From Eucommia ulmoides (Eukaryota > Streptophyta > Magnoliopsida > Garryales > Eucommiaceae): DNA of 64,000 nt. The stretch is taken from contig CM028335.1 of the NCBI GenBank assembly GCA_016647705.1, forward strand, positions 18,640,905 through 18,704,904, read 5' to 3'. Positions 1 to 64,000 of the stretch are shown in pieces. How positions within the stretch are numbered: position 1 is the first letter of the stretch; every line of letters begins with the position of its first letter. A program made the translations under genes and the position numbers. A model generated the notes under the pieces. The model ran no database searches, was not told where the DNA came from, and was given only the letters and a program-made list of their open reading frames with translations.

Positions 1-849
1 ATCAAGAATTTCTTCAAAATATTTCTCTCAAAATATATTTCAGAAAATATGCATTTTTCTTTAAAAATATGATTTGATTTGAATGCTTGATTAATTTAAA
101 AATGAAATTCATATGTCTATATATGAGGAATATAAACAATGTTTATAACGACTATTTTTTGAAAGATATGCACAAAAATGACATATATAGATCCCATGTA
201 TAAGATATATTCAAATCAACTTTATTTGACCAAGAATAAAACTTTTAAAATACTCATTTTAGTCCCCAAATGATTTCAAATTAAAACCCAAAAGGATAGA
301 CAGAAGTTTAAGTGGTATAAATCACAAAATGAGAAAATATATGGACTAAATCAAAAGATCTTTAAAATATAAGATATATCTTTGAAATACAGTCAAACCC
401 CATTAAACTAATATATTCCAATGTTCAAATGATTAAAAATGGGTGGAAGATATTTGAAAACTGTTCTGGTCAAAAACTAAGAAAGACTCTGTTGGTCGAT
501 TGACTTGTCAAACAATTGATCGGTTGACCTTCAATGTAATACCCCAAAAATTTATATTGTGAAAATATTATTTTATATAAGTTTAATAGTTTTGGTATTA
601 TTTTACAAATTTATAGTATAAATAACATTGGATAACGTTTTTGGGATATAAATATAATTATTGGGTTTAATAAGGATTACCTTATAATTATGGGGTATTA
701 AATGTATTTTTTTTAAATATTAAAAATTAAGTAACTCATTGTGGCCATAAGATTAAAGAAAATAAAAAGGGGAGGAGGGGGGATGAGGAAAGGAGGACTA
801 CATACTATCACATGTGTATGCATAAGGAAAAGTTATTAAATGTAGAGAT

Positions 850-850
<1 letters not shown>

Positions 851-892
<42 letters not shown>
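851..892. repeat. (TA)n microsatellite
   Basis: About twenty uninterrupted TA units within the LTR at 535-2095. Confidence 0.9.
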
Positions 893-894
<2 letters not shown>

Positions 895-2098
895 TATTAA
901 GAATTATCAAAGGAGATGAAGGTTCAACACTTAATTAAAAATATATATGACGAAAAATGACGGGATTATATATTTTGAATTTTTTTTTAGCAAGAAACTA
1001 TTTTGATTCGGATTTCGGCTGTGGATTTTAGGTAGAATTTCTCACTCTTTTATATTATTATTATTGTTGAATTTTAATTGTTAATTTTCATTAAATAATT
1101 ATGATTGTGTGAAAATTATGTAAAAATTATGTCAATGTGTTTTATTTGTTGTATTAATTAAATGCACGTATCGGAGAGGTTCCAATTCTACTGAGCGTTG
1201 GCTTACAACCCTATAATTTTGATTGTAGGGCTAGTGAGATTGGAACAACAACGATAATTTTATTTGAATTTCGATTTAATTTGTAATAGTCGAATTTATT
1301 ATTTACTATTGTAAAATTGATTCGATAAATCGATAAATTGAGTATAATTATTTTAACATAATAAAATTTGTACTCATAATTTTCACCATAGTTTTGAGGA
1401 ATGTGGAATAAATAATACCTAGAGTGGGTTATTACTCTTCACCATATAGTTTTGAGAAAATTTCCCTCTGTTTGGCGGCCCTATCGCAAACCTAGTGGCG
1501 GGTATAATAAAATATCCCTGTGGTTGTTATCAGTGATATTATTCAATTATCCATAATAATTGAATAATTTGATTAATAATATATTAAGAAATAATTGTAT
1601 TGATTATTTACTGTTGAAAAATCAACTTGGAGATAAATCGATAATTATAATTATCACGGTAGCTTTAAAATCAAATTAGTATATATTTGAGATTGCTCCT
1701 TATTTAGTCCCAATTTGGATGGTTTTGGTTGTTTGGGTAGTGTTGGTTAATTTGGTGTCATGGAATTGGAGCCAGGGAAATGGAATTAAAATTACAAATG
1801 GAACAAAATACTATTAATAGTAACAGTTAATTTAGTTACTTAATATCATTACTAATATTATTACTTAATATTGATAGTTTAGATATCCTTCCATAAATTA
1901 TACTTGAATATATAATAATTGAGTTATATTATTTACTGTGGTAAAATTAATTCAATAAATCGACAAATTATAATTGTCGCCGTCATATTGTAAAAATTCT
2001 CAGATTTATGTAATAAAATATTGATCGTTTGATTTTAGTATTAATTTTCCAAGAGGAGAAATCGCGTGACAGTTTTGGAAAATCGAGTCGTTACAGAG

Positions 2099-2111
2099 TG
2101 GTATTAGAGCC
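2099..2111 (+). other. Primer-binding site, initiator tRNA-Met type
   Basis: TGGTATTAGAGCC begins three bases after the LTR end at 2095. It differs by one base from the plant retrotransposon primer site TGGTATCAGAGCC, which pairs with initiator tRNA-Met. Confidence 0.8.
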
Positions 2112-2755
2112 GAATTAATAGTAGTACTAATTTATTTATAAATGGTGAAATATTTGAGATAGAATTCTCTATAGGAGAAACCAAGTGGCGACCTTAAGAA
2201 ATCGGGTCGTATCATTCAACGTCAAGAATTGTAGTCGTTGCACTACAGGTCGGGCGATTATTTTAGGCTTTGAATCAACTGTTTAACCTGTCGATCGACC
2301 AGATAGCCTAAAACTCTAAAAATTATCATCCTGATCAATCAGTTGACTGGTCTATGGGGCGGTCGACCGTCCAGGCTAAAAAATAAATTTCTCAAACTTT
2401 TTAAACGCCTTCTTGATCAAGTACTTAGGAAAATTTTGATTACATACATTTATCACTTCTGACCGCTTAAAAAAATATTTCAAGTTAATTTTGAGTGTCG
2501 TGCGTGATCCTAATCGGGTTGCATTAAGGGTTTAAAGAAGAATAGAGTTGTTTTACCGAGAAATACAAAACATCCTTCTCTTCTCAAAAAGTCTTCAATA
2601 TCTTCATTGCAACCATCTTAATTTTTATCAATCTTCGTTATAACCAATCTTTTTCTCATTGAATCATCAGAACTAAAATCCAGAATACTCAATAAACACA
2701 TTAGTTCCTTAAAACATCTAAATTAATTGGTTCATCAAAACATCTAGGGTCAACA

Positions 2756-3408
2756 ATGTCCCCATTTTTTATGATGACAATTAACTTTGATATTTTCTTG
2801 AAAAAAATATATAATCACACTCCCTCTAAATATGAGGACGGGTTTTATTCAATTTAAAAATTATAATGAAAAAGTTTTTTTAAGATTATGCAATGAGAAT
2901 TAAGGAATTTTCAAGACATACAATAAAAAAAATTTGCCACTTCTCCCCCCTTAGTAAAAACAAACATAAAAACATCTATCTCTCTCCCCCTTTGCCATCT
3001 CAAAAAGGGGGAGTGTGAATCAAAATATCGGAATGTTGTGAAACCCTCAAACACTTACTTTTCATCAAATCTTGAGATTTCAAAAATTAAAATTCATTTT
3101 AAAATTCGAATTAATAATATCATTGATTATGATAAGGATATAAACAATTAAGTACCCAAAAAAAATTAATATTTTCAAGAAAGTTTACTTGAGAAAAAAA
3201 ATCAACTCAATCACATAATTAATAACAAGACAATTATATTGAGAAATTTATATTCAAAATTTTTATATGGATCACTTGAGAAATAATAATGAGATTAAAC
3301 ATAACTTAGATCCATAATATAGCCAATAAAAGAAAATATTCAACATAATTAATCGTCAAACACCTAATTACTATTACAGACTAAATGTATGAAATTTGTC
3401 CTTAAATA
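2756..3408 (-). other. 3' untranslated part of a minus-strand element, with polypurine tract and hairpin
   Basis: Between the decayed gene at 3409-4630 and the LTR starting at 2755 the sequence is non-coding. On the minus strand AAAGGGGGAGAGAGA (about 2979-2993) looks like a polypurine tract. With its partner at about 3003-3013 it forms an inverted repeat, CTCCCCCTTT facing AAAAGGGGGAG, around a short loop. Confidence 0.45.
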
Positions 3409-4630
3409 TTACAAACCATGAAATAAAAATAAATAAGGACTGTGGCCAGGAAACGGATAGTAAGGACTGGGTAGACCAGAAGGACCGGAAGGCAGTCGAG
3501 GGTAGTATAAACTTGATGGTTTGGACGATTCAGGAGGCATAGAAGGATTGTAGGGTTGGAGGTTCTGTATCATCCCTTGGATTGACTTCACTGAAGATGC
3601 CATTTTCCCCATCTGCATCGACAGACCATCAAGTTATTCATTAAATTTATAAAAATGCCTCTTAACTACCTCAGTATACTACTGGAAGTCTTCAAATTAC
3701 ACTTGAAGTTGATCTAGCCTCTGATATGCTCTATACAGACTCACTTTCTCCCTTTTTCCCTCAGCATCTTTGTCTTTATTACCTCTTCCTTTTTTAACCC
3801 ATGGATTTTTTGTAAACTCATATCCCATTAGGATAATGGCATTTGTGTTCAAGAAATAACTCCTAGTCATAGCACAAGTGGCACACTTCTCATTAGTGGG
3901 AACTTTGAAGTACTATAGGATATGATGTATAACATCCCCATAGGGTTAAACACGATATACTGCTCCTAATCGATATTTCATGTGCTCAATAATGAGGGTA
4001 GGAAGATCAAATTTAGATCCATTGACAATAGAATAAAGGATGAAGGTGTTGAAATCTGTGATCGTGGTGTAATTATTTCTAAGTGGAGCAATTGGGTACG
4101 AGATGATTGAATGAAAATATAATTCTCACGACTCAATAAGCTAGCCTTAGCATTGACAACATTTAGATCTCTACGTGCTTGACCAAGATTGAAATTTTAA
4201 AAAATGCAATAAGCATTATTTTGTGGAAAAATAGTGCCTCCTTGGACATAAAGAACTTCAACAAGATCATCTAAGGAAATTTCAATACTGACACCAGTCA
4301 CAAATGAATAAAGTCTATCGTCCAAACAGGAAAAATTACTATAAAATATTTTTCCCAATGAGAGAGCCAATTGTTACTCTTGGACAAGAAGGAATCCCAA
4401 TCCAAATTACCAAACTTAGTCAAAATATCAATACCATAATTTCTTAAGTTTTCAAAATCAACTGGCCTACCACATACCACTTTTCTTTTATTAAGATCGT
4501 TTTGAAACTTCCTTTGATTTTATTTACATAAAAATTTATAGTTTTCAAAGTCCGGCTTTTTTACTTTCTTGGCCTTATCCTTGGACCCTTAAGCCCCTTT
4601 CTTCTTAGCCACTTGTTTTTTAACCATTTT
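3409..4630 (-). pseudogene. Decayed transposon protein, copy A
   Basis: Read on the minus strand the frame starts near 4628 with a lysine-rich MVKKQVAKKKGA segment. It passes through RPVDFENLRNYGIDIL (about 4410-4470) and ends near 3409 in a proline-rich tail containing PPESSKPSSLYYP. Several stops and frameshifts interrupt it. A second copy of the same gene lies at about 6960-8030. I suspect a gag-like or plant transposon-protein family typical of non-autonomous LTR elements. This is inferred from layout (leader, lysine-rich start, polypurine tract, LTR start), not from a certain domain match. Confidence 0.45.
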
Positions 4631-4639
4631 TTAAATCAA

Positions 4640-5395
4640 ACAAAAAATACAATCTAGGACACCCTAAGGGCACGATTTAGGCAACCAACGAATAACAAGA
4701 TAACAAGAATACGAACAAGAAGCCTAGAAACCCTAAGAGAGAAAAAACAAAACAAAGAGTAGATCTAGATCTTACCAAAAACAAGAGATTTTGATAAGAG
4801 CCTCGGAGATTCAATGAAATCAACTCTTTTTGTCTTGAAATAACACACACTCTTCAAATCTTTTAGATCCAACCTATTTATTTGAATTTTCTCAAGTTTG
4901 TATGAAGATAAAATGTTTGGGGGTTGAATCTAGGAGAAGAGGTCGAATGAACCGGAAAAAATAAGAAAGGAAACCTAGGTTCACGAATTTATAGTGTCGA
5001 CATTCGGTCAACAGATCGTCCTAACATTTGACCAGTTTAAAACACCTCTGTACTTTATTGGTCGATCGGTTGTCTCGTTGGTCGACCGGATAGGCTATTT
5101 TCTAAAACTTTTAGTTATTCTATTCTTGTTCATTTCTCAAGTAATCAAAATAGATATTATGATTAAATTAAGAAATAAAAAACTAAATTAATATATTAGC
5201 TTAAGATATTAAAACGTTTAACTAGTACAATAGTGCAATGCATTTGTCTTTCTAACAAAGTTTAAAAATTTAAACTTAAGTAAATTAAACATATCTTTTT
5301 AATTCTTGGGAGCTATTGGTCTAAGCATTTCTCAATAAAACCATTAGTCCCTTAAAACATCTAAATTAATTGTTTCATAAAAACATCCAGTGTCG
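4640..5395 (-). mobile_element. LTR-like segment between the two gene copies
   Basis: The high-coordinate end (about 5330-5400, minus strand) matches the LTR start at 2755: ATGTTTTTATGAAACAATTA, then AGGGACTAATGG. GTCGACC-type motifs follow at about 5040-5090, then a leader running into the gene start near 4628. This makes an alternating LTR-gene-LTR-gene tandem on the minus strand. Borders are approximate. Confidence 0.4.
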
Positions 5396-6196
5396 AAAAT
5401 CTCTCCATTTTTTATGATGACAATTAACTTGATATTTTATAAACAATAATATTGATAATCATATTCCCCTTTAATATGAGGATGGGTTTTGTTCAAATTA
5501 AAGATCATAATGAGAATTTTTTTTTAACTTGGAATAATAATTTTCAAGACATGCAATGCAAGACACTAAAAATATGCAGTTTTCCTCCCCTTTGTAAAAA
5601 AGTACATTAATCAAAGAAAACATCACTCAAATCTCTTCCTCTTTGTCATCTCAAAATGTGGGGTGGTGAATCAAAAGATCGGAATGTTGGATTATTTGTA
5701 ATGATTTGAAACCCTTATAACACTTTTATTCTATAATAACGTTTTGTATTTTTGTTTCAAGAACTTTTGAAAAGAATATTAAAACAATTCTTGACATTTC
5801 AAAAGTTAAAAAAAGTAATGTTGAAACACAATTGTTTGAAAATAAAGTCAATGATTTTGATATGGAAATATTTTTAGACAATCTATTTTCAAGAGTAAAT
5901 TTGTTTATTTCCAAAATATCATGTGAAAATTTCTTTGTTTTAAATATTTTTAAACAAATAGATCTTTCAAATCACCTAACACTAATATGATTAAAAATTA
6001 TATCTCAACATTTTGAGATAATTAATAAGATAATAAGATAATATCGGATAATAAGATGACGACATAAAAATACACTAAGCAATTTATTATAAAATTATAT
6101 GGATTTTTATGAGATAACGATGAGATTATAAATAACTTAAATTCAGAATTCATCAAAACATCAAATGTCAAATATCCAAATCATCCAAAATCTAAT
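5396..6196. other. Non-coding 3' region of copy B
   Basis: Corresponds to the polypurine and 3' untranslated zone of the copy-B element. The segment around 5395-5480 matches the zone at 2756-2850. Highly AT-rich, with no reading frame I can support. Confidence 0.4.
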
Positions 6197-6886
6197 GTTG
6201 CGTTTGGGTAAGGTAATTCAAGGAAGAATTTCATTTTGAAAAGAAATTTCACAAATTCTTTTTCTAAAATCCCTTGTTTGGATGCTATAAAAAAGGATTT
6301 GTAAAATCCATTAAATTTGTAAAATGAATTTTCAAAGTGAGAAAAAGGGATTTCTAAACCCCTTCAAAACATGTGTTATTTCCAAATCCCTCCAAGAGGT
6401 ATTTCAATTCTCTCAACATGTATTATTAAAATGGTATTACTAAAATTATATTATTGAAATAGATACAAAAATAGTATAATTAAAATAATATACTTAAAAT
6501 GATATTACTACAATTATATTATTAAAATAAGTGTAAAATAACATAATTAAAATTATATAATAGGTATAAAAAAAATAGTATAATTAAAATAGGTGTAAAA
6601 ATGACATAATTAAAATGACATTACAAAAATTATATTATTGAAATAGGCATAAAAATTATGTTCTTAAATTACTAAAATAAAAATTATATTATTAGGTAAA
6701 TTTTCATATATTCTATTATTAAAATTTAATAAATTTTAAAATTCTACATATAAATACTTGCCTATCCAAACAAGAAATTATAAAATTACCAATCAAACTC
6801 TTCATCTAAAGTAGTTATCAAAATAAGAAATTCGTAAATGATGGTCAAATTCCAGAAATTTATCAAATTTCTCACCCAAATGCAAC
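6197..6886. mobile_element. 690-bp TIR element (MITE-like)
   Basis: The left end is GTTGCGTTTGGGT and the reverse complement of the right end is GTTGCATTTGGGT. The flanks are direct repeats CTAAT at 6192-6196 and 6887-6891. If TAA is the true duplication, this would fit PIF/Harbinger. The interior is AT-rich with repeated short blocks and no coding capacity. It split the 3' region of copy B. Confidence 0.75.
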
Positions 6887-6959
6887 CTAATAGTTACTAT
6901 TATAGTACCATTCTATCTTAAAATGAATCATGTTCTAAATATTACAAATCATTAAAAAG

Positions 6960-7757
6960 AGTTCATTAGTAAGGACCGGGACCAGAATAAGGATGGTAAG
7001 GACTAGTAGGGACCAGGCGGGCCAGGAGGTGGCGGAGGGTAGTACGAATTGGACAATCCGGAAGATCCAGGAGGTGAATGTGAGTAGTAAGGATGGAAGT
7101 TCTGTAGCATACTGTGGATTTGCTCTACCCATGTCGAAATTCTTCCCATTTGCGCCCTCAACCCGTCAAGTCACCCATCAACAATCTCAGTGTATTGTTA
7201 AAAATTATCTAAGTGTACCTAAAGATGATCGAGTCTCTAATATACTCCATCTAAATTGGCTATTTCTTCTTCATCCCCTGGTATTTTCTTTTCCTTCATT
7301 ACCTATTTCTTTTTGAATCCATCGGTTTCCCATATTCTCATATCCCATAAGGATAATTACATTTGAGTTTAAGAAAGAATTATTGACCATGATACATTTG
7401 GAACATTCATTGTCAGTAGGCACATTGAAGGACCCAAGAATAAGGTATACAATATCACTATAAGATAGGACATGAGACACTATACTTCATTGGTATTTTA
7501 TATGCTCTACAATAAAGTTTGGAATTAGGGGTGGACAACAGGCGAGTTGGGCCAGGTTGGGCCAAAACCACAGACTAAACTAATATTAGACGGGTTTGGC
7601 TAGTTTGAACGATGGACCGCCCAATGATGTGCAGGTGGGGCAAGTTGGAGAAAATTCGATATTAACACCATTTGCATATGAGAAAATTCTATCATCCACT
7701 TGGTAAAAAGATCTGTAAAACATTTTCACCCAATGACTAAAACAATGTTTTCCTTCC

Positions 7758-7788
<31 letters not shown>

Positions 7789-8030
7789 AAAACAATCCCA
7801 TCCCAAACTTCTGAAGTAGTTAAAATATCAATTTCTTTCATCAATTCCTCAAAATCAACGGGCCTTCCACATACGACTTTTCTTTTGTTCAAATCATTTT
7901 AAAAATTCTTTTGGTTTTCTACGCTAAAAAATTCATAGTTTTCAGAATCCGGCTTTTGAGCATTTTTAGCCATTTCCTTATACCCTTGAGCCCCTATTTT
8001 CTTAGCCACTTATTTTTGGATCATATTTTT
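6960..8030 (-). pseudogene. Decayed transposon protein, copy B
   Basis: Homologous to copy A. It has the same leader style, start region near 8020 (VAKK followed by KPDSENYEFF-like sequence, with a stop inside the first codons) and the same proline-rich tail near 6960-7090 (PPGSSGLSNSYYPPPPPGPP on the minus strand). It is broken by stops, by a gap relative to copy A around 7520-7640 and by a C/A homopolymer at 7756-7792. Function unknown; see copy A. Confidence 0.4.
7756..7792. repeat. C23-A14 homopolymer junction
   Basis: A run of 23 C is followed directly by 14 A, inside the decayed copy-B gene. Such runs are prone to length errors in replication and sequencing. Confidence 0.9.
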
Positions 8031-8959
8031 TTTACGAGGGTTTGACAAGGAAAGCGAAATAGAGTAAACTGGGGACAATATCTAGATAAAATTGAACAAG
8101 GAAGGCTAGAAAACAACAAGAATATTACTAGAAATCAAGGAACCCGCGAGAAAATCAAAGAAGGACCAAGAAAATCTTATCTAGGGTGAATATTTCAGAG
8201 AATCTCAAAGATCCTACGAAATCTAACACCTTTCGCTTGAAATCGTACCCACAACATGGGAAGTTGTTCTGGGAAAATCAAGTTATTGATGACTTATTTT
8301 TACTTTATATAACATGCAAAGTGTAAATTAGTTGGCCTTTAATATCTAGTAGTATGAGGGACTTATTTGGACTACCTTGGACTATGCCATGGTGGTTTTG
8401 GCTTTACTGGAGAGGTGGACCAACATATAGTAGTATAGGTTCATGCAATCCAAGACACCAAATAAAGAATTGGACCGTATCTAAAATAAGTAGCAAGAGT
8501 TACTTATCCACTCAGGATTGATTGGCCAAGATCTAGTAATGTGAAGTTCGCTGACATTGGTAGATGCCCAATTCCACACAAAGAACATTTATTAGAATTT
8601 ACCTATTTTTTCATAGGGATGTGAGATTCAAATTTAGTGAGAGTATATTTAGATTCATAAAAGACACCAAAATCTAAAATAAATATGCACCACTTTTATG
8701 TTACAATTACTCATTGCTTTTACTTTATTTATATAGATATCATAATGTCGAAATCATTACAAAACATCCATGATAAAAATACTTTCACCAGACCCAACTT
8801 CTCGGATTGTCTAAGAATATTAAAATTTATTTTAATATCCCATAAATTAGATAATGTTCTAGAGGGTCTAGTACTCGTGGCCTTTTAGACTAATACTGAT
8901 GAGGAACGAGTAACTATCCAAAAATGACAATACTAATAAGGAACGAGTAATTATCCAGA
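8031..8959. other. Leader of copy B and probable 5' region of the copia relic
   Basis: About 8031-8240 is the transcribed leader of copy B on the minus strand. From about 8280 the sequence precedes a copia gag on the plus strand and may contain its decayed LTR, though no LTR ends could be placed. Two imperfect tandem units of about 37 bp (GAGGAACGAGTAACTATCC type) occupy about 8885-8960. Confidence 0.4.
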
Positions 8960-10030
8960 AAGAGATAAACATTAACAAGTAGGCTCGGTTCTATTTGATA
9001 ACATCAATAAATAATGAGTTCCAAAATTTGTCCAAAGGGCTGTCGGGCTCATATATATTGTACAATGCCTAAAATATCTCTATTGTGAGTATAATCATAC
9101 TGCTAGGTACAATGTCTTGGACAATCTTTTCAAGGCCAAGACATCGGTATGATTATCTGTTCAGGAACACATCCTTAAGATGATTATTCAAGTCGAGAAA
9201 CTGAAAAAGTTGGGATCACCTTTGGCCCACAAGATGGTTGTAGATCTTATTCTGTAGTCGTTGTTGGACTCATTCAATCAGTTTGTGGTGAATTTTTTAA
9301 CATGAACAAGTTAGAAGTAACTTTTCTAGAGCTTTTAAACATGTTGTGTCACGACCCATCCTGGACACCCGTCATCCCGGGGCCGGCGTGACAACAACCC
9401 GACATCACCTATCGCATTTTAATCGACTAATATTTAAAAAAAAAAAAACATACATCACTATACAATCGTCTATATAGGATATACATAATCTCTTATATGG
9501 CGACACACCTTTCCCCCAAAACGTAATAATAACCAACTTAAATGAATTATATCATGAACCTCCCACAGGTTCACCTCTAACAGCCCATCTTGAAACTCCC
9601 ACACAACCCCAACGTAGAACTCTACCTAATGCCAGTAAGGGACCGACTCCTAACGGTTTCACCTGCGAGTGTATTGTCTTCTTAGTAAAAATATTTTATG
9701 ATAATAATTTATTCTACAACATCTAAATGGATCAAGCGTAAGTATATAAACACCACATAGCTCGTAAAATTTCTATTTTATATATATATATATGCAGTGA
9801 AAATAAAACATTATAGATACGTCCCATTCAAATCCATCTAGTATAAAATCATACCAATCACCATAATTAATAATAAATCACCCAATATAAGTAAAATACC
9901 ACATCTCAAACACACATCTCAAACACAACACACATTGGCTAGCCATAGTGATCATTTTAACCTCACGATCGGGAGTTGCAACAGTACCGTACCATCCGTA
10001 GAATATGCCTTCCTAGCGGAACAAATGACC

Positions 10031-10240
10031 ATATGCCCAGACCATTCATCGAACATGTCATAATATCAATATTCATATGCCGGACCACCCATTGGCTGGA
10101 TATAATATTAATAATCATCTGTCGGACCACCCATCGGCAGGATATAATATCAATAATTGTCTGTCGGACTGCTTATTGGCAAGACATAATATTAACAACT
10201 GCCTGCCGGACCGCCTATCGGCAGAACATTAAATCAATAA
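10031..10240 (+). repeat. 42-bp tandem repeat, about four clear units plus a decayed one
   Basis: Units carry the core TGTCGGACCACCCATCGGC followed by an AT-rich TATAATATCAATAAT stretch. Core variants are CATTGGC, CATCGGC, TATTGGC and TATCGGC. Because 42 is a multiple of three, a chance reading frame repeats every 14 residues. I do not regard this as a gene. Confidence 0.85.
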
Positions 10241-11060
10241 CATCAACAACAACTACAACTCAATAAAAAATCAACGCTCTGCCGAAATAGAAAATCAACA
10301 ATAGCATCAAATCGATAACAACATCATCAAATCAACAACATCAATAACCTCGTCTCATCAATATCGTCAAAATCCCCAACATCCACCTCTTTTTCTCTAA
10401 AACTGACTTTTAATCCAAAAATCATATTTTTCGTTTTTGTTTGAAAACCGTCTAATTTCAACAAAACCATTTTTTTTTCTACTCTCTTTTTAAAACCACC
10501 AAATCCAACAAAACTCATTTTTCAACTTCTTTCTAAAACCACCATAATTTAACAAAAATCCATTTCCCTAACTCACCCAAAACTTGCTTGATCCTTATCA
10601 TTTATAAAATCATACAGTCCAAGTAAAACCATTTTACACACACATTTATATATATATAAATAGTTTGGCAAGAAGACAGTACACTTACCTGATAATTCGC
10701 TCTTAGAAGTTCCACCGACTCTCTGCTACCGATTCTCTGGAAATCGGGAACCTATTCGTAACGGTGTCTAAATTAATATTATAGAGAAAAATACACTAAT
10801 CGTGGAATGCAATCCCTACGCTCATTAATTTCCCATTCCTCACGTGTTGTTATGAAATATAACTATTCGACTAGTATCGCTCTATTACGGTTTGCTATAT
10901 AAACTTTATTTACATGAGCGGTCCCATCCTTTATTATCGTCATTTCAATATTTTAAAGCTAGAAAACTAATTTAACAATCATAAAATAAATGAGAAACAT
11001 TACCCGCTCCAAAACGGTTGTCAATCCCCTAAAAATTCCTTAATCTGCTCCTACTCCCAC

Positions 11061-11307
11061 CGCCTCGGCGCAAATCCCACCGCCGCGGCGAATCCATTCT
11101 CCTTTTCCTCTTTTCTGCATACTGCTCCCCCTCTGCCTCGGTGAAGAAATCACCGCCTTGGCGAACCCGCGACAGATTTTGTTTTTGCTTCACTGATTTC
11201 TCATCGTCGCGGCGATGGATCGCACCGCCACGGCGATAGCCCCTCTTTCTTTCTATTCTACTTCTTGATCCTTCTCCGCCCAGGCGAAGTTATCTACCGC
11301 CTAGGCG
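11061..11307. repeat. Array of CGCC-NN-GGCG palindromes
   Basis: Ten-base inverted repeats with different central pairs: 11061 (TC), 11081 (GC), 11154 (TT), 11205 (GC, first arm CGTC), 11226 (AC), 11277 (CA) and 11298 (TA). Most are preceded by CAC or AC and several are followed by AA. The arms stay constant while the centre varies. Confidence 0.85.
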
Positions 11308-11934
11308 AACTCGCCACCACCCGCTCCTCTATTTTTTTTTCGTTGAACCTATTGGTTCTTTTTTTTTTTTCTCTCTCTCTCTCTCTTCCAACGATCACCC
11401 CCTACACCGACCACCAACAAAACTCACACCAAACAACCACCCTTAGACCAACCGAATGACGGCACAACACACACACACACACATACACACACACACTGCT
11501 TTCTATCTCTAACTTGCCCTCACCGCCGACCAAACTCTAGCGACACCCTCACAACCAACCGAACATATAGAACACACACCCATACACCCCCCTTTAACGG
11601 ACCACTCCCGGAGCAGTTGGTAGCGCGGGAAAAATACGCCGCTACTTACACTCGCAAGTACACGAGGTCTAAAGTTTTAGTATAGTGTGATCGTTAAGAT
11701 CGGGTTATCGTATCCACAGGGATTGTTGTCGTTACTATCGAATATCACGTTTGTCGTGACCTAATTTTATCTAGGCAAAAAACAAATGTAATTAATTAAT
11801 TAAACTAATACTAATATATCATAAATTAACTACACTATTATGTTAATATGTTTTAGGGTGAAGAATTGTATAGAGATTAACGTGTTTACAAATACGTGTT
11901 CGATTCCGATTTACTCGCGTTTATGTTGTTCGAC

Positions 11935-12330
11935 CTATTTGACAACCTCGGTATGTAAACTTCGCCGCCACCTCTTCTGAGTATAAGACGGGGGAATACA
12001 TGACTTCGAGTCAACGGATAAATCCCCCTCAACGTCTTAACAACCCTAGGTCACGTGAGTCTCGCCCAGCGTCATTGATTGCACACAATCCAACTCCCTC
12101 CCGAGTTATTGGATCGTCGCGTTGTATTTACTCTATCGACAATCTCCGTTCTAAACTCTCTCGCCACCTTTTCCGAGTGTAAGACAAGGAATATAACGCA
12201 ACTTCGAGTCAACGAAGAGGTCCCCCTCAACGTCTTAACGACCCTAGGTAGCGTGTGTCTTGCCCAACGTCATCAATTGTCCACAATCTAACTCCCTCCC
12301 GGATTATTAAATTGTGGCGTTTGTTTACCC
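11935..12330 (-). repeat. 198-bp tandem duplication of the conserved LTR module
   Basis: Within the solo LTR the segment containing ACTTCGAGTCAACG occurs at 12003 and again at 12201, a 198-bp period, with clear homology over the whole unit. Other family members have this module once. Confidence 0.8.
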
Positions 12331-12833
12331 TAATCCGAATCCGGGGTTTTGTCAAAACCCCGTATTCTCCATTTATCAATCCAAGCATAATAAACAAACA
12401 ATACGATAAATACAATAAAACTACAAAGAACAATCATAAACAAAACACCGAAATCATCCAAACAACGTATTTATAAATATAGTGTTAATCCCTACTACAA
12501 TCCATATTTAACTCGGGGCCATAGCCGCATATACAAGAAAATAACGAGCTAAATATGCTCACATGCTCCTAAGATAAATAAATAAGGAAAAACGATCGAA
12601 AAACTTAGCCTCGTCCGAAGATAAACCGCTAAGAACACTCAACGCTCGATTCGCCGTCTTCTCCACTTCGGGATGCGAGCTCCACCACTAAAATTCCTAA
12701 CCCTTGGCTTAACTATAGCCTAAGGGGCTCAAAAATACAAGAAAGAAGAGAGAGCTACCGGCCAAGGGGGAGGAGAGGGGATATTTATAGCAAAAATATC
12801 CTAAAAATATCTAAAGGCTGTGCAGGGCAAATC

Positions 12834-13110
12834 CGCCTAGGCGGTGGAAATTGCGCCTAGGCGGAGTTAGGTCGGTTAAGTCTGATCGCCTGGGAGGTGA
12901 AGTAGGCGGTGGACTGGGAGAACATTCTGTTGTATTTTCGCCTAGGCGGTAGAATTTCCGCCTAGGCGAGAGGCTGTCAGTAGCCCTTCTATGTCCTCTG
13001 CTGGATTTCCGCCTGAGCGGTAGAATTTTCGCTCAGGCGGTCGTCCGTCAGTAACATTTTGCTCTTCTCTGCATTTTCACCGCTTAAGTGATGGTCTGGA
13101 CGCTTAAGCG
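12834..13110. repeat. Array of CGCCTAGGCG-type palindromes
   Basis: Perfect CGCCTAGGCG occurs at 12834, 12854, 12939 and 12959. Next come CGCCTGAGCG (about 13010) and its exact reverse complement CGCTCAGGCG (about 13030), then CGCTTAAGTG and CGCTTAAGCG (13081-13110). Confidence 0.85.
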
Positions 13111-15119
13111 GTGGGCCTGTTTCATCTTTTAGCTTCCGAGCTTGTTTATCCACCGTAACTTCGAACCGCTTTGGTTCGATCTCATCGTTTTAACTCCAGT
13201 TTCCTATTTTTTTATCCCACATACCTGAGTTATACAAAAAGTATGAAAATTAATTAAAACATAATAAAAATAACTATAAACATATTCGAAAACTAACAAA
13301 TTCAGATTGGAAATAGATAGGTTTTTCATACCTATCAGCAGCCACCACTACCGGAGAAAGGACAACACACCCATACCCACTTCTCTCTCTCTCTCTAATT
13401 CTCACTTACTGTCGACCCCCTAAATTTGAACAGAACAACACCCACATACACATACATGGTAGCACACACATACACCATCACAGCATCACCAAACGGGAAT
13501 GGAAAACAGGGAACACAAACAAAGCAAACACACACACCCACATACCCACATAATCGCTGGCTGAACAGAGCAGCATACACACACACACACCTGGACCCTC
13601 TCACATGACGAACGAACCATACACATCCACACAAGCGATCAGAAACAGAGCATACTCACACTCACTGGAGTGACGACCACACCGTCGAACAGACGACACC
13701 TTCTTCCTCGCCGGAACTCCATCGCTGATCCTCTCTCTCTCGTCGGTTCTCCTCTCTCTTTCCAGTTTTTTTTTCTTTCTCATCTCATCTCGATTCTTCC
13801 TGATTCTTCTCCCTCTTTCTGTTTATGTATATAATATATATATGTGTGTGTGTGTGTGTGCGCGCGTGATCAAGTAACCGGCCAAGTGGCCATCCTTCCG
13901 CCCTTCGATCCTCTGCTTCTTTCTCTCTCTATATATATAAAGTGTGAAATTTACACAATCCTCCCTTGGTTTTGTTAAGATTTTAATTAAGCCTAATTCT
14001 AATATTTGATGTTTTATAAAATTACAGATTAACCTCTCAAATTTTTAATTAAATAACAAATAACACCATTAGCCTCAATATTTCCAAAATATTTTAAAAC
14101 GCGACTTAAACTATGCGATTAACAAAGGTCGGGGTCTTACATGTTGAACCATGCGAGGGGGTCTAAAAAAGTCTAAAGAATCATTGCTCATATTGGAAGA
14201 AAAAGAAGAAGAAAGAAAAATCATCTTTAAAAGCGAAGACGAAGCCAAAGAAGGGGAAGGAATCCAAGAAATAGAAGTGTTCTCACTGTAGTCAACTAGG
14301 TCATTGGAAGAGGAACTATTCTTAGTTTCTAGGTTCCAACGACAAACCTTCTGTAGGCATATCAGATTTGATTGATGTTATTGGTTGTTTGACAACCTAT
14401 TATGTTTCAAATTAGGTTCTAGACTCTGGTAGTAGTTCACATGTATGTAATACTATAAAGGGTCTAAAGAGAAATAAAAGATTGAGTAAATGAGATATCT
14501 CGTTGGGCGTGGAAAGTGGAGAAATAGTTGTTGCATTAGGCGTGAGAGATTTTCGTTTGCCAGTTTTCGTTATTATGTCATTTAAATTAAAGAGGTTGTT
14601 ATTTTATGACTTCAATATAGAAACATTGTTTTAATTCCTTGTGTTGTTGGGGATGGATATTCAGTTATTTTTTAAATAATACTTGTATTATTTATTTCGA
14701 TTTTAAATTAATTGGTGTTGGAATATGTTTTAACAATCTCTATTATTCAAAAACTTGTGGCAAAATAAACTACATAACAAATGAAAGTCTATCAACAAAA
14801 AAGAACAAGAGATGAAAATCCAACTTGTGCAATCTCAGACTAGATCATATTAGTGATAAGAGGATTAACAAGATGGTGAGAGATGGGTTTCTAGGCCTAT
14901 TGGACTTGAAACCCTTGCCCACTTATGTATCTTGTCTCATGGGTAAGATGATTAAGTCACCCTTTCAGAGATTTTGAAAGAAGAGATATCACACCTTTGA
15001 AACTATTGGCTAAGAGGATGAAGCACGCGGAAAAGTAATATGATCTATTTGTATTACGCGGATTGATTTAGGACTAAAAATAAACGCAAAGATAAAAATT
15101 TATCCGCTGCGCAAATATA

Positions 15120-15530
15120 GTAATTATTCTTTCATTCAAATGTGGCTTGGGGAAGAGTGTTTGCTAGCAGAGATGCTATGGTTAGGGGTTTGATCTGGAA
15201 ATCTGACCATAATTCCAAAGTCCCTTTTAACTCGTCATTCTTACCTGAAGAGCTTCATTCCAAACATTTTCTCAATCTTGTTGATTCTAAAGGTGTCACA
15301 ACCTTAATCAATTGATTCTTGAAGATGTATCCTCTTCGAATTTGGATATTATTAACTCCAATGGATCTCCAATTCTTTCAATATTTATGGCTTCAATTTA
15401 TTTACCCAGTCTTAAAATTCAGGATATAATGGTTTGGCCTCTAACTCAATCCAAGACTCTGACATTGGCTTCTCTCTACCACATCATTTCTAAATATTTT
15501 TAGGATTCTCAACCCCAAGCTTTCCATTAT
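15120..15530 (+). pseudogene. LINE fragment, region upstream of zf-RVT
   Basis: In shifting frames I can read NVAWGRVFASRDAMVRGLIW near 15130-15200 and DIMVWPLTQSKTLTL near 15422-15466. Both resemble the segment between the reverse transcriptase and zf-RVT domains of plant L1-type LINEs. Stops interrupt it. The following 500-700 bp may be its further decayed continuation. Confidence 0.45.
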
Positions 15531-17582
15531 TATTCCCAGAATCCTTTTGAAAGAAATTCTCGAACCTGCCTATTACTCAAAAGATAAAAAGTCTTCTTAT
15601 AACAATCCATTCGTAATACATTACCAGTGATGAATCGGCTTACATTTAGAATTTCTTCAGCATAAGATTATTGTCTAGTTTTCAAAAAGCTCTTAAAATA
15701 ATTTCATGTTTGCCATTGCACGACGAAACTTTCAAATCTTGTGGGATTAGACCTTTTATTGGGTTCAGTTTCTGCCCCTCCAACATTCTTGTCAATGGGT
15801 TCAAAATCATAAGAATTAATATCAATGATCTACGGTTCCTATGGTTCATTTGTGTGTGATGCTTTAGCACATCTGAAAGCATCACAACAATGTTCTGTTG
15901 TAGAGAGTTCAGGAAATCGATCATGCTATCTCGTAACTAGCCTCTATCAAGACATATCTAATTTCTTCTAAATGGATTGGGACAACTAAGTTTCTCAGAA
16001 AATTATGGATCAGATAATCATGTGACATAGCAGAATCCAACAGACCTAATCCTATTTCTATTCCTTCTTCATCCTCATACATCTTTTGTCTGCAATTGTT
16101 CCTCTCCTATGTTACTCACATTGATTGAAAAGGGTTCCTTAAACACAACCTTAATCAAATGTGGAATGGGGGGAATTCTTCTAATCATGAAGGAGCAAAA
16201 AAAAAAAGATATTTTCTAGTTACCCTCTACCCAGATGCTCTTATGCTACTCCACTCTCTATGTTGTTGTTTTTCATAACGATTACTTACATGTTAGTATT
16301 TGAATTAACTCATCTATTTTATTGTCTTAGGTTACAAGGAAGCTTGGGGAGTCATACATGGTGGCTTTGATTCATTTTGACATCCACCGGAATATAAGTT
16401 TTGCTATTTCTTGTCCCATTCTCAAATGGTAGTTTCGCATGTAGTTTATCCCTTTTGCTTTCAAATATTAGCTATATTTTTATAAATCATATTGTATAAG
16501 TCAGTGAGTCTTGGAATGTGTGATTTTTTTTTTTGATTAATATATATTGATATGTTTTTTTGGGTTAAAAAATCAATTCTAAAAAAGAATGCGGCTATTT
16601 TAATCAATTTTGATAAAATAAAATTAGATTTTAAAGTATGAATATTTAAGAACGAAAGTAAAAAAAAAAATGGTTAGTTTGTGATCAATACATAAAGTGA
16701 CAAAAGGTCCTATTAATTTTAAACTATGGGGTACAAAGTAAAATTTTAAGGTGGGTATATATGTCGACCTTGACCTTCAAGTGGTTCCACCATTGAAAAT
16801 AATAAATAAATCTTTAGCAATTTCTTTACTTCATCATTTGCTAAATTTATGAATTTTAGGCGGATTGTATGATTAGTCATTTTACTGTAAATTCATTGCA
16901 ATGTAGTCAATTTATTGTACACGCATAGTCATTTAGTTTGTCGTTAGAGTTATATATTTTAATAATCGTTATGATCATACAAATTTTTCTAAACATTAAT
17001 ATGGACGATAAATGAGATAAGCTCATTATGACATAGATACTTGTTGTAAACTATTCTGAAATGCCATCCGTTTATTTGAAATTGGAAATATAATTTTTCA
17101 CCAATGATTTTATGCTATTTTGAATGACTCTTTACAAATGTGCCGAGTAGCATCCTTTTTTTATCGCTTGCTTAATTTTATGGACTTCAATATTATCTAA
17201 CTATTGCAAAAATCACAAAGTATTTGAGTTGGTGTAAGTTTGGGAGGCTTTATAGTTTATTGGAATACAATTTTTTTTTTACTTCTTCACTGTTTAACAA
17301 ATTTGGGAGGCTTTAGTGTTTAAAAAGAATTGTTGAAAAAGAATTCTTAACTGTTTAACAAATTTATTGAAATATAATTGTTGAGAAGAAAAAAGCACAC
17401 TGAGAAACATTTATGTAAAAACATTAAAATACTATTAGATTACTAAAATAAATTTATTTTTTCTTAATGCTAACTAATGTATAAAAAACAAGATACATAA
17501 TAAAATAAACATTTGCATGTATAAACCTAAAATTATTATAATAAAATTTTAAAAATAAGAATATTTTACACCTTACAAATAA
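15531..17582. other. No gene seen; AT-rich, probably decayed LINE then unclassified
   Basis: Short frames here are full of stops when joined and match nothing I know. The part up to about 16200 may be residual LINE sequence. Beyond that the DNA is AT-rich and unclassified. Confidence 0.4.
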
Positions 17583-17918
17583 TTTTTTTAATATTATTGA
17601 ATAAAAATAAAATGTCTTACCTCTTGTAAATAAAAAATTTAAATAACATTAAATAATTTGTAAATAAAATATCATTTTTTGTAGTCAAAAAATAAAATAA
17701 AGACAATTTTGTCATATAAAATATCATTAAATAAATAATGAAAAAATTCTTTAAATAATTTTTTAATATTATTAGATAAAAATTAAATATCTTACAACTT
17801 ACAAATAAAAAAAATTAATAAAGTAATAAATTTTTAAAAAATTAATATCACTTTGTAGTCAGATAAAAAAAATTGTCATATAAAATATCATTAAATAAAT
17901 AATGAAAAAAAAAATCTA
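17583..17918. repeat. Two tandem AT-rich units of about 170 bp
   Basis: The segment starting TTTTTTAATATTATTGAATA near 17583 recurs as TTTTTTAATATTATTAGATA near 17757. Both units end in TATCATTAAATAAATAATGA followed by an A run. The units differ by scattered substitutions and small indels. Confidence 0.7.
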
Positions 17919-18179
17919 TTGACTTTTAGAGGCACCTTTTTACAGCATCCCGAGAAAAGAAAACTCCAACTTTGACTTTTAAAAAAATAAATTACCAAAT
18001 ACATTTACGTGATTTTTTCTTTTTCAGAAAGAAAAGCACCCAAAATAAAGGAGTTAAACAAAAAATCAGGCAAACTCACCTAGAAACTTGATTTGTTACC
18101 GATTGAAAATTTCAAGAACCCAATAAAAACAGCTGAAAGATTAGGGGCCTATTTACAACGACCCCAAAGTTTAGGGACC

Positions 18180-18451
18180 GTGCATATTTACCCCTTGTTC
18201 GGCACAAAAAGCATAGTATGTTTTTTAAATAGCATATGTTTCATTATACAAAGGTAATAGAAGGATATACAATGTAGGTTTTTTTTTTTTTCGGTTTCCA
18301 CCAGAAACTCTTTATGACAATGAGAAACAACATAGAATTGAGATATTTGCAAGGGAAAAAAAAAACAAAAAAACTCAAATCTCCCATTAGAAAAAATAGC
18401 TCCAAAGTAGAACCAAATCAATGAGAAAACTTCACCAGATTATGCAACATG
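18180..18451. other. SPS 3' flank, no gene seen
   Basis: Probable remainder of the 3' UTR or downstream flank of SPS on the minus strand. I see T-rich and A-rich runs (about 18280-18292 and 18355-18372) but no clear polyadenylation signal and no reading frame of interest. Confidence 0.4.
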
Positions 18452-18629
18452 GGTGATGTTTGTTCAGTGTTTCTGTTCCCAAAATTATGTGTCTGTTCCC
18501 AGATAACTTCAATTTCTGAACTATTCTGTTATCTTCGCAGAAATTTGCTTTTTTGCTTTCCATATTTCTGTTTTCTGAGAATCGAAACAGATATCTAGGA
18601 ACAGGAACACTAAACAACAAATAGCCACC
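18452..18629. mobile_element. 178-bp TIR element just past the SPS stop codon
   Basis: The left end reads GGTGATGTTTGTTCAGTG. The reverse complement of the right end reads GGTGGCTATTTGTTGTTTAG and continues into the same TGTTCC-rich inner sequence. These match the termini of the elements at 23329-25131 and 39226-41241. The right end lies four bases from the SPS stop codon (18634-18636), so the element should form the start of the 3' UTR. No target duplication is visible and no coding capacity is expected. Confidence 0.6.
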
Positions 18630-18633
18630 GACT

Positions 18634-21600
18634 CTACCCTTTGAGAACACCTAGTTTTTCCAAACAAGCCCGGATATCACCTTCTCCGGTTGTTGTCTCA
18701 ACAATGTTAGGGCTATCAAATGGCACCACATCAGAAAGGGGGTAGTTTCTGTTGGCGTGAAGCTGATTTATTGAAGCACCACAGAGTCCTTTCATTATGA
18801 CGGATTTGTGAACACCGCCGAGCAATGTTTCATAGTCCGTGTCCCCATTTTCTCCCACAAAAACCACGGTCTTCGACAAGTCCATACCCCAACGGAGATA
18901 TAAGAATCTGAAAAAAACAAGTCAAAGTAGAATCATGCATAAAAAAGAGTATTTTTCATCAAAGGTGGCAAAAGAAATAAATAAGGTAACGTTTGGTAGG
19001 GTAGAGGATATCTTCGCGTTATCCATATAAATGATTTCTTAATCCAAAAAAACCTCATAAATGATTGAGAAAAATTGGAAGGAGATGTCCTAGTCCGTCG
19101 ATTTCCATCCATCTTTTAAAATATAAAAATTGAATAACAAAACAACTACTTTTACTTTCCAGAAGGAAAAGGAAAAAAAAAAAAAAAAAAAGTTAAAATT
19201 ATAGTTTTACTTTTGTGATTTTTAAAATTATTATTGCAAACAAACATTAATTTCAAAATTTAACTACTTTTTTGGCTTAACCAAAAGAAAATCTAAAATA
19301 AGAGTTACTAAATGGTATAATGCATAAAATTTTAATCATTAGAAAATAAATACAAATTTGATTCATCGCCGTCAAAAACAAACAATTGCATTACTATGTC
19401 GACAATGAATTGAGTTCAAACTGAGGGAGGCAAAAAAACTATATGTAAAAGTTGAGGCAAAAAGGCATATTGGAGTAATTAATATAAAATAATTAAGTTT
19501 AACGGATAAAATTGGAATTAAAAAATGTATCTTCTAATTGATAGCGTAGTTTTTGAAAATCGAGAGGGGTCATCTACCTAATTCTTATTATGGGTGATAG
19601 TGAAACTTTTTATTACTTTTCAAACTCAAGGGGGGCCATATGCCCGCCGGGGGCACATGCTAGCTCCACCCCCCAAGCATAATAGTGTTCTCCAGCACCT
19701 CGTGATGCAGACATTTAATATCTTTGTTGGCAAACTGAAGATTTAGAGGTGTACAAAACATTATACAAATATACAAGTATTTTGTTAGTGAGATGGATTC
19801 GGGTGGAAATAACATACACGATGGTAAAGTTTGTTTAGAATAGTCTCAACAACATTAATCTATAAATAGATAGTTATTGAATAAAAAAGATTTGTTTTAC
19901 CTACAACGGTGTTGTAAGCTAAAGCACGACACAAACTCTTCTGATGGAACTAGAAGTCCATTTAATTATTTTTATAAATTTAGAAGTCAGTACCTCACAT
20001 GTATTAAGGTGAGTAAGGGGATGTATGACAGTATAGTTAGTAGTGTTCGAACTGTAGGAGATGACACTAATTTCATTCTAATTAATATAGATTTTGCATC
20101 AAGAATCGTCTTTAAATCCTTAACTCATTATTTTAGTGATGGATGAACTGACGAGATAGGGTACCATGATATATATTATTTACGGATGACATAGTACTAG
20201 CTGATGAAACTAGAAGAGGTGTAAACATCAAGTTAGAACATTGGAGAGAAGCCTTACGGCTCGTTTGGTTGGATAAAATGGAATCGAGATGGAATGGAAC
20301 AAGAGAAAGAAAGAATAGAATGGATTTACCAATGGAATCATCAATGAATTCCCTTGTTTGGTTGCTATTATATGCTTTAAGTAATGAAATGATTAAACAT
20401 AACAAAATATTCATAATACCCTTGAATATAATTATATATATATATCAATTTTGAGATCAAATCTATTCGTAAATATACTAAATAACAGATTCGTAGTGTA
20501 ATTTACCAAAGACTTACCAAAACAATGAAATAGTTTATATATTGATGAGGGTAAAAATTCGCATGTCAATAGCTAGCGCATTTTCAGTTTTTGTTCCTCA
20601 ATTTCCTTCCCTCCCAGAATTATGAACTAAAAAGTATCTTCTCTCTCTAAATACTCATTTTTTTCAAAATTTATAATCTCAATTTTCTCTCTTGCGCATT
20701 TCTATCTCTAAATTATTTTTTTATCAACTTTTTCTCTCTAGAATTGACTCTCTCAGTAACGTATCAATAATATATAATTTATTTGCATAATTTATATCTA
20801 GTATTTTTTTTTTCTTGAAAAATTTATATCTAGACATGTTTTCTATCTACATTTTCTTTTACAACCAATTTATCACTCTTTCTCTAAAAAATATATCTCT
20901 AAATATTTCTCTCAACAATTTTTTGCGTTTGATTTTTTATTTATTTTGAGTGTTAAAAAAAATCATTCCGATGGAATGAGTGTCATTCCACTCCTTCAAG
21001 TAAGGAATGCCATTCCACCATTTTTTATTCCAATGTAATCGAAATTTTTCATTCCATTATTTAATCAAACAAGAGAATGAAATTAGTGGTGGAATTGTGA
21101 TACCATCCAACCAAACATGACATTAAAGTCTAGGGGATTAAAGATCAACTGAACTAAGACGGAATACATACATTGCAATTTTGGAAATACTCGTATAGAC
21201 GATGACATTGTAAAAATTCGTGATCAAGAGGTCTCTAGAGTCATAATTTTAGATACTTAGGTTCTATACTCCAGGGAAATGGAGAAATTGAGGAGGACAT
21301 TATACAAGAGTCAAGAAATCATTGTTAAAGTGAGAAAATCCAAGGGGTGATTTGGAATTGTATGATACTATTAAAATTGAAAGGAAAATTCTATAAAAAC
21401 TGCAATAAGACCGGTGAGTCTATATAGTTCAGAACGTTAAACAAGAGGCTTGTTTAGAAAGTAAGGGTAGCAGAGATGAGGATATTAAGGTGCGTGAGTC
21501 GTTAGATAAAAATTGATAAAGTTAGGAATGAGATTATTAGGGAAAGGTAGGGAATAACACCCATTGAAAATAAGTTGAGAGAATCATTTGCGGTGGTTTG

Positions 21601-24052
21601 GTCACATGCATAGAAAATCTAAGGATGCACCAATGGAAAAATGTGATTTAATTGAAGAGGAAGGTGCTCCAAGGGGAATTGGTAAACCTAAGAAAACATG
21701 GAATGAGACAATTAGGAAAGATCTTATTGGTTTAAAGTTAACTAAGGTGATGGCCCTTGAACGTTCTGCATGGCTCAAAAAGATTTATGTAGCAAACCCT
21801 ACTTGGGTGGGACAAAGACTTTGTTATTGTTATATTACCTTGGAAGTTATTTTAAAATAAATCCCTTGTGTTTAGGGAGTGGGTGGGGTTGTGGAAAGTG
21901 AGGGTATTTTTTATCCACCTTTTTTGTCCTTGTAGGAATAGTATTTTTATTAATGGAAAAATTATTGTATAAATATAATAAATGTAATATCCTTGGATGA
22001 AAAACCCTAAAAAAAGAACATAGAATTTACTGGAAAAGATCCAGCTAGAAGTCAGATTTAACTTCAACTTTTAAGGACGCTAACATATGATGCTAACTGG
22101 GAAGAGAACCCAACACAATGGGAAAGGAAACAGAATATTCAGATAACTTGATTCCAAATGAAAAAAAAAAAATGAAGAAAAAAAAGTATCGTAATAAATA
22201 TACCTGAGGGCTTGAGGACGAGATGCGAGTACCGGAATTACATTGATCTTATTCCCATTTTGACAATAAACTACATGACAACGGAGAGCCTGGATTCTCA
22301 TTAACTTTCGGAGTTCCTTGACAGGAGGAACCTGTAAATGAAAAAAAGTATAAGAAAGATACAAGACATTTCATTAGGGATGGCAATTGATTGGTTTTGA
22401 TCCGATTTCAGTAGAAACAAAACCAAAACCATTAAAAAAACACTAAACCCAAAACCAAACGGTAAACCACCTGTTTTTTAAAACAAGGTTTTTAAACCGA
22501 ACTGCTTAGTTTTATGAAAAACCAAAACCAAAACCAAACCCACAAAAATTGCAAACTATTTTGTATACACACACACACATATTTATTTACTTAGTTTTAT
22601 GAAAAACCAAAACCAAACCCACAAAAATTGCAAACTATTTTGTATATACACACACACATATTTATTTATTTATTTTCTCTATTTCAATTACTACTTACTA
22701 GTAATGCAAGTTCGTCAAATTATAAACAAAAACATAATTAAAATATAAACATAAATTTCCAACAAAATCAATCAAACCACCAAATTGCTAATTGTTACAA
22801 TAGGAATCCCGCAAGTCTAAAACAAAAAGTTCAAAAATAATAAAAAACAAACAAACAAACAATAAACCCTAATAATACATATATATAAACTATATGCAGA
22901 ATTGCAAACAAAAAAAGTAGAGGTAATATATAGAAATGAATATATTTAAAACAATGGGTATACAGTTCGGTTTTACAGTTACAATGCAAAAATCAAAACC
23001 AAAACGGCTTCGGTTTTAAATTATGAAACCAAAACTGAAACTGAAACCGAAACCAAAATTATTTGACCATGGTCAAACCTGAACCACTAGATTCGGTTTG
23101 TTTTGGTTACTCGCCGGTATGGGTGCTGTCGCCATCCCTATATTTCATAATGAGTTGAACAGAATGGTTTAATATCCTATAAACAACCAGGAACAACAGA
23201 ATGGTTTAATATCCTATAAACAACCAGGAACAAAAGTGTGCATAATAAGCCTCCTCGGCCCACACAACAAAAGGATGAAGAAACATGGAAAGGGGGAGAG
23301 AAACCGACTAGATGTTTTAAAAAACTAGGGTGGCGTTTGATTAGTGTTCTTGTTTCTGATTTTCGTTTTTTCTAAAAACTTGCAACGGTCATAAATTTTT
23401 TATAAGAATCTGAGATTAGGGAAGGATTTTTTTTGGGTTAATACCACTTACACCCCCTCAACTATTGACTGGGACCACGGGAATCCCCTCAACTTTAAAA
23501 ACTACATGGGAGACCCCTTGAACTATTTGGTCAAAGGACACTAAGATCCTCTGTTCATTTTTTATTCCGAAAATACCCTTGGAAAAGTCTAACTCATATT
23601 TTTTTTTTACTAAATTAACTCTACTCTCTTTATCTAAAGACTAAATTGCCCTTGTATTAAATGTGATGGTTCAAAATAAAATTTAATAAAACTTTAAGGT
23701 TATATATTGTAATTAGAGGTTAGTCTTTTCATCTTCTTCATCCATGTTCCCGTCCCTGTTCGAGCCCCAAATCCACCACCACCACCATATCCTCCCACCA
23801 ACTGCCGCCACACCGATGGTGAACACCACCACCACATCCTCCATTTCTCAATTTCTCTCCACTCCACTCCTCTCCTCTCATCTCTCTCTCTCTTTCTTTC
23901 ATCCCTAACCCATCTTCTCCTACCCATCGTTATCTTCATCCATCACAAACCTACCTCCATGGCCAAGCTCCAAAAGCTTCAATCCTCCTCCTCCTCCTCC
24001 TCCCTTTCTTCAATTGTTCTTTATTTCTTCCTCTCTTCCTCTCTCCCATATA

Positions 24053-24091
<39 letters not shown>

Positions 24092-27000
24092 ACACAGAGC
24101 CTCCCAATCGGTGCCATACTTCCCTCTTGAGCCTCTCAAACACAGATTTTCAATCCGCTGAAAAGCTCATCTGTACATCAATGTCATCTCAAAAATCAAA
24201 ATCAAACTCAGACGAAACCCTAATCACTAACCATTGCGCAAAACATACCGAATCGAAATTGGGAGGAAAAATCGAAATCAGACGGGTGCTGAGGAAAAAT
24301 TGGGAGGAAAAAACATACTGAATCGAAATCAAACTTGAGTCTCGTCGAGTTTGGAAGAATCGGCGACCACCAACACATGCCTGACCACTCCTCTGCCGCA
24401 AAAGGCTCGACCCTCCTGGTAATCTTCGTCTTCTTCATCCTCCGAAATAGAGCCCATAAACCCTAACCCAGTCGAGGAGGACAAACTCATTGGGAAACTA
24501 GTGGTCAAGTCTTCGAAGAAGAAGCAGCTCTAGTTTCACTTACGAAAGCTCACTAGAACAAGAGAGGAAACTCAGTTTCAAGAGAGGAAACTGGTGTGGC
24601 ATTTCTATGGGTGTAATGGTGTTCATTCTATGGTGTTCATTCGGCGATGGTGGAGACGGTGGCGGAGATGTGTTTGGTTCCGTGATGGTGGAGACGGTGG
24701 TGGAGATGGTAATTCTTTGGCGGAGGTGGTGGTATTCGGCAGTGGTGCAGAGAAACAAAGAAGAAGATCATTAAAAAAAAAAAGTAGAAAAAAAATAGAA
24801 AAAGAAAAAAAATTATTAAAAAAAAAGGTGAGGTGTGGGTAGTTTGGTAATTCACTAATTTCGATTATTTTATCATTTTTTTTTATTTTGAATTAGTTAG
24901 AGTAAAATGGTCAGTTCATTAAAAAAAGCTCCGGCGAGGGATTCCCGTGGTAGTTTTGAAAGTTAGGGGGGTGTATGTGGAATAACAAAAGAGTTGAGGG
25001 GGGTGGGGTGTAAGCGGTATTAACCCTTTTTTTTTTAACTTCTGTTTTCCGTATTTTTTCTTTAGAACTTCTGTTTTCTGTTTCTGTTCCATGTTTTTGG
25101 GAAAAAACAGAAACACTATTCAAATACCACCTAGAGAAGCATCAGCAATATCAATAAACAAAGAACTAGTAAACATATTACCGCTCCCGGTTTCTGAACT
25201 TTAAAAGCATAGCAGTAATCAGCAGAAATCTTCTCATCTTCTACAACAAGGTGCTCTTCATTTTCACCCTTTTTGTCAGTAACAGAAGCCGTCCACCGCA
25301 CCAAAGTCCTTCTTAATCCTTCTCCACCCCAGCGGTATTCAATGTGTGAATGGTAATACAAATCAACTACAAAGGGGTTATCTTCAGAATGAAGAGACGA
25401 ATAGTAGAGATCACCACCACTGTTGCAAATAAAAGCATCGAAATCAGTAGGGCTCATGCCCACAGAAACCAGTGAAGAATGTATCTCTGATAGGCTCAAA
25501 GATGTAGCTAATATGAATCCAATTGAGCCTTCACTCCTTTCATTCTCTACAGCTTCAAATATCTTCTTTGTATTTTCAAACATATCATTAATATCTTCAC
25601 AATCCACCGCAATTACAAAGATATGTTTCCTCCTCCGTAAAGATGGGAACTTAGCTGCACCTAGATTCTGGTCAACTTTTTCAACTGACCCAACTTTTTG
25701 TGTGCCCTTGGGAACACCCTTCGACCATGTCAAAACAGCATTCTTTTCACCATCCAAAGAATTTCCATGACTTGCTCTGCCTTCATTCTTTTCACCATCC
25801 AAAGAAAATTTCAGGTTCAACGATATATCCTGTATATCTCTCAAAGAATCACTTGGTGAATCTGATTCTGAATTTTCGTCATCATCATCACTTTTTAGCC
25901 ACCGCGGCTGCCTTGGTTTGCAACTTGCAATTCGAGATAGGTAGGTTTTGCAATGCTCAGTCCAGGAGAAGAGGTGAATATTTTTCAGACCATTTTGCCG
26001 GCATTTAGCCCAGAGTTGCTTATCTGCAACAAGCTTTAGAAGCGCAGTGGCAATAGACTGCTGATCATGGGGATCAATCAGGAGGCCATTGTCAAGTACC
26101 TGCAAAAATAAAAAAATAAAATAAAAATAACAAGTCAATCTGACAGATCTACTTACCAATTTACTAACTGCCGCGAAAAACAAATTTATTACATACCCGA
26201 TGTATATCAACAGGGCCTCCATTTTTCGTCGCAACCATAGGTAAACCATAAGCTGCTGCCTGTTTAATGGAAGATTAGTTACTCTTGTTTATACTCCCTG
26301 CATACTAATATGCTACTGTTGGAATGGGTAAAATAATATAGGCCTTTGACCATCTCTAGTTTTGCGTTTTATCTTTATTACTTGGAACGAGATTTGAAAA
26401 GAGAAATGTGACAACAATTACCGAACATTCTTAAATAATGAAGACAATTATTTTGGGAACAAGTGCAGCACCTCAATCAATGTAAGCCCAAATGGCTCAA
26501 TGAATGCTGGATTGATGAAAACACCCTGCAAGAAAAATAGACAGAAATTACACACATTGCACTAACTTGATCTAGGACAGGGAGAGAAAAAGAGATGGAC
26601 AGATTAAAAAGTGAACCAAGTAAACTACAAATATAGTACAAAGGGAGACAATACTTGATGCATATTATAGAGCCCACGTGAGATAGGTTAAAGGTCATCA
26701 CCTTCTCCAAAAATCCCCATTTCCGACCATCCATATTTTATTTTATTTTGGGGGGTTGGGGAGAGGGGTTGTCAAGACAAACCAAGAGAGTGAAGAAACA
26801 GTAGCTTGTCTTCAATGAGTATGATATTGCTTTTTTAATCAGAAGAAGGGACATTTATAATGTTCGTCATCCTACAAGTGGGGGGCACCTGGATCCTATA
26901 AATAAGCATCTATTCTAGACAGCATGCTCGTGGAAGTATTAATAGTTGTTATCCAATCACCTCTGATTATACATTATTAGTCAAGTTTGACTAGCAGAAC

Positions 27001-30000
27001 AACATGAGACGAGGCACATGAGGAGTTCATGGTTCTGCTAAATGATTTTACAAGCCTAAACCCACCAAGAAGGCTAAATGAACGGATTATCAACTGAATC
27101 TCAATTGAAGTTTGTGTGCAGTTCATTTGAACAGTATGTAGCTACTAAGAATAACAAGACAGCTTTAGTGTCCCTAATCATTTTGAACTCAAATTATAAA
27201 TCATTAAGTGACCCTGATTTATAACAATAAGTACCTTCGTCTTGGCTGCTAAACGGTAAATATCAGGAACATCAGACTGCTTGTGGTGTTTAGGGTATGC
27301 CACTTGACCATAGAGATCATACTTATCAATCAGCTTAAGTATGGAGAGAAGAACAGATGCATTCACACTTGACATTTCATCAACATTATCCCGGTTACCC
27401 ATGATTAATGTCTGCAAAACACAGAGAGAAGTCCGATATTTTTATTAAAAAAAAAAGAGATGTATACGGAAATGTAACCATCATGGACCTATGCTACATG
27501 GGTGGTATCCGCACCAAACTTTGTTGTTTCCTCTTTAGCCCTAATGCTAATACTAGAACAATCAAGATAAATAGACAATTCAGTAACTTGATAAAATAAA
27601 GTATGTACTTTCTTAATTGTCCTTCACGTCATTTTGGTCTTATAGTTTCCAAAATATCTCCTTATGCATGCACCAGCATAGCAAGTGCCAAACATATAGT
27701 AGTAAAATAGGGAAAAAAAAAAAAAAAAGAAAAAAGAAAGACAGAATAGAAACTTACAAGATTAGCCAGCTCTCTTAATGGACGACATTCACCAAATGCT
27801 TTAACCAAAGTTGTGAGGTTCTTTTTTGGATCTGGCCTAGCAAGGGCAAGTATCATGGGCTTCCTTGGATTGCTAAAGAAGCGCTTTATCTGCATCATGT
27901 CAAGTTGAGTTGCATGAGTTTGCAGAAAAATTACATAACAAAATTGAATGAATAAAGGAAAGTTGAAATGGCAAACAGTTTGACAGTAAGTCCACTTATA
28001 CAAGAGGAAGAAGGGAATAAAGGAAAAGAGGAGGATGATATTTTCCATAATCAAAAGCATTTCAAATTAAGATTAAGACCTCAGGCCAAATAGGTGGGTC
28101 TGGAGAAGTAGGGTGGTCTTCATTTCCTTCTGTTTCGCCATCAATATCGCCATCATGTGGAACAATATGGTGGAACTCCATTCCAGGGGGAATAACCTAC
28201 AAAAAGCTTGATTAAATATGTGTACATTTCGGAGGACACATACGCTAGCCCCATGCTGACTCCACAAAACAAGGTAGGACGGGGAGGAAATTTTGCATTT
28301 CAAAACTAAAACTCTGAAGCACTAGATAAAAAATGAATTCCAAAGAAACCACCCAACTGATTCTAGATTTCTGCCCATATACAAACAGTTCGTTACAAGG
28401 AGAAATAAACTTATGTTGAAGAAACCAAATTCTTCCAACTAAAGGTCAGTTTACATTCAGTGCTTGTTTAATTTTTTTCTACCAATCTCAATACTAAGGC
28501 TTCAGCATTTCTTGTTAAGGAAAACGTGGCTCACTTAAGATGCATTTCTAAATTTATGGAACAACTTCAACAAAGAGATGCTGAATTGCGTTTCAGAAGA
28601 TAATAAGCCATCTCGCTGCTGTTTTGAATTTATTTTTCCCTCTTTTCATCAGACAAGGAGATGAATAAAATGGACCAATACAAGGAAGCAATCGAAATAA
28701 AATTTGCTGGTTTCAGGTTTTCCATAATAACCTGTCATTAAATTAGAGATAAACACTGTCCAAGCTATTTCTGCATAACCCCAAATGGTATTACGTAGTT
28801 AGCTGTATGAAGCTGAAACTAACCTAGCACCAATTAGGCCAATAGAAATAAAGCAACTACATTAAAGCAGCAGCTGAATATTCCAAATTAATCTGGGAAT
28901 AATGTAATAAATTCGAGACCCCACTTCCCATCATGAAAATCAATCACAAAAGGTGACTGATGTTCACACAACGAAAATGAGTTAATCATTAACATAATTG
29001 AGGACATCCAAATTCCTAAATTTTTTAAAGTAATTAAGATACTTACAACCATGCGAGGCATGAACCTTCCATAACAGCTGACATTACGTCTGATCCTTGC
29101 TCGTAGTTTGCGCTCCAGGATTGGATCAAATCCATCATATAGACGCCACTGCTCATCTATCTCCTGTCTAGTACTAGTTATGACTATTTCAGACGCATCA
29201 AGAGATAATTCCTCGGCTTCTATCCTACGCATGATTTTGTATGTAGAATTTATTTCATCCTTCGATAATCGTCCTTGTCTCAGAAGTTGTTCCAACTTAT
29301 CTCGACCAAGTGAGTGGCCAGTAAAAAGCATGGGCACATTTAAAGCACCACCCAGAAGAGCAGCGGCATCACCCGCATCAGCATAATGTCCATGAATAGC
29401 AACAGGCCAAACAGGATGTCCACTGCCAATTTGCTCGCCAAGAACTTTGGACATCTGTATGACATGGCTAAGTGCACCATCAACAAATTCATGGATGTGA
29501 GGCCATAAAAGTTCTTTTGGAATATATTTATCTTTTGGACCAAATGGAATACGAACAATATAAGCACCACTGCTCTCTCCCATCTCGCTCAAACCTTCAG
29601 AATTTCTTGGAGGAAGCATCTCCGTGGGTTCACCATAACTCCAATCTACTTCTGGTGATGATACTTGTCTAGTAAGCAAATCAACCCGATACACACCGGG
29701 CATTGAGCCCAAAGCCCTTGCAAGTTCCACAACATACTTTACCTGAAGAAGGGGGGGATAATTGAAAAAATGAAAAGAAGGGATAAGGGGAATGCATTCA
29801 GATATGCCACAAGCAACTTCGAGTGGCGAATGGGAAAAAAGAATGTATATTGTCCAACATTTTTTCCTTAAGCAACAGAAAGGAAATGTAGTTAATTGAA
29901 AGCACAAAGAATGACTACATTGTGTCATGGCATTCTTAAAACTGAAGTGTACCTGCCCACCAGTATCAGAATCACGACCAAGCTCCATATTTTCGCCCCG

Positions 30001-33000
30001 TATTAAACCATGCAGACTGTATGAATAGTAATTGCTAATAATTAGTTGGATATTATTGTAAAGATGTAAAAACAGGATGAATGTCATCTATGCACCGGAA
30101 TGCCATAAAAAATATGACTAATCCAAAACAAGTTTAAATTCCAAAACATCATCCTATTCAAAGCTAGGAATTCATGTCCACGGTGATCATATGAGTCCAA
30201 CGAATATAGAAAAAGAGTTGGGGGGAGCTTGATTTGTTTACTAGTTCTGGCTTCAAGATTTTGTACAGATTATTTTATGTAGAATTTTTTAAAACTATTT
30301 TAAAAAAACCATTTATACCATTTTTAGGCGAAAAGATGACCAATATCTTATCAATTATTTGTTCATCTCTTTCTTCTTTTTGAACTGAAAAATTCAATGA
30401 AAAAATATCAAAATCAAATGAACAATGAATCAAATAACCATAACGTCCGTAACATTACTTTTAAATTTATTAGTAAATTTTTATCAATAAATAATATTAT
30501 GGAAGAGACAATCCCACTTATCAGATGATTTAACCAAATCCTTTATTTTAATTTCATATTTTGAATAACTTTCTTCCCAAACTCAATCATCCCAAATGAA
30601 GATTTCAGTAAATCCACAATTTCATCGCTTAATTTAGTTTCATATTTTATATCACCAAATTTCAAATAATCTTTGACATACCAACGAATACCGCGACCAC
30701 GGAGGGTGAGGCACTATGAGAATGAGTGCCTTAGCAAATTATTAAGAATTGAATAAGATTTTGTTTTTCAAGTGAATCAGGTAAAAGAGAAGTGTTGGAA
30801 AAAAATTGGGGGGCTTGGGCCCCCTTGGGCCTCACATGAAACAAGGCAAGACATGATGTACCAACTTATTATTTTTATAATACTAGTAAATCATGGTACC
30901 AACTTATTATTTTATAATACAAGTAAATTATGGTTTTCAAAATCGAAGAAGGTTGCTCATACCTTATTAATATAATGTACAACTTTTTCCCCTTCTGTTG
31001 ACTAGCCCAGGCTTCCATGGCATCAACTGAGCTAATTCTAGGCAATCTGCCTCTATTGCTATCACCATGGGCTGAAATATCACTGACTGGTTCTCCTTTT
31101 TCCCCTTCAGACAAGTCTTCTGACATATCAGCAACTGCCTCTCTGCGCCCTCTTTCACGTTCAAGCCGGCGTTTGGCCAGTCTCTGAACTTCTTCTCCCT
31201 CAAGCTGCATCAAAAATAAATGAATGAATGAGTGGCAATGATAAAGATTCAGTGGAGCATAAAGGAAGTGACTCAAGTTTGAGAGTATTTACAACACATA
31301 AACAAAAAATAAAATAAAATAAAAGAACAGGATTAAATCTTAGAGATTTGAACACAAAAACCATTCGACCTACCCCAGATGTATAATGAAGGTAAAGGCA
31401 CAATAGTAGAAGTAGTAACAAGTCATAATTATCAAATATGGACCACGAAGAGCAGTAAAAGAAAGTAGCCGACATAACAGCATTATTCTAATCTTCAGTC
31501 AAATACTAGGCAAAGAGGGGGATTCGGGCCATCGGCACTTGGCGGTGTTTTAATCCTCGACAGAAAATTTGTCATTTCCAAAACCGAGTTCTTTTTTTCT
31601 TGGGCTAGGTCCTCCAAAGCCATTTCTTGCCGTGAGGACTAAAGGCAATTCTTTGAAGTCAAATGTTGCTTAACATGCAATCTAATAATCATTAGTGGCA
31701 CCTACAACTGCATTAATTGTAAAATGAAAATCATCAATCATCAAAATAGGAGGGACTCTTGCTCATGGTTGCAAATCATTGACAACCATAAATAAACAAA
31801 TTACAAGTAAACTATGCATAACCTCAACATTCCAGGTCAATGATTGTCATATGTCCCCTTTGTATCATGAATAACTTCTACAGTACGAAAATTTCATAAC
31901 CTGACTACAAATCTGAATGCAATACAACAACAACTAAGCCTTTGTCCCACTTATGTACAAATCTGAATGCAATACAAAAGAAAATATAAAGTTGATATGC
32001 TCTCCATAAGGAATTTAGTTCCAATCATGAAAGATAAGCAATTGGAGACAGCAACTCTGAACCACAATGCTTACTTACACTCCGTTTGGGTGGAGCAGGG
32101 GGAGGGGAGGGGAGTTTAGGAGGGAAGATTTGAAAGGATTCACTTTCCTTCCATTTTTTTTCCTTAAATCATACTATTTTACCCCTATAAAATTTATTAT
32201 AGGACAATTCCTCCATAAGTCCATTAATTAGGTTAGACAACTTTCAAAGGACTATGGATTAATATAATTTACCAAAAGTACAATTAAACATATTTTACTT
32301 CTTAAAGACCTACTAATATTTTTTATTGTCAAAATTACCCTAAATCAAATTATAAATCAATTTTTTTTCTATCCCCTTCTTCATTCTCTCTCTCCCCGCC
32401 GCACCAATTTTTTCATCCCGTTCTTCATTTTCTCTCCCTGCCGCACCTCTCCCCACCACCACACCTCTCTCTCTCTCCAATTTGTTATTAAAATCATACA
32501 TATAAAATAAAATCAATTTTGGAATGATCTTTTTTTTTTTTTACTTTTGGCACTAATTGAATTTAGGTATTCCTTACAAATATGTTTTTTTTTAGGGAGC
32601 CCTCAACAAAAAGCCCTTTATTTTATTACAAACTGCCTCTTATATATATATATATATATATATATGCAAATATAAAGGATCTAATAGTCAAATTAGACAA
32701 TGGAAAATAAATCCCTCCCTATACATCCAAACACAATGAAGGACAGAAATCCTCTCTTCTCCGTCCCAGCCACTCCACTTTCCTCCCCTTCCATCCAAAC
32801 GAACCACTGCCGCTTTATACTGTGACATTGTTTTGGAGTACAGGGCAATCATGATGCATTGATAGAGTGCCATTTCCTTCAATTTTCTTGGTAGTTAAAT
32901 TAATAGAACTAAGTTGCCTGATCATTTGTTTTGAGTGTCAAAATACTGAAGAAGTGTCAAAATTCGTAATTCTTTATAACCAAGTGCCATTTAAAGTGGC

Positions 33001-34528
33001 AATGATTGAGTAATTTGGAAGCCAACCACTAAAAGAGCAAGTCTGCGACAAATCTCAAATATAACATTGCTCCGCCAATCTGTTTATTTATGCAGAGAGA
33101 GATACAACAACAGTTTTTCAAATGTCCAATGTGAGTTTAGAGAAGTGTCCTCTCTTTGAAGGAGATGTACTCCTGCGAAAGATGACTCAAATCTTTAAAC
33201 AAGCTCGAAGGACACGCATTTGAAACATGCAAATGTGAAACTTATCTACAATTTATCTCCATATTTCTAACCTCCCTTGAGCTTTTCTGGATCTCGTTGG
33301 TTTTGGCATTTCATGTGGTTGTGTTTAACATTCAATAGTTTATTCCCAAGCCAGCCGGGAGTACTGTCTTTGTTGCCTCTTCAGTTCCTGTATTTTGTTT
33401 GCCCTTTTACTTCTCATGTCATTGCTAGTGTTGCCCATTTCATTTTCATAGAACTATGGATTTGCTGGTTTGGCAACCATTTTTTATTTTTTTTATTTTT
33501 CGGCAAGGGGTGTCCGGGCCAACATACGCTCACCTCGACTAATCACCTCAATGGGCGATCTTAAGGGCGCACTCCCCCACATCAGCATGGTACGTTCAGG
33601 ATTAAATTCAAGATTTAATTCCTAGATTGCTCTCCAAGAGAGTCGAACCCAGGTAGACTAGGAACTGGGACACTTCCACTTGCCAACCGGATTAACACCT
33701 CTTGGTGGCTGGTTTGGCAACCATGATGCAAAGCATGGGATATTACTACTGGAGCATTAATTGCATTAGACCAAACACCAATCCAGCTCAAATTCTAAAT
33801 ATTAATTCAATTATGCCTCCATGAATTGAAGTTCAAATTCACTGAAGAATAAAGTAAAATTGGTTTGAAATCAGTATCATTTTATAAGAAAAAGAGCATG
33901 GTGACGACCACTATGATTACAATGATGACAAAACGGGATAAACTCCATTTTATTTAAACATAAATGAGAAATGGTCCAATTAACTCACAAAAAGGATGTT
34001 CACCCCAGTCTCAATCAAATTCCATTATTCAAATCACACAATTCAACTTCAAAGAGCAAGAATCATTTCAGGTATTTAAACGCATAAATTTAATCACAGT
34101 AACACAGCGTTTATGGACCAAAAAACGAATAAAATAATTGCTAACCTGCTTTTTCTGGCGAGCCAAATTCCAAATCCGCCAACACATATTCTCCAGCCTC
34201 GTGTTCCTCTCCTGAGGACTTCGAGTTGCTTGAGCCTATTCCAATTCATCATATCGTAAAGACGAACTTATATTCAGAATCACACAGAAATTAAAAGGAG
34301 AAACATATACATATAGCAAATTCTAATTCAAATTCCTATACATACTCGAACCCACGATTTGTAAAGATCAGTCTCATCGAATCCGGTGATGACTTCTTCG
34401 ACGAAGTATCGAGTTGGACTGAACCGCCCTCTCTCCCTCAGCAGCAAAGACGACTTGGCATCGTCGAGTCCCGGCCCAACATCCAAAATCGCCTCAAGGT
34501 AACTGTTTATCCAATCGTTTCCCGCCAT
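18634..34528 (-). CDS. SPS1: Sucrose-phosphate synthase, family A (13 coding exons)
   Basis: Transfers glucose from UDP-glucose to fructose-6-phosphate, giving sucrose-6-phosphate in the cytosol. Exons in gene order: 34346-34528, 34146-34235, 30963-31204, 29953-30016, 29047-29742, 28080-28196, 27758-27889, 27235-27411, 26472-26525, 26197-26259, 25182-26099, 22204-22331, 18634-18907. They sum to 3138 bp, 1045 residues, close to the usual 1050-1060. All introns are GT-AG and phases agree. The start is the ATG of [12 protein letters not shown], the typical family-A N-terminus. Seen: RISSVDAM with serine pair 149/150, matching the light/dark phosphorylation site (spinach Ser158); RQVSSP (about 218-223), the likely 14-3-3 region; GT-B/GT4 domains about 165-640 with R482 and K487 and the E577-x7-E585 motif; acidic linker about 677-690; SPP-like C-terminal domain from about 766, presumed non-catalytic. 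The segment SLDGEKN occurs twice in the linker. Assigning family A rests on remembered homologues. Confidence 0.97.
19980..21850 (+). pseudogene. RTE-type LINE relic in SPS intron 12, antisense to the gene
   Basis: The reading frames, with stops and shifts, give an RTE-clade reverse transcriptase: [19 protein letters not shown] (20015-20070), an [20 protein letters not shown] region (20195-20256) and, after a TIR insertion, [24 protein letters not shown] and the C-terminal [15 protein letters not shown] (21588-21632). The 3' end GGGACAAAGACTTTGTTATT (near 21811-21830) matches the typical RTE tail. The 5' half including endonuclease is missing, as in 5'-truncated LINE insertions. Confidence 0.85.
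20257..21122. mobile_element. 866-bp Harbinger-like TIR element inside the RTE LINE
   Basis: The left end is CGGCTCGTTTGGTTGGAT and the reverse complement of the right end is TGTCATGTTTGGTTGGAT. It is flanked by TTA at 20254-20256 and 21123-21125, the 3-bp duplication of PIF/Harbinger. Removing it and one TTA restores the LINE reading across the junction (codons for WREAL then KSRGLKIN), an independent proof of the borders. Confidence 0.9.
22375..23140. mobile_element. hAT-like TIR element in SPS intron 11
   Basis: The left end is TAGGGATGGCAA and the reverse complement of the right end is TAGGGATGGCGA. Flanking 8-bp sequences are CATTTCAT and TATTTCAT, one mismatch, which fits hAT duplications. 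The interior is a purine/CCAAAAC-rich non-coding sequence with an internal duplication of about 85 bp (22505-22572 and 22589-22664 share the TTAGTTTTATGAAAAACC start and a CA repeat). Confidence 0.8.
23159..23231. repeat. Two tandem 35-bp units in SPS intron 11
   Basis: The sequence AACAGAATGGTTTAATATCC with its continuation through AAACAACCAGG occurs twice in direct succession without differences that I can see. Confidence 0.9.
23329..25131. mobile_element. Outer TIR element in SPS intron 11, split by another
   Basis: The left end is GGTGGCGTTTGATTAGTG and the reverse complement of the right end is GGTGGTATTTGAATAGTG. It is flanked by TAG on both sides (23326-23328, 25132-25134). Its own sequence is only the roughly 100 bp at each side of the inner element at 23435-25026. 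Same family as 18452-18629 and 39226-41241. Confidence 0.75.
23435..25026. mobile_element. 1.6-kb inner TIR element, possibly Mutator-like
   Basis: The left end is GGGTTAATACCACTTACACC and the reverse complement of the right end is GGGTTAATACCGCTTACACC. Similarity extends further inward, including CCACGGGAATCCC blocks. Both sides are T runs (8 and 10), so the target was a poly-T tract. The interior is CT/GA-rich with GGTGG triplet repeats and a (CT)n(TA)n microsatellite near 24054-24090. A 120-codon frame at 23959-24321 is serine and leucine rich from simple sequence and is not convincing. Confidence 0.75.
30858..30933. repeat. Two tandem units of about 37 bp next to the SPS exon 3 donor
   Basis: TACCAACTTATTATTTTTAT with its continuation occurs at about 30860 and again at about 30896 with a few changes. 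It lies in intron 3, about 30 bp from the exon 3 splice donor (30962/30963). Confidence 0.8.
31928..31955 (-). mobile_element. 28-bp RTE LINE 3' end with a target duplication of about 20 bp
   Basis: Read on the minus strand the insert is GTGGGACAAAGGCTTAGTTG followed by TTG units, which is the conserved RTE 3' terminus. It is bracketed by identical copies of the 22-base segment starting TACAAATCTGAATGC at 31906-31927 and 31956-31977. This looks like an extremely 5'-truncated target-primed insertion in SPS intron 2. Confidence 0.8.
32082..32804. mobile_element. 720-bp TIR element in SPS intron 2
   Basis: The left end is TCCGTTTGGGTGGA and the reverse complement of the right end is TTCGTTTGGATGGA. 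Purine-rich GGAGGGGAGGGGAG follows on the left and its mirror lies on the right. Possible CACT direct repeats lie at 32078-32081 and 32805-32808, but the exact border is uncertain. The interior is AT-rich with CT and TA microsatellites (TA run near 32640-32664). Confidence 0.7.
33481..33707 (-). mobile_element. tRNA-derived SINE with a 17-bp target duplication
   Basis: Identical copies of GCTGGTTTGGCAACCAT flank it at 33464-33480 and 33708-33724. On the minus strand it has Pol III internal promoter boxes: A box-like TGGCAAGTGG (33676-33685) and B box GGGTTCGACT (33641-33650). Its 3' part, GATTAGTCGAGGTGAGCG then GGCCCGGACACC, is like that of plant Au-type SINEs, and it ends in an A/T-rich tail next to the duplication. 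It lies in SPS intron 2 in the gene's orientation. Confidence 0.9.
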
Positions 34529-34830
34529 TCTCAATCCACCGCCACCAGCACCACCGCCACCACGTTTAATGGCTGTCCTGTCCTTCTGTGTGTATATATA
34601 TGTGATTATATATGTGTATTAGTGTATGTATATGTGTGTGTATTTACAGAGGAGAGAGAAGGGAGAGGAGGAGATGGAGAGAGAAATGGAGCAAATGATT
34701 CTGGTTCTCTGATTGGACTCGATCGGAGACGTGATAAGGACACTGTGATCCAGGAAATTTAGAGAGAGATAAATAGGGGGGAGAGAGAGAACGCTGACAG
34801 ATACAGGAGGTGCTTGCATCTTCTAAACGG
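34529..34830 (-). promoter_or_regulatory. Probable 5' leader and proximal promoter of the SPS gene
   Basis: On the minus strand this stretch directly precedes the SPS start codon. It holds pyrimidine-rich (CT) tracts at about 34650-34700 and 34755-34795, as in many plant core promoters and 5' leaders, and a TA/CA-rich stretch at about 34590-34645. No TATA box can be assigned with confidence and the transcription start is not determined. Upstream, an A-rich run at about 34879-34899 marks the start of unrelated repetitive DNA. Confidence 0.4.
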
Positions 34831-35225
34831 TAAACAATTAATTATTAAAAATAAATAAAAAATCTTTTTAAAGTAAATTAAAAAAAAAAAAAAAAAAACT
34901 TTTGCGAAAATTAATAAAACCCCTATATTTTCTACTTATTTCAAATAAGCCCCTTTACTTTGGAGTATATCAATTGAGTTCTTATACTTTTTGAGTGTTT
35001 TTGTGAGGCCCTTCAATTAGGGTTCACTATCAAAATTGACTGTACAATTATTTGGCAACTCACATGGTCAGTCGATCAACAATTTTCTCTCTCATATGCA
35101 AACTCTTTAAGACTAATTAACATTATCAGAACCTAATTATCTTGTTCTGCTGATGTTTCAAAGTACATCACAACATAACACGACAAAGGAATAACATCAA
35201 CTAGTAACAGAATTCTCGAAGGTGG
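34831..35225. other. Unclassified repetitive DNA upstream of SPS
   Basis: A-rich run, then sequence such as AATAAAACCCCTATATTTTC that resembles termini of plant TIR elements, but no partner end was found. No gene. Confidence 0.35.
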
Positions 35226-35700
35226 GGGAGCTTCATTCATTCTTCAAAACAAGAGAACTGCGTTCGCATCAGTCAAAATGGTGGAAAGCCCCCTGAGTCA
35301 AAGAGAGAGTTTCTACACCTCTCTCTCCAAGAGATATGATTCAGTATCTGAATCGGCTAAAGGAAAGTGAAGAGGCGGTTGTTCTCCTAGCCCAGCACAA
35401 CCCACTAAAACCCAAGAATCAAGCAACAGAACGTTTCGCGGTAGTGTGTTTATTCGTTAGTAGTGCAAGAAGCCCCCCAAAAAAGGTAGGCTACTGGCAC
35501 CGGAACAAGAGCGAGCAATCTCTTCTTAAGCCAGTCAGTTAGCCAACATGAATTGCTTTGTCTATGGTCAGTTAGCTCTGTCTCCTTCGTCTACTAATGT
35601 AGATTGAAAGGTAGGTTTGAGTACAGTATGACTTGAACCTGCGATCATTAGGTTAAAAACCCAATGCTCTACCAAGTGAGCACACTTATTTTAAGGGCCC
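35226..35700. other. Probable nuclear insertion of mitochondrial DNA
   Basis: A segment visibly richer in G and C than its AT-rich surroundings, ending in a decayed mitochondrial-type trnK. The rest has the look of plant mitochondrial spacer sequence (for example AAGCCCCCC and CGGTAGTGTG stretches), but I cannot confirm identity from memory. Borders are set by the base-composition change. Confidence 0.55.
35618..35690 (-). pseudogene. Decayed mitochondrial-type tRNA-Lys(TTT)
   Basis: Read on the minus strand this is 73 nt. The D arm is GCTCACTTGGTAGAGC. The anticodon arm has loop TTTTTAA and anticodon TTT. The T loop is TTCAAGT. Sequence order and length match plant mitochondrial trnK as I recall it. 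The acceptor stem no longer pairs and the T stem has two mismatches, so it is not expected to be functional. Confidence 0.7.
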
Positions 35701-36497
35701 AAATGTTATTAAACTCTGATTTTTACATAATTTTATTATTAATTTTGAAAATAACTCATAACGACAGGGTCAAATTGAGTCATGTCAAAGAGTATAAATA
35801 CTCAATTGAATCGTGAAGTAAAATAATTGCCTGTCGTTGTAGTTTGTGCAGTAATTTGGCCAACTTCTTTTGGAAATACTAGTGGCACTCCAAAACTTCC
35901 ATTTGCACTCCACTTGAATTAAAATAGAACACAAATTGCAGTTTGGGAAGTGGTAATAGCATTCCCTTTTCTTTGTTTAAGGAAAAATTGGTAATTGTTT
36001 CGAGAATAGCCTAGAGGCCCTTCTTGTAATTTTTAATAAATGTAATGATTTTTTGGGAAATTTTGGTAGTGTACTAAATTCAAATTTTGTATGTAGTCGA
36101 ATCACTATAATATAATTTGAAATTATTGTAATATATAATTTTTTTTTTTTGTATAAAATTAAAATAATATTTGAATTTATTGTAATACATAAAAATTACT
36201 GTAATTTTTTGTGTATAAAATTAAAATAATTTTTATGTCGTAAGTGATTTTTAAACTTTTGATAGTTATTTTTTATTTAAAAAAAAATATTATAATACAT
36301 AGATTGTATAAGTTAAAATTTTATTTTATAAACTGTTCAACGATTTATTTATTTTAAATTATTGTAGTGGGTTAATAGGAAAATATTAATTATATAATTA
36401 ATTGATAATCTAATTCTAATTAACGTTCCAATTATTTAATTATAAATTTAAAAAATATTTGATAATTTTACTTTTAACTATATGATTAGTGTAGTTT
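35701..36497. other. No gene seen, AT-rich intergenic DNA
   Basis: No reading frame or clear element ends; several near-duplicate stretches of ATAAAATTAAAATAAT type at about 36150-36230. Confidence 0.4.
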
Positions 36498-37412
36498 GGG
36501 ATAATGATATTTTTGACCCTAACAAATGAAATTTGTTTTAATTTGGATCTTGTATTTAAAAATAGACACATTGACTGTCTCACATTTCATTTTTGTTTCA
36601 ATTTGGACCCTCTTCAGAATTCTCTTAGGTCAACGTGAAAATAAGGGTACTTTGGTCATTTCATTTTAAATAATAAGATTAATTTCGTCATTTTACTCTA
36701 ACTAATTTAATGAGGTTTATTTGAATATGTGGCTAAACATAAAAAGTTAAAAATCAATTCTCTCAACTCTTACCCAACTCTCTCTCTCTGCAATCTCCCT
36801 CCCCTCTCTCTGTCTCCCTGCCACCACTTTCGTCCACCATATCACCACCACCACGCTAGCCACCCTCAACCCCCCCTCTCTCTCTCCCCTTATATTTCTC
36901 TATCTTGGGGGTGGGTCATGCGGAGATAGTCATGGTGATGGCGGACATCGGAGATCAATCGTGAAATTCGAACGACGGAGATCGATGTAGAACAATGGAG
37001 ATGGAGCGGGGTTGAGGTCGAGATCGATCGTGAAATCAATCGAGAACGGTGGAGATCGATCGTGAAATCGATCGGTGATGTGGTGGGCATCGGTGTTGTG
37101 TTGAGAAAGGTGGGTAGAGCAAAGGTAGAGGTGGGGATTGGGTCGCTAGAGATGAAGCGGGGTGGGGAGGGGAATGAAGAAGATGAAAGAAACCCACAAT
37201 AGACCCTTAAATTTTAGGTAAAAATAAAATGACCCTAATTAAAAATTTTAAAGTGTATAAATGTAATTTAACATTAATTAACATAAAACTTAACTAAGGG
37301 TCCAAATTGAAACAAAAAATGAAATGTGTAGTAGCCAATGTGTCTATTTTTAAATACTAGGGTCTAAATTGAAATAAATTTCATTCGTCAGGATAAAAAA
37401 TGTCATTATCCC
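36498..37412. mobile_element. 915-bp element with terminal inverted repeats of about 120 bp
   Basis: The left end is GGGATAATGATATTTTTGAC and the reverse complement of the right end is GGGATAATGACATTTTTTAT. Homology continues inward through AAAAATAGACACATTG and TTGTTTCAATTTGGACCC, about 120 bp in all. Such long inverted ends suggest a Mutator-like element. The interior has CT runs and repeats of GGAGATCGATCGTGAAATCG type. No target duplication is visible. Confidence 0.75.
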
Positions 37413-38455
37413 TCCTATAATTTTTAACATTAGGGAATGTAGAAATCCAATGGACTTAATTCATTCTCAAAAGACACCTTGTAAGAAGAGAATTATCTTA
37501 GATTTTATATATAACTTAGGATCATGTCACACGTGGGATTTAGCAGGGGATGATAATTTATTTGATTTGGTAAAATGTTTGATAATTATAAAACTTTTGG
37601 ATTTCACATATTCAAATTGAAAGTTATAGAGCAACAAGTGAGATATATATCAAACTTAAAGGGGTACAAAGTGTTAGATCCCTTTGTCTTTTTCCATATT
37701 GTTTGGAAACCAAAAAAGTCATAGATATTAAGAATTATAAAAATTAAAAAGATATATAAAGGCGTGGCGATTTTTGATTATTTTAAATATTTGCTTTTGA
37801 CCTGTTTTCATTAATTTAAATAATAATAATGAGGTAGGGAATATTTTATATTATTCCTTTAATATGCGTATGAATATTTACCAAACCGTTAATTAGACAA
37901 AAGTGCCCTTGCTTTTCTATGCTTGATGCATATGGATTTACGCTTTGCGTCTTTTTGCTTTGCTAGTCTATCAACAATTGTATAATATTTTTAATAATAA
38001 CAGTAAATTAACCCAAAAAAACAAAAAACAAAAAACTAAATACCGATTTTCATTTAATCTCATCTATTAGAGTGTATAAAAACAATAATATTTTAATTAA
38101 GGTTGCATTGTCAACTATTGATCTAGCTGTCGAATTCCGGCCACCACCGATCGCTTAAATTTAACTAATATTTAGTAACATTTTTTGATATATTTTTTAG
38201 TTACCATTTTTAATTATATTTCACTAATTTTTTATTTGTCAGCTGCCAAAAAAATACATGAATGTAATAAAAATATATATATATATATATATAAACATAC
38301 ACTTAAAAAATATATTAAAATATAATTAAAAAATTAAAAAACGTAACTAAAAAATACATTAAAAAATTGAACACAACTAAAAAATAGAGTAAAAAAAGTT
38401 ACATGCAATTAAAAAAATTTTGGTGGCCGGTGATCAGACTTCGGCAACCGAAGAC
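37413..38455. other. No gene seen; possible small TIR element
   Basis: Intergenic AT-rich DNA. At about 38130-38445 the ends share CCGGCCACC in inverted orientation, with TTAACT/AGTTAC blocks inside, so a decayed MITE is possible. A (TA)n run lies near 38274-38292. Confidence 0.35.
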
Positions 38456-38852
38456 CTAGGTTATGTTTGGTTCAAAGAGTGGAAAAGAAAAAAGAAATAA
38501 AAAGAAAAAAAAAATTATATATTGTGAAAGAAAAATTATTTTTTCTAATGTTGTCTGATTTGGAAAGAAAATGAAAGGGGAAAAAACAATTTACTTCAAT
38601 GTAATTTATTATTTTATCTACATAAATTACAAAAATAAATTAAAAATTAAAATATCAAGAGTATAATTATAATTTTACTCATTTTCTCCCACTTTACTTT
38701 ATTTTCCTTCCAAATTTGTGCCAAAAAAAAAAAATTACTTTGAAAATTGTGCATTTTTTTTCCTATTTTCTGTTTCCTCTCAGTTTTCATCTATATCAAA
38801 TAATTTTTTTTTTTTCCCATCTATTTTCAACCCAACCAAATGCACCCCTAAG
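38456..38852. mobile_element. Small TIR element, hAT-like ends
   Basis: The left end is GGTTATGTTTGGTTCAAAG and the reverse complement of the right end is GGGGTGCATTTGGTTGGGTT. Possible CCTA repeats lie outside both ends. The interior is A/T runs only. Confidence 0.5.
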
Positions 38853-38980
38853 GTCCAACATTGACTGGCAACGAGTAGGGGCATAGGTGGTACCAGGGGC
38901 TAACGACGCAAACCTTAATTGAAGGGGAAAAGGACAAAAATATCGTGATAATTTCCATTCATTATAAAAGAGAGAGAGAA

Positions 38981-39015
38981 AATTTATTTTATTTTATTTA
39001 TTTATTTATTTATTT
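38981..39015. repeat. (TTTA)n microsatellite
   Basis: TTTTA and TTTA units in tandem, followed by a T run. Confidence 0.85.
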
Positions 39016-39225
39016 TTTTCTGTTTTGGAGAATCGATACCCAAATTTAAACCTTTATGTATAATACTTTTCAACCTGATAACCTCAATTTTCTATATTCT
39101 TAAGAATCTTTACTTGACTTTTTTTGTGTCCGTAGGTTTCTCGTGTCTAAAAACATTTTTTCTATAAAAAAATTAAGAAAATTTGTTTTAGTGTGATAAA
39201 TATCATATAGCGAATAGAAGTATGA

Positions 39226-41241
39226 GGTGGCGTTTGGTTAGTGTTTCTATTTTTCTTAATCCAACTGAGATGAGTTTGGTTGAGTTGGGTTGAAAATTCT
39301 GTTTCCTACTGAGAACAGAATTGCGTATGGTGACGATAATTTTTTTTTGATACTGGGAATAGAATCACGTTTGGTAACGATATTATCTTATAATTGATTT
39401 TATGAATCAACCCTAGAATTGATTCAATCAAACCCCTAAATTCAATCAAAATCCCCAACTTAAGAACCAACTCTAGAATTCATTTCATGAAATTCAACCA
39501 AATCCCTAAATTCAACCAAACCCCCAAATTAAGAACCAACTGTAAATCAAAATCAAGAACGAACCCTAAACCAAAATCAAGAATCAAACCCTAAATCGTG
39601 ATGAAATCGAAAGCGAAATCGATTTTGAAATCAAAAATCGAAATGAAAAGCGAAATCGATTTCGAAAATCGAAATGAAAATCGAAATTGAAATCGAAAAG
39701 CGAAATCGATTTCCATTTCGTGATGAAATCGAAACTGAAAAGCAAAATCGATTTTGATTTCGAAATCGAAAATCAAAATGAAAATCGAAAACAATTCAAG
39801 AATCGAGGAAGCGAGATGACGAAGACGAAGACGATGAAGAAGCGAGATGACGAAGAAGGAAGACGACAGCGACCAGAGGAGAAGGAAGAATGATTGTGAA
39901 GACGATTGCGAGGAGAGGTGGAGGCGAGGACAAAGACGAAGGAAGCGAAAAAAGAAAAAAAAAACTCACAAAAAAAAAAAGTTTTTTTTTTTTTTTGTTT
40001 CTCATTTCCTTAGGATTTTGAGAATTAATTTTCATTTTTTGGATTGAGTTAGGTTGAATTTTGTGTTGCTAAACGCATTCCCAAAAATCAATCTCAGAAT
40101 TTTTGGGTTGGGTTGGGTTGGGTTGGAATGAAACACTAACCAAACGGGGCCTTAGTGTTCCTACGTTTCTCAACCCAATTGGGATGAGTTGAGTTTAGTT
40201 GAGTTGAAAATTCTGTTTTCTACTGAGAACGGAATTGCGTTTGGTAATTACAATTTTTTTTTTATACTAGCAACAGAATCACGTTTGGTAACGATATTTT
40301 TCCAAAATTGACTTCATGAACCAACCCTATAATTAATTCAACCAAACCCCCAAATTCAACCAAAATTCCCAAATCAAGAACCAACTCTAGAATTGATTTC
40401 ATGAAATTCAACCAAACCCCCAAAATCAAGAACCAACCCTAAACCAAAATCAAGAAAGAATCCTAAACCAAAATCAAGAACCAAACCTAAATCGATTTCG
40501 TGATGAAATGGAAATCGAAAATCGAAATAGAAATCGAAAATCGAAAAGCGAAATCGATTTTGATTTCGAAATTGAAAATTGAAATGAAAATCGAAATAAA
40601 AATCGAAAATCGAAATAGATTCAAGAACCATGGTGAGGAGATGTTGATCTGCAACAAAATCAGTAATGAAATCTTTGAAACCTTGTCCGGCAAAGACGAT
40701 TTGCGATCTGTAACTTCGTCGATGATGGTAGAGAAGACGATGGTGATGGAGAGACGACGACGACACATACGTAACGAGTAGACGAAGACGAAGAAGTGAA
40801 CGGTGAAGAAGGAAGACGAAAACGATGAGAGAAGGAGGAAGAACAATTGCGAAGACGATTGCGAGAAGAGGAGAGGAGGAGGCAAGGACGGAGACGAAGA
40901 CACATGGATGAGGAGGCGAGGACGAAGACACGGAGGGAAGGGAAAAAAGAAAAATAAAAACTCTTATTTTGAGCTAACAGAAGTTGAACAGAGGTTCCAT
41001 TAACAATAAGAAAAATTCCAAGCGTGTCCCTTGGGTTGGGTTGAGTTTTTTGGGCAAAAAAAAAAAAAAAAAAAAAAAAATTTTTTTTTTGTTTCTCATT
41101 TCCTTAGGATTTTGATAATCAATTCTCATTTTTTGGGTTGGGTTGGGTTGAGTTTTGTATTACCAAACGCGTTCCCAAAAACCAATCTCAGAATTTTTGG
41201 GTTGGGTTGGGTTATAATGGAAACACTAACCAAATGGGGCC
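39226..41241. mobile_element. Tandem pair of TIR elements sharing a central terminus
   Basis: The left end is GGTGGCGTTTGGTTAGTG. An inverted end closes unit A at 40151 (GGCCCCGTTTGGTTAGTG reversed) and another closes unit B at 41241 (GGCCCCATTTGGTTAGTG reversed). Unit B starts at the junction with a shortened end, GGGGCCTTAGTGTTCC. Both units have the same order: GAGTTGAAAATTCTG region, CAACCCTA-rich region, GAAATCGAAAATCGAAA repeats, GAAGACGA-rich region, A/T run, then GGGTTGGGTTGGG. Long serine- or lysine-rich frames here come from simple repeats. Confidence 0.75.
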
Positions 41242-41394
41242 GAAGTAATTAGGTATTGCTTGGTTCATTATCCGAGTTTTTAATTTTTAAAAATTTTAAA
41301 ATACTATTATTTTTTAATAATATGTGGCGAATAATTTTCACAATAAAACTATATAAATCTTAGTGAAGATATATTGCTCGTCTTTTTTTTTTTT

Positions 41395-44300
41395 GGGAAT
41401 CTTGACGGTGCGAGGAGAGCTTTATTAATTTAACCAAATAATACAAAATTCAAAGGGGGCTAAGCCTGACCTCCAAAAATAATTAAATAAAAAACTAATC
41501 TAATGAAAAATAGAACCATAAAAAAAATAAAAATAAAACTTAATAAGTTCCTTTAATCTTCCGAATGTGAGGAAAGCCAAGTGTATCCAGTCTTAAGTAT
41601 CCATGAATAGGCACCGGACATTCGGATTCAGACCAAAAAGTCTGATTTTTTCCACCACTTTCAAGTTTTGGTAACAAATCAGTAGTTGTACTAGCTTCCC
41701 TATAACAATGCGAAATAAAAGCATGAACCTTAGATGCCAGTTCTTTTATATTCTTTATTAAGGACGTTAATGTCCAAGGGATTTTATTTCTCCTAGCAAC
41801 CATTTCGACTAACAAGGCATTATCACTAACTATATCTACATAGAACCATTCAAACTCAACACAATACTGAAGCGCGATCCAAAGAGTTCTTGATTCCGCA
41901 ATCAAGCTAGATCCAAACCCAAAAATTTTTGTGAGCCTACATAAGAGAGTCCCATGATCATTCCGCAAAGTTCCACATCCTCTAATAAAACCAGGGTTTT
42001 CTCTAGAGCTAACATCCAAGTTCATCTTTAGTCTATTACACGGTCGACTCCAGTAAACCAATTGAATCATAGATTTCGTCTTTCTTGCAGGCATAGCAAT
42101 CCTGGACAAAGTTTGATGAGTATTAAAAATTACTTTCTGAACATCACATTGCACCCTATTAAATCTAAACTTGTTACGCATTTTTCATATTTCCCAACAC
42201 AACACAGAAGAAATGAGCCTATTACAAAAAAAATTCAGAGGAGTAGATCTTTGTTGTCACCAACCAACCAATCTGCCACAAACATCGCCATTCCATTGAG
42301 TCGCTCCAAAAGCAATCCATAGCCTCTTTGCTAAGCCCCCTTGCGAAAATAGATGATGTAGGGATTCAAACTGAGGCATATAACAACAATTACAACTGGA
42401 ACAAATTTTCACACCTTTCTGTTGAATCACCTCATCTACCGAGACAATTTGATGAAGAAGCCTCCACATAAAGATAAAGATCTTTATTGGAAGAGATTTA
42501 TGCCAAATCTTATCAAAAACTGGATAAGCATCTTGTTGTTTCCTAACAACTTCCCAGACAGTTTTCATTGAAAATATTCTCGAGTTAGATGGTTGCCAAA
42601 TCATAACATCCTACTATGACATACTTAGCACTTGAATATTTTTCAGTTCGCTCAGATAATTTGCCAGGATAAGATTCTGAATACGCTACATATCTCACTC
42701 ACCACTAGGTAACCAAACATCTTTAACTAAAAGCTTCGAAAAACATGAATCTACTACAACTACTTTACCCAGTGGCACCGAAATTAGCCACATATCCCAC
42801 CAAAAAGATACATACTCCTTTCCTATAAAAAACCGAATATGGTCTTCAACATAAATTTTTCCATCAAGAAACGTTACCCAAACATGGCTTTGATGTGAGA
42901 AATTTCTATATTTAGCTATTGGACCGGTTCAGTTGTATTTATCTTTCAAAAAATGAGCCCAAAGAGTTTTACCTTCTCTAAATCTCCACCAGAGCTTCAT
43001 TTGGAAAGCCCGGGCAACCTCTTGCAGTTCTCTAATCCCCAACTCCCCCATCTCAAAAGGAAAACAAATATTTCTCCAACGCTTCTAATGCAACTTTTTC
43101 TTTTTAATGCTAGATCTCTAGAAAAATTTGGCCAAGATATTTTCAACTTCTCAGATAGCAGAGATTGGCAGGGAAATCACTATGAGCAAATAGAAGGTCA
43201 TACTCTGAAGAACATGTTTTAATAGAATAAGACGCCCACCACTGGAAAGCAATTTTCCTTGCCATCCACCACCTTTTGTCTTAACTTCCTGAGCATTTTT
43301 ATAAAAAATAGCATATTTTTTTCTTCCTTCATAAATCGAGCATCCGGGGTAGTTAAAAGGAAAACTTCATCGCTTGAACCTTGTATGCCTAAGAATCCAG
43401 TGACAGTGAGGAGGAGCTAGATTTTTTGGTAAGAAGATATGACTTTTATCCACATTTACCATCTGACCCGAACACGTCTCAAACTCTTTTAAGAACTTCA
43501 TAAAATTATCTACATATTTTTTCTTACTATTAAGAAACACCACCACATCATCAGCATATGAGAGATGCGAAATCGAATTTTCATTTGTCAGCTGAGTATA
43601 TTGTTGAATATCTCTTTTAGCTAATAAATTTTTAAGACCTCTTGAGAAAACTTCAGCTGCAATGATAAATAAACTGGGGGATTGGGGATCCCCTTGTCTG
43701 AATCCTCTCTTAGATCTAAAAAAACCACTTACACCCCCGTTAACAAGCATAGAGAAATGATTATTCAAAATCACCATATACACCATGTCAATCCACGTTT
43801 CACAAAATTTGAATTTCCTTAAAACCGTCGTCAGAAAGCACCAAGAAACGCGATCATATGCCTTCTCCATATCGAGTTTTACTATGACATTTCCCCCTCG
43901 CACCTTATCCTTAAATTTTTTTACCATCTCCTACGCTAACAAAATATTGTCCAAAATATTTTTATCTTTAACGAAAACACTTTACTCTGGAGAAATGATT
44001 TTAGGTAATAGAGTAGCAATCATATTAGCCAGAATCTTGGTAATCACCTTGTTGATCCTAAGATTTTGATGAACAATTACGTATTGATATTTTAGTGGAA
44101 CTAATGTTTTGATTGAGTGTTTTAGTTTTAAAGTTCCAGTGATGAAGATGACAAATTAAATGGATGCTAAATGATGATGTTGAAGATATTAAAGAATTAA
44201 GAGTTTGAAAAAATTAGAGAAAAAAACTCAGGTGAATCTTAACTCTTAATATCTCAGTTAGGAACACACACATGGCACAAAATGTATTTTATTATTTATG

Positions 44301-46843
44301 TGTGTTTTGATTAAATAAAATTATTTGCTCCTATGTAATTTGAAAAGAAATATTTTTGATTGACTAAAATGGAATATAAGAATATTAATGGAGCATATTT
44401 AAAAGAGAAAATGGTTAAAGGGGCAAAAATATAAAAGAAAATAAGTTAAAAACGTGTTCAGAAAAGAGATCCAAAAGACATCAGTCGACTTATGAGTCGA
44501 TCGGACCAAGCTGTTGAAAGATCCTGTATCTCTAAGTCGACCAACAGGTCGACTGGCTAAGAGGAGATGACCACTCTGAATTTACAAGTCGACCGATAGG
44601 TTGACCGGTGAAGGAAAGACGAACTCTCTGCATCTACAAGTCGACCGACAGGTCGACTGATGAACACCTTGGGCTACAACCTGAATCTACAAGTTAACTG
44701 GTCGGTCGATCCGATGCACTGTTTTAGGATACTGTTTTATCCGAGATTATATCCAAAAGTATCCGTTTTTGGTTGGGATTGGAAAGAGATTTCAGGGATA
44801 TTTTCTATATTTAAGATATAGTTCACATATTAATTAAATCCTATTAATATGGTTAATTGAATATTAATGTTTCTCAATTTGGTACTTAAAATTGATTCGA
44901 TTTTTATTAATTGAGATTGAAAAACATTTGGAGGGTTTAATTGAAAGATTTGAGAGCTGTTTTTAAGTGAATTGAACCTAAATGAAGTTATTATGATATA
45001 AGGGGTCTATAAGTGCTATTAATTGTCATGATACATGTAAACTAGCTATTAGAAGACTGATTTCATACTCCTATATATTGACCTGCGAATTTCTTATATA
45101 TAAAAATCAATATTGAGAGAACAAAGAAGTAAAGATCATTTGTGAGCTTTTATAAGAGTTATCATATTAAGATATTGTGAGCTTTACTGAGAGATGATCT
45201 TGAAGATCAATTGCTATTAATCTTTGCTGCTACCGGATTTGAAGTTATATTGTTCTAATCATTCTTTCTATGGATTCCGAGTGAGATCTTTCCAATTATA
45301 TTCTTTCATTGCATTATCTGATTATTGTTTGTAAATTGATCTTAGAAATTGTTTCTGATTTTTTTTTTGAAGAAAATATTTTTACAAATAATTTCTTGAA
45401 TCTGATTACGTGCTCAAATTTGCTACCCATATCTTGCTAAAATCAAAATTTTCTATCTCACGTTTTTCTATCACTAGATGGGATATTAATTGAGTTATTA
45501 TTTATCTAGGGTGGTAAAAACTCCGAGTGAGATTTCCTGCTTGTCATTTTATATTGGTGAGTAGTGTGACAGGTTAAATACTATTGGGGATATTTAATCA
45601 AGGGTAGCTGTGTTTTAGTCTCTTCTTGTAAAGAGATTGAGGTAGTGATTCTTCTTGAATAGAGTTGCGATTTGAGTGATTTGTAAAGGTTCCATCCTTA
45701 CCTGGGAAAAGGATAGTTGAAGTATTTTGTGAGGTTTTGATTCTTGAGCCTTAGTATTAAAAAAAAAAATGAATTAGGTTATTCTTTAGTCTATAAATAG
45801 TAGAGTTTCTTCCTTAACTTGAGAAAATGATATTGTAAAGGTTGATTTTGAGCCTGTAAAAGAATCGGTGTGAGGGTTTGGTTCCTACCTTTAAAGGAAT
45901 CTTGATTTTAGTGGGTGCAACCTTCGTGGAGCTCGGGAGACTGGATTAGCCAAGAGTAGCTTGGTGAACCAGTATAAATCTTTAGTATGCTGCTATATTT
46001 ACTTTGTTATTTTTGCTGTTTGGGTATGCACTTAGTTGATTATATTATTCCGTTGTGATATAAAGATAATAATTAATTTAGGATTAAAATTAATTATTTG
46101 AATTATTGAATTTTATTTTGATAATTTTTAATTATCCAATTCACCCTCCCTCTTGGGTATTCTACTAGGCCAACACACCTTATTCGAGAAATTCCATAAA
46201 CTGATTGGCCTGAAGTTGGTAGCAATTGCAGGGTTCTCCTTTTTGGGAATGAGAACAATCAATGTACTAGCCATACTAGTAGGAAGATCCGCACCACAGA
46301 CAAAGCTAGTTACCATATTAATCAAATCTTCCTTGATAATTTCCTAACACGTAATGTAAAATCTCTCATTGAGCCCGTCTAGACCAAAATCACTCTCTCC
46401 ATTCATTTCTTTTACGACCTGATGTAACTCTTTTATATCATGACATTTAACCAATTCCTGATTTTTTTGGTTTGACACCATCTGAGGGATGTATTGAATC
46501 ATCTCGCTATATTCCGTGTTTAAAGAATTAGATAGGTAACGTTAGAAATAATTAACCAAAATATTCTGTATACCATCATCATCCTCTATCCAATCACTTC
46601 TATCATTTTTTAGCCTTTTGATATATACGATTTTTCTTTTCTGTTTGATGCATGCACGAAAATATTTCGTATTTCTATCACTTTCTTTTATCCATTTAAT
46701 TCTGAATTTTTGTTTCTAAAATGCTTCCTCCTGGTATAATGCTTTTATCAACCGGGTCTTCATTTCCTGTAATTGCGGGACCAAACTTGGATCAGAAGCT
46801 ACTTGCTTTTCAATATCAACCACTTTTTTCTCCAATATTTTGA
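41395..46843 (-). pseudogene. L1-type plant LINE relic (RT, zf-RVT, RNase H)
   Basis: Minus strand, interrupted by the solo LTR at 44050-46175. Upstream part 46180-46840: KKVVDIEKQVASDPSLVPQL, NTKYFRACIKQKRK, TLIVLIPKKENPAIATNFRP. After the LTR: KVITKILANMI, VKLDMEKAYDRVSW (43860), GFRQGDPQSPSLF (43700) and the catalytic YADD (43553-43564). A zf-RVT domain lies at 42257-42604 (WRLLHQIVSVDE, CSSCNCC, ESLHHLF). An RNase H-like domain lies at 41540-42040 (FGSSLIAESRTLW, IVSDNALL, REASTTTDLLPKLE). The T run at 41382-41394 is the poly-A tail. Endonuclease and ORF1 are missing because the upstream end is cut by the LTR element at 46844. Several stops; not functional. Confidence 0.9.
44050..46175 (+). 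mobile_element. Solo LTR, TGTTGATCC family
   Basis: It begins TGTTGATCCTAAGATTTTG and ends CTACTAGGCCAACA. Identical 5-bp flanks CACCT lie at 44045-44049 and 46176-46180. Removing it restores the LINE coding sequence NFSNKVITKIL on the minus strand. Length 2126 bp. Inverted GTCGACC...GGTCGAC motifs lie at about 44480-44710. No coding region. Confidence 0.95.
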
Positions 46844-48193
46844 TGGTAGCACGTAGATACGTCGTCACTTTCACCGCAAGTGTACGGGTCAAGTTTTAAT
46901 ATAGATTGGAAGAGTAAGGGTTGTCGTATCCACAGTGATTGGTTGAGATTATTATCGAGTACCGTAATTATCATAACCTAACTTTATCTAAGCGATAAAA
47001 AATGCGTTTATAATTAATTATCTACTAAACTACATTACTAATTAACTAATCTATACTATATATACTATATTGAGATGTTTTAGGGGAATGGATTATCTAG
47101 GGATTAACTTTGTTTAAAAATACGTGTTTGATCTCGTTTGACTTACGTTAACGGTGTTCAACCTATTCAATAATCTCTGTATCGAAAACTCATTCACTCC
47201 CTTTCCCAAGTGTAAGTGAATGAATATGTGACTTCGCGTTAACGCCGAAGTCCCTTCTAGCGTCTTTTCTAACACATAGTCACATGTGTCTTTCCCAAAC
47301 ATTATGGATTGCATACTTTCTAATGCCCTCCTAGGTCGTTAGATCGTCACGTTGTGTTTAAACCCTAGTCCGAATTCGGGGTTACCTCTCCTGAGTGTCA
47401 AACCCCGTATTCTCAATATATCTAAACAAGCATATATACATAGAATAACAGTAAACACAATCAAATAAAGAAGAAGAACCATTAATGAAACACCGATTTC
47501 ACACAAACAACATATTCATAAATTTATATTAATCCCATCGATAATCCATGTTTAGTCACTGACCATAACCATATATACAATGAAAAATGAGCTAAAAATG
47601 CTCAATAAACTACCGAAGTTAAGAATTAAAAGAAAGAAACAAAAGACTTAGCCGTTGTCCGAAGATTTGGCGCTAAAACCGTTCAACGATCGCTTCTCCT
47701 TCTTGGTGTTGTATTCTTCTTCTTCGAGTTGTGAGCTCTTGCTCAAAAACCTCTCAAAACTATCCTCCCTAAGTGTATGGAGGGTTGGTCCTTCGAAAAT
47801 AAGGAGAAGGAAGAAGATAAAAGGAAAAATATCTCAAAAAATATTTAAAATAACACTTTACAGTTGTAAGGGTTACTGCCGCTGCGGCGGTGACGGGTAC
47901 AATAGGAAACTTCTCTATATTCTCACCGCTGCGGCGGTGGGCTTTCTGCATTCCCAGTATTCTCACCGCTGCGACGATGGGCTGCAGCTTTGAAACAATT
48001 GTCTTTTTGCTCGTTTTCCCACTGTTCTTCCACTGACTTGCTCTGATTAGCTTGATATTCAATTGTTTTAGCTCATTTTCACCCCAAACACTTGTTTAAG
48101 ACAAAAACACATAAAAATGAATTAAAACGTAATAAACATACTTGAAAACTAATAAGTTCGGTTTGAAAATAGATAAGTAAATTACACCTATCA
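46844..48193 (-). repeat. 3' LTR of the minus-strand element
   Basis: 1350 bp. On the minus strand it starts TGATAGGTGTAATTTACTTA and ends CGTGCTACCA. It carries the ACTCGGGAG-type module (about 47160-47400) and CCGCTGCGGCGG inverted motifs at about 47876-47980. Confidence 0.85.
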
Positions 48194-48693
48194 AATACCC
48201 CTAAACTTCGAATTTTACTAGTCCTCGAGCAAAACAACTACACAATACAAGAAAATATAACAACTAATTACGAAATTAAAAATTAAAAATGAAAAACACT
48301 AAAAATAATAATGTGCAAGTTTTGAATATCATCTACCGGCCAAATGATTTCTCCCTCATAGGCCCCCAATCCTATCAAGTTCAAATATAAAACACACCAT
48401 GTGGTGTTCTAGAATTTTAACATTCGATAATAGTAAGCGACATTCTAGATCCTGTCCAAAGTGTGTGTGTTAAAACTCTAATATACAACTATCCGTCGAT
48501 CGGATTGGATTATTAACCAAATAAGCTCATGACTAAAACCCAAGGGTATATTGAATCCATAAGCCTGATCGGGTTCTATTCTCTACTAGTGTAGGCCCAA
48601 AAATCCAAAAATATTATTAGGACTTGGTTCGGTTTTAGAAAAATGGCCAAAGGTATATCAAAAATAGAAAACAAGTTAATGTCGTTAACTTGA

Positions 48694-50097
48694 TGATAGG
48701 TGTAAATTACCTATCTATTTCCAAACCAAAAATTGTTAGTTTTCGAGTATGTTTAGTACGTTCTAATATGTTTTTATATATTTTTGTGTAAATCAGGTGT
48801 GTGGGGGTGAAAAGGCATGAAAACGCATGCTAAACGATCATATTGGATCAAGAACGGTGAAAAAATAAGCAAGGAGGCAATATTCTGAAAAGAAGCCTAC
48901 TACCACGGCATCCAAACCACCGTCGCGAGGGTGAAAATGAAGAGAAGGGCCTAAGTTGCTGTAAACTCACCACCGCGGCAGTGAAACTTGAGAGAGGTCC
49001 TGAATCTACCGCTGGCTCCACCGCTGCGGCGAAGATCAAACCAACATACTCTACCACCACAGCGGTGAATCCCACTGCCGCGGCGGTCACCTTTGCACAG
49101 ATTTAGATATTTTTAGGATATTTTTGGCTCCCTATCTCTTCCCTATTTCTCTCCTCCGGCTATGAGAGCTCCATTAGAGTTAGGATATTTTAGAGAGAGG
49201 TTTTGGGAGTGTTCAACCAATTTCGAAGGAGAAGAACATGTTGTGAAGAAGGAGAAACGATCCCGAAGTATTTTTAACGGCAAATCTTCGGATTACGGCT
49301 AAGTTTATTTCGTTTCTTCTTTATTTTCTTAACTTCGATAGTTAGTTGAGCACGTTTAGCTCCTATTTCATTGTATAAACGATTATGACCATGAGCTAAA
49401 CGGATTTTATCTAGGGATTAATATAAATTTATGAAATTATAGTTTGTTTGAGTTTGTGTTTCGTTTAATGGTTGTTCTTCACTATTTTGATTGTGTTTGC
49501 CGTGTTGTCATGATTAGTATGCTTAGATAGATATAGTGAGAATACGGGGTTTAACACTCAGGAGAGGTAATCCTAGATTCGGACTAGAGTAAACACAACG
49601 CGATAATCCAATAACTCGGGAGGAAGTTGGAAAGTGTGCAATCAATGACGTTGGGGCGAGACTCAAGTGACCTAGGGTCATTAATACATTGAGGGGGACT
49701 TCTTCGTTGACGCGAAGTCACGTATTCCCTTATCTTATACTCGGGAGAAGTGGCGAGTGAGTTTACGAACTGAGATTATCGGATAAGTCGAATGCCATTA
49801 ACATAAACTAAAATGAGACCAAACACATTTTTTGTAAACAAAGTTAATCCCTAGGCAATATTTTTCCTAAACATCTCATATTAGTATTAGTATAGTTTAA
49901 TTAATATTTTAGTATTAGTATTAATTAATTATAAACATATTTATTTTTGCCTAGATAAAATTAGGTCATGATAAACACGGTACTCGATAATAGTCTCAAT
50001 CAATCCCCATGAACACGATACACTTACTCTCCCTACCTATACTAAAACTTGACCCGTACACTTGCGGTAAAAGTAGCGACGTATTTACGCGCTACCA
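48694..50097 (+). repeat. 5' LTR of the plus-strand element
   Basis: 1404 bp, starting TGATAGGTGTAAATTACC and ending CGCGCTACCA. The palindrome-rich stretch is at about 48896-49092 (CCGCGGCGGTC, CCGCTGCGGCG). The conserved module with three ACTCGGGAG-like copies lies at about 49545-49760. Confidence 0.9.
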
Positions 50098-50103
50098 AGT
50101 TTT

Positions 50104-50123
50104 TGGCGTCATTGCCGGGGATT
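50104..50123 (+). other. Primer-binding site, tRNA-Asp type
   Basis: TGGCGTCATTGCCGGGGATT, six bases after the LTR end. It matches the complement of the 3' end of plant tRNA-Asp(GTC), TGGCGCCGTTGCCGGGGATC, with three differences. The minus-strand relative has TGGCGCCATTGTTGAGGA at 58049-58066. Confidence 0.8.
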
Positions 50124-50244
50124 ATGTTTTTGATTATTATTGATATTGTGAGTAAATGACCCGATTTTACTTTAGGCATTTCTTTTGTGTATAATTTTTT
50201 ATTTGTAGTTTTTGTTTTTGTTTTCTTATGCAAGGTACTTGACG

Positions 50245-51084
50245 ATGTTAGATCAACGAGTATTGATGCATTTCTTTCAACGGGATTCTGAGCCATTTTA
50301 TAGTGCTTGGGATTGATACAAGGAATTGCTACTCTGGTTTCTGAACCATAGTCTCCCGATGGAGTGTCAACTCTTCAATTTCCCCGACGGGTTACAAGCC
50401 ATAACCAGAATGTGGGTAGAAGGAGGAATTTCTAGCACCTCGTTCTACGACCTAACTGCAGACGAAGCCATTTGGTCGTTGGAGGATTTGGCGGCCTTTG
50501 ATTTTCAGAGTTGGAATTATTCACCAAGTCACCAAAACTTGGGGGATTTTTCCAATACCCTGGCACTATGGATTGACATTCCGTATCACGACGATGAGTC
50601 TTTCCCTAATCTGGAAGAAATGCTCGCAACCGTTGTGGGAGAGACTCTGAGATTGTTGAGGGAGATGTATGACCGGATCAATGAGCATGAGGATCATCTT
50701 GATCATATCGAGATGGTTTGTGCTGACATTGATGAGACCGTAACGTCTTTGCAGACACAAATTGGTCATCTTCTTTGCTTTGTTGAGTCCGAGATGGGAA
50801 CGGTGGCACTAAGAGGCGAACAAGATGAATCCAATTATGAAAGCCACTGTGAGGAACCGGAGACAAGCGGGAGGTACTTGGGTGAGATCGATGTAAATTC
50901 ACATATTAATCATTGTGAATTTTCACCGTTTGAATTCCAGCTGGTGACGTCACCATCGATCCAAGACGATCATATTTACGAGGATCCAATGTGGTTCACT
51001 TGTCCTTCGCCGCCAATTGTAACATCCTTTCATGCCCACCAAGTATATGAGCTGGTGAGGCATGTCGTTGAAAGATTGAGCTGA
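50245..51084 (+). pseudogene. Short gag-derived frame in the plus-strand LTR element
   Basis: Starting at the ATG at 50245 the frame reads MLDQRVLMHFFQRDSEPFYS and continues AWD, then a TGA at 50314-50316 and YKELL. It is then open to 51084 (252 codons from 50326). FYSAWD-YKELL, NFPDGLQAITRMWVEGG and DEAIWSLEDLAAFDFQSWNY correspond to the FYxxWERFKxLL, FYxGL and EAxxLIExMAxNxxxW segments of Ty3/gypsy gag. Residues about 95-150 have coiled-coil-like heptads ending in SLQTQIGHLLCF. No zinc knuckle or protease follows. The homologue at about 57220-57900 has CGT (Arg) at the stop position, so the TGA probably arose by CGA to TGA decay. Confidence 0.7.
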
Positions 51085-52765
51085 ACAAAGCAACATCTCC
51101 CCAAGCTTGAGGGCATTGATAACTAAGACCCGTATGTAGTGTTATTTGGCACATACTACGGGCGAAAGCTGCTCTTTGACGAGCACTTCGGCGTGTCGGG
51201 CTGATGACCATAAACCAAGCGCTTCTTGGGAAGCAACCCAAGGAAAAATAAATTAGATCCATCTTCGCCGATTTGATTCGAAAGTGAGATTTTCTCGCTC
51301 CCAGGTACGTGTTTTAAACCTCTGTCTTCATTTTCATGCTATATTCTGTCTATTGGGATCACTGATGGGTTGTTTTAGACATCACCTGTTTTAAGTTGGT
51401 GGTGATTTGTTAGTATGTTTTAGTTATAGTTTATGCTTTACTGTTTTTACGTGTGAATGTTTGGTTAGGGTAGTTTTTGTGTATGTGCTGAGTTTTGACT
51501 TTATCTGGGCCATTACCCGATGATGAGTTTGTCCTCTGATTGTTTATTGAGGTTGAGCGTAAAGCTCATACATGTATGTTCTGTGTGCTCAACGTTATGT
51601 TTTAGTAATAGTTATTATAGATCCTACTTGCACGATCACGTAAACTCATTATATAACTGTCTAATTGATTTGAAAACAGTAAATTTGTCACCCAAATTCA
51701 TGACATTAGGGTTTCTAGAACTTGATTTGGGGGAAATTCGAGGTAAAATCCTAGGCGAGGTAGTGCAGAAGACATGATTAGGTATTCATTTTCTCGCTTG
51801 AGCCTTTTTAAACTTACTTTGATATATTATTATCCCTCGTTACCCTATCAAAGCCGAAACACTGTTTCAATACTGAACACTTAACAAATACCATTTGACC
51901 GATAAAACTTCTTTCCAAACCTACATCGCTAAACTAAAGGCACAATCTGAGAGAATCAAGTTAGCATTCGTTATGCTACTTGATGTGAGCGGTTGGGCTT
52001 TGGGCGAGCTATTAATTGGTTCGGTATTCGAGTCCTCACTTGTCGTTTTTTGTTCATATTTTACACACCTCCTTAAATTGTACAAATCGAATAAGTTTGG
52101 GGGTGTCGTATTGTTGTTTGTTAAAAAAAAAAAACTATGTACATATAGTAAAATTTTAGTTTCTTTTTGACAAGTGAGTACGTCAGTCTTAATAGATTGT
52201 TCAGGGTTGTTTCCAATTTAACTGTAGGGTTTCGAGGGTAAGAGTGCTAAGTGATGTGCTTTGGATATCGTCAAGTTAATGATGTTAACCTGTTTTCTAA
52301 TTTCGATATACTCTCGGCCATTTTCCCAAAACCGAACCAAGACCTATTGATCTTTATGAGCCTCCGAGCCTACAATAGTGGAGAATAGAACATGGGTTAG
52401 GCGTATGGATTCTCTATACCTTACTGGTTTTAGTCATGAACTTTATTGAGGGGATAATCCTATTTAATCAATGGATAGTTGTATATTTGAGTTTAATCAC
52501 ACATACTTTAATAGGATCTAGAATGGCGCTTACTATTTTTGAACGTTGAAATTCAAGAACACCACATGGTGTGATTTATGCTTGAACTTGATAGGATTGG
52601 GGGCCGATGAGAGAAAATTTGTTTGGCCGGTAGATGATAATCAAAACTTGCACATTATTGTTTTTAGTGTTTTTCGTTTTTTATTTCGTAATTAGTTGTT
52701 ATATTTTCTCGTATTGTGTGGGTGTTTTGCTCGAGGACTAGCAAAATTTCAAGTTTGGGGGTATT
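51085..52765 (+). other. Non-coding internal region of the plus-strand LTR element
   Basis: It contains the CGCTTCTTGGGAAGCAACCC block near 51219-51240, seen after gag in several plant LTR elements, an A-rich tract near 52125 and a G-rich polypurine-like TTTGGGGGTAT immediately before the 3' LTR. Short open frames here have no support from the homologous copy. Confidence 0.6.
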
Positions 52766-55657
52766 TGATAGGTGTAAATTACCTATCTATTTTCAAATAA
52801 AAAGTTGTTAGTTTTTGAGTATGTTTAGTATGTTTTAATATGTTTTTATATATTTTTGTATAAATCAGGTGTGTGGGGGTGAAAAGGCATGAAAACGGAT
52901 GCTAAACGATCATATCGGATCAAGAACGGTGGAAAAACAAGTAAGGAGGCAATATTCTGAAAAGAAGCTCACCGCCGTGGCAGTGAAAATGCAGAGAAGG
53001 GCCTAAGTTGCTGTAAACTTATCGCCACAGCGGTGAAACTGTAGAGAGGTTCTAAATCCACCGCTATGGCGAAGATCAAACCGACATACCCCACCGCCGC
53101 GGCGGTCACCTCTGCACAAATTTAGATATTTTTTAGGATATTTTTGGCTCCCTATTTCTTCCCCATTTCTCTTATCCGGCCATAAGAGGTCCATTAGAGT
53201 TAGGATATTTTAGAGAGAGGTTTTGGGAGTGTTAAACCAATTCCGAAGGAGAAGAACATGTTGCGAAGAAGGAGAAGCGATCTCGAAGCATTTTTAACGG
53301 CAAATCTTTGAACTATGGCTAAGTTTATTTCGTTTCTTCTTTATTTTCTTAACTTCGGTAGTTAGTTGGGCACGTTTAGCTCCTATTTCATTGTATAAAC
53401 GGTTATGACCATGAACTAAATGAATTTTGTCTAGGGATTAATATAAATTTATGAAATTGTTATTTGTTTGAGCTTATGTTTCGTTTGATGGTTGTTCTTC
53501 ATTATTTTGATTGTGTTTGCCGTATTGTCATGATTATTATGCTTAGATAGATATAGTGAGAATACAGGATTTGACACTCGGGAGAGGCAACCCTGGATTC
53601 GGACTAGGGTAAACACAATGTGACAATCCAATAATCCGGGAGAGAGTTGGAAAGTATGCAATCAATGACATTGGGACGAGACTCACGTGACCTAGGATCG
53701 TTAAGACGTTGAGAGGGACTTATTCGTTGACACGAAATCATGTATTCTCTCATCTTATGATAGGTGTGAAAAACCTATCTATTTCTAAACCGGATTTGTT
53801 AGTTTTCAAGCATTTTAGTTATATTTAATTGTGTTTTAGTGTGTTTTAGTGTAGAACAGGTGAAAGGACGTCAAAGGGCGAGAAACAAGGGAAAACGGTG
53901 GAGAAATGGTGAACAAAATGTGCAAAACAGGATTTCGGTGAATGAAGACCACCGCCTAAGCGGAAGTTCCACCGCTTAGGGGAAAAAGAGGCAGAATGTT
54001 GGAGTGCTGAAGGGCTGAACCACCGCCTAGGCGAGAAAACCACCGCCTAGGCTAGAAAAGGACAGAATGATATGCCAGCAGCCACCGCCTAAGCGGAAAA
54101 ACCACAGCTTAGGCGAAGTTACCGACAGAAGTTAATCGACTTAAGTCCACCGCCTAAGCGGTGAACCACTGCTTAGGCGATGACACTCTACACAGAAATA
54201 TCTTTTTTGAGATATTTTGAAGATATTTTCCAAATCCCTCCTTTTAACCCCTTTCTCCACAAAACCTCAAAAGACCTTAGACACTCCTTAGACGTGGGAG
54301 AGGGCTTGGTTGTTCTTGAGAGGTCTTCTTCCACCTTAGTTAGATTAGATTAGTTTAGGAAGTAGATTAGATTAGTTGTAAAGAGTGTTCTTGGCCAATC
54401 CTTAAAGAGCTAGAAGAGGAAGTTCATCAAGCGAGAAGAGGAAGCTCGGGGGACTGTTCTTTGGCGAAAGTGGATTACTCTACTTCGAGATTTGGCTTTT
54501 CTTCCCTTGTTTCCATCTTTGTATTTAATGTTTATTGTTGATGATGATCATCTCCTTTTGATTTAATATTGTATTGGCTAAGAACATGTTAGTGTAATTT
54601 AGAGATTAGTTAGGGAAATGTGTAGTTGTGTAAATACTCGTTTGGTTTAATATACGTTTCTTTAACGATTGTTGCTTTTAAGTCCAATTATGTTTATCAT
54701 TTGATGACGATCTTAATATTCTTGTAATGGTATTAGGGTTGGACTTGAGAATCTAGGGTTTGACACTCGGGAGAGGTAATCCTGGATTCGGACTAGGGTA
54801 AACACATTGTTACGACCTAACGACCTGGGAGGGCGTTAGTTAGTGTGCAATCGATGATGTTGGGTTAAGACTCACGCGGCCTAGAGTCATTAAGACATTG
54901 AGGGGGACCTCTTCGTCGACACGAAGTCGCGTATTCCCCCGTCTTACACTCGAAAGAGGTGGCAGAGGAATTTACGAACTGAGATTGTCGGATACCTAAA
55001 CTCCATTATTGTTAACCGAACGAAATCAAACGTGTATTAAGGGAGTGAAATCAATCCCTAATTAATCAACCTAGTTAGAATTAACCCACTAATTGTAGTT
55101 TAGCTTAGTTTAATTTCAATTCACGTCTTCCGTCATCAGGATAACACGAGACTACGTAAATTACGGTATTCAATTCAATTATTTACACTTTTCTCTGTGG
55201 GAACGATATCCGATCTTCAAAGATCCACTATATTAAAACTTTAGACCTCGTATACTTGCGAGAGTAAGTAGTGGCGTATTTATGCCCCTACCATCTTACA
55301 CTCGGGAGAAGTGGCGAGTGAGTTTACGAACTGAGATTGTCGGATAGGTCGAACGTCGTTAACATAAACTAAAACGAGACCAAACACATTTTTGTAAACA
55401 AAGTTAATCCTTAGGCAATATTTTCCCTAAACATCTCAAATTAGTATTAGTATAGTTTAATTAGTATTTTAGTATTAGTATTAATTAATTATGAACACAT
55501 TTATTTTTGCCCAGATAAAATTAGGTCATGATAAACACGGTACTCGATAATAGTCTCAATCAATCCCCGTGAACACGATACCCTTACTCTCCCTACCTAT
55601 ACTAAAACTTGACCCGTACACTTGTGGTAAAAGTAGGGACATATTTACGTGCTACTA
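52766..55657 (+). repeat. 3' LTR of the plus-strand element, split by a solo LTR
   Basis: Parts 52766-53757 and 55294-55657 are homologous to the 5' LTR. The final CTACCA has become CTACTA. The palindrome region near 52975-53110 has lost one of the motif copies present in the 5' LTR. Confidence 0.9.
53758..55293 (+). mobile_element. Solo LTR nested in the 3' LTR
   Basis: It begins TGATAGGTGTGAAAAACC and ends GCCCCTACCA. Identical 5-bp flanks TCTTA lie at 53753-53757 and 55294-55298. 1536 bp. Its palindrome array (53945-54185) uses CCGCCTAAGCGG, CCGCTTAGG and CGCCTAGGCG forms. A divergent subfamily of the surrounding LTR and close to the solo LTR at 11618. Confidence 0.93.
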
Positions 55658-56030
55658 CTTGACGATACCCGAGGCACATGCTTGGCACTCTCTCACTCAA
55701 AACCCCACTGATAAAATTGAAACAACCCTGAACAATCATTTACGAATTTCGTACTAACTTGTTAAAAGAAACGGAAAATAAAACCGTATATACATGTTTT
55801 TTTTTAGATGAACCACACCCCCAAACTTGTGGTAAAAGTAGGGACATATTTACGTGCTACTACTTGACGATACCCGAGGCACATGCTTGGCACTCTCACA
55901 CTCAAAACCCCACTGATAAAATTGAAACAACCCTGAACAATCATTTACGAATTTCGTACTAACTTGTTAAAAGAAACGGAAAATAAAACCGTATATACAT
56001 GTTTTTTTTTAGATGAACCACACCCCCAAA
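55621..56030. repeat. 205-bp tandem duplication spanning an LTR/flank junction
   Basis: Copy 1 is 55621-55825 and copy 2 is 55826-56030, nearly identical (one small difference near CTCTCTCACT/CTCTCACACT). Each copy contains the last 37 bp of the 3' LTR, the CTTGA target duplication and about 160 bp of the host element. The junction shows short shared sequence (CTTGT/CTTAT). Confidence 0.95.
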
Positions 56031-57099
56031 CTTATTCAATTATTATAATTTCACGGGTGTGGTTAAAATGTAAGAAAAAAAAAGTGAGTACTCGAATACC
56101 GAACCAATTTAAAAGTTCGCCCTAATCCCAATCGCTCACATCAAGTAGCATACACGAATGCTAACTTGATTCACTCAAATTTGCGCCTTTGGTTCAGCGA
56201 TATAGGTTTGGAAAAAGTTCAATTAGCCATGGTATTAGTTAACTGTTCAGAATTGAAACGGTTTTTAGTCTTTGACATGGTAACGAGGGATAAACATTTA
56301 ACAGGGTAAGCTTCGAAGGCTCAAGCGATCAAATGAATGCCTAAATCATATCTCCTGAACTACCTCGCCTAGGGTTTTGCCTCGAATTTACCCAAATCAA
56401 GTTCTAGAATCCCTATTGTCATGAATTTGGGTGACGAATAACCGTTTTCAAATCAATTGGATAGTTATACATTGAGTTTACGTGCTCGTGCATTTAGGAT
56501 CTACAATAACTTTTACTAAAACGATACGTAAAGCACACAGAACACACATGAATGTGCTTTATGCTTAACCTCAATAAACAACCAGGGGACATACTCATCA
56601 TCGGGTAATGGCCCAGATGAAGTCAAAACTCAGCACATAACTATAACTAACCTAAACAGACATGCACACAATAAAAACAACAACAACATAAACTACAACT
56701 AAAACGTATACTAAACATACTACACATCATCCTTGACTTAAAACAAGTAATGTCCAAAACGACCCATCAACAATCCCAATGACAGCATATAGCATGATAA
56801 TGAAGACGGAGATTTAGAACACTTACCTGGGAGACGAGAGAATCTTGCCTCTGAATCAAGTCGACTGTGACGATTTTAATTTATTTTTGACCTTGGGTTG
56901 CCTTCCAAGAAGCCCTTGATTTATTGTCTTCGGCACACAGAGAACGACTCGTCAAAGAGCGGATTTCGCCCATAGTACGTGTTAAACAACACCACATACG
57001 GTTGTTGATTTAGAACGCCCTAAAGACTGGCGAGATATGGCTCTGATATGCTAGAGCTTTCAACAAGATTCTTCTCTAAATTTTGTGCTTGGTGAGCTT

Positions 57100-57930
57100 G
57101 AATATACTGAGCTGGAAACAAGATAGGATAGGTGAGCCACATCGAATCCTCTTAAATGCGATCATCTTGGATCGAGTGCGGCATCGCCAACTGGAATTCA
57201 AACGGTGAAAACTCACAACGATTAATATGTGAATCTCCATCGCCATACTTGGGTTCTCTCCCAATTAGCTTGATCGTCTTCGATCTCACCTAAATGCCTT
57301 TCGTTTGCATTCGGTTCCTCACAGTGGCTTTCACATTCGGATGTGATTTGTTCGCCTCTCAGTGCCACTGCTTTGAACTCAGACTCAATGAAGCAAAGAA
57401 GTTGACCGATTTGAGTTTGAAGAGACGTTACGGTTACATCGATTTCGGCACATACCGTCTCAATATTATTAAGACAATCTACGTGCTCATTGATTTGGTC
57501 ATTCGTCTCCCGCCAATACGACTGAGTCTCCCTAATAAAATTAACGAATATTTCCTCTAGGGCGGGGGACGACTCAACATATTGGTATGGGGTGTTAATC
57601 CATGGCGCTGAAGTGTTGGAACAATCTGCCAAGCTTTGGTGACTTGGTGAATAATTCCAACTTTGAAAATCGAAATCTGCCAATTCCTCTAACGACCAAA
57701 TGGCTTCATCCATGGTTATGTCGTAGAAAGAGAAGGTATCGTTTCCTCCTTCCACCCATGTTCTGGTTGTAGCTTGTAACCCGTCGAGGAAATTCAAAAG
57801 TTAACACTTCCTCGGGAACCCATGATTTGGAAACCGAAATAACAGCTCGTTGTAACGATCCCAAACACAATAAAAAGGCTCAAAATCTTGTTGAAAGAAA
57901 TGCATCAATACTTATTGATCTAGTATCTTC
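57100..57930 (-). pseudogene. Short gag-derived frame in the minus-strand LTR element
   Basis: The longest open stretch is 57222-57797 (191 codons). It is homologous to the frame at 50326-51084: NFLDGLQATTRTWVEGG, DEAIWSLEELADFDFQSWNY, SLQTQIGQLLCF and VALRGEQ are shared. Upstream codons (WDRYNELL at about 57840-57870) are readable but contain stops (CAATAA and TGTTAA). After GEIEDDQ a frameshift breaks the C-terminal part, which continues in another frame to about 57100. Confidence 0.65.
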
Positions 57931-58075
57931 AAGTACCCTACATAAGAAATAAAGAACAAAACTACAAACAAAAAATTATAAACAAAAGAAATGCCTAAAT
58001 TAAAATCAAGTTATTTACTCACAATATCAACAATAATCTAAAACACAATCCTCAACAATGGCGCCAATATCTTGA

Positions 58076-58706
58076 TGGTAGCGCGTAGATACGTAGCCAC
58101 TTTCACCGCAAGTGTACGGGTCAAGTTTTAATATAGATTGGAAGAGTAAGGGTTGTCGTATCCACAGGGATTGGTTGAGATTATTATCGAGTACCATAAT
58201 TATCATAACTTAACTTTATCTAGGCGACAAAAAATGTGTTTATAATTAATTATGTACTAAACTAAATTACTAATTAACTAATCTATACTATATATACTAT
58301 AGTGAGATGTTTTAGGGGAATGGATTATCTAGGGATTAACTTCGTTTATAAATACGTGTTTAATCTCGTTTAACTTACATTAACGGTGTTCAACTTATTC
58401 GACAATCTCTGTATCGAAAACTCATTCGCTCTCTTTCCCCGAGTATAAGTGAATAAATATGTGACTTCGCGTTGACGCCGATGTCCCATTTTAGTATCTT
58501 TTCTAAGACATAGTCACATGCGTCTTGCCTTAACGTCATGGATTACAAACTTTCTAACGCTCTCCCAGGTTGTTAGATCGTCGCGTTGTGTTTAAACCCT
58601 AGTCCGACTCCGGAGTGACCTCTCCCGAGTGTCAAATCCCGTATTCTCAATATATCTAAACAAGCACAGATACATAAAATAACGCTAAATACAATCAAAT
58701 AAAGAA
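58076..58706 (-). repeat. Truncated 5' LTR of the minus-strand element
   Basis: The end CGCGCTACCA (minus strand) is at 58076. Homology with the 3' LTR at 46844 continues to about 58706 (compare ATCAAATAAAGAA at about 47459 and 58694), then stops abruptly. Confidence 0.85.
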
Positions 58707-59737
58707 TGAATATAGGCCCTCATTTTATCCCGAGTTCTTAGACACAAGGGTCTGTTGGTGTAGTATATAAGTATATATGTATATACGTGTGTTTATTTAG
58801 CTACAAAAGGAAAAACAAATACGATGTTCTTGGGGAGCATCGTATAGACTATGTACAACTTATGGTGTGAATAGTCATTTTGCTCGTATCCGCATGTGTT
58901 TTTACCATATGGTTGGATGAGTTGATGTTTTTGAATGCTCTTGAATGTGTTTTGTATGATTTAACCCTAGTTTGGTTGTTATGGTTAACATTAGGTGTTT
59001 GTTTGAAGTTCTTGATAAATCAAATGCTTTTTGGATTGTTCTTAGGGTTTATTTGATTTTTATGGGTTTTATGTGTTAAGAATATGAAAGTAAGTATATT
59101 ATTTACAAGAACCTACTATATACAAAACAATATACACAAAATTAACCAAGAATCATAGGGGGTATGGTAGAAACATACCTATTTAGGGGATGTGGTCTTC
59201 CCTAAGTATTTACCTCATTCTCCTTGATTGGTGGTTGGACGGTGGTTGATCGGTGGTCGCGGTTCTTTGAGTTCTTAGTTAAGAACCCAAGAACAACAAC
59301 CTACTTAGAGGATGTGGTCGTCCCTAAGTAGCCTTCCTGCTTTTCTTCTTGGCTGGATGTTGATCAGTGATCGTCGATCCTTGAAATTATTATTCTAAGA
59401 ACTTCAAGAATTCCTTCCACAATTGGATTTTGACAGAATAATGATGTTTTTTTTGAGAAATCCACTTTAGAGGCCCAGGACCCGAGATATATGCTCGAGT
59501 TTAGAGAGAGAAGCTAGGCCTTCAAGTCTTGAAATTTATGAAAATAGGGCCCCTATTTATAGGCCTGGTATACCTGTGCATTGATCAATGGGTATGTATA
59601 TTTGGTTGTTTTTATATATTGTGCAGTGTGAACTTAGGTAGAAATTCATTCCCTTTAAACCTGAGTTTAAAATTTATTTGAACTTATACTTGATTTGACA
59701 CTGATTGGGCGGGAGAAAATGCAGTGTCTATAACTGC
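58707..59737 (-). mobile_element. Probable Ty3/gypsy (Tat/Ogre-like) 3' LTR
   Basis: On the minus strand, AGAGGGGCAG (polypurine-like, about 59733-59742) is followed by TTATAGACACTGCATTTTC, a form of the TGTAGACACCGCATTTT start seen in some plant Ty3/gypsy LTRs. Inside is a TATA-like CTATAAATAGGGG (about 59554-59566), then a CTCTCTCTAAACTCGAG leader-like stretch. Short inverted repeats TTAGGGGA/TCCCTAA lie near 59195-59215 and 59305-59330. Borders are approximate and the far end abuts the truncated LTR at 58706. Confidence 0.5.
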
Positions 59738-60199
59738 CCCTCTTTGTCATGCGAGTTTACTCGTAATGACAAAGAAGGAGACACTAACATTTTGTTCCAC
59801 TAGACATGAGATTTAAAGAAAATTATTTGAATCTATCATAAAGGATGAAAACATACCTGATCCTGGAGCAATCAATGAGGATGACAATTGATCACTTCTA
59901 CCCTTGTGTACTTCATAGGTTGACGAATAATCAACCCTGAAATACTACGCTGGAAGGATGGTGACACATCTGATTCCTGTTTATCTACACTCCTAGAAAA
60001 TGGTGATGTACCTAATCCAATAGGGCACGGTGAGGATGACACTTTATACAAGCCCTCTTGATGACTATGTTGCTGTCGTATTGTACTATTGATTGCTAGT
60101 ACAATTTTGGTTGCCATGGTTGTATTGGCTACTATTGTGTTTGGTTGCTAATATAGTATTGGCTGCTATTATTGTGTTGGCTGCTTTCAGCATTAGTAT
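59738..60199. other. Internal 3' region of the gypsy-like element, no gene
   Basis: Non-coding between the LTR and the minisatellite. It includes a short direct repeat of the form TATTGGCTGCTATT at about 60125-60180. An 81-codon minus-strand frame at 59872-60117 matches nothing I know. Confidence 0.4.
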
Positions 60200-61495
60200 T
60201 GCTTCTATCACTGAGGATAGGGATTGCTTCTATCATTGAAGATAGGGAATACTTCTATTAATAAAAATAAAGATTGCTTCTATTAATGTAGATAGGTATT
60301 GCTTCCATAAATGAAGATGCGAATTTGCTTCTATCAATAAAGATAGAAATTGCTTCTATCAATGAAGATAAGAATTGCTTCTATCACTGAAGATAGAGAT
60401 TGCTTCTATCAATGAATATAGGTGTTGATCCTAAGATTTTGATGGACAATTAAAGGTTGATATTTTTGGTGGAATTACGGTTTGATTAAGTGTTTCAGTT
60501 TATTAGTTCCAAATGATGAAGATATGATGATAAAGATGATGAAAGATTAAGAGGTTGAAGAATTTAAAGAATCTAGGAAAAACAACTAAGGTTAAATTTC
60601 AACTCTTAATATCCCAATTAGGATCACACACTACACAAAAAGAGTTTTAAATAATTTTTTATAAATATGTGTGTTTTTGATAGGATCCTAATTAGCTAAA
60701 TTATTTGCTCTTATGTGTAATTGAAAAAAGAAATATTAATAATTGATTAAAATTGAATTTAAGTATTTAGTGGAGCTAACTAAGAAAAGAAATTGGTTAA
60801 ATGGGCGAAAACGTCAATGAAAATGGATTAAAAATGAATTGAGAGAAGTGTTCCAACATCCTAAGTCGACAGGTAAGTCGACCAGAGTATAGAAGAAAAA
60901 GTCTCTGTATCTCTTAGTCGACAGGTAGGTTGACCTGTGCTTAAATGTGAACTCTCTGTATCTATAAGTCGATTGAAAGGTCGACCCGTGTAGAGAAATA
61001 TAACTCTCTAAATCTCTAGGTTGACAGATAGGTCGACTGATGGGCACATAATCTTTGACTTGGCTACATCCTGAATCGATCGGTCGACAACTGATCTTGG
61101 TCGGTCGACTTATGGGTCTGTTTCAGGATATTATGGAATTTCGGATTTTATTCAGAAAGTAGCCGTTGCTAGCTGTTTTTTGGTTAGGATTCATGAGAAA
61201 TATTAGGGATTTAATATTATTCGAGATATGCAACACATATTATGATATTCCTATAGATTTGGTTCATTAAGTTTGGATATTTTTTAATTTGATACATATA
61301 ATTATTTCTATTATATTTAATTGTGATTGAGAAATATTTGAGGGACTTAATTGAGAAATTTAAAATCTATAATTAAGTGATTTGAACCATAATGAAGTCT
61401 TAATGATATAAGGGGTCTATAAGAGCAATTAATTGTCATAACAAATGAGAACTAACTGTTAGAGAGCTTATTTTAATCCTATTTATATAGACCTG

Positions 61496-61529
<34 letters not shown>

Positions 61530-62890
61530 TATCAGAAAGAGAGATTAAGAGAGATTAAGAGTATTATACTGAGTTTTTTTAAGAGAAATCATATTGAAAA
61601 TTGTGAGAGATTTTCTAAGAGTTATTCTTGAAATGATTTGCTGTGAATCATTGCTGCTACCGAATCTGAAGTAACATCGCTATAATTATTCTTTCGGTGG
61701 ATTTCGGGTGAGATCTTTCCAAATTAATTTTTATTTAGTATTACTTGTTTACATTTGGAATTTGATCTTTAGAAATTGTTTTCTGATTTTTTATTGAAAA
61801 ATATTTTTTAAACAATTTCTTGAATCAATCTGATTATGTGCTTAATTATGTGCTACCCATTTTTTTTTGTTTAAAATCAGATTTTGAATATCTCACTTTT
61901 CTATCACTAGTTTTGAGATATTAGTTGAGTTTTAATTTATTTGGGGTGATAGAAGCTCCGAGTTAGAAAAACCAGTTGTTATTTTTTAATTGGTGAGTTG
62001 AGTGACTGATTAAATACAGTTGGGAGTATTTAATCTAAGGGTCGCTGGTTTCAATCTCTTCTTGTAAAGAGATTGAGGTAGTAATTCTTCCTGAATTGAT
62101 TTATTTTGAGAGAATTTTGTAACGGTTCAATCCTTATCGGGTAAAAGGATACTTGAAGTGTTTGTGAGGTTTTGATTCTTTAGTCTTTGTGTTAAAACTA
62201 ATTAGGTTATTCTTGAGCCTGTAAAAAGTAGAAGTTATTCCTAAGCCTGCGAAAAGGAAATTTTATAAAGGTTGATTCTGAGCCTGTAAAAGAATCTTTG
62301 TGAGGGTTTAGTTCCTACATTTAAAGAGATCTTGAGTTTAGTGAGTACGACTCTCCGTGGGGCTCGGAGGACTGGATTAGCCAAGAGTAGCTTGGTGAAC
62401 CAGTATAAATTTCTGGTGTGCTGCTATCTTTACATTTTTTTTTTATTATTTGGTGTGCACCTAGTTGATTTTACATTTTCGCTGTGATATAAAGATAATA
62501 ATTAATTTAGGATTAAAATTAATTATTTGGGTTATTAAAGTATTTTTTCTCTGATAATTTTTTAACTACCCAATTCACCCCCCTTCTTGGGTATTTCACT
62601 GGGCCAACAATAGGGATTGCTTCTATCACAGAAGATAGATATTTTTTCTATCAATTAAGATAGGGATTGCTTCCATCAATGAAGATAGGGATTGCTTCTA
62701 TCAATGAAGATAGGGATTACTTCTATCACGAAAGATATGGATTGCTTCTATCAATAAAGATATGGATTGCTTCTATAAATGAAGATAGGGATTGCTTCTA
62801 TCAATGAAGATAGGGATTGCTTCGATCACGGAAGATAGGGATTAATTTTATCAATGAAGATAGGGATTGCTTCTATCAATGAAGATAGTG
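60200..62890. repeat. 25-bp minisatellite split by a solo LTR
   Basis: The unit is GGGATTGCTTCTATCAATGA followed by AGATA, with about nine units at 60200-60422 and about eleven at 62610-62890. Each contains CTATC-AATGAA-GATAG, a 5-bp inverted repeat. Variants change the loop (AATGAA, ACTGAA, ACGGAA, AATAAA) more than the stem. Minisatellites before the 3' LTR are known for Ogre-type elements, which fits the LTR call at 58707. Confidence 0.85.
60423..62609 (+). mobile_element. Solo LTR, TGTTGATCC family, inside the minisatellite
   Basis: It starts TGTTGATCCTAAGATTTTG and ends ACTGGGCCAACA. Identical 5-bp flanks ATAGG lie at 60418-60422 and 62610-62614, both part of the minisatellite unit. 2187 bp. 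It closely follows the copy at 44050-46175, including GTCGACC inverted motifs (about 60860-61110). It has a T27 run at about 61499-61526. Confidence 0.95.
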
Positions 62891-62912
62891 ATTGGTTGCT
62901 ATTGATTCCTAG

Positions 62913-64000
62913 GTTTTGATGAACAATTAAGTGTTGATGTTTTTGGTGGAACTAATGTGTTTGTTGAGTGTTTCAGAAAAGAGTTCCATATAAGTTGTTT
63001 AAAGTTGAAAACATCATGAAGAAAATATAAAGGGTGCAATGATGAACGCATTGAAGAAATGAAGAGCTGTGAAGACCTTGAAGAAATTAGAAAAGAGTTC
63101 CATATAAGTTATTTAAAGTTGAAGGCATCATGAAAAAAATGTAAAGGGTGCAAAGATGGATGCATTAAAGAAATGAAGAGTTGTGAAGACCTTGAAGAAA
63201 TTAGGTAAAAACAACTTTATACTTTTATACTCTTAATGCAATCCGAATTAAGATTACACACAACACTATTAAACAAGTTATCTTTATGTGTGCTTGAAAT
63301 GATAAAATTTAGGATCTTAATTAAAGATTTGATAGTGAAAATGAAAATGATAATTGACCTAATTGAAAATAAGGTTTAAAGCATAAAAAATTGAATTTTA
63401 AGGTCAATTCAGTTAACCGAGAAAAGAAATCAGTTAATTGCATCAAATAGTGTGTTTTGGAGTTGAAATATTAAAGGAAAGGGTCACTCAGGTTCAATCG
63501 GTTAATCGATTAGAAAGAATCGATTAATTGTTTGAATCAGTGAGGTTTTCAGAGCTAAATGGAATGAGCCTACAACGATCGGTCAACCGAACGAAGATAA
63601 TCAGTCAACCGATTGGATTTGAGATTTTGGTAGGGAAAGGCTCTAAAACAACCAGTCAATCGATTAGGAGAAAATCGATTAACCGATTGAGTTGAATTTT
63701 TGTTGGGATGAGGCTCTGCATCAATCAGTTAACAAAACGGGGTGTATCGGCCAACTGACTAGCATTTATGGTTTGGCCTGGTTTCGGTGCTGTATCAATT
63801 GGTCAACCGAACATCAGGGGTCGGTCAACTGACTGTTTCGGTTGTAATTTTGAGGAACTTGGTCCTGGTAAAAAACTAGCCGTTTTTTATGATTCCAAGG
63901 GAGAGATTTGGGGGACCTAATCTTATTAAAGATATGGTACATATATTTTGATATCCATATTGATTTGGTCCACATAATTCATGATTCTCTCTATTTAAGT
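62913..64000 (+). mobile_element. LTR of a diverged TGTTGATCC subfamily, cut by the window end
   Basis: From about 62913, TTGATTCCTAGGTTTTGATG and GGAACTAATGTG parallel the family start. An internal tandem duplication of about 110 bp (62980-63090 and 63092-63195) carries GAGTTCCATATAAGTT and GAAGACCTTGAAGAAATTAG. The inverted motif array here uses GGTTAATCGATTAGAAAG- and GGTCAACCGA-type sequence (63490-63840). The end lies outside the window. Confidence 0.65.

Follow-up and report, generated by a model that had tools for sequence, protein, structure and literature searches.

Arrays of a 12-bp box, CCGC-YNNR-GCGG, are carried by the LTRs of several retrotransposon families in the window (the whole 64-kb stretch of DNA that was analysed), and in two of these families, A and D, the boxes stand in inverted pairs. 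At one such pair, A1 of family A, the 4-bp centres of the two boxes tend to change together between copies. We tentatively read the array as a cis-regulatory set of protein-binding boxes whose arms would be held complementary through pairing in single-stranded intermediates. The region 12821-13120 contained seven boxes that match CCGC-N4-GCGG with one mismatch or none, where 2,000 first-order Markov resamples averaged 0.22 and never exceeded 3, and the whole window contained 34, against a mean of 1.8 and a maximum of 4 in 20 resamples. The box array in this region is real and lies far above chance.

A preliminary description of the region had listed four copies of CGCCTAGGCG followed by CGCCTGAGCG, its reverse complement CGCTCAGGCG, and then CGCTTAAGCG. 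All were found, CGCCTAGGCG at 12834-12843, 12854-12863, 12939-12948, and 12959-12968, CGCCTGAGCG at 13010-13019, CGCTCAGGCG at 13030-13039, and CGCTTAAGCG at 13101-13110, and the symmetric forms given for relatives at 47876-47980, 48896-49092, and 53945-54185 were also present in the sequence. The relatives had been said to carry these forms at the same place. This is correct for the array as a whole, which in each of the five window copies aligned came after the conserved LTR start and before an AT-rich block of the ATATTTTTAGGATATTTTT type; box by box, only the first pair corresponded clearly. The window copy alone has the exact CGCCTGAGCG/CGCTCAGGCG pair (1 of 28 aligned rows of family A), the majority centres at this pair (A2) being CTGA/TTAG in 17 of 28. 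Three features had been overlooked, namely the box at 13080-13091 that is the partner of 13100-13111, a degenerate pair at about 12886-12912, and the fixed 20-bp spacing inside pairs. Pairs A1, A2, A3, and the degenerate fourth pair succeed one another at 71 bp, as 71-bp modules. The outer ends of A3 are T...A and not C...G, so that its arms match, yet each single 12-bp box is imperfect. The coordinates are collected in Table 1.

Table 1. LTRs, box arrays and associated features in the window
Feature	Position	Strand	Basis
Solo LTR of family A, 1,720 bp (TGATAGG...CTACCA), inserted in a second LTR-like element	11618..13337	-	ends read in sequence
Hairpin pair A1 (box spacing 20 bp), TTAA/TTAA in window copy	13080..13111	-	family alignment; homologous pair sampled genome-wide
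Hairpin pair A2, CTGA/TCAG in window copy	13009..13040	-	family alignment
Hairpin pair A3, CTAG/CTAG	12938..12969	-	family alignment, box count
Degenerate fourth pair of family A	12886..12912	-	sequence, family alignment
Hairpin pair A5, CTAG/CTAG	12833..12864	-	family alignment, box count
TATA-like box CTATAAATA, about 42 bp beyond the last box in the sense direction	12782..12790	-	sequence; putative assignment
Family D LTR, TCTTA on both sides	53758..55293	+	sequence, genomic copies
Family D array (53952-53983, 54023-54054, 54085-54116, 54150-54180)	53952..54180	+	sequence, alignment, box count
Family B array, three boxes, sense centres CGCA, without 20-bp pairs in window copy	47879..47977	-	sequence, box count
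Family C array, decayed; first pair aligns with A1	48900..49088	+	sequence, alignment
Second family C array	52970..53106	+	sequence, alignment, box count
LTR2 array of eight boxes, paired at a spacing of about 20-21 bp (four pairs); centres of pairs 3 and 4 non-complementary	11060..11308	-	sequence, copies

The solo family A LTR was flanked by GCAGT and GCAGC, which are alike at 4 of 5 bases, and a primer-binding site was absent 3' of this copy. Among 26 related rows, AGTTTT-TGGCGCCGTTGCCGGGGA followed the LTR directly and exactly in seven and with changes in several more, the others having unrelated flanks. TGGCGCCGTTGCCGGGGA, which thus stands six bases past the LTR, is a putative primer-binding site of the tRNA-Asp type, as used by Athila and its relatives; for Diaspora, a tRNA-Asp primer site 5 bp past the LTR is stated. 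On this basis the elements are probably Ty3/gypsy and may be Athila-like. Directly before TGATAGG, several copies of A and D had AGTTTGGGGGTAT at the end of the 5' flank. The LTR-start pattern common to families A-D had 7,324 exact matches in the 947-Mb genome and none in the reversed control; a first look gave 4,104 candidates for family A and 276 for the LTR2 family. The LTR start at 13314-13337 and other TGATAGG ends form an inverted repeat, GATAGGT-7 nt-ACCTATC, whose loops vary among the matches listed of the 7,324 and whose arms are largely fixed by the search pattern.

Within U3 of the LTR, the array stood upstream of the AT-rich block ATATTTTTAGGATATTTTT and, in family A, of the TATA-like box; no clear TATA box was found in families B, C, or D. 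The LTR2 array, which belongs to the LTR-like element into which the family A solo LTR inserted, was followed by GCAGATTAAGGAATTTTTAGG, reminiscent of family C, and a shared origin, capture, or convergence are possible explanations of this likeness. A Pfam search of 13 window proteins from 12 places yielded nothing attributable to the A or D elements. Elsewhere on the minus strand, it identified RVT_1 (reverse transcriptase) and RVT_3 fragments at 41540-43930, and a 399-codon frame at 28888-30087 matched the GT-B domain of sucrose synthase modestly (27 bits against a cut-off of 23). The window also contained tandem arrays with a 25-bp period at 60142-60480 and 62560-62947 and a 205-bp tandem duplication, 98% identical, at 55612-56021.

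The unit common to A, B, C, D, and LTR2 is the 12-bp box, often extended to CACCGC....GCGGTG. Half-sites and the fixed gap between them were alike in all five arrays, which differed in centres, spacings, and flanks; half-sites conserved at a fixed spacing around a free centre are the pattern expected of a dimeric transcription-factor site. The pattern CCGCYNNRGCGG occurred at 38,414 places genome-wide, compared with 833 for the reversed control (46x), and the box with one extra spacer base at 1,127 places, compared with 3,595 for its control. Centres were mostly pyrimidine-NN-purine across the array families, of the form YYRR in A and D (CTAG, CTAA, TTAG, TTAA) and of the form YRYR, CGCG or a transition product of it, in the majority of B boxes and in many of those of C. 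The centre variants of families B and C were mostly transitions of CGCG, as expected of CpG decay. Change at CpG sites affected 188 of 1,856 half-site letters in A and D and 50 of 628 spacer letters, and raised change of this kind is expected of methylated DNA in general. CpG decay was rejected as the whole story, since it accounts for most of the variation in B and C but not for the transversion exchanges at A1 described below. In another repeat family (e.g. G000:C1:554407-554441), CCGCTTCGGCGG and CCGCTACGGCGG boxes were seen 23 bp apart with the loop AGTGATGTTAT; this family had no link to the family A LTR.

Boxes in A and D were arranged in inverted pairs 20 bp apart (19 bp in pair D4), each able to fold as a hairpin. 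In addition to the window copies, the alignments comprised 27 copies of A and 29 of D, which are drawn from the closest matches to the window and are a non-random set, and they cover the instances that span the query, omitting 6 of 31 for B and 2 of 32 for D. In family A, the A1 centres were TTAA/TTAA in 17 of 28 rows, including the window copy, and TTAG/CTAA in nine, and the two majority pairs beyond A2 were both CTAG/CTAG; of the four family D pairs, three read CTAA/TTAG and one CTAG/CTAG in the majority rows. Family B had seven pairs at 19-21 bp among 31 instances, with between-arm matches equal to the permutation mean, and family C had 15 such pairs among 22 instances without between-arm excess (p = 0.29). 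The arms of LTR2 were mismatched at pair 3 (CTAG/CGAG in four of six rows) and pair 4 (CGCG/CGAG in four of six).

Folding was scored as 110-nt segments below -40 kcal/mol, the criterion used for maize according to PMC10760457. On the plus strand of the window, 15 of 3,195 segments passed, in four clusters, three of which were arrays A, B, and D; the C arrays were not among the segments below this value. On its own strand, LTR2 had 2 such segments among 161. Apart from the arrays, only the 110-nt segment at 59701-59810 folded strongly on the plus strand.

Covariation was assessed at the homologous A1 pair, for which a search by loop and half-sites returned 523 places and the reversed control none. 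The analysis used the first 100 of the 523 in contig order, intact half-sites being required, and of the 11 pairs of the A1 stem, 7 are fixed by the search pattern and are uninformative. In 72 of these 100 the two centres were exact reverse complements, whereas 20,000 shuffles averaged 31.3 and never exceeded 47. The same 100 copies comprised 27 distinct states, six of them exact complements (shuffled mean 2.1, p = 0.0115): TTAG/CTAA (46 listed copies), TTAA/TTAA (14), CTAG/CTAG (9), and three that involve transversion exchanges, CTCG/CGAG, CGAG/CTCG, and TGCG/CGCA, with one listed copy each. Over the distinct states, 80 of 108 centre positions matched (shuffled mean 53.3), a value that none of 20,000 shuffles reached. 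The outer centre positions showed no covariation within the box (p = 0.79 and 0.29) but covaried strongly between the boxes (p = 3e-13 and 2e-8 across the 100 copies listed, 0.025 and 1 across the 27 distinct states). At the inner centre positions, covariation was present both within the box and between the arms.

The preliminary description had held that symmetry is kept while sequence changes, as expected for compensatory change, and had proposed structural covariation as the check. When the 27 distinct rows were folded as a between-arm structure, 94.9% of cells paired and all four variable pairs changed on both sides; the score was 0.260, compared with 0.121 for shuffles and at most 0.123 for slid structures, and paired cells and score exceeded all 500 shuffles. 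Two measures, the count of pairs changed on both sides and the count of pair types, are the least sensitive to relatedness and were not above shuffles (414 and 157 of 500 were as high), so that relatedness is only partly controlled. Folding each box on itself gave a score of 0.201 and 92.3% pairing, above its own shuffles, with the gain at two inner positions. Symmetry internal to the box was rejected as the main conserved unit, since the outer positions covary between the arms and not within the box. Coupled change is thus mainly between the two arms of a pair, with some covariation also inside the palindromes, and the claim of compensatory change is partly supported. The two main A1 states were scattered over a poorly resolved tree, on which at least 5 and at least 4 changes are needed; of the only two supported independent row pairs on this tree, one agreed and one showed no difference.

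The coupling of arms is not universal, there being no excess in B, C, or LTR2. In a general sample, the first 100 of 673 pairs in contig order with intact half-sites required, 40 of 100 were exact complements. By class, these were 2 of 13 TGAATCYA pairs, 4 of 18 D2/D3-like, 1 of 7 A2/A3-like, 15 of 25 and 15 of 18 in two other classes, and 3 of 19 in the rest. For the 77 YYRR-class pairs, a table that leaves aside the 23 of 100 that are not YYRR/YYRR, matches at the outer positions numbered 57 and 52 between arms, compared with 44.9 and 38.5 expected, and 35 and 28 within the box, compared with 37.8 and 38.8 expected. The between-arm p values were 0.21 and 0.056 over the 40 distinct YYRR rows and 0.0005 and 0.004 over all 63 distinct rows. 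Among rare stem changes (three rows or fewer) in the A and D alignments, 1 of 153 was a compensated double change, a count that sets aside 17 further cells at pairs non-complementary in the majority. Mispairs read in the sense direction were G-U in 57 and A-C in 59 cases pooled (40 vs 50 and 17 vs 9; p = 0.93), a comparison of low power, since many of the mispairs may have arisen through decay at a later time. Transitions make up much of the remaining variation and keep purine/pyrimidine symmetry without any constraint.

In the reading that we tentatively prefer, the array would be a cis-regulatory part of U3, and each CCGC-YNNR-GCGG box a putative site for a dimeric host DNA-binding protein that would read the two half-sites and tolerate changes in the 4-bp centre. 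The paired boxes, two helical turns apart and just upstream of the core promoter, may drive or modulate transcription, a promoter role that is suggested by one TATA-like box, that of family A. Half-sites and gap recur in B and LTR2, where the pairing is lacking, and this suggests protein recognition as the function that the arrays would have in common; conservation of half-sites between related families could in part be inheritance. LOB-domain proteins are a lead as candidate readers: their site, GCGGCG, occurs within boxes whose centres are CGCG or CGCA and is absent from CTAG-type boxes. The inverted arms of A and D would pair with each other in single-stranded genomic RNA or cDNA, which is the simplest account of their complementary centres, and hairpin-templated copying during replication would more probably keep them so than selection on the hairpin. 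Copying from arm to arm needs no selection and fits the absence of a G-U bias, and the single compensated change among 153 rare stem changes suggests that the coupling acts during replication rather than in integrated copies. Complementarity is the sole signature of templated copying here, a shared ancestral inverted pair explains part of it, and the mismatched pairs count against steady copying, which should have mended more of them.

Templated copying also explains the arm pattern that selection on pairing would give. The main alternative is that four or five stem-loops at the 3' end of the genomic RNA are themselves selected, for packaging, dimerisation, export, 3' processing, or stability, with true compensatory change. 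The multi-state covariation of the A1 arms, including the transversion exchanges (one listed copy each), and the coincidence of arrays A, B, and D with three of the four strongly folding plus-strand clusters speak for it. Whole classes of pairs are nevertheless imperfect, B and C are without excess, LTR2 keeps mismatched pairs, and the C arrays are absent from the strongly folding segments. As G-U mispairs are no more frequent than A-C mispairs in the sense direction, there is no sign of selection on the sense RNA; the case for such selection is weak, and we regard selected stem-loops as unlikely. Rather unlikely, too, is the variant in which a hairpin array of these probably Ty3/gypsy elements at the 3' end of the genomic RNA undergoes selected compensatory exchange of whole centres while its boxes double as promoter sites.

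Hairpin-templated copying, by quasi-palindrome correction or template switching, may also have acted in sequence without any present function. Such copying has been described for the hairpins of RNA genes (PMC8794818), the exact complements exceed shuffles, and the intermediates show no G-U preference; the recurrence of CCGC, GCGG, and the fixed gap in arrays without complementary pairs, and the contrast of spacings genome-wide, would however go unexplained, and we consider absence of function improbable. Tandem duplication of an ancestral inverted pair followed by decay through transitions, with the symmetry due to descent and purine/pyrimidine conservation, agrees with the 71-bp modules of family A, with the CGCG transitions that make up most B and C centre variants, with the few changes that the A1 states need on the poorly resolved tree, and with the two structure measures not above shuffles. 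It is disfavoured, and to us quite improbable, because six A1 states are exact complements, 72 of 100 listed copies are exact where shuffles reach at most 47, and the outer positions do not covary within the box, for which descent is identical. Least probable of all, and very much so, is that the hairpins are a liability, the transcribed arrays feeding small-RNA production and silencing as proposed for the palindromes of maize Sireviruses. Segments of arrays A, B, and D pass the maize folding criterion (PMC10760457), but this reading explains a consequence and not maintenance, and change at CpG sites is raised in the half-sites but also in the spacers.

Sirevirus LTRs are described as carrying 8-32 palindromic boxes per element, with a CGG-CCG core in 12 of 13 elements and clustered upstream of TATA (PMC2829016), and their palindromic arrays have been interpreted as cis-regulatory (PMC2829016, PMC10760457). 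The arrays described here are similar in having at least eight GC-rich boxes of dyad symmetry that lie upstream of TATA, for the most part in the upper LTR half, with variable bases between the symmetric subunits; with up to two mismatches allowed, 9 boxes were counted in the majority row of A and 8 in that of D, lying in the first half of the LTR, the TATA-like box being present in A only. The maize box, CACCGGACNNNGTCCGGTG, also begins with CACCG and ends with CGGTG, as given in PMC10760457. The Sirevirus hosts are Ty1/copia elements, whereas those here are probably Ty3/gypsy; the core there is CGG-CCG and here CCGC-YNNR-GCGG, dyad symmetry being common to both; and here, unlike in Sireviruses, the boxes form inverted pairs 20 bp apart whose arm centres covary. 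ATTGG of the Sirevirus CA/ATTGG 5' LTR junction was found in none of 26 rows. Hairpins shaped by template switching (Monttinen and Loytynoja 2022, PMC8794818) likewise show multi-base complementary change between stem arms, in RNA genes with reconstructed ancestral histories there, and in LTR hairpins of one genome without a direct switch footprint here. In the heat-response elements of the ONSEN copia LTR (PMC3907296), a symmetric host-factor site similarly couples an element to a host regulator; binding of heat shock factor has been demonstrated for ONSEN, whereas the host factor here is putative. Among the titles listed on LTR palindromes, hairpins, and U3 repeats, none was on paired covarying Ty3/gypsy boxes, and a text search with four box sequences gave no retrotransposon title among the matches listed.

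Palindromic arrays in cis-regions, described for Sireviruses, are here extended to a group that is probably Ty3/gypsy and numbers thousands of copies. What is new relative to known rows of boxes is the inverted pairs, the two halves of which tend to vary jointly. A single hairpin present in hundreds of copies is a natural experiment, in which selection and templated copying predict differently, and the array can lead to the host protein that would read CCGC-N4-GCGG. Were the hairpins selected after all, they would be a plant counterpart of the 3' structural elements of retroviruses.
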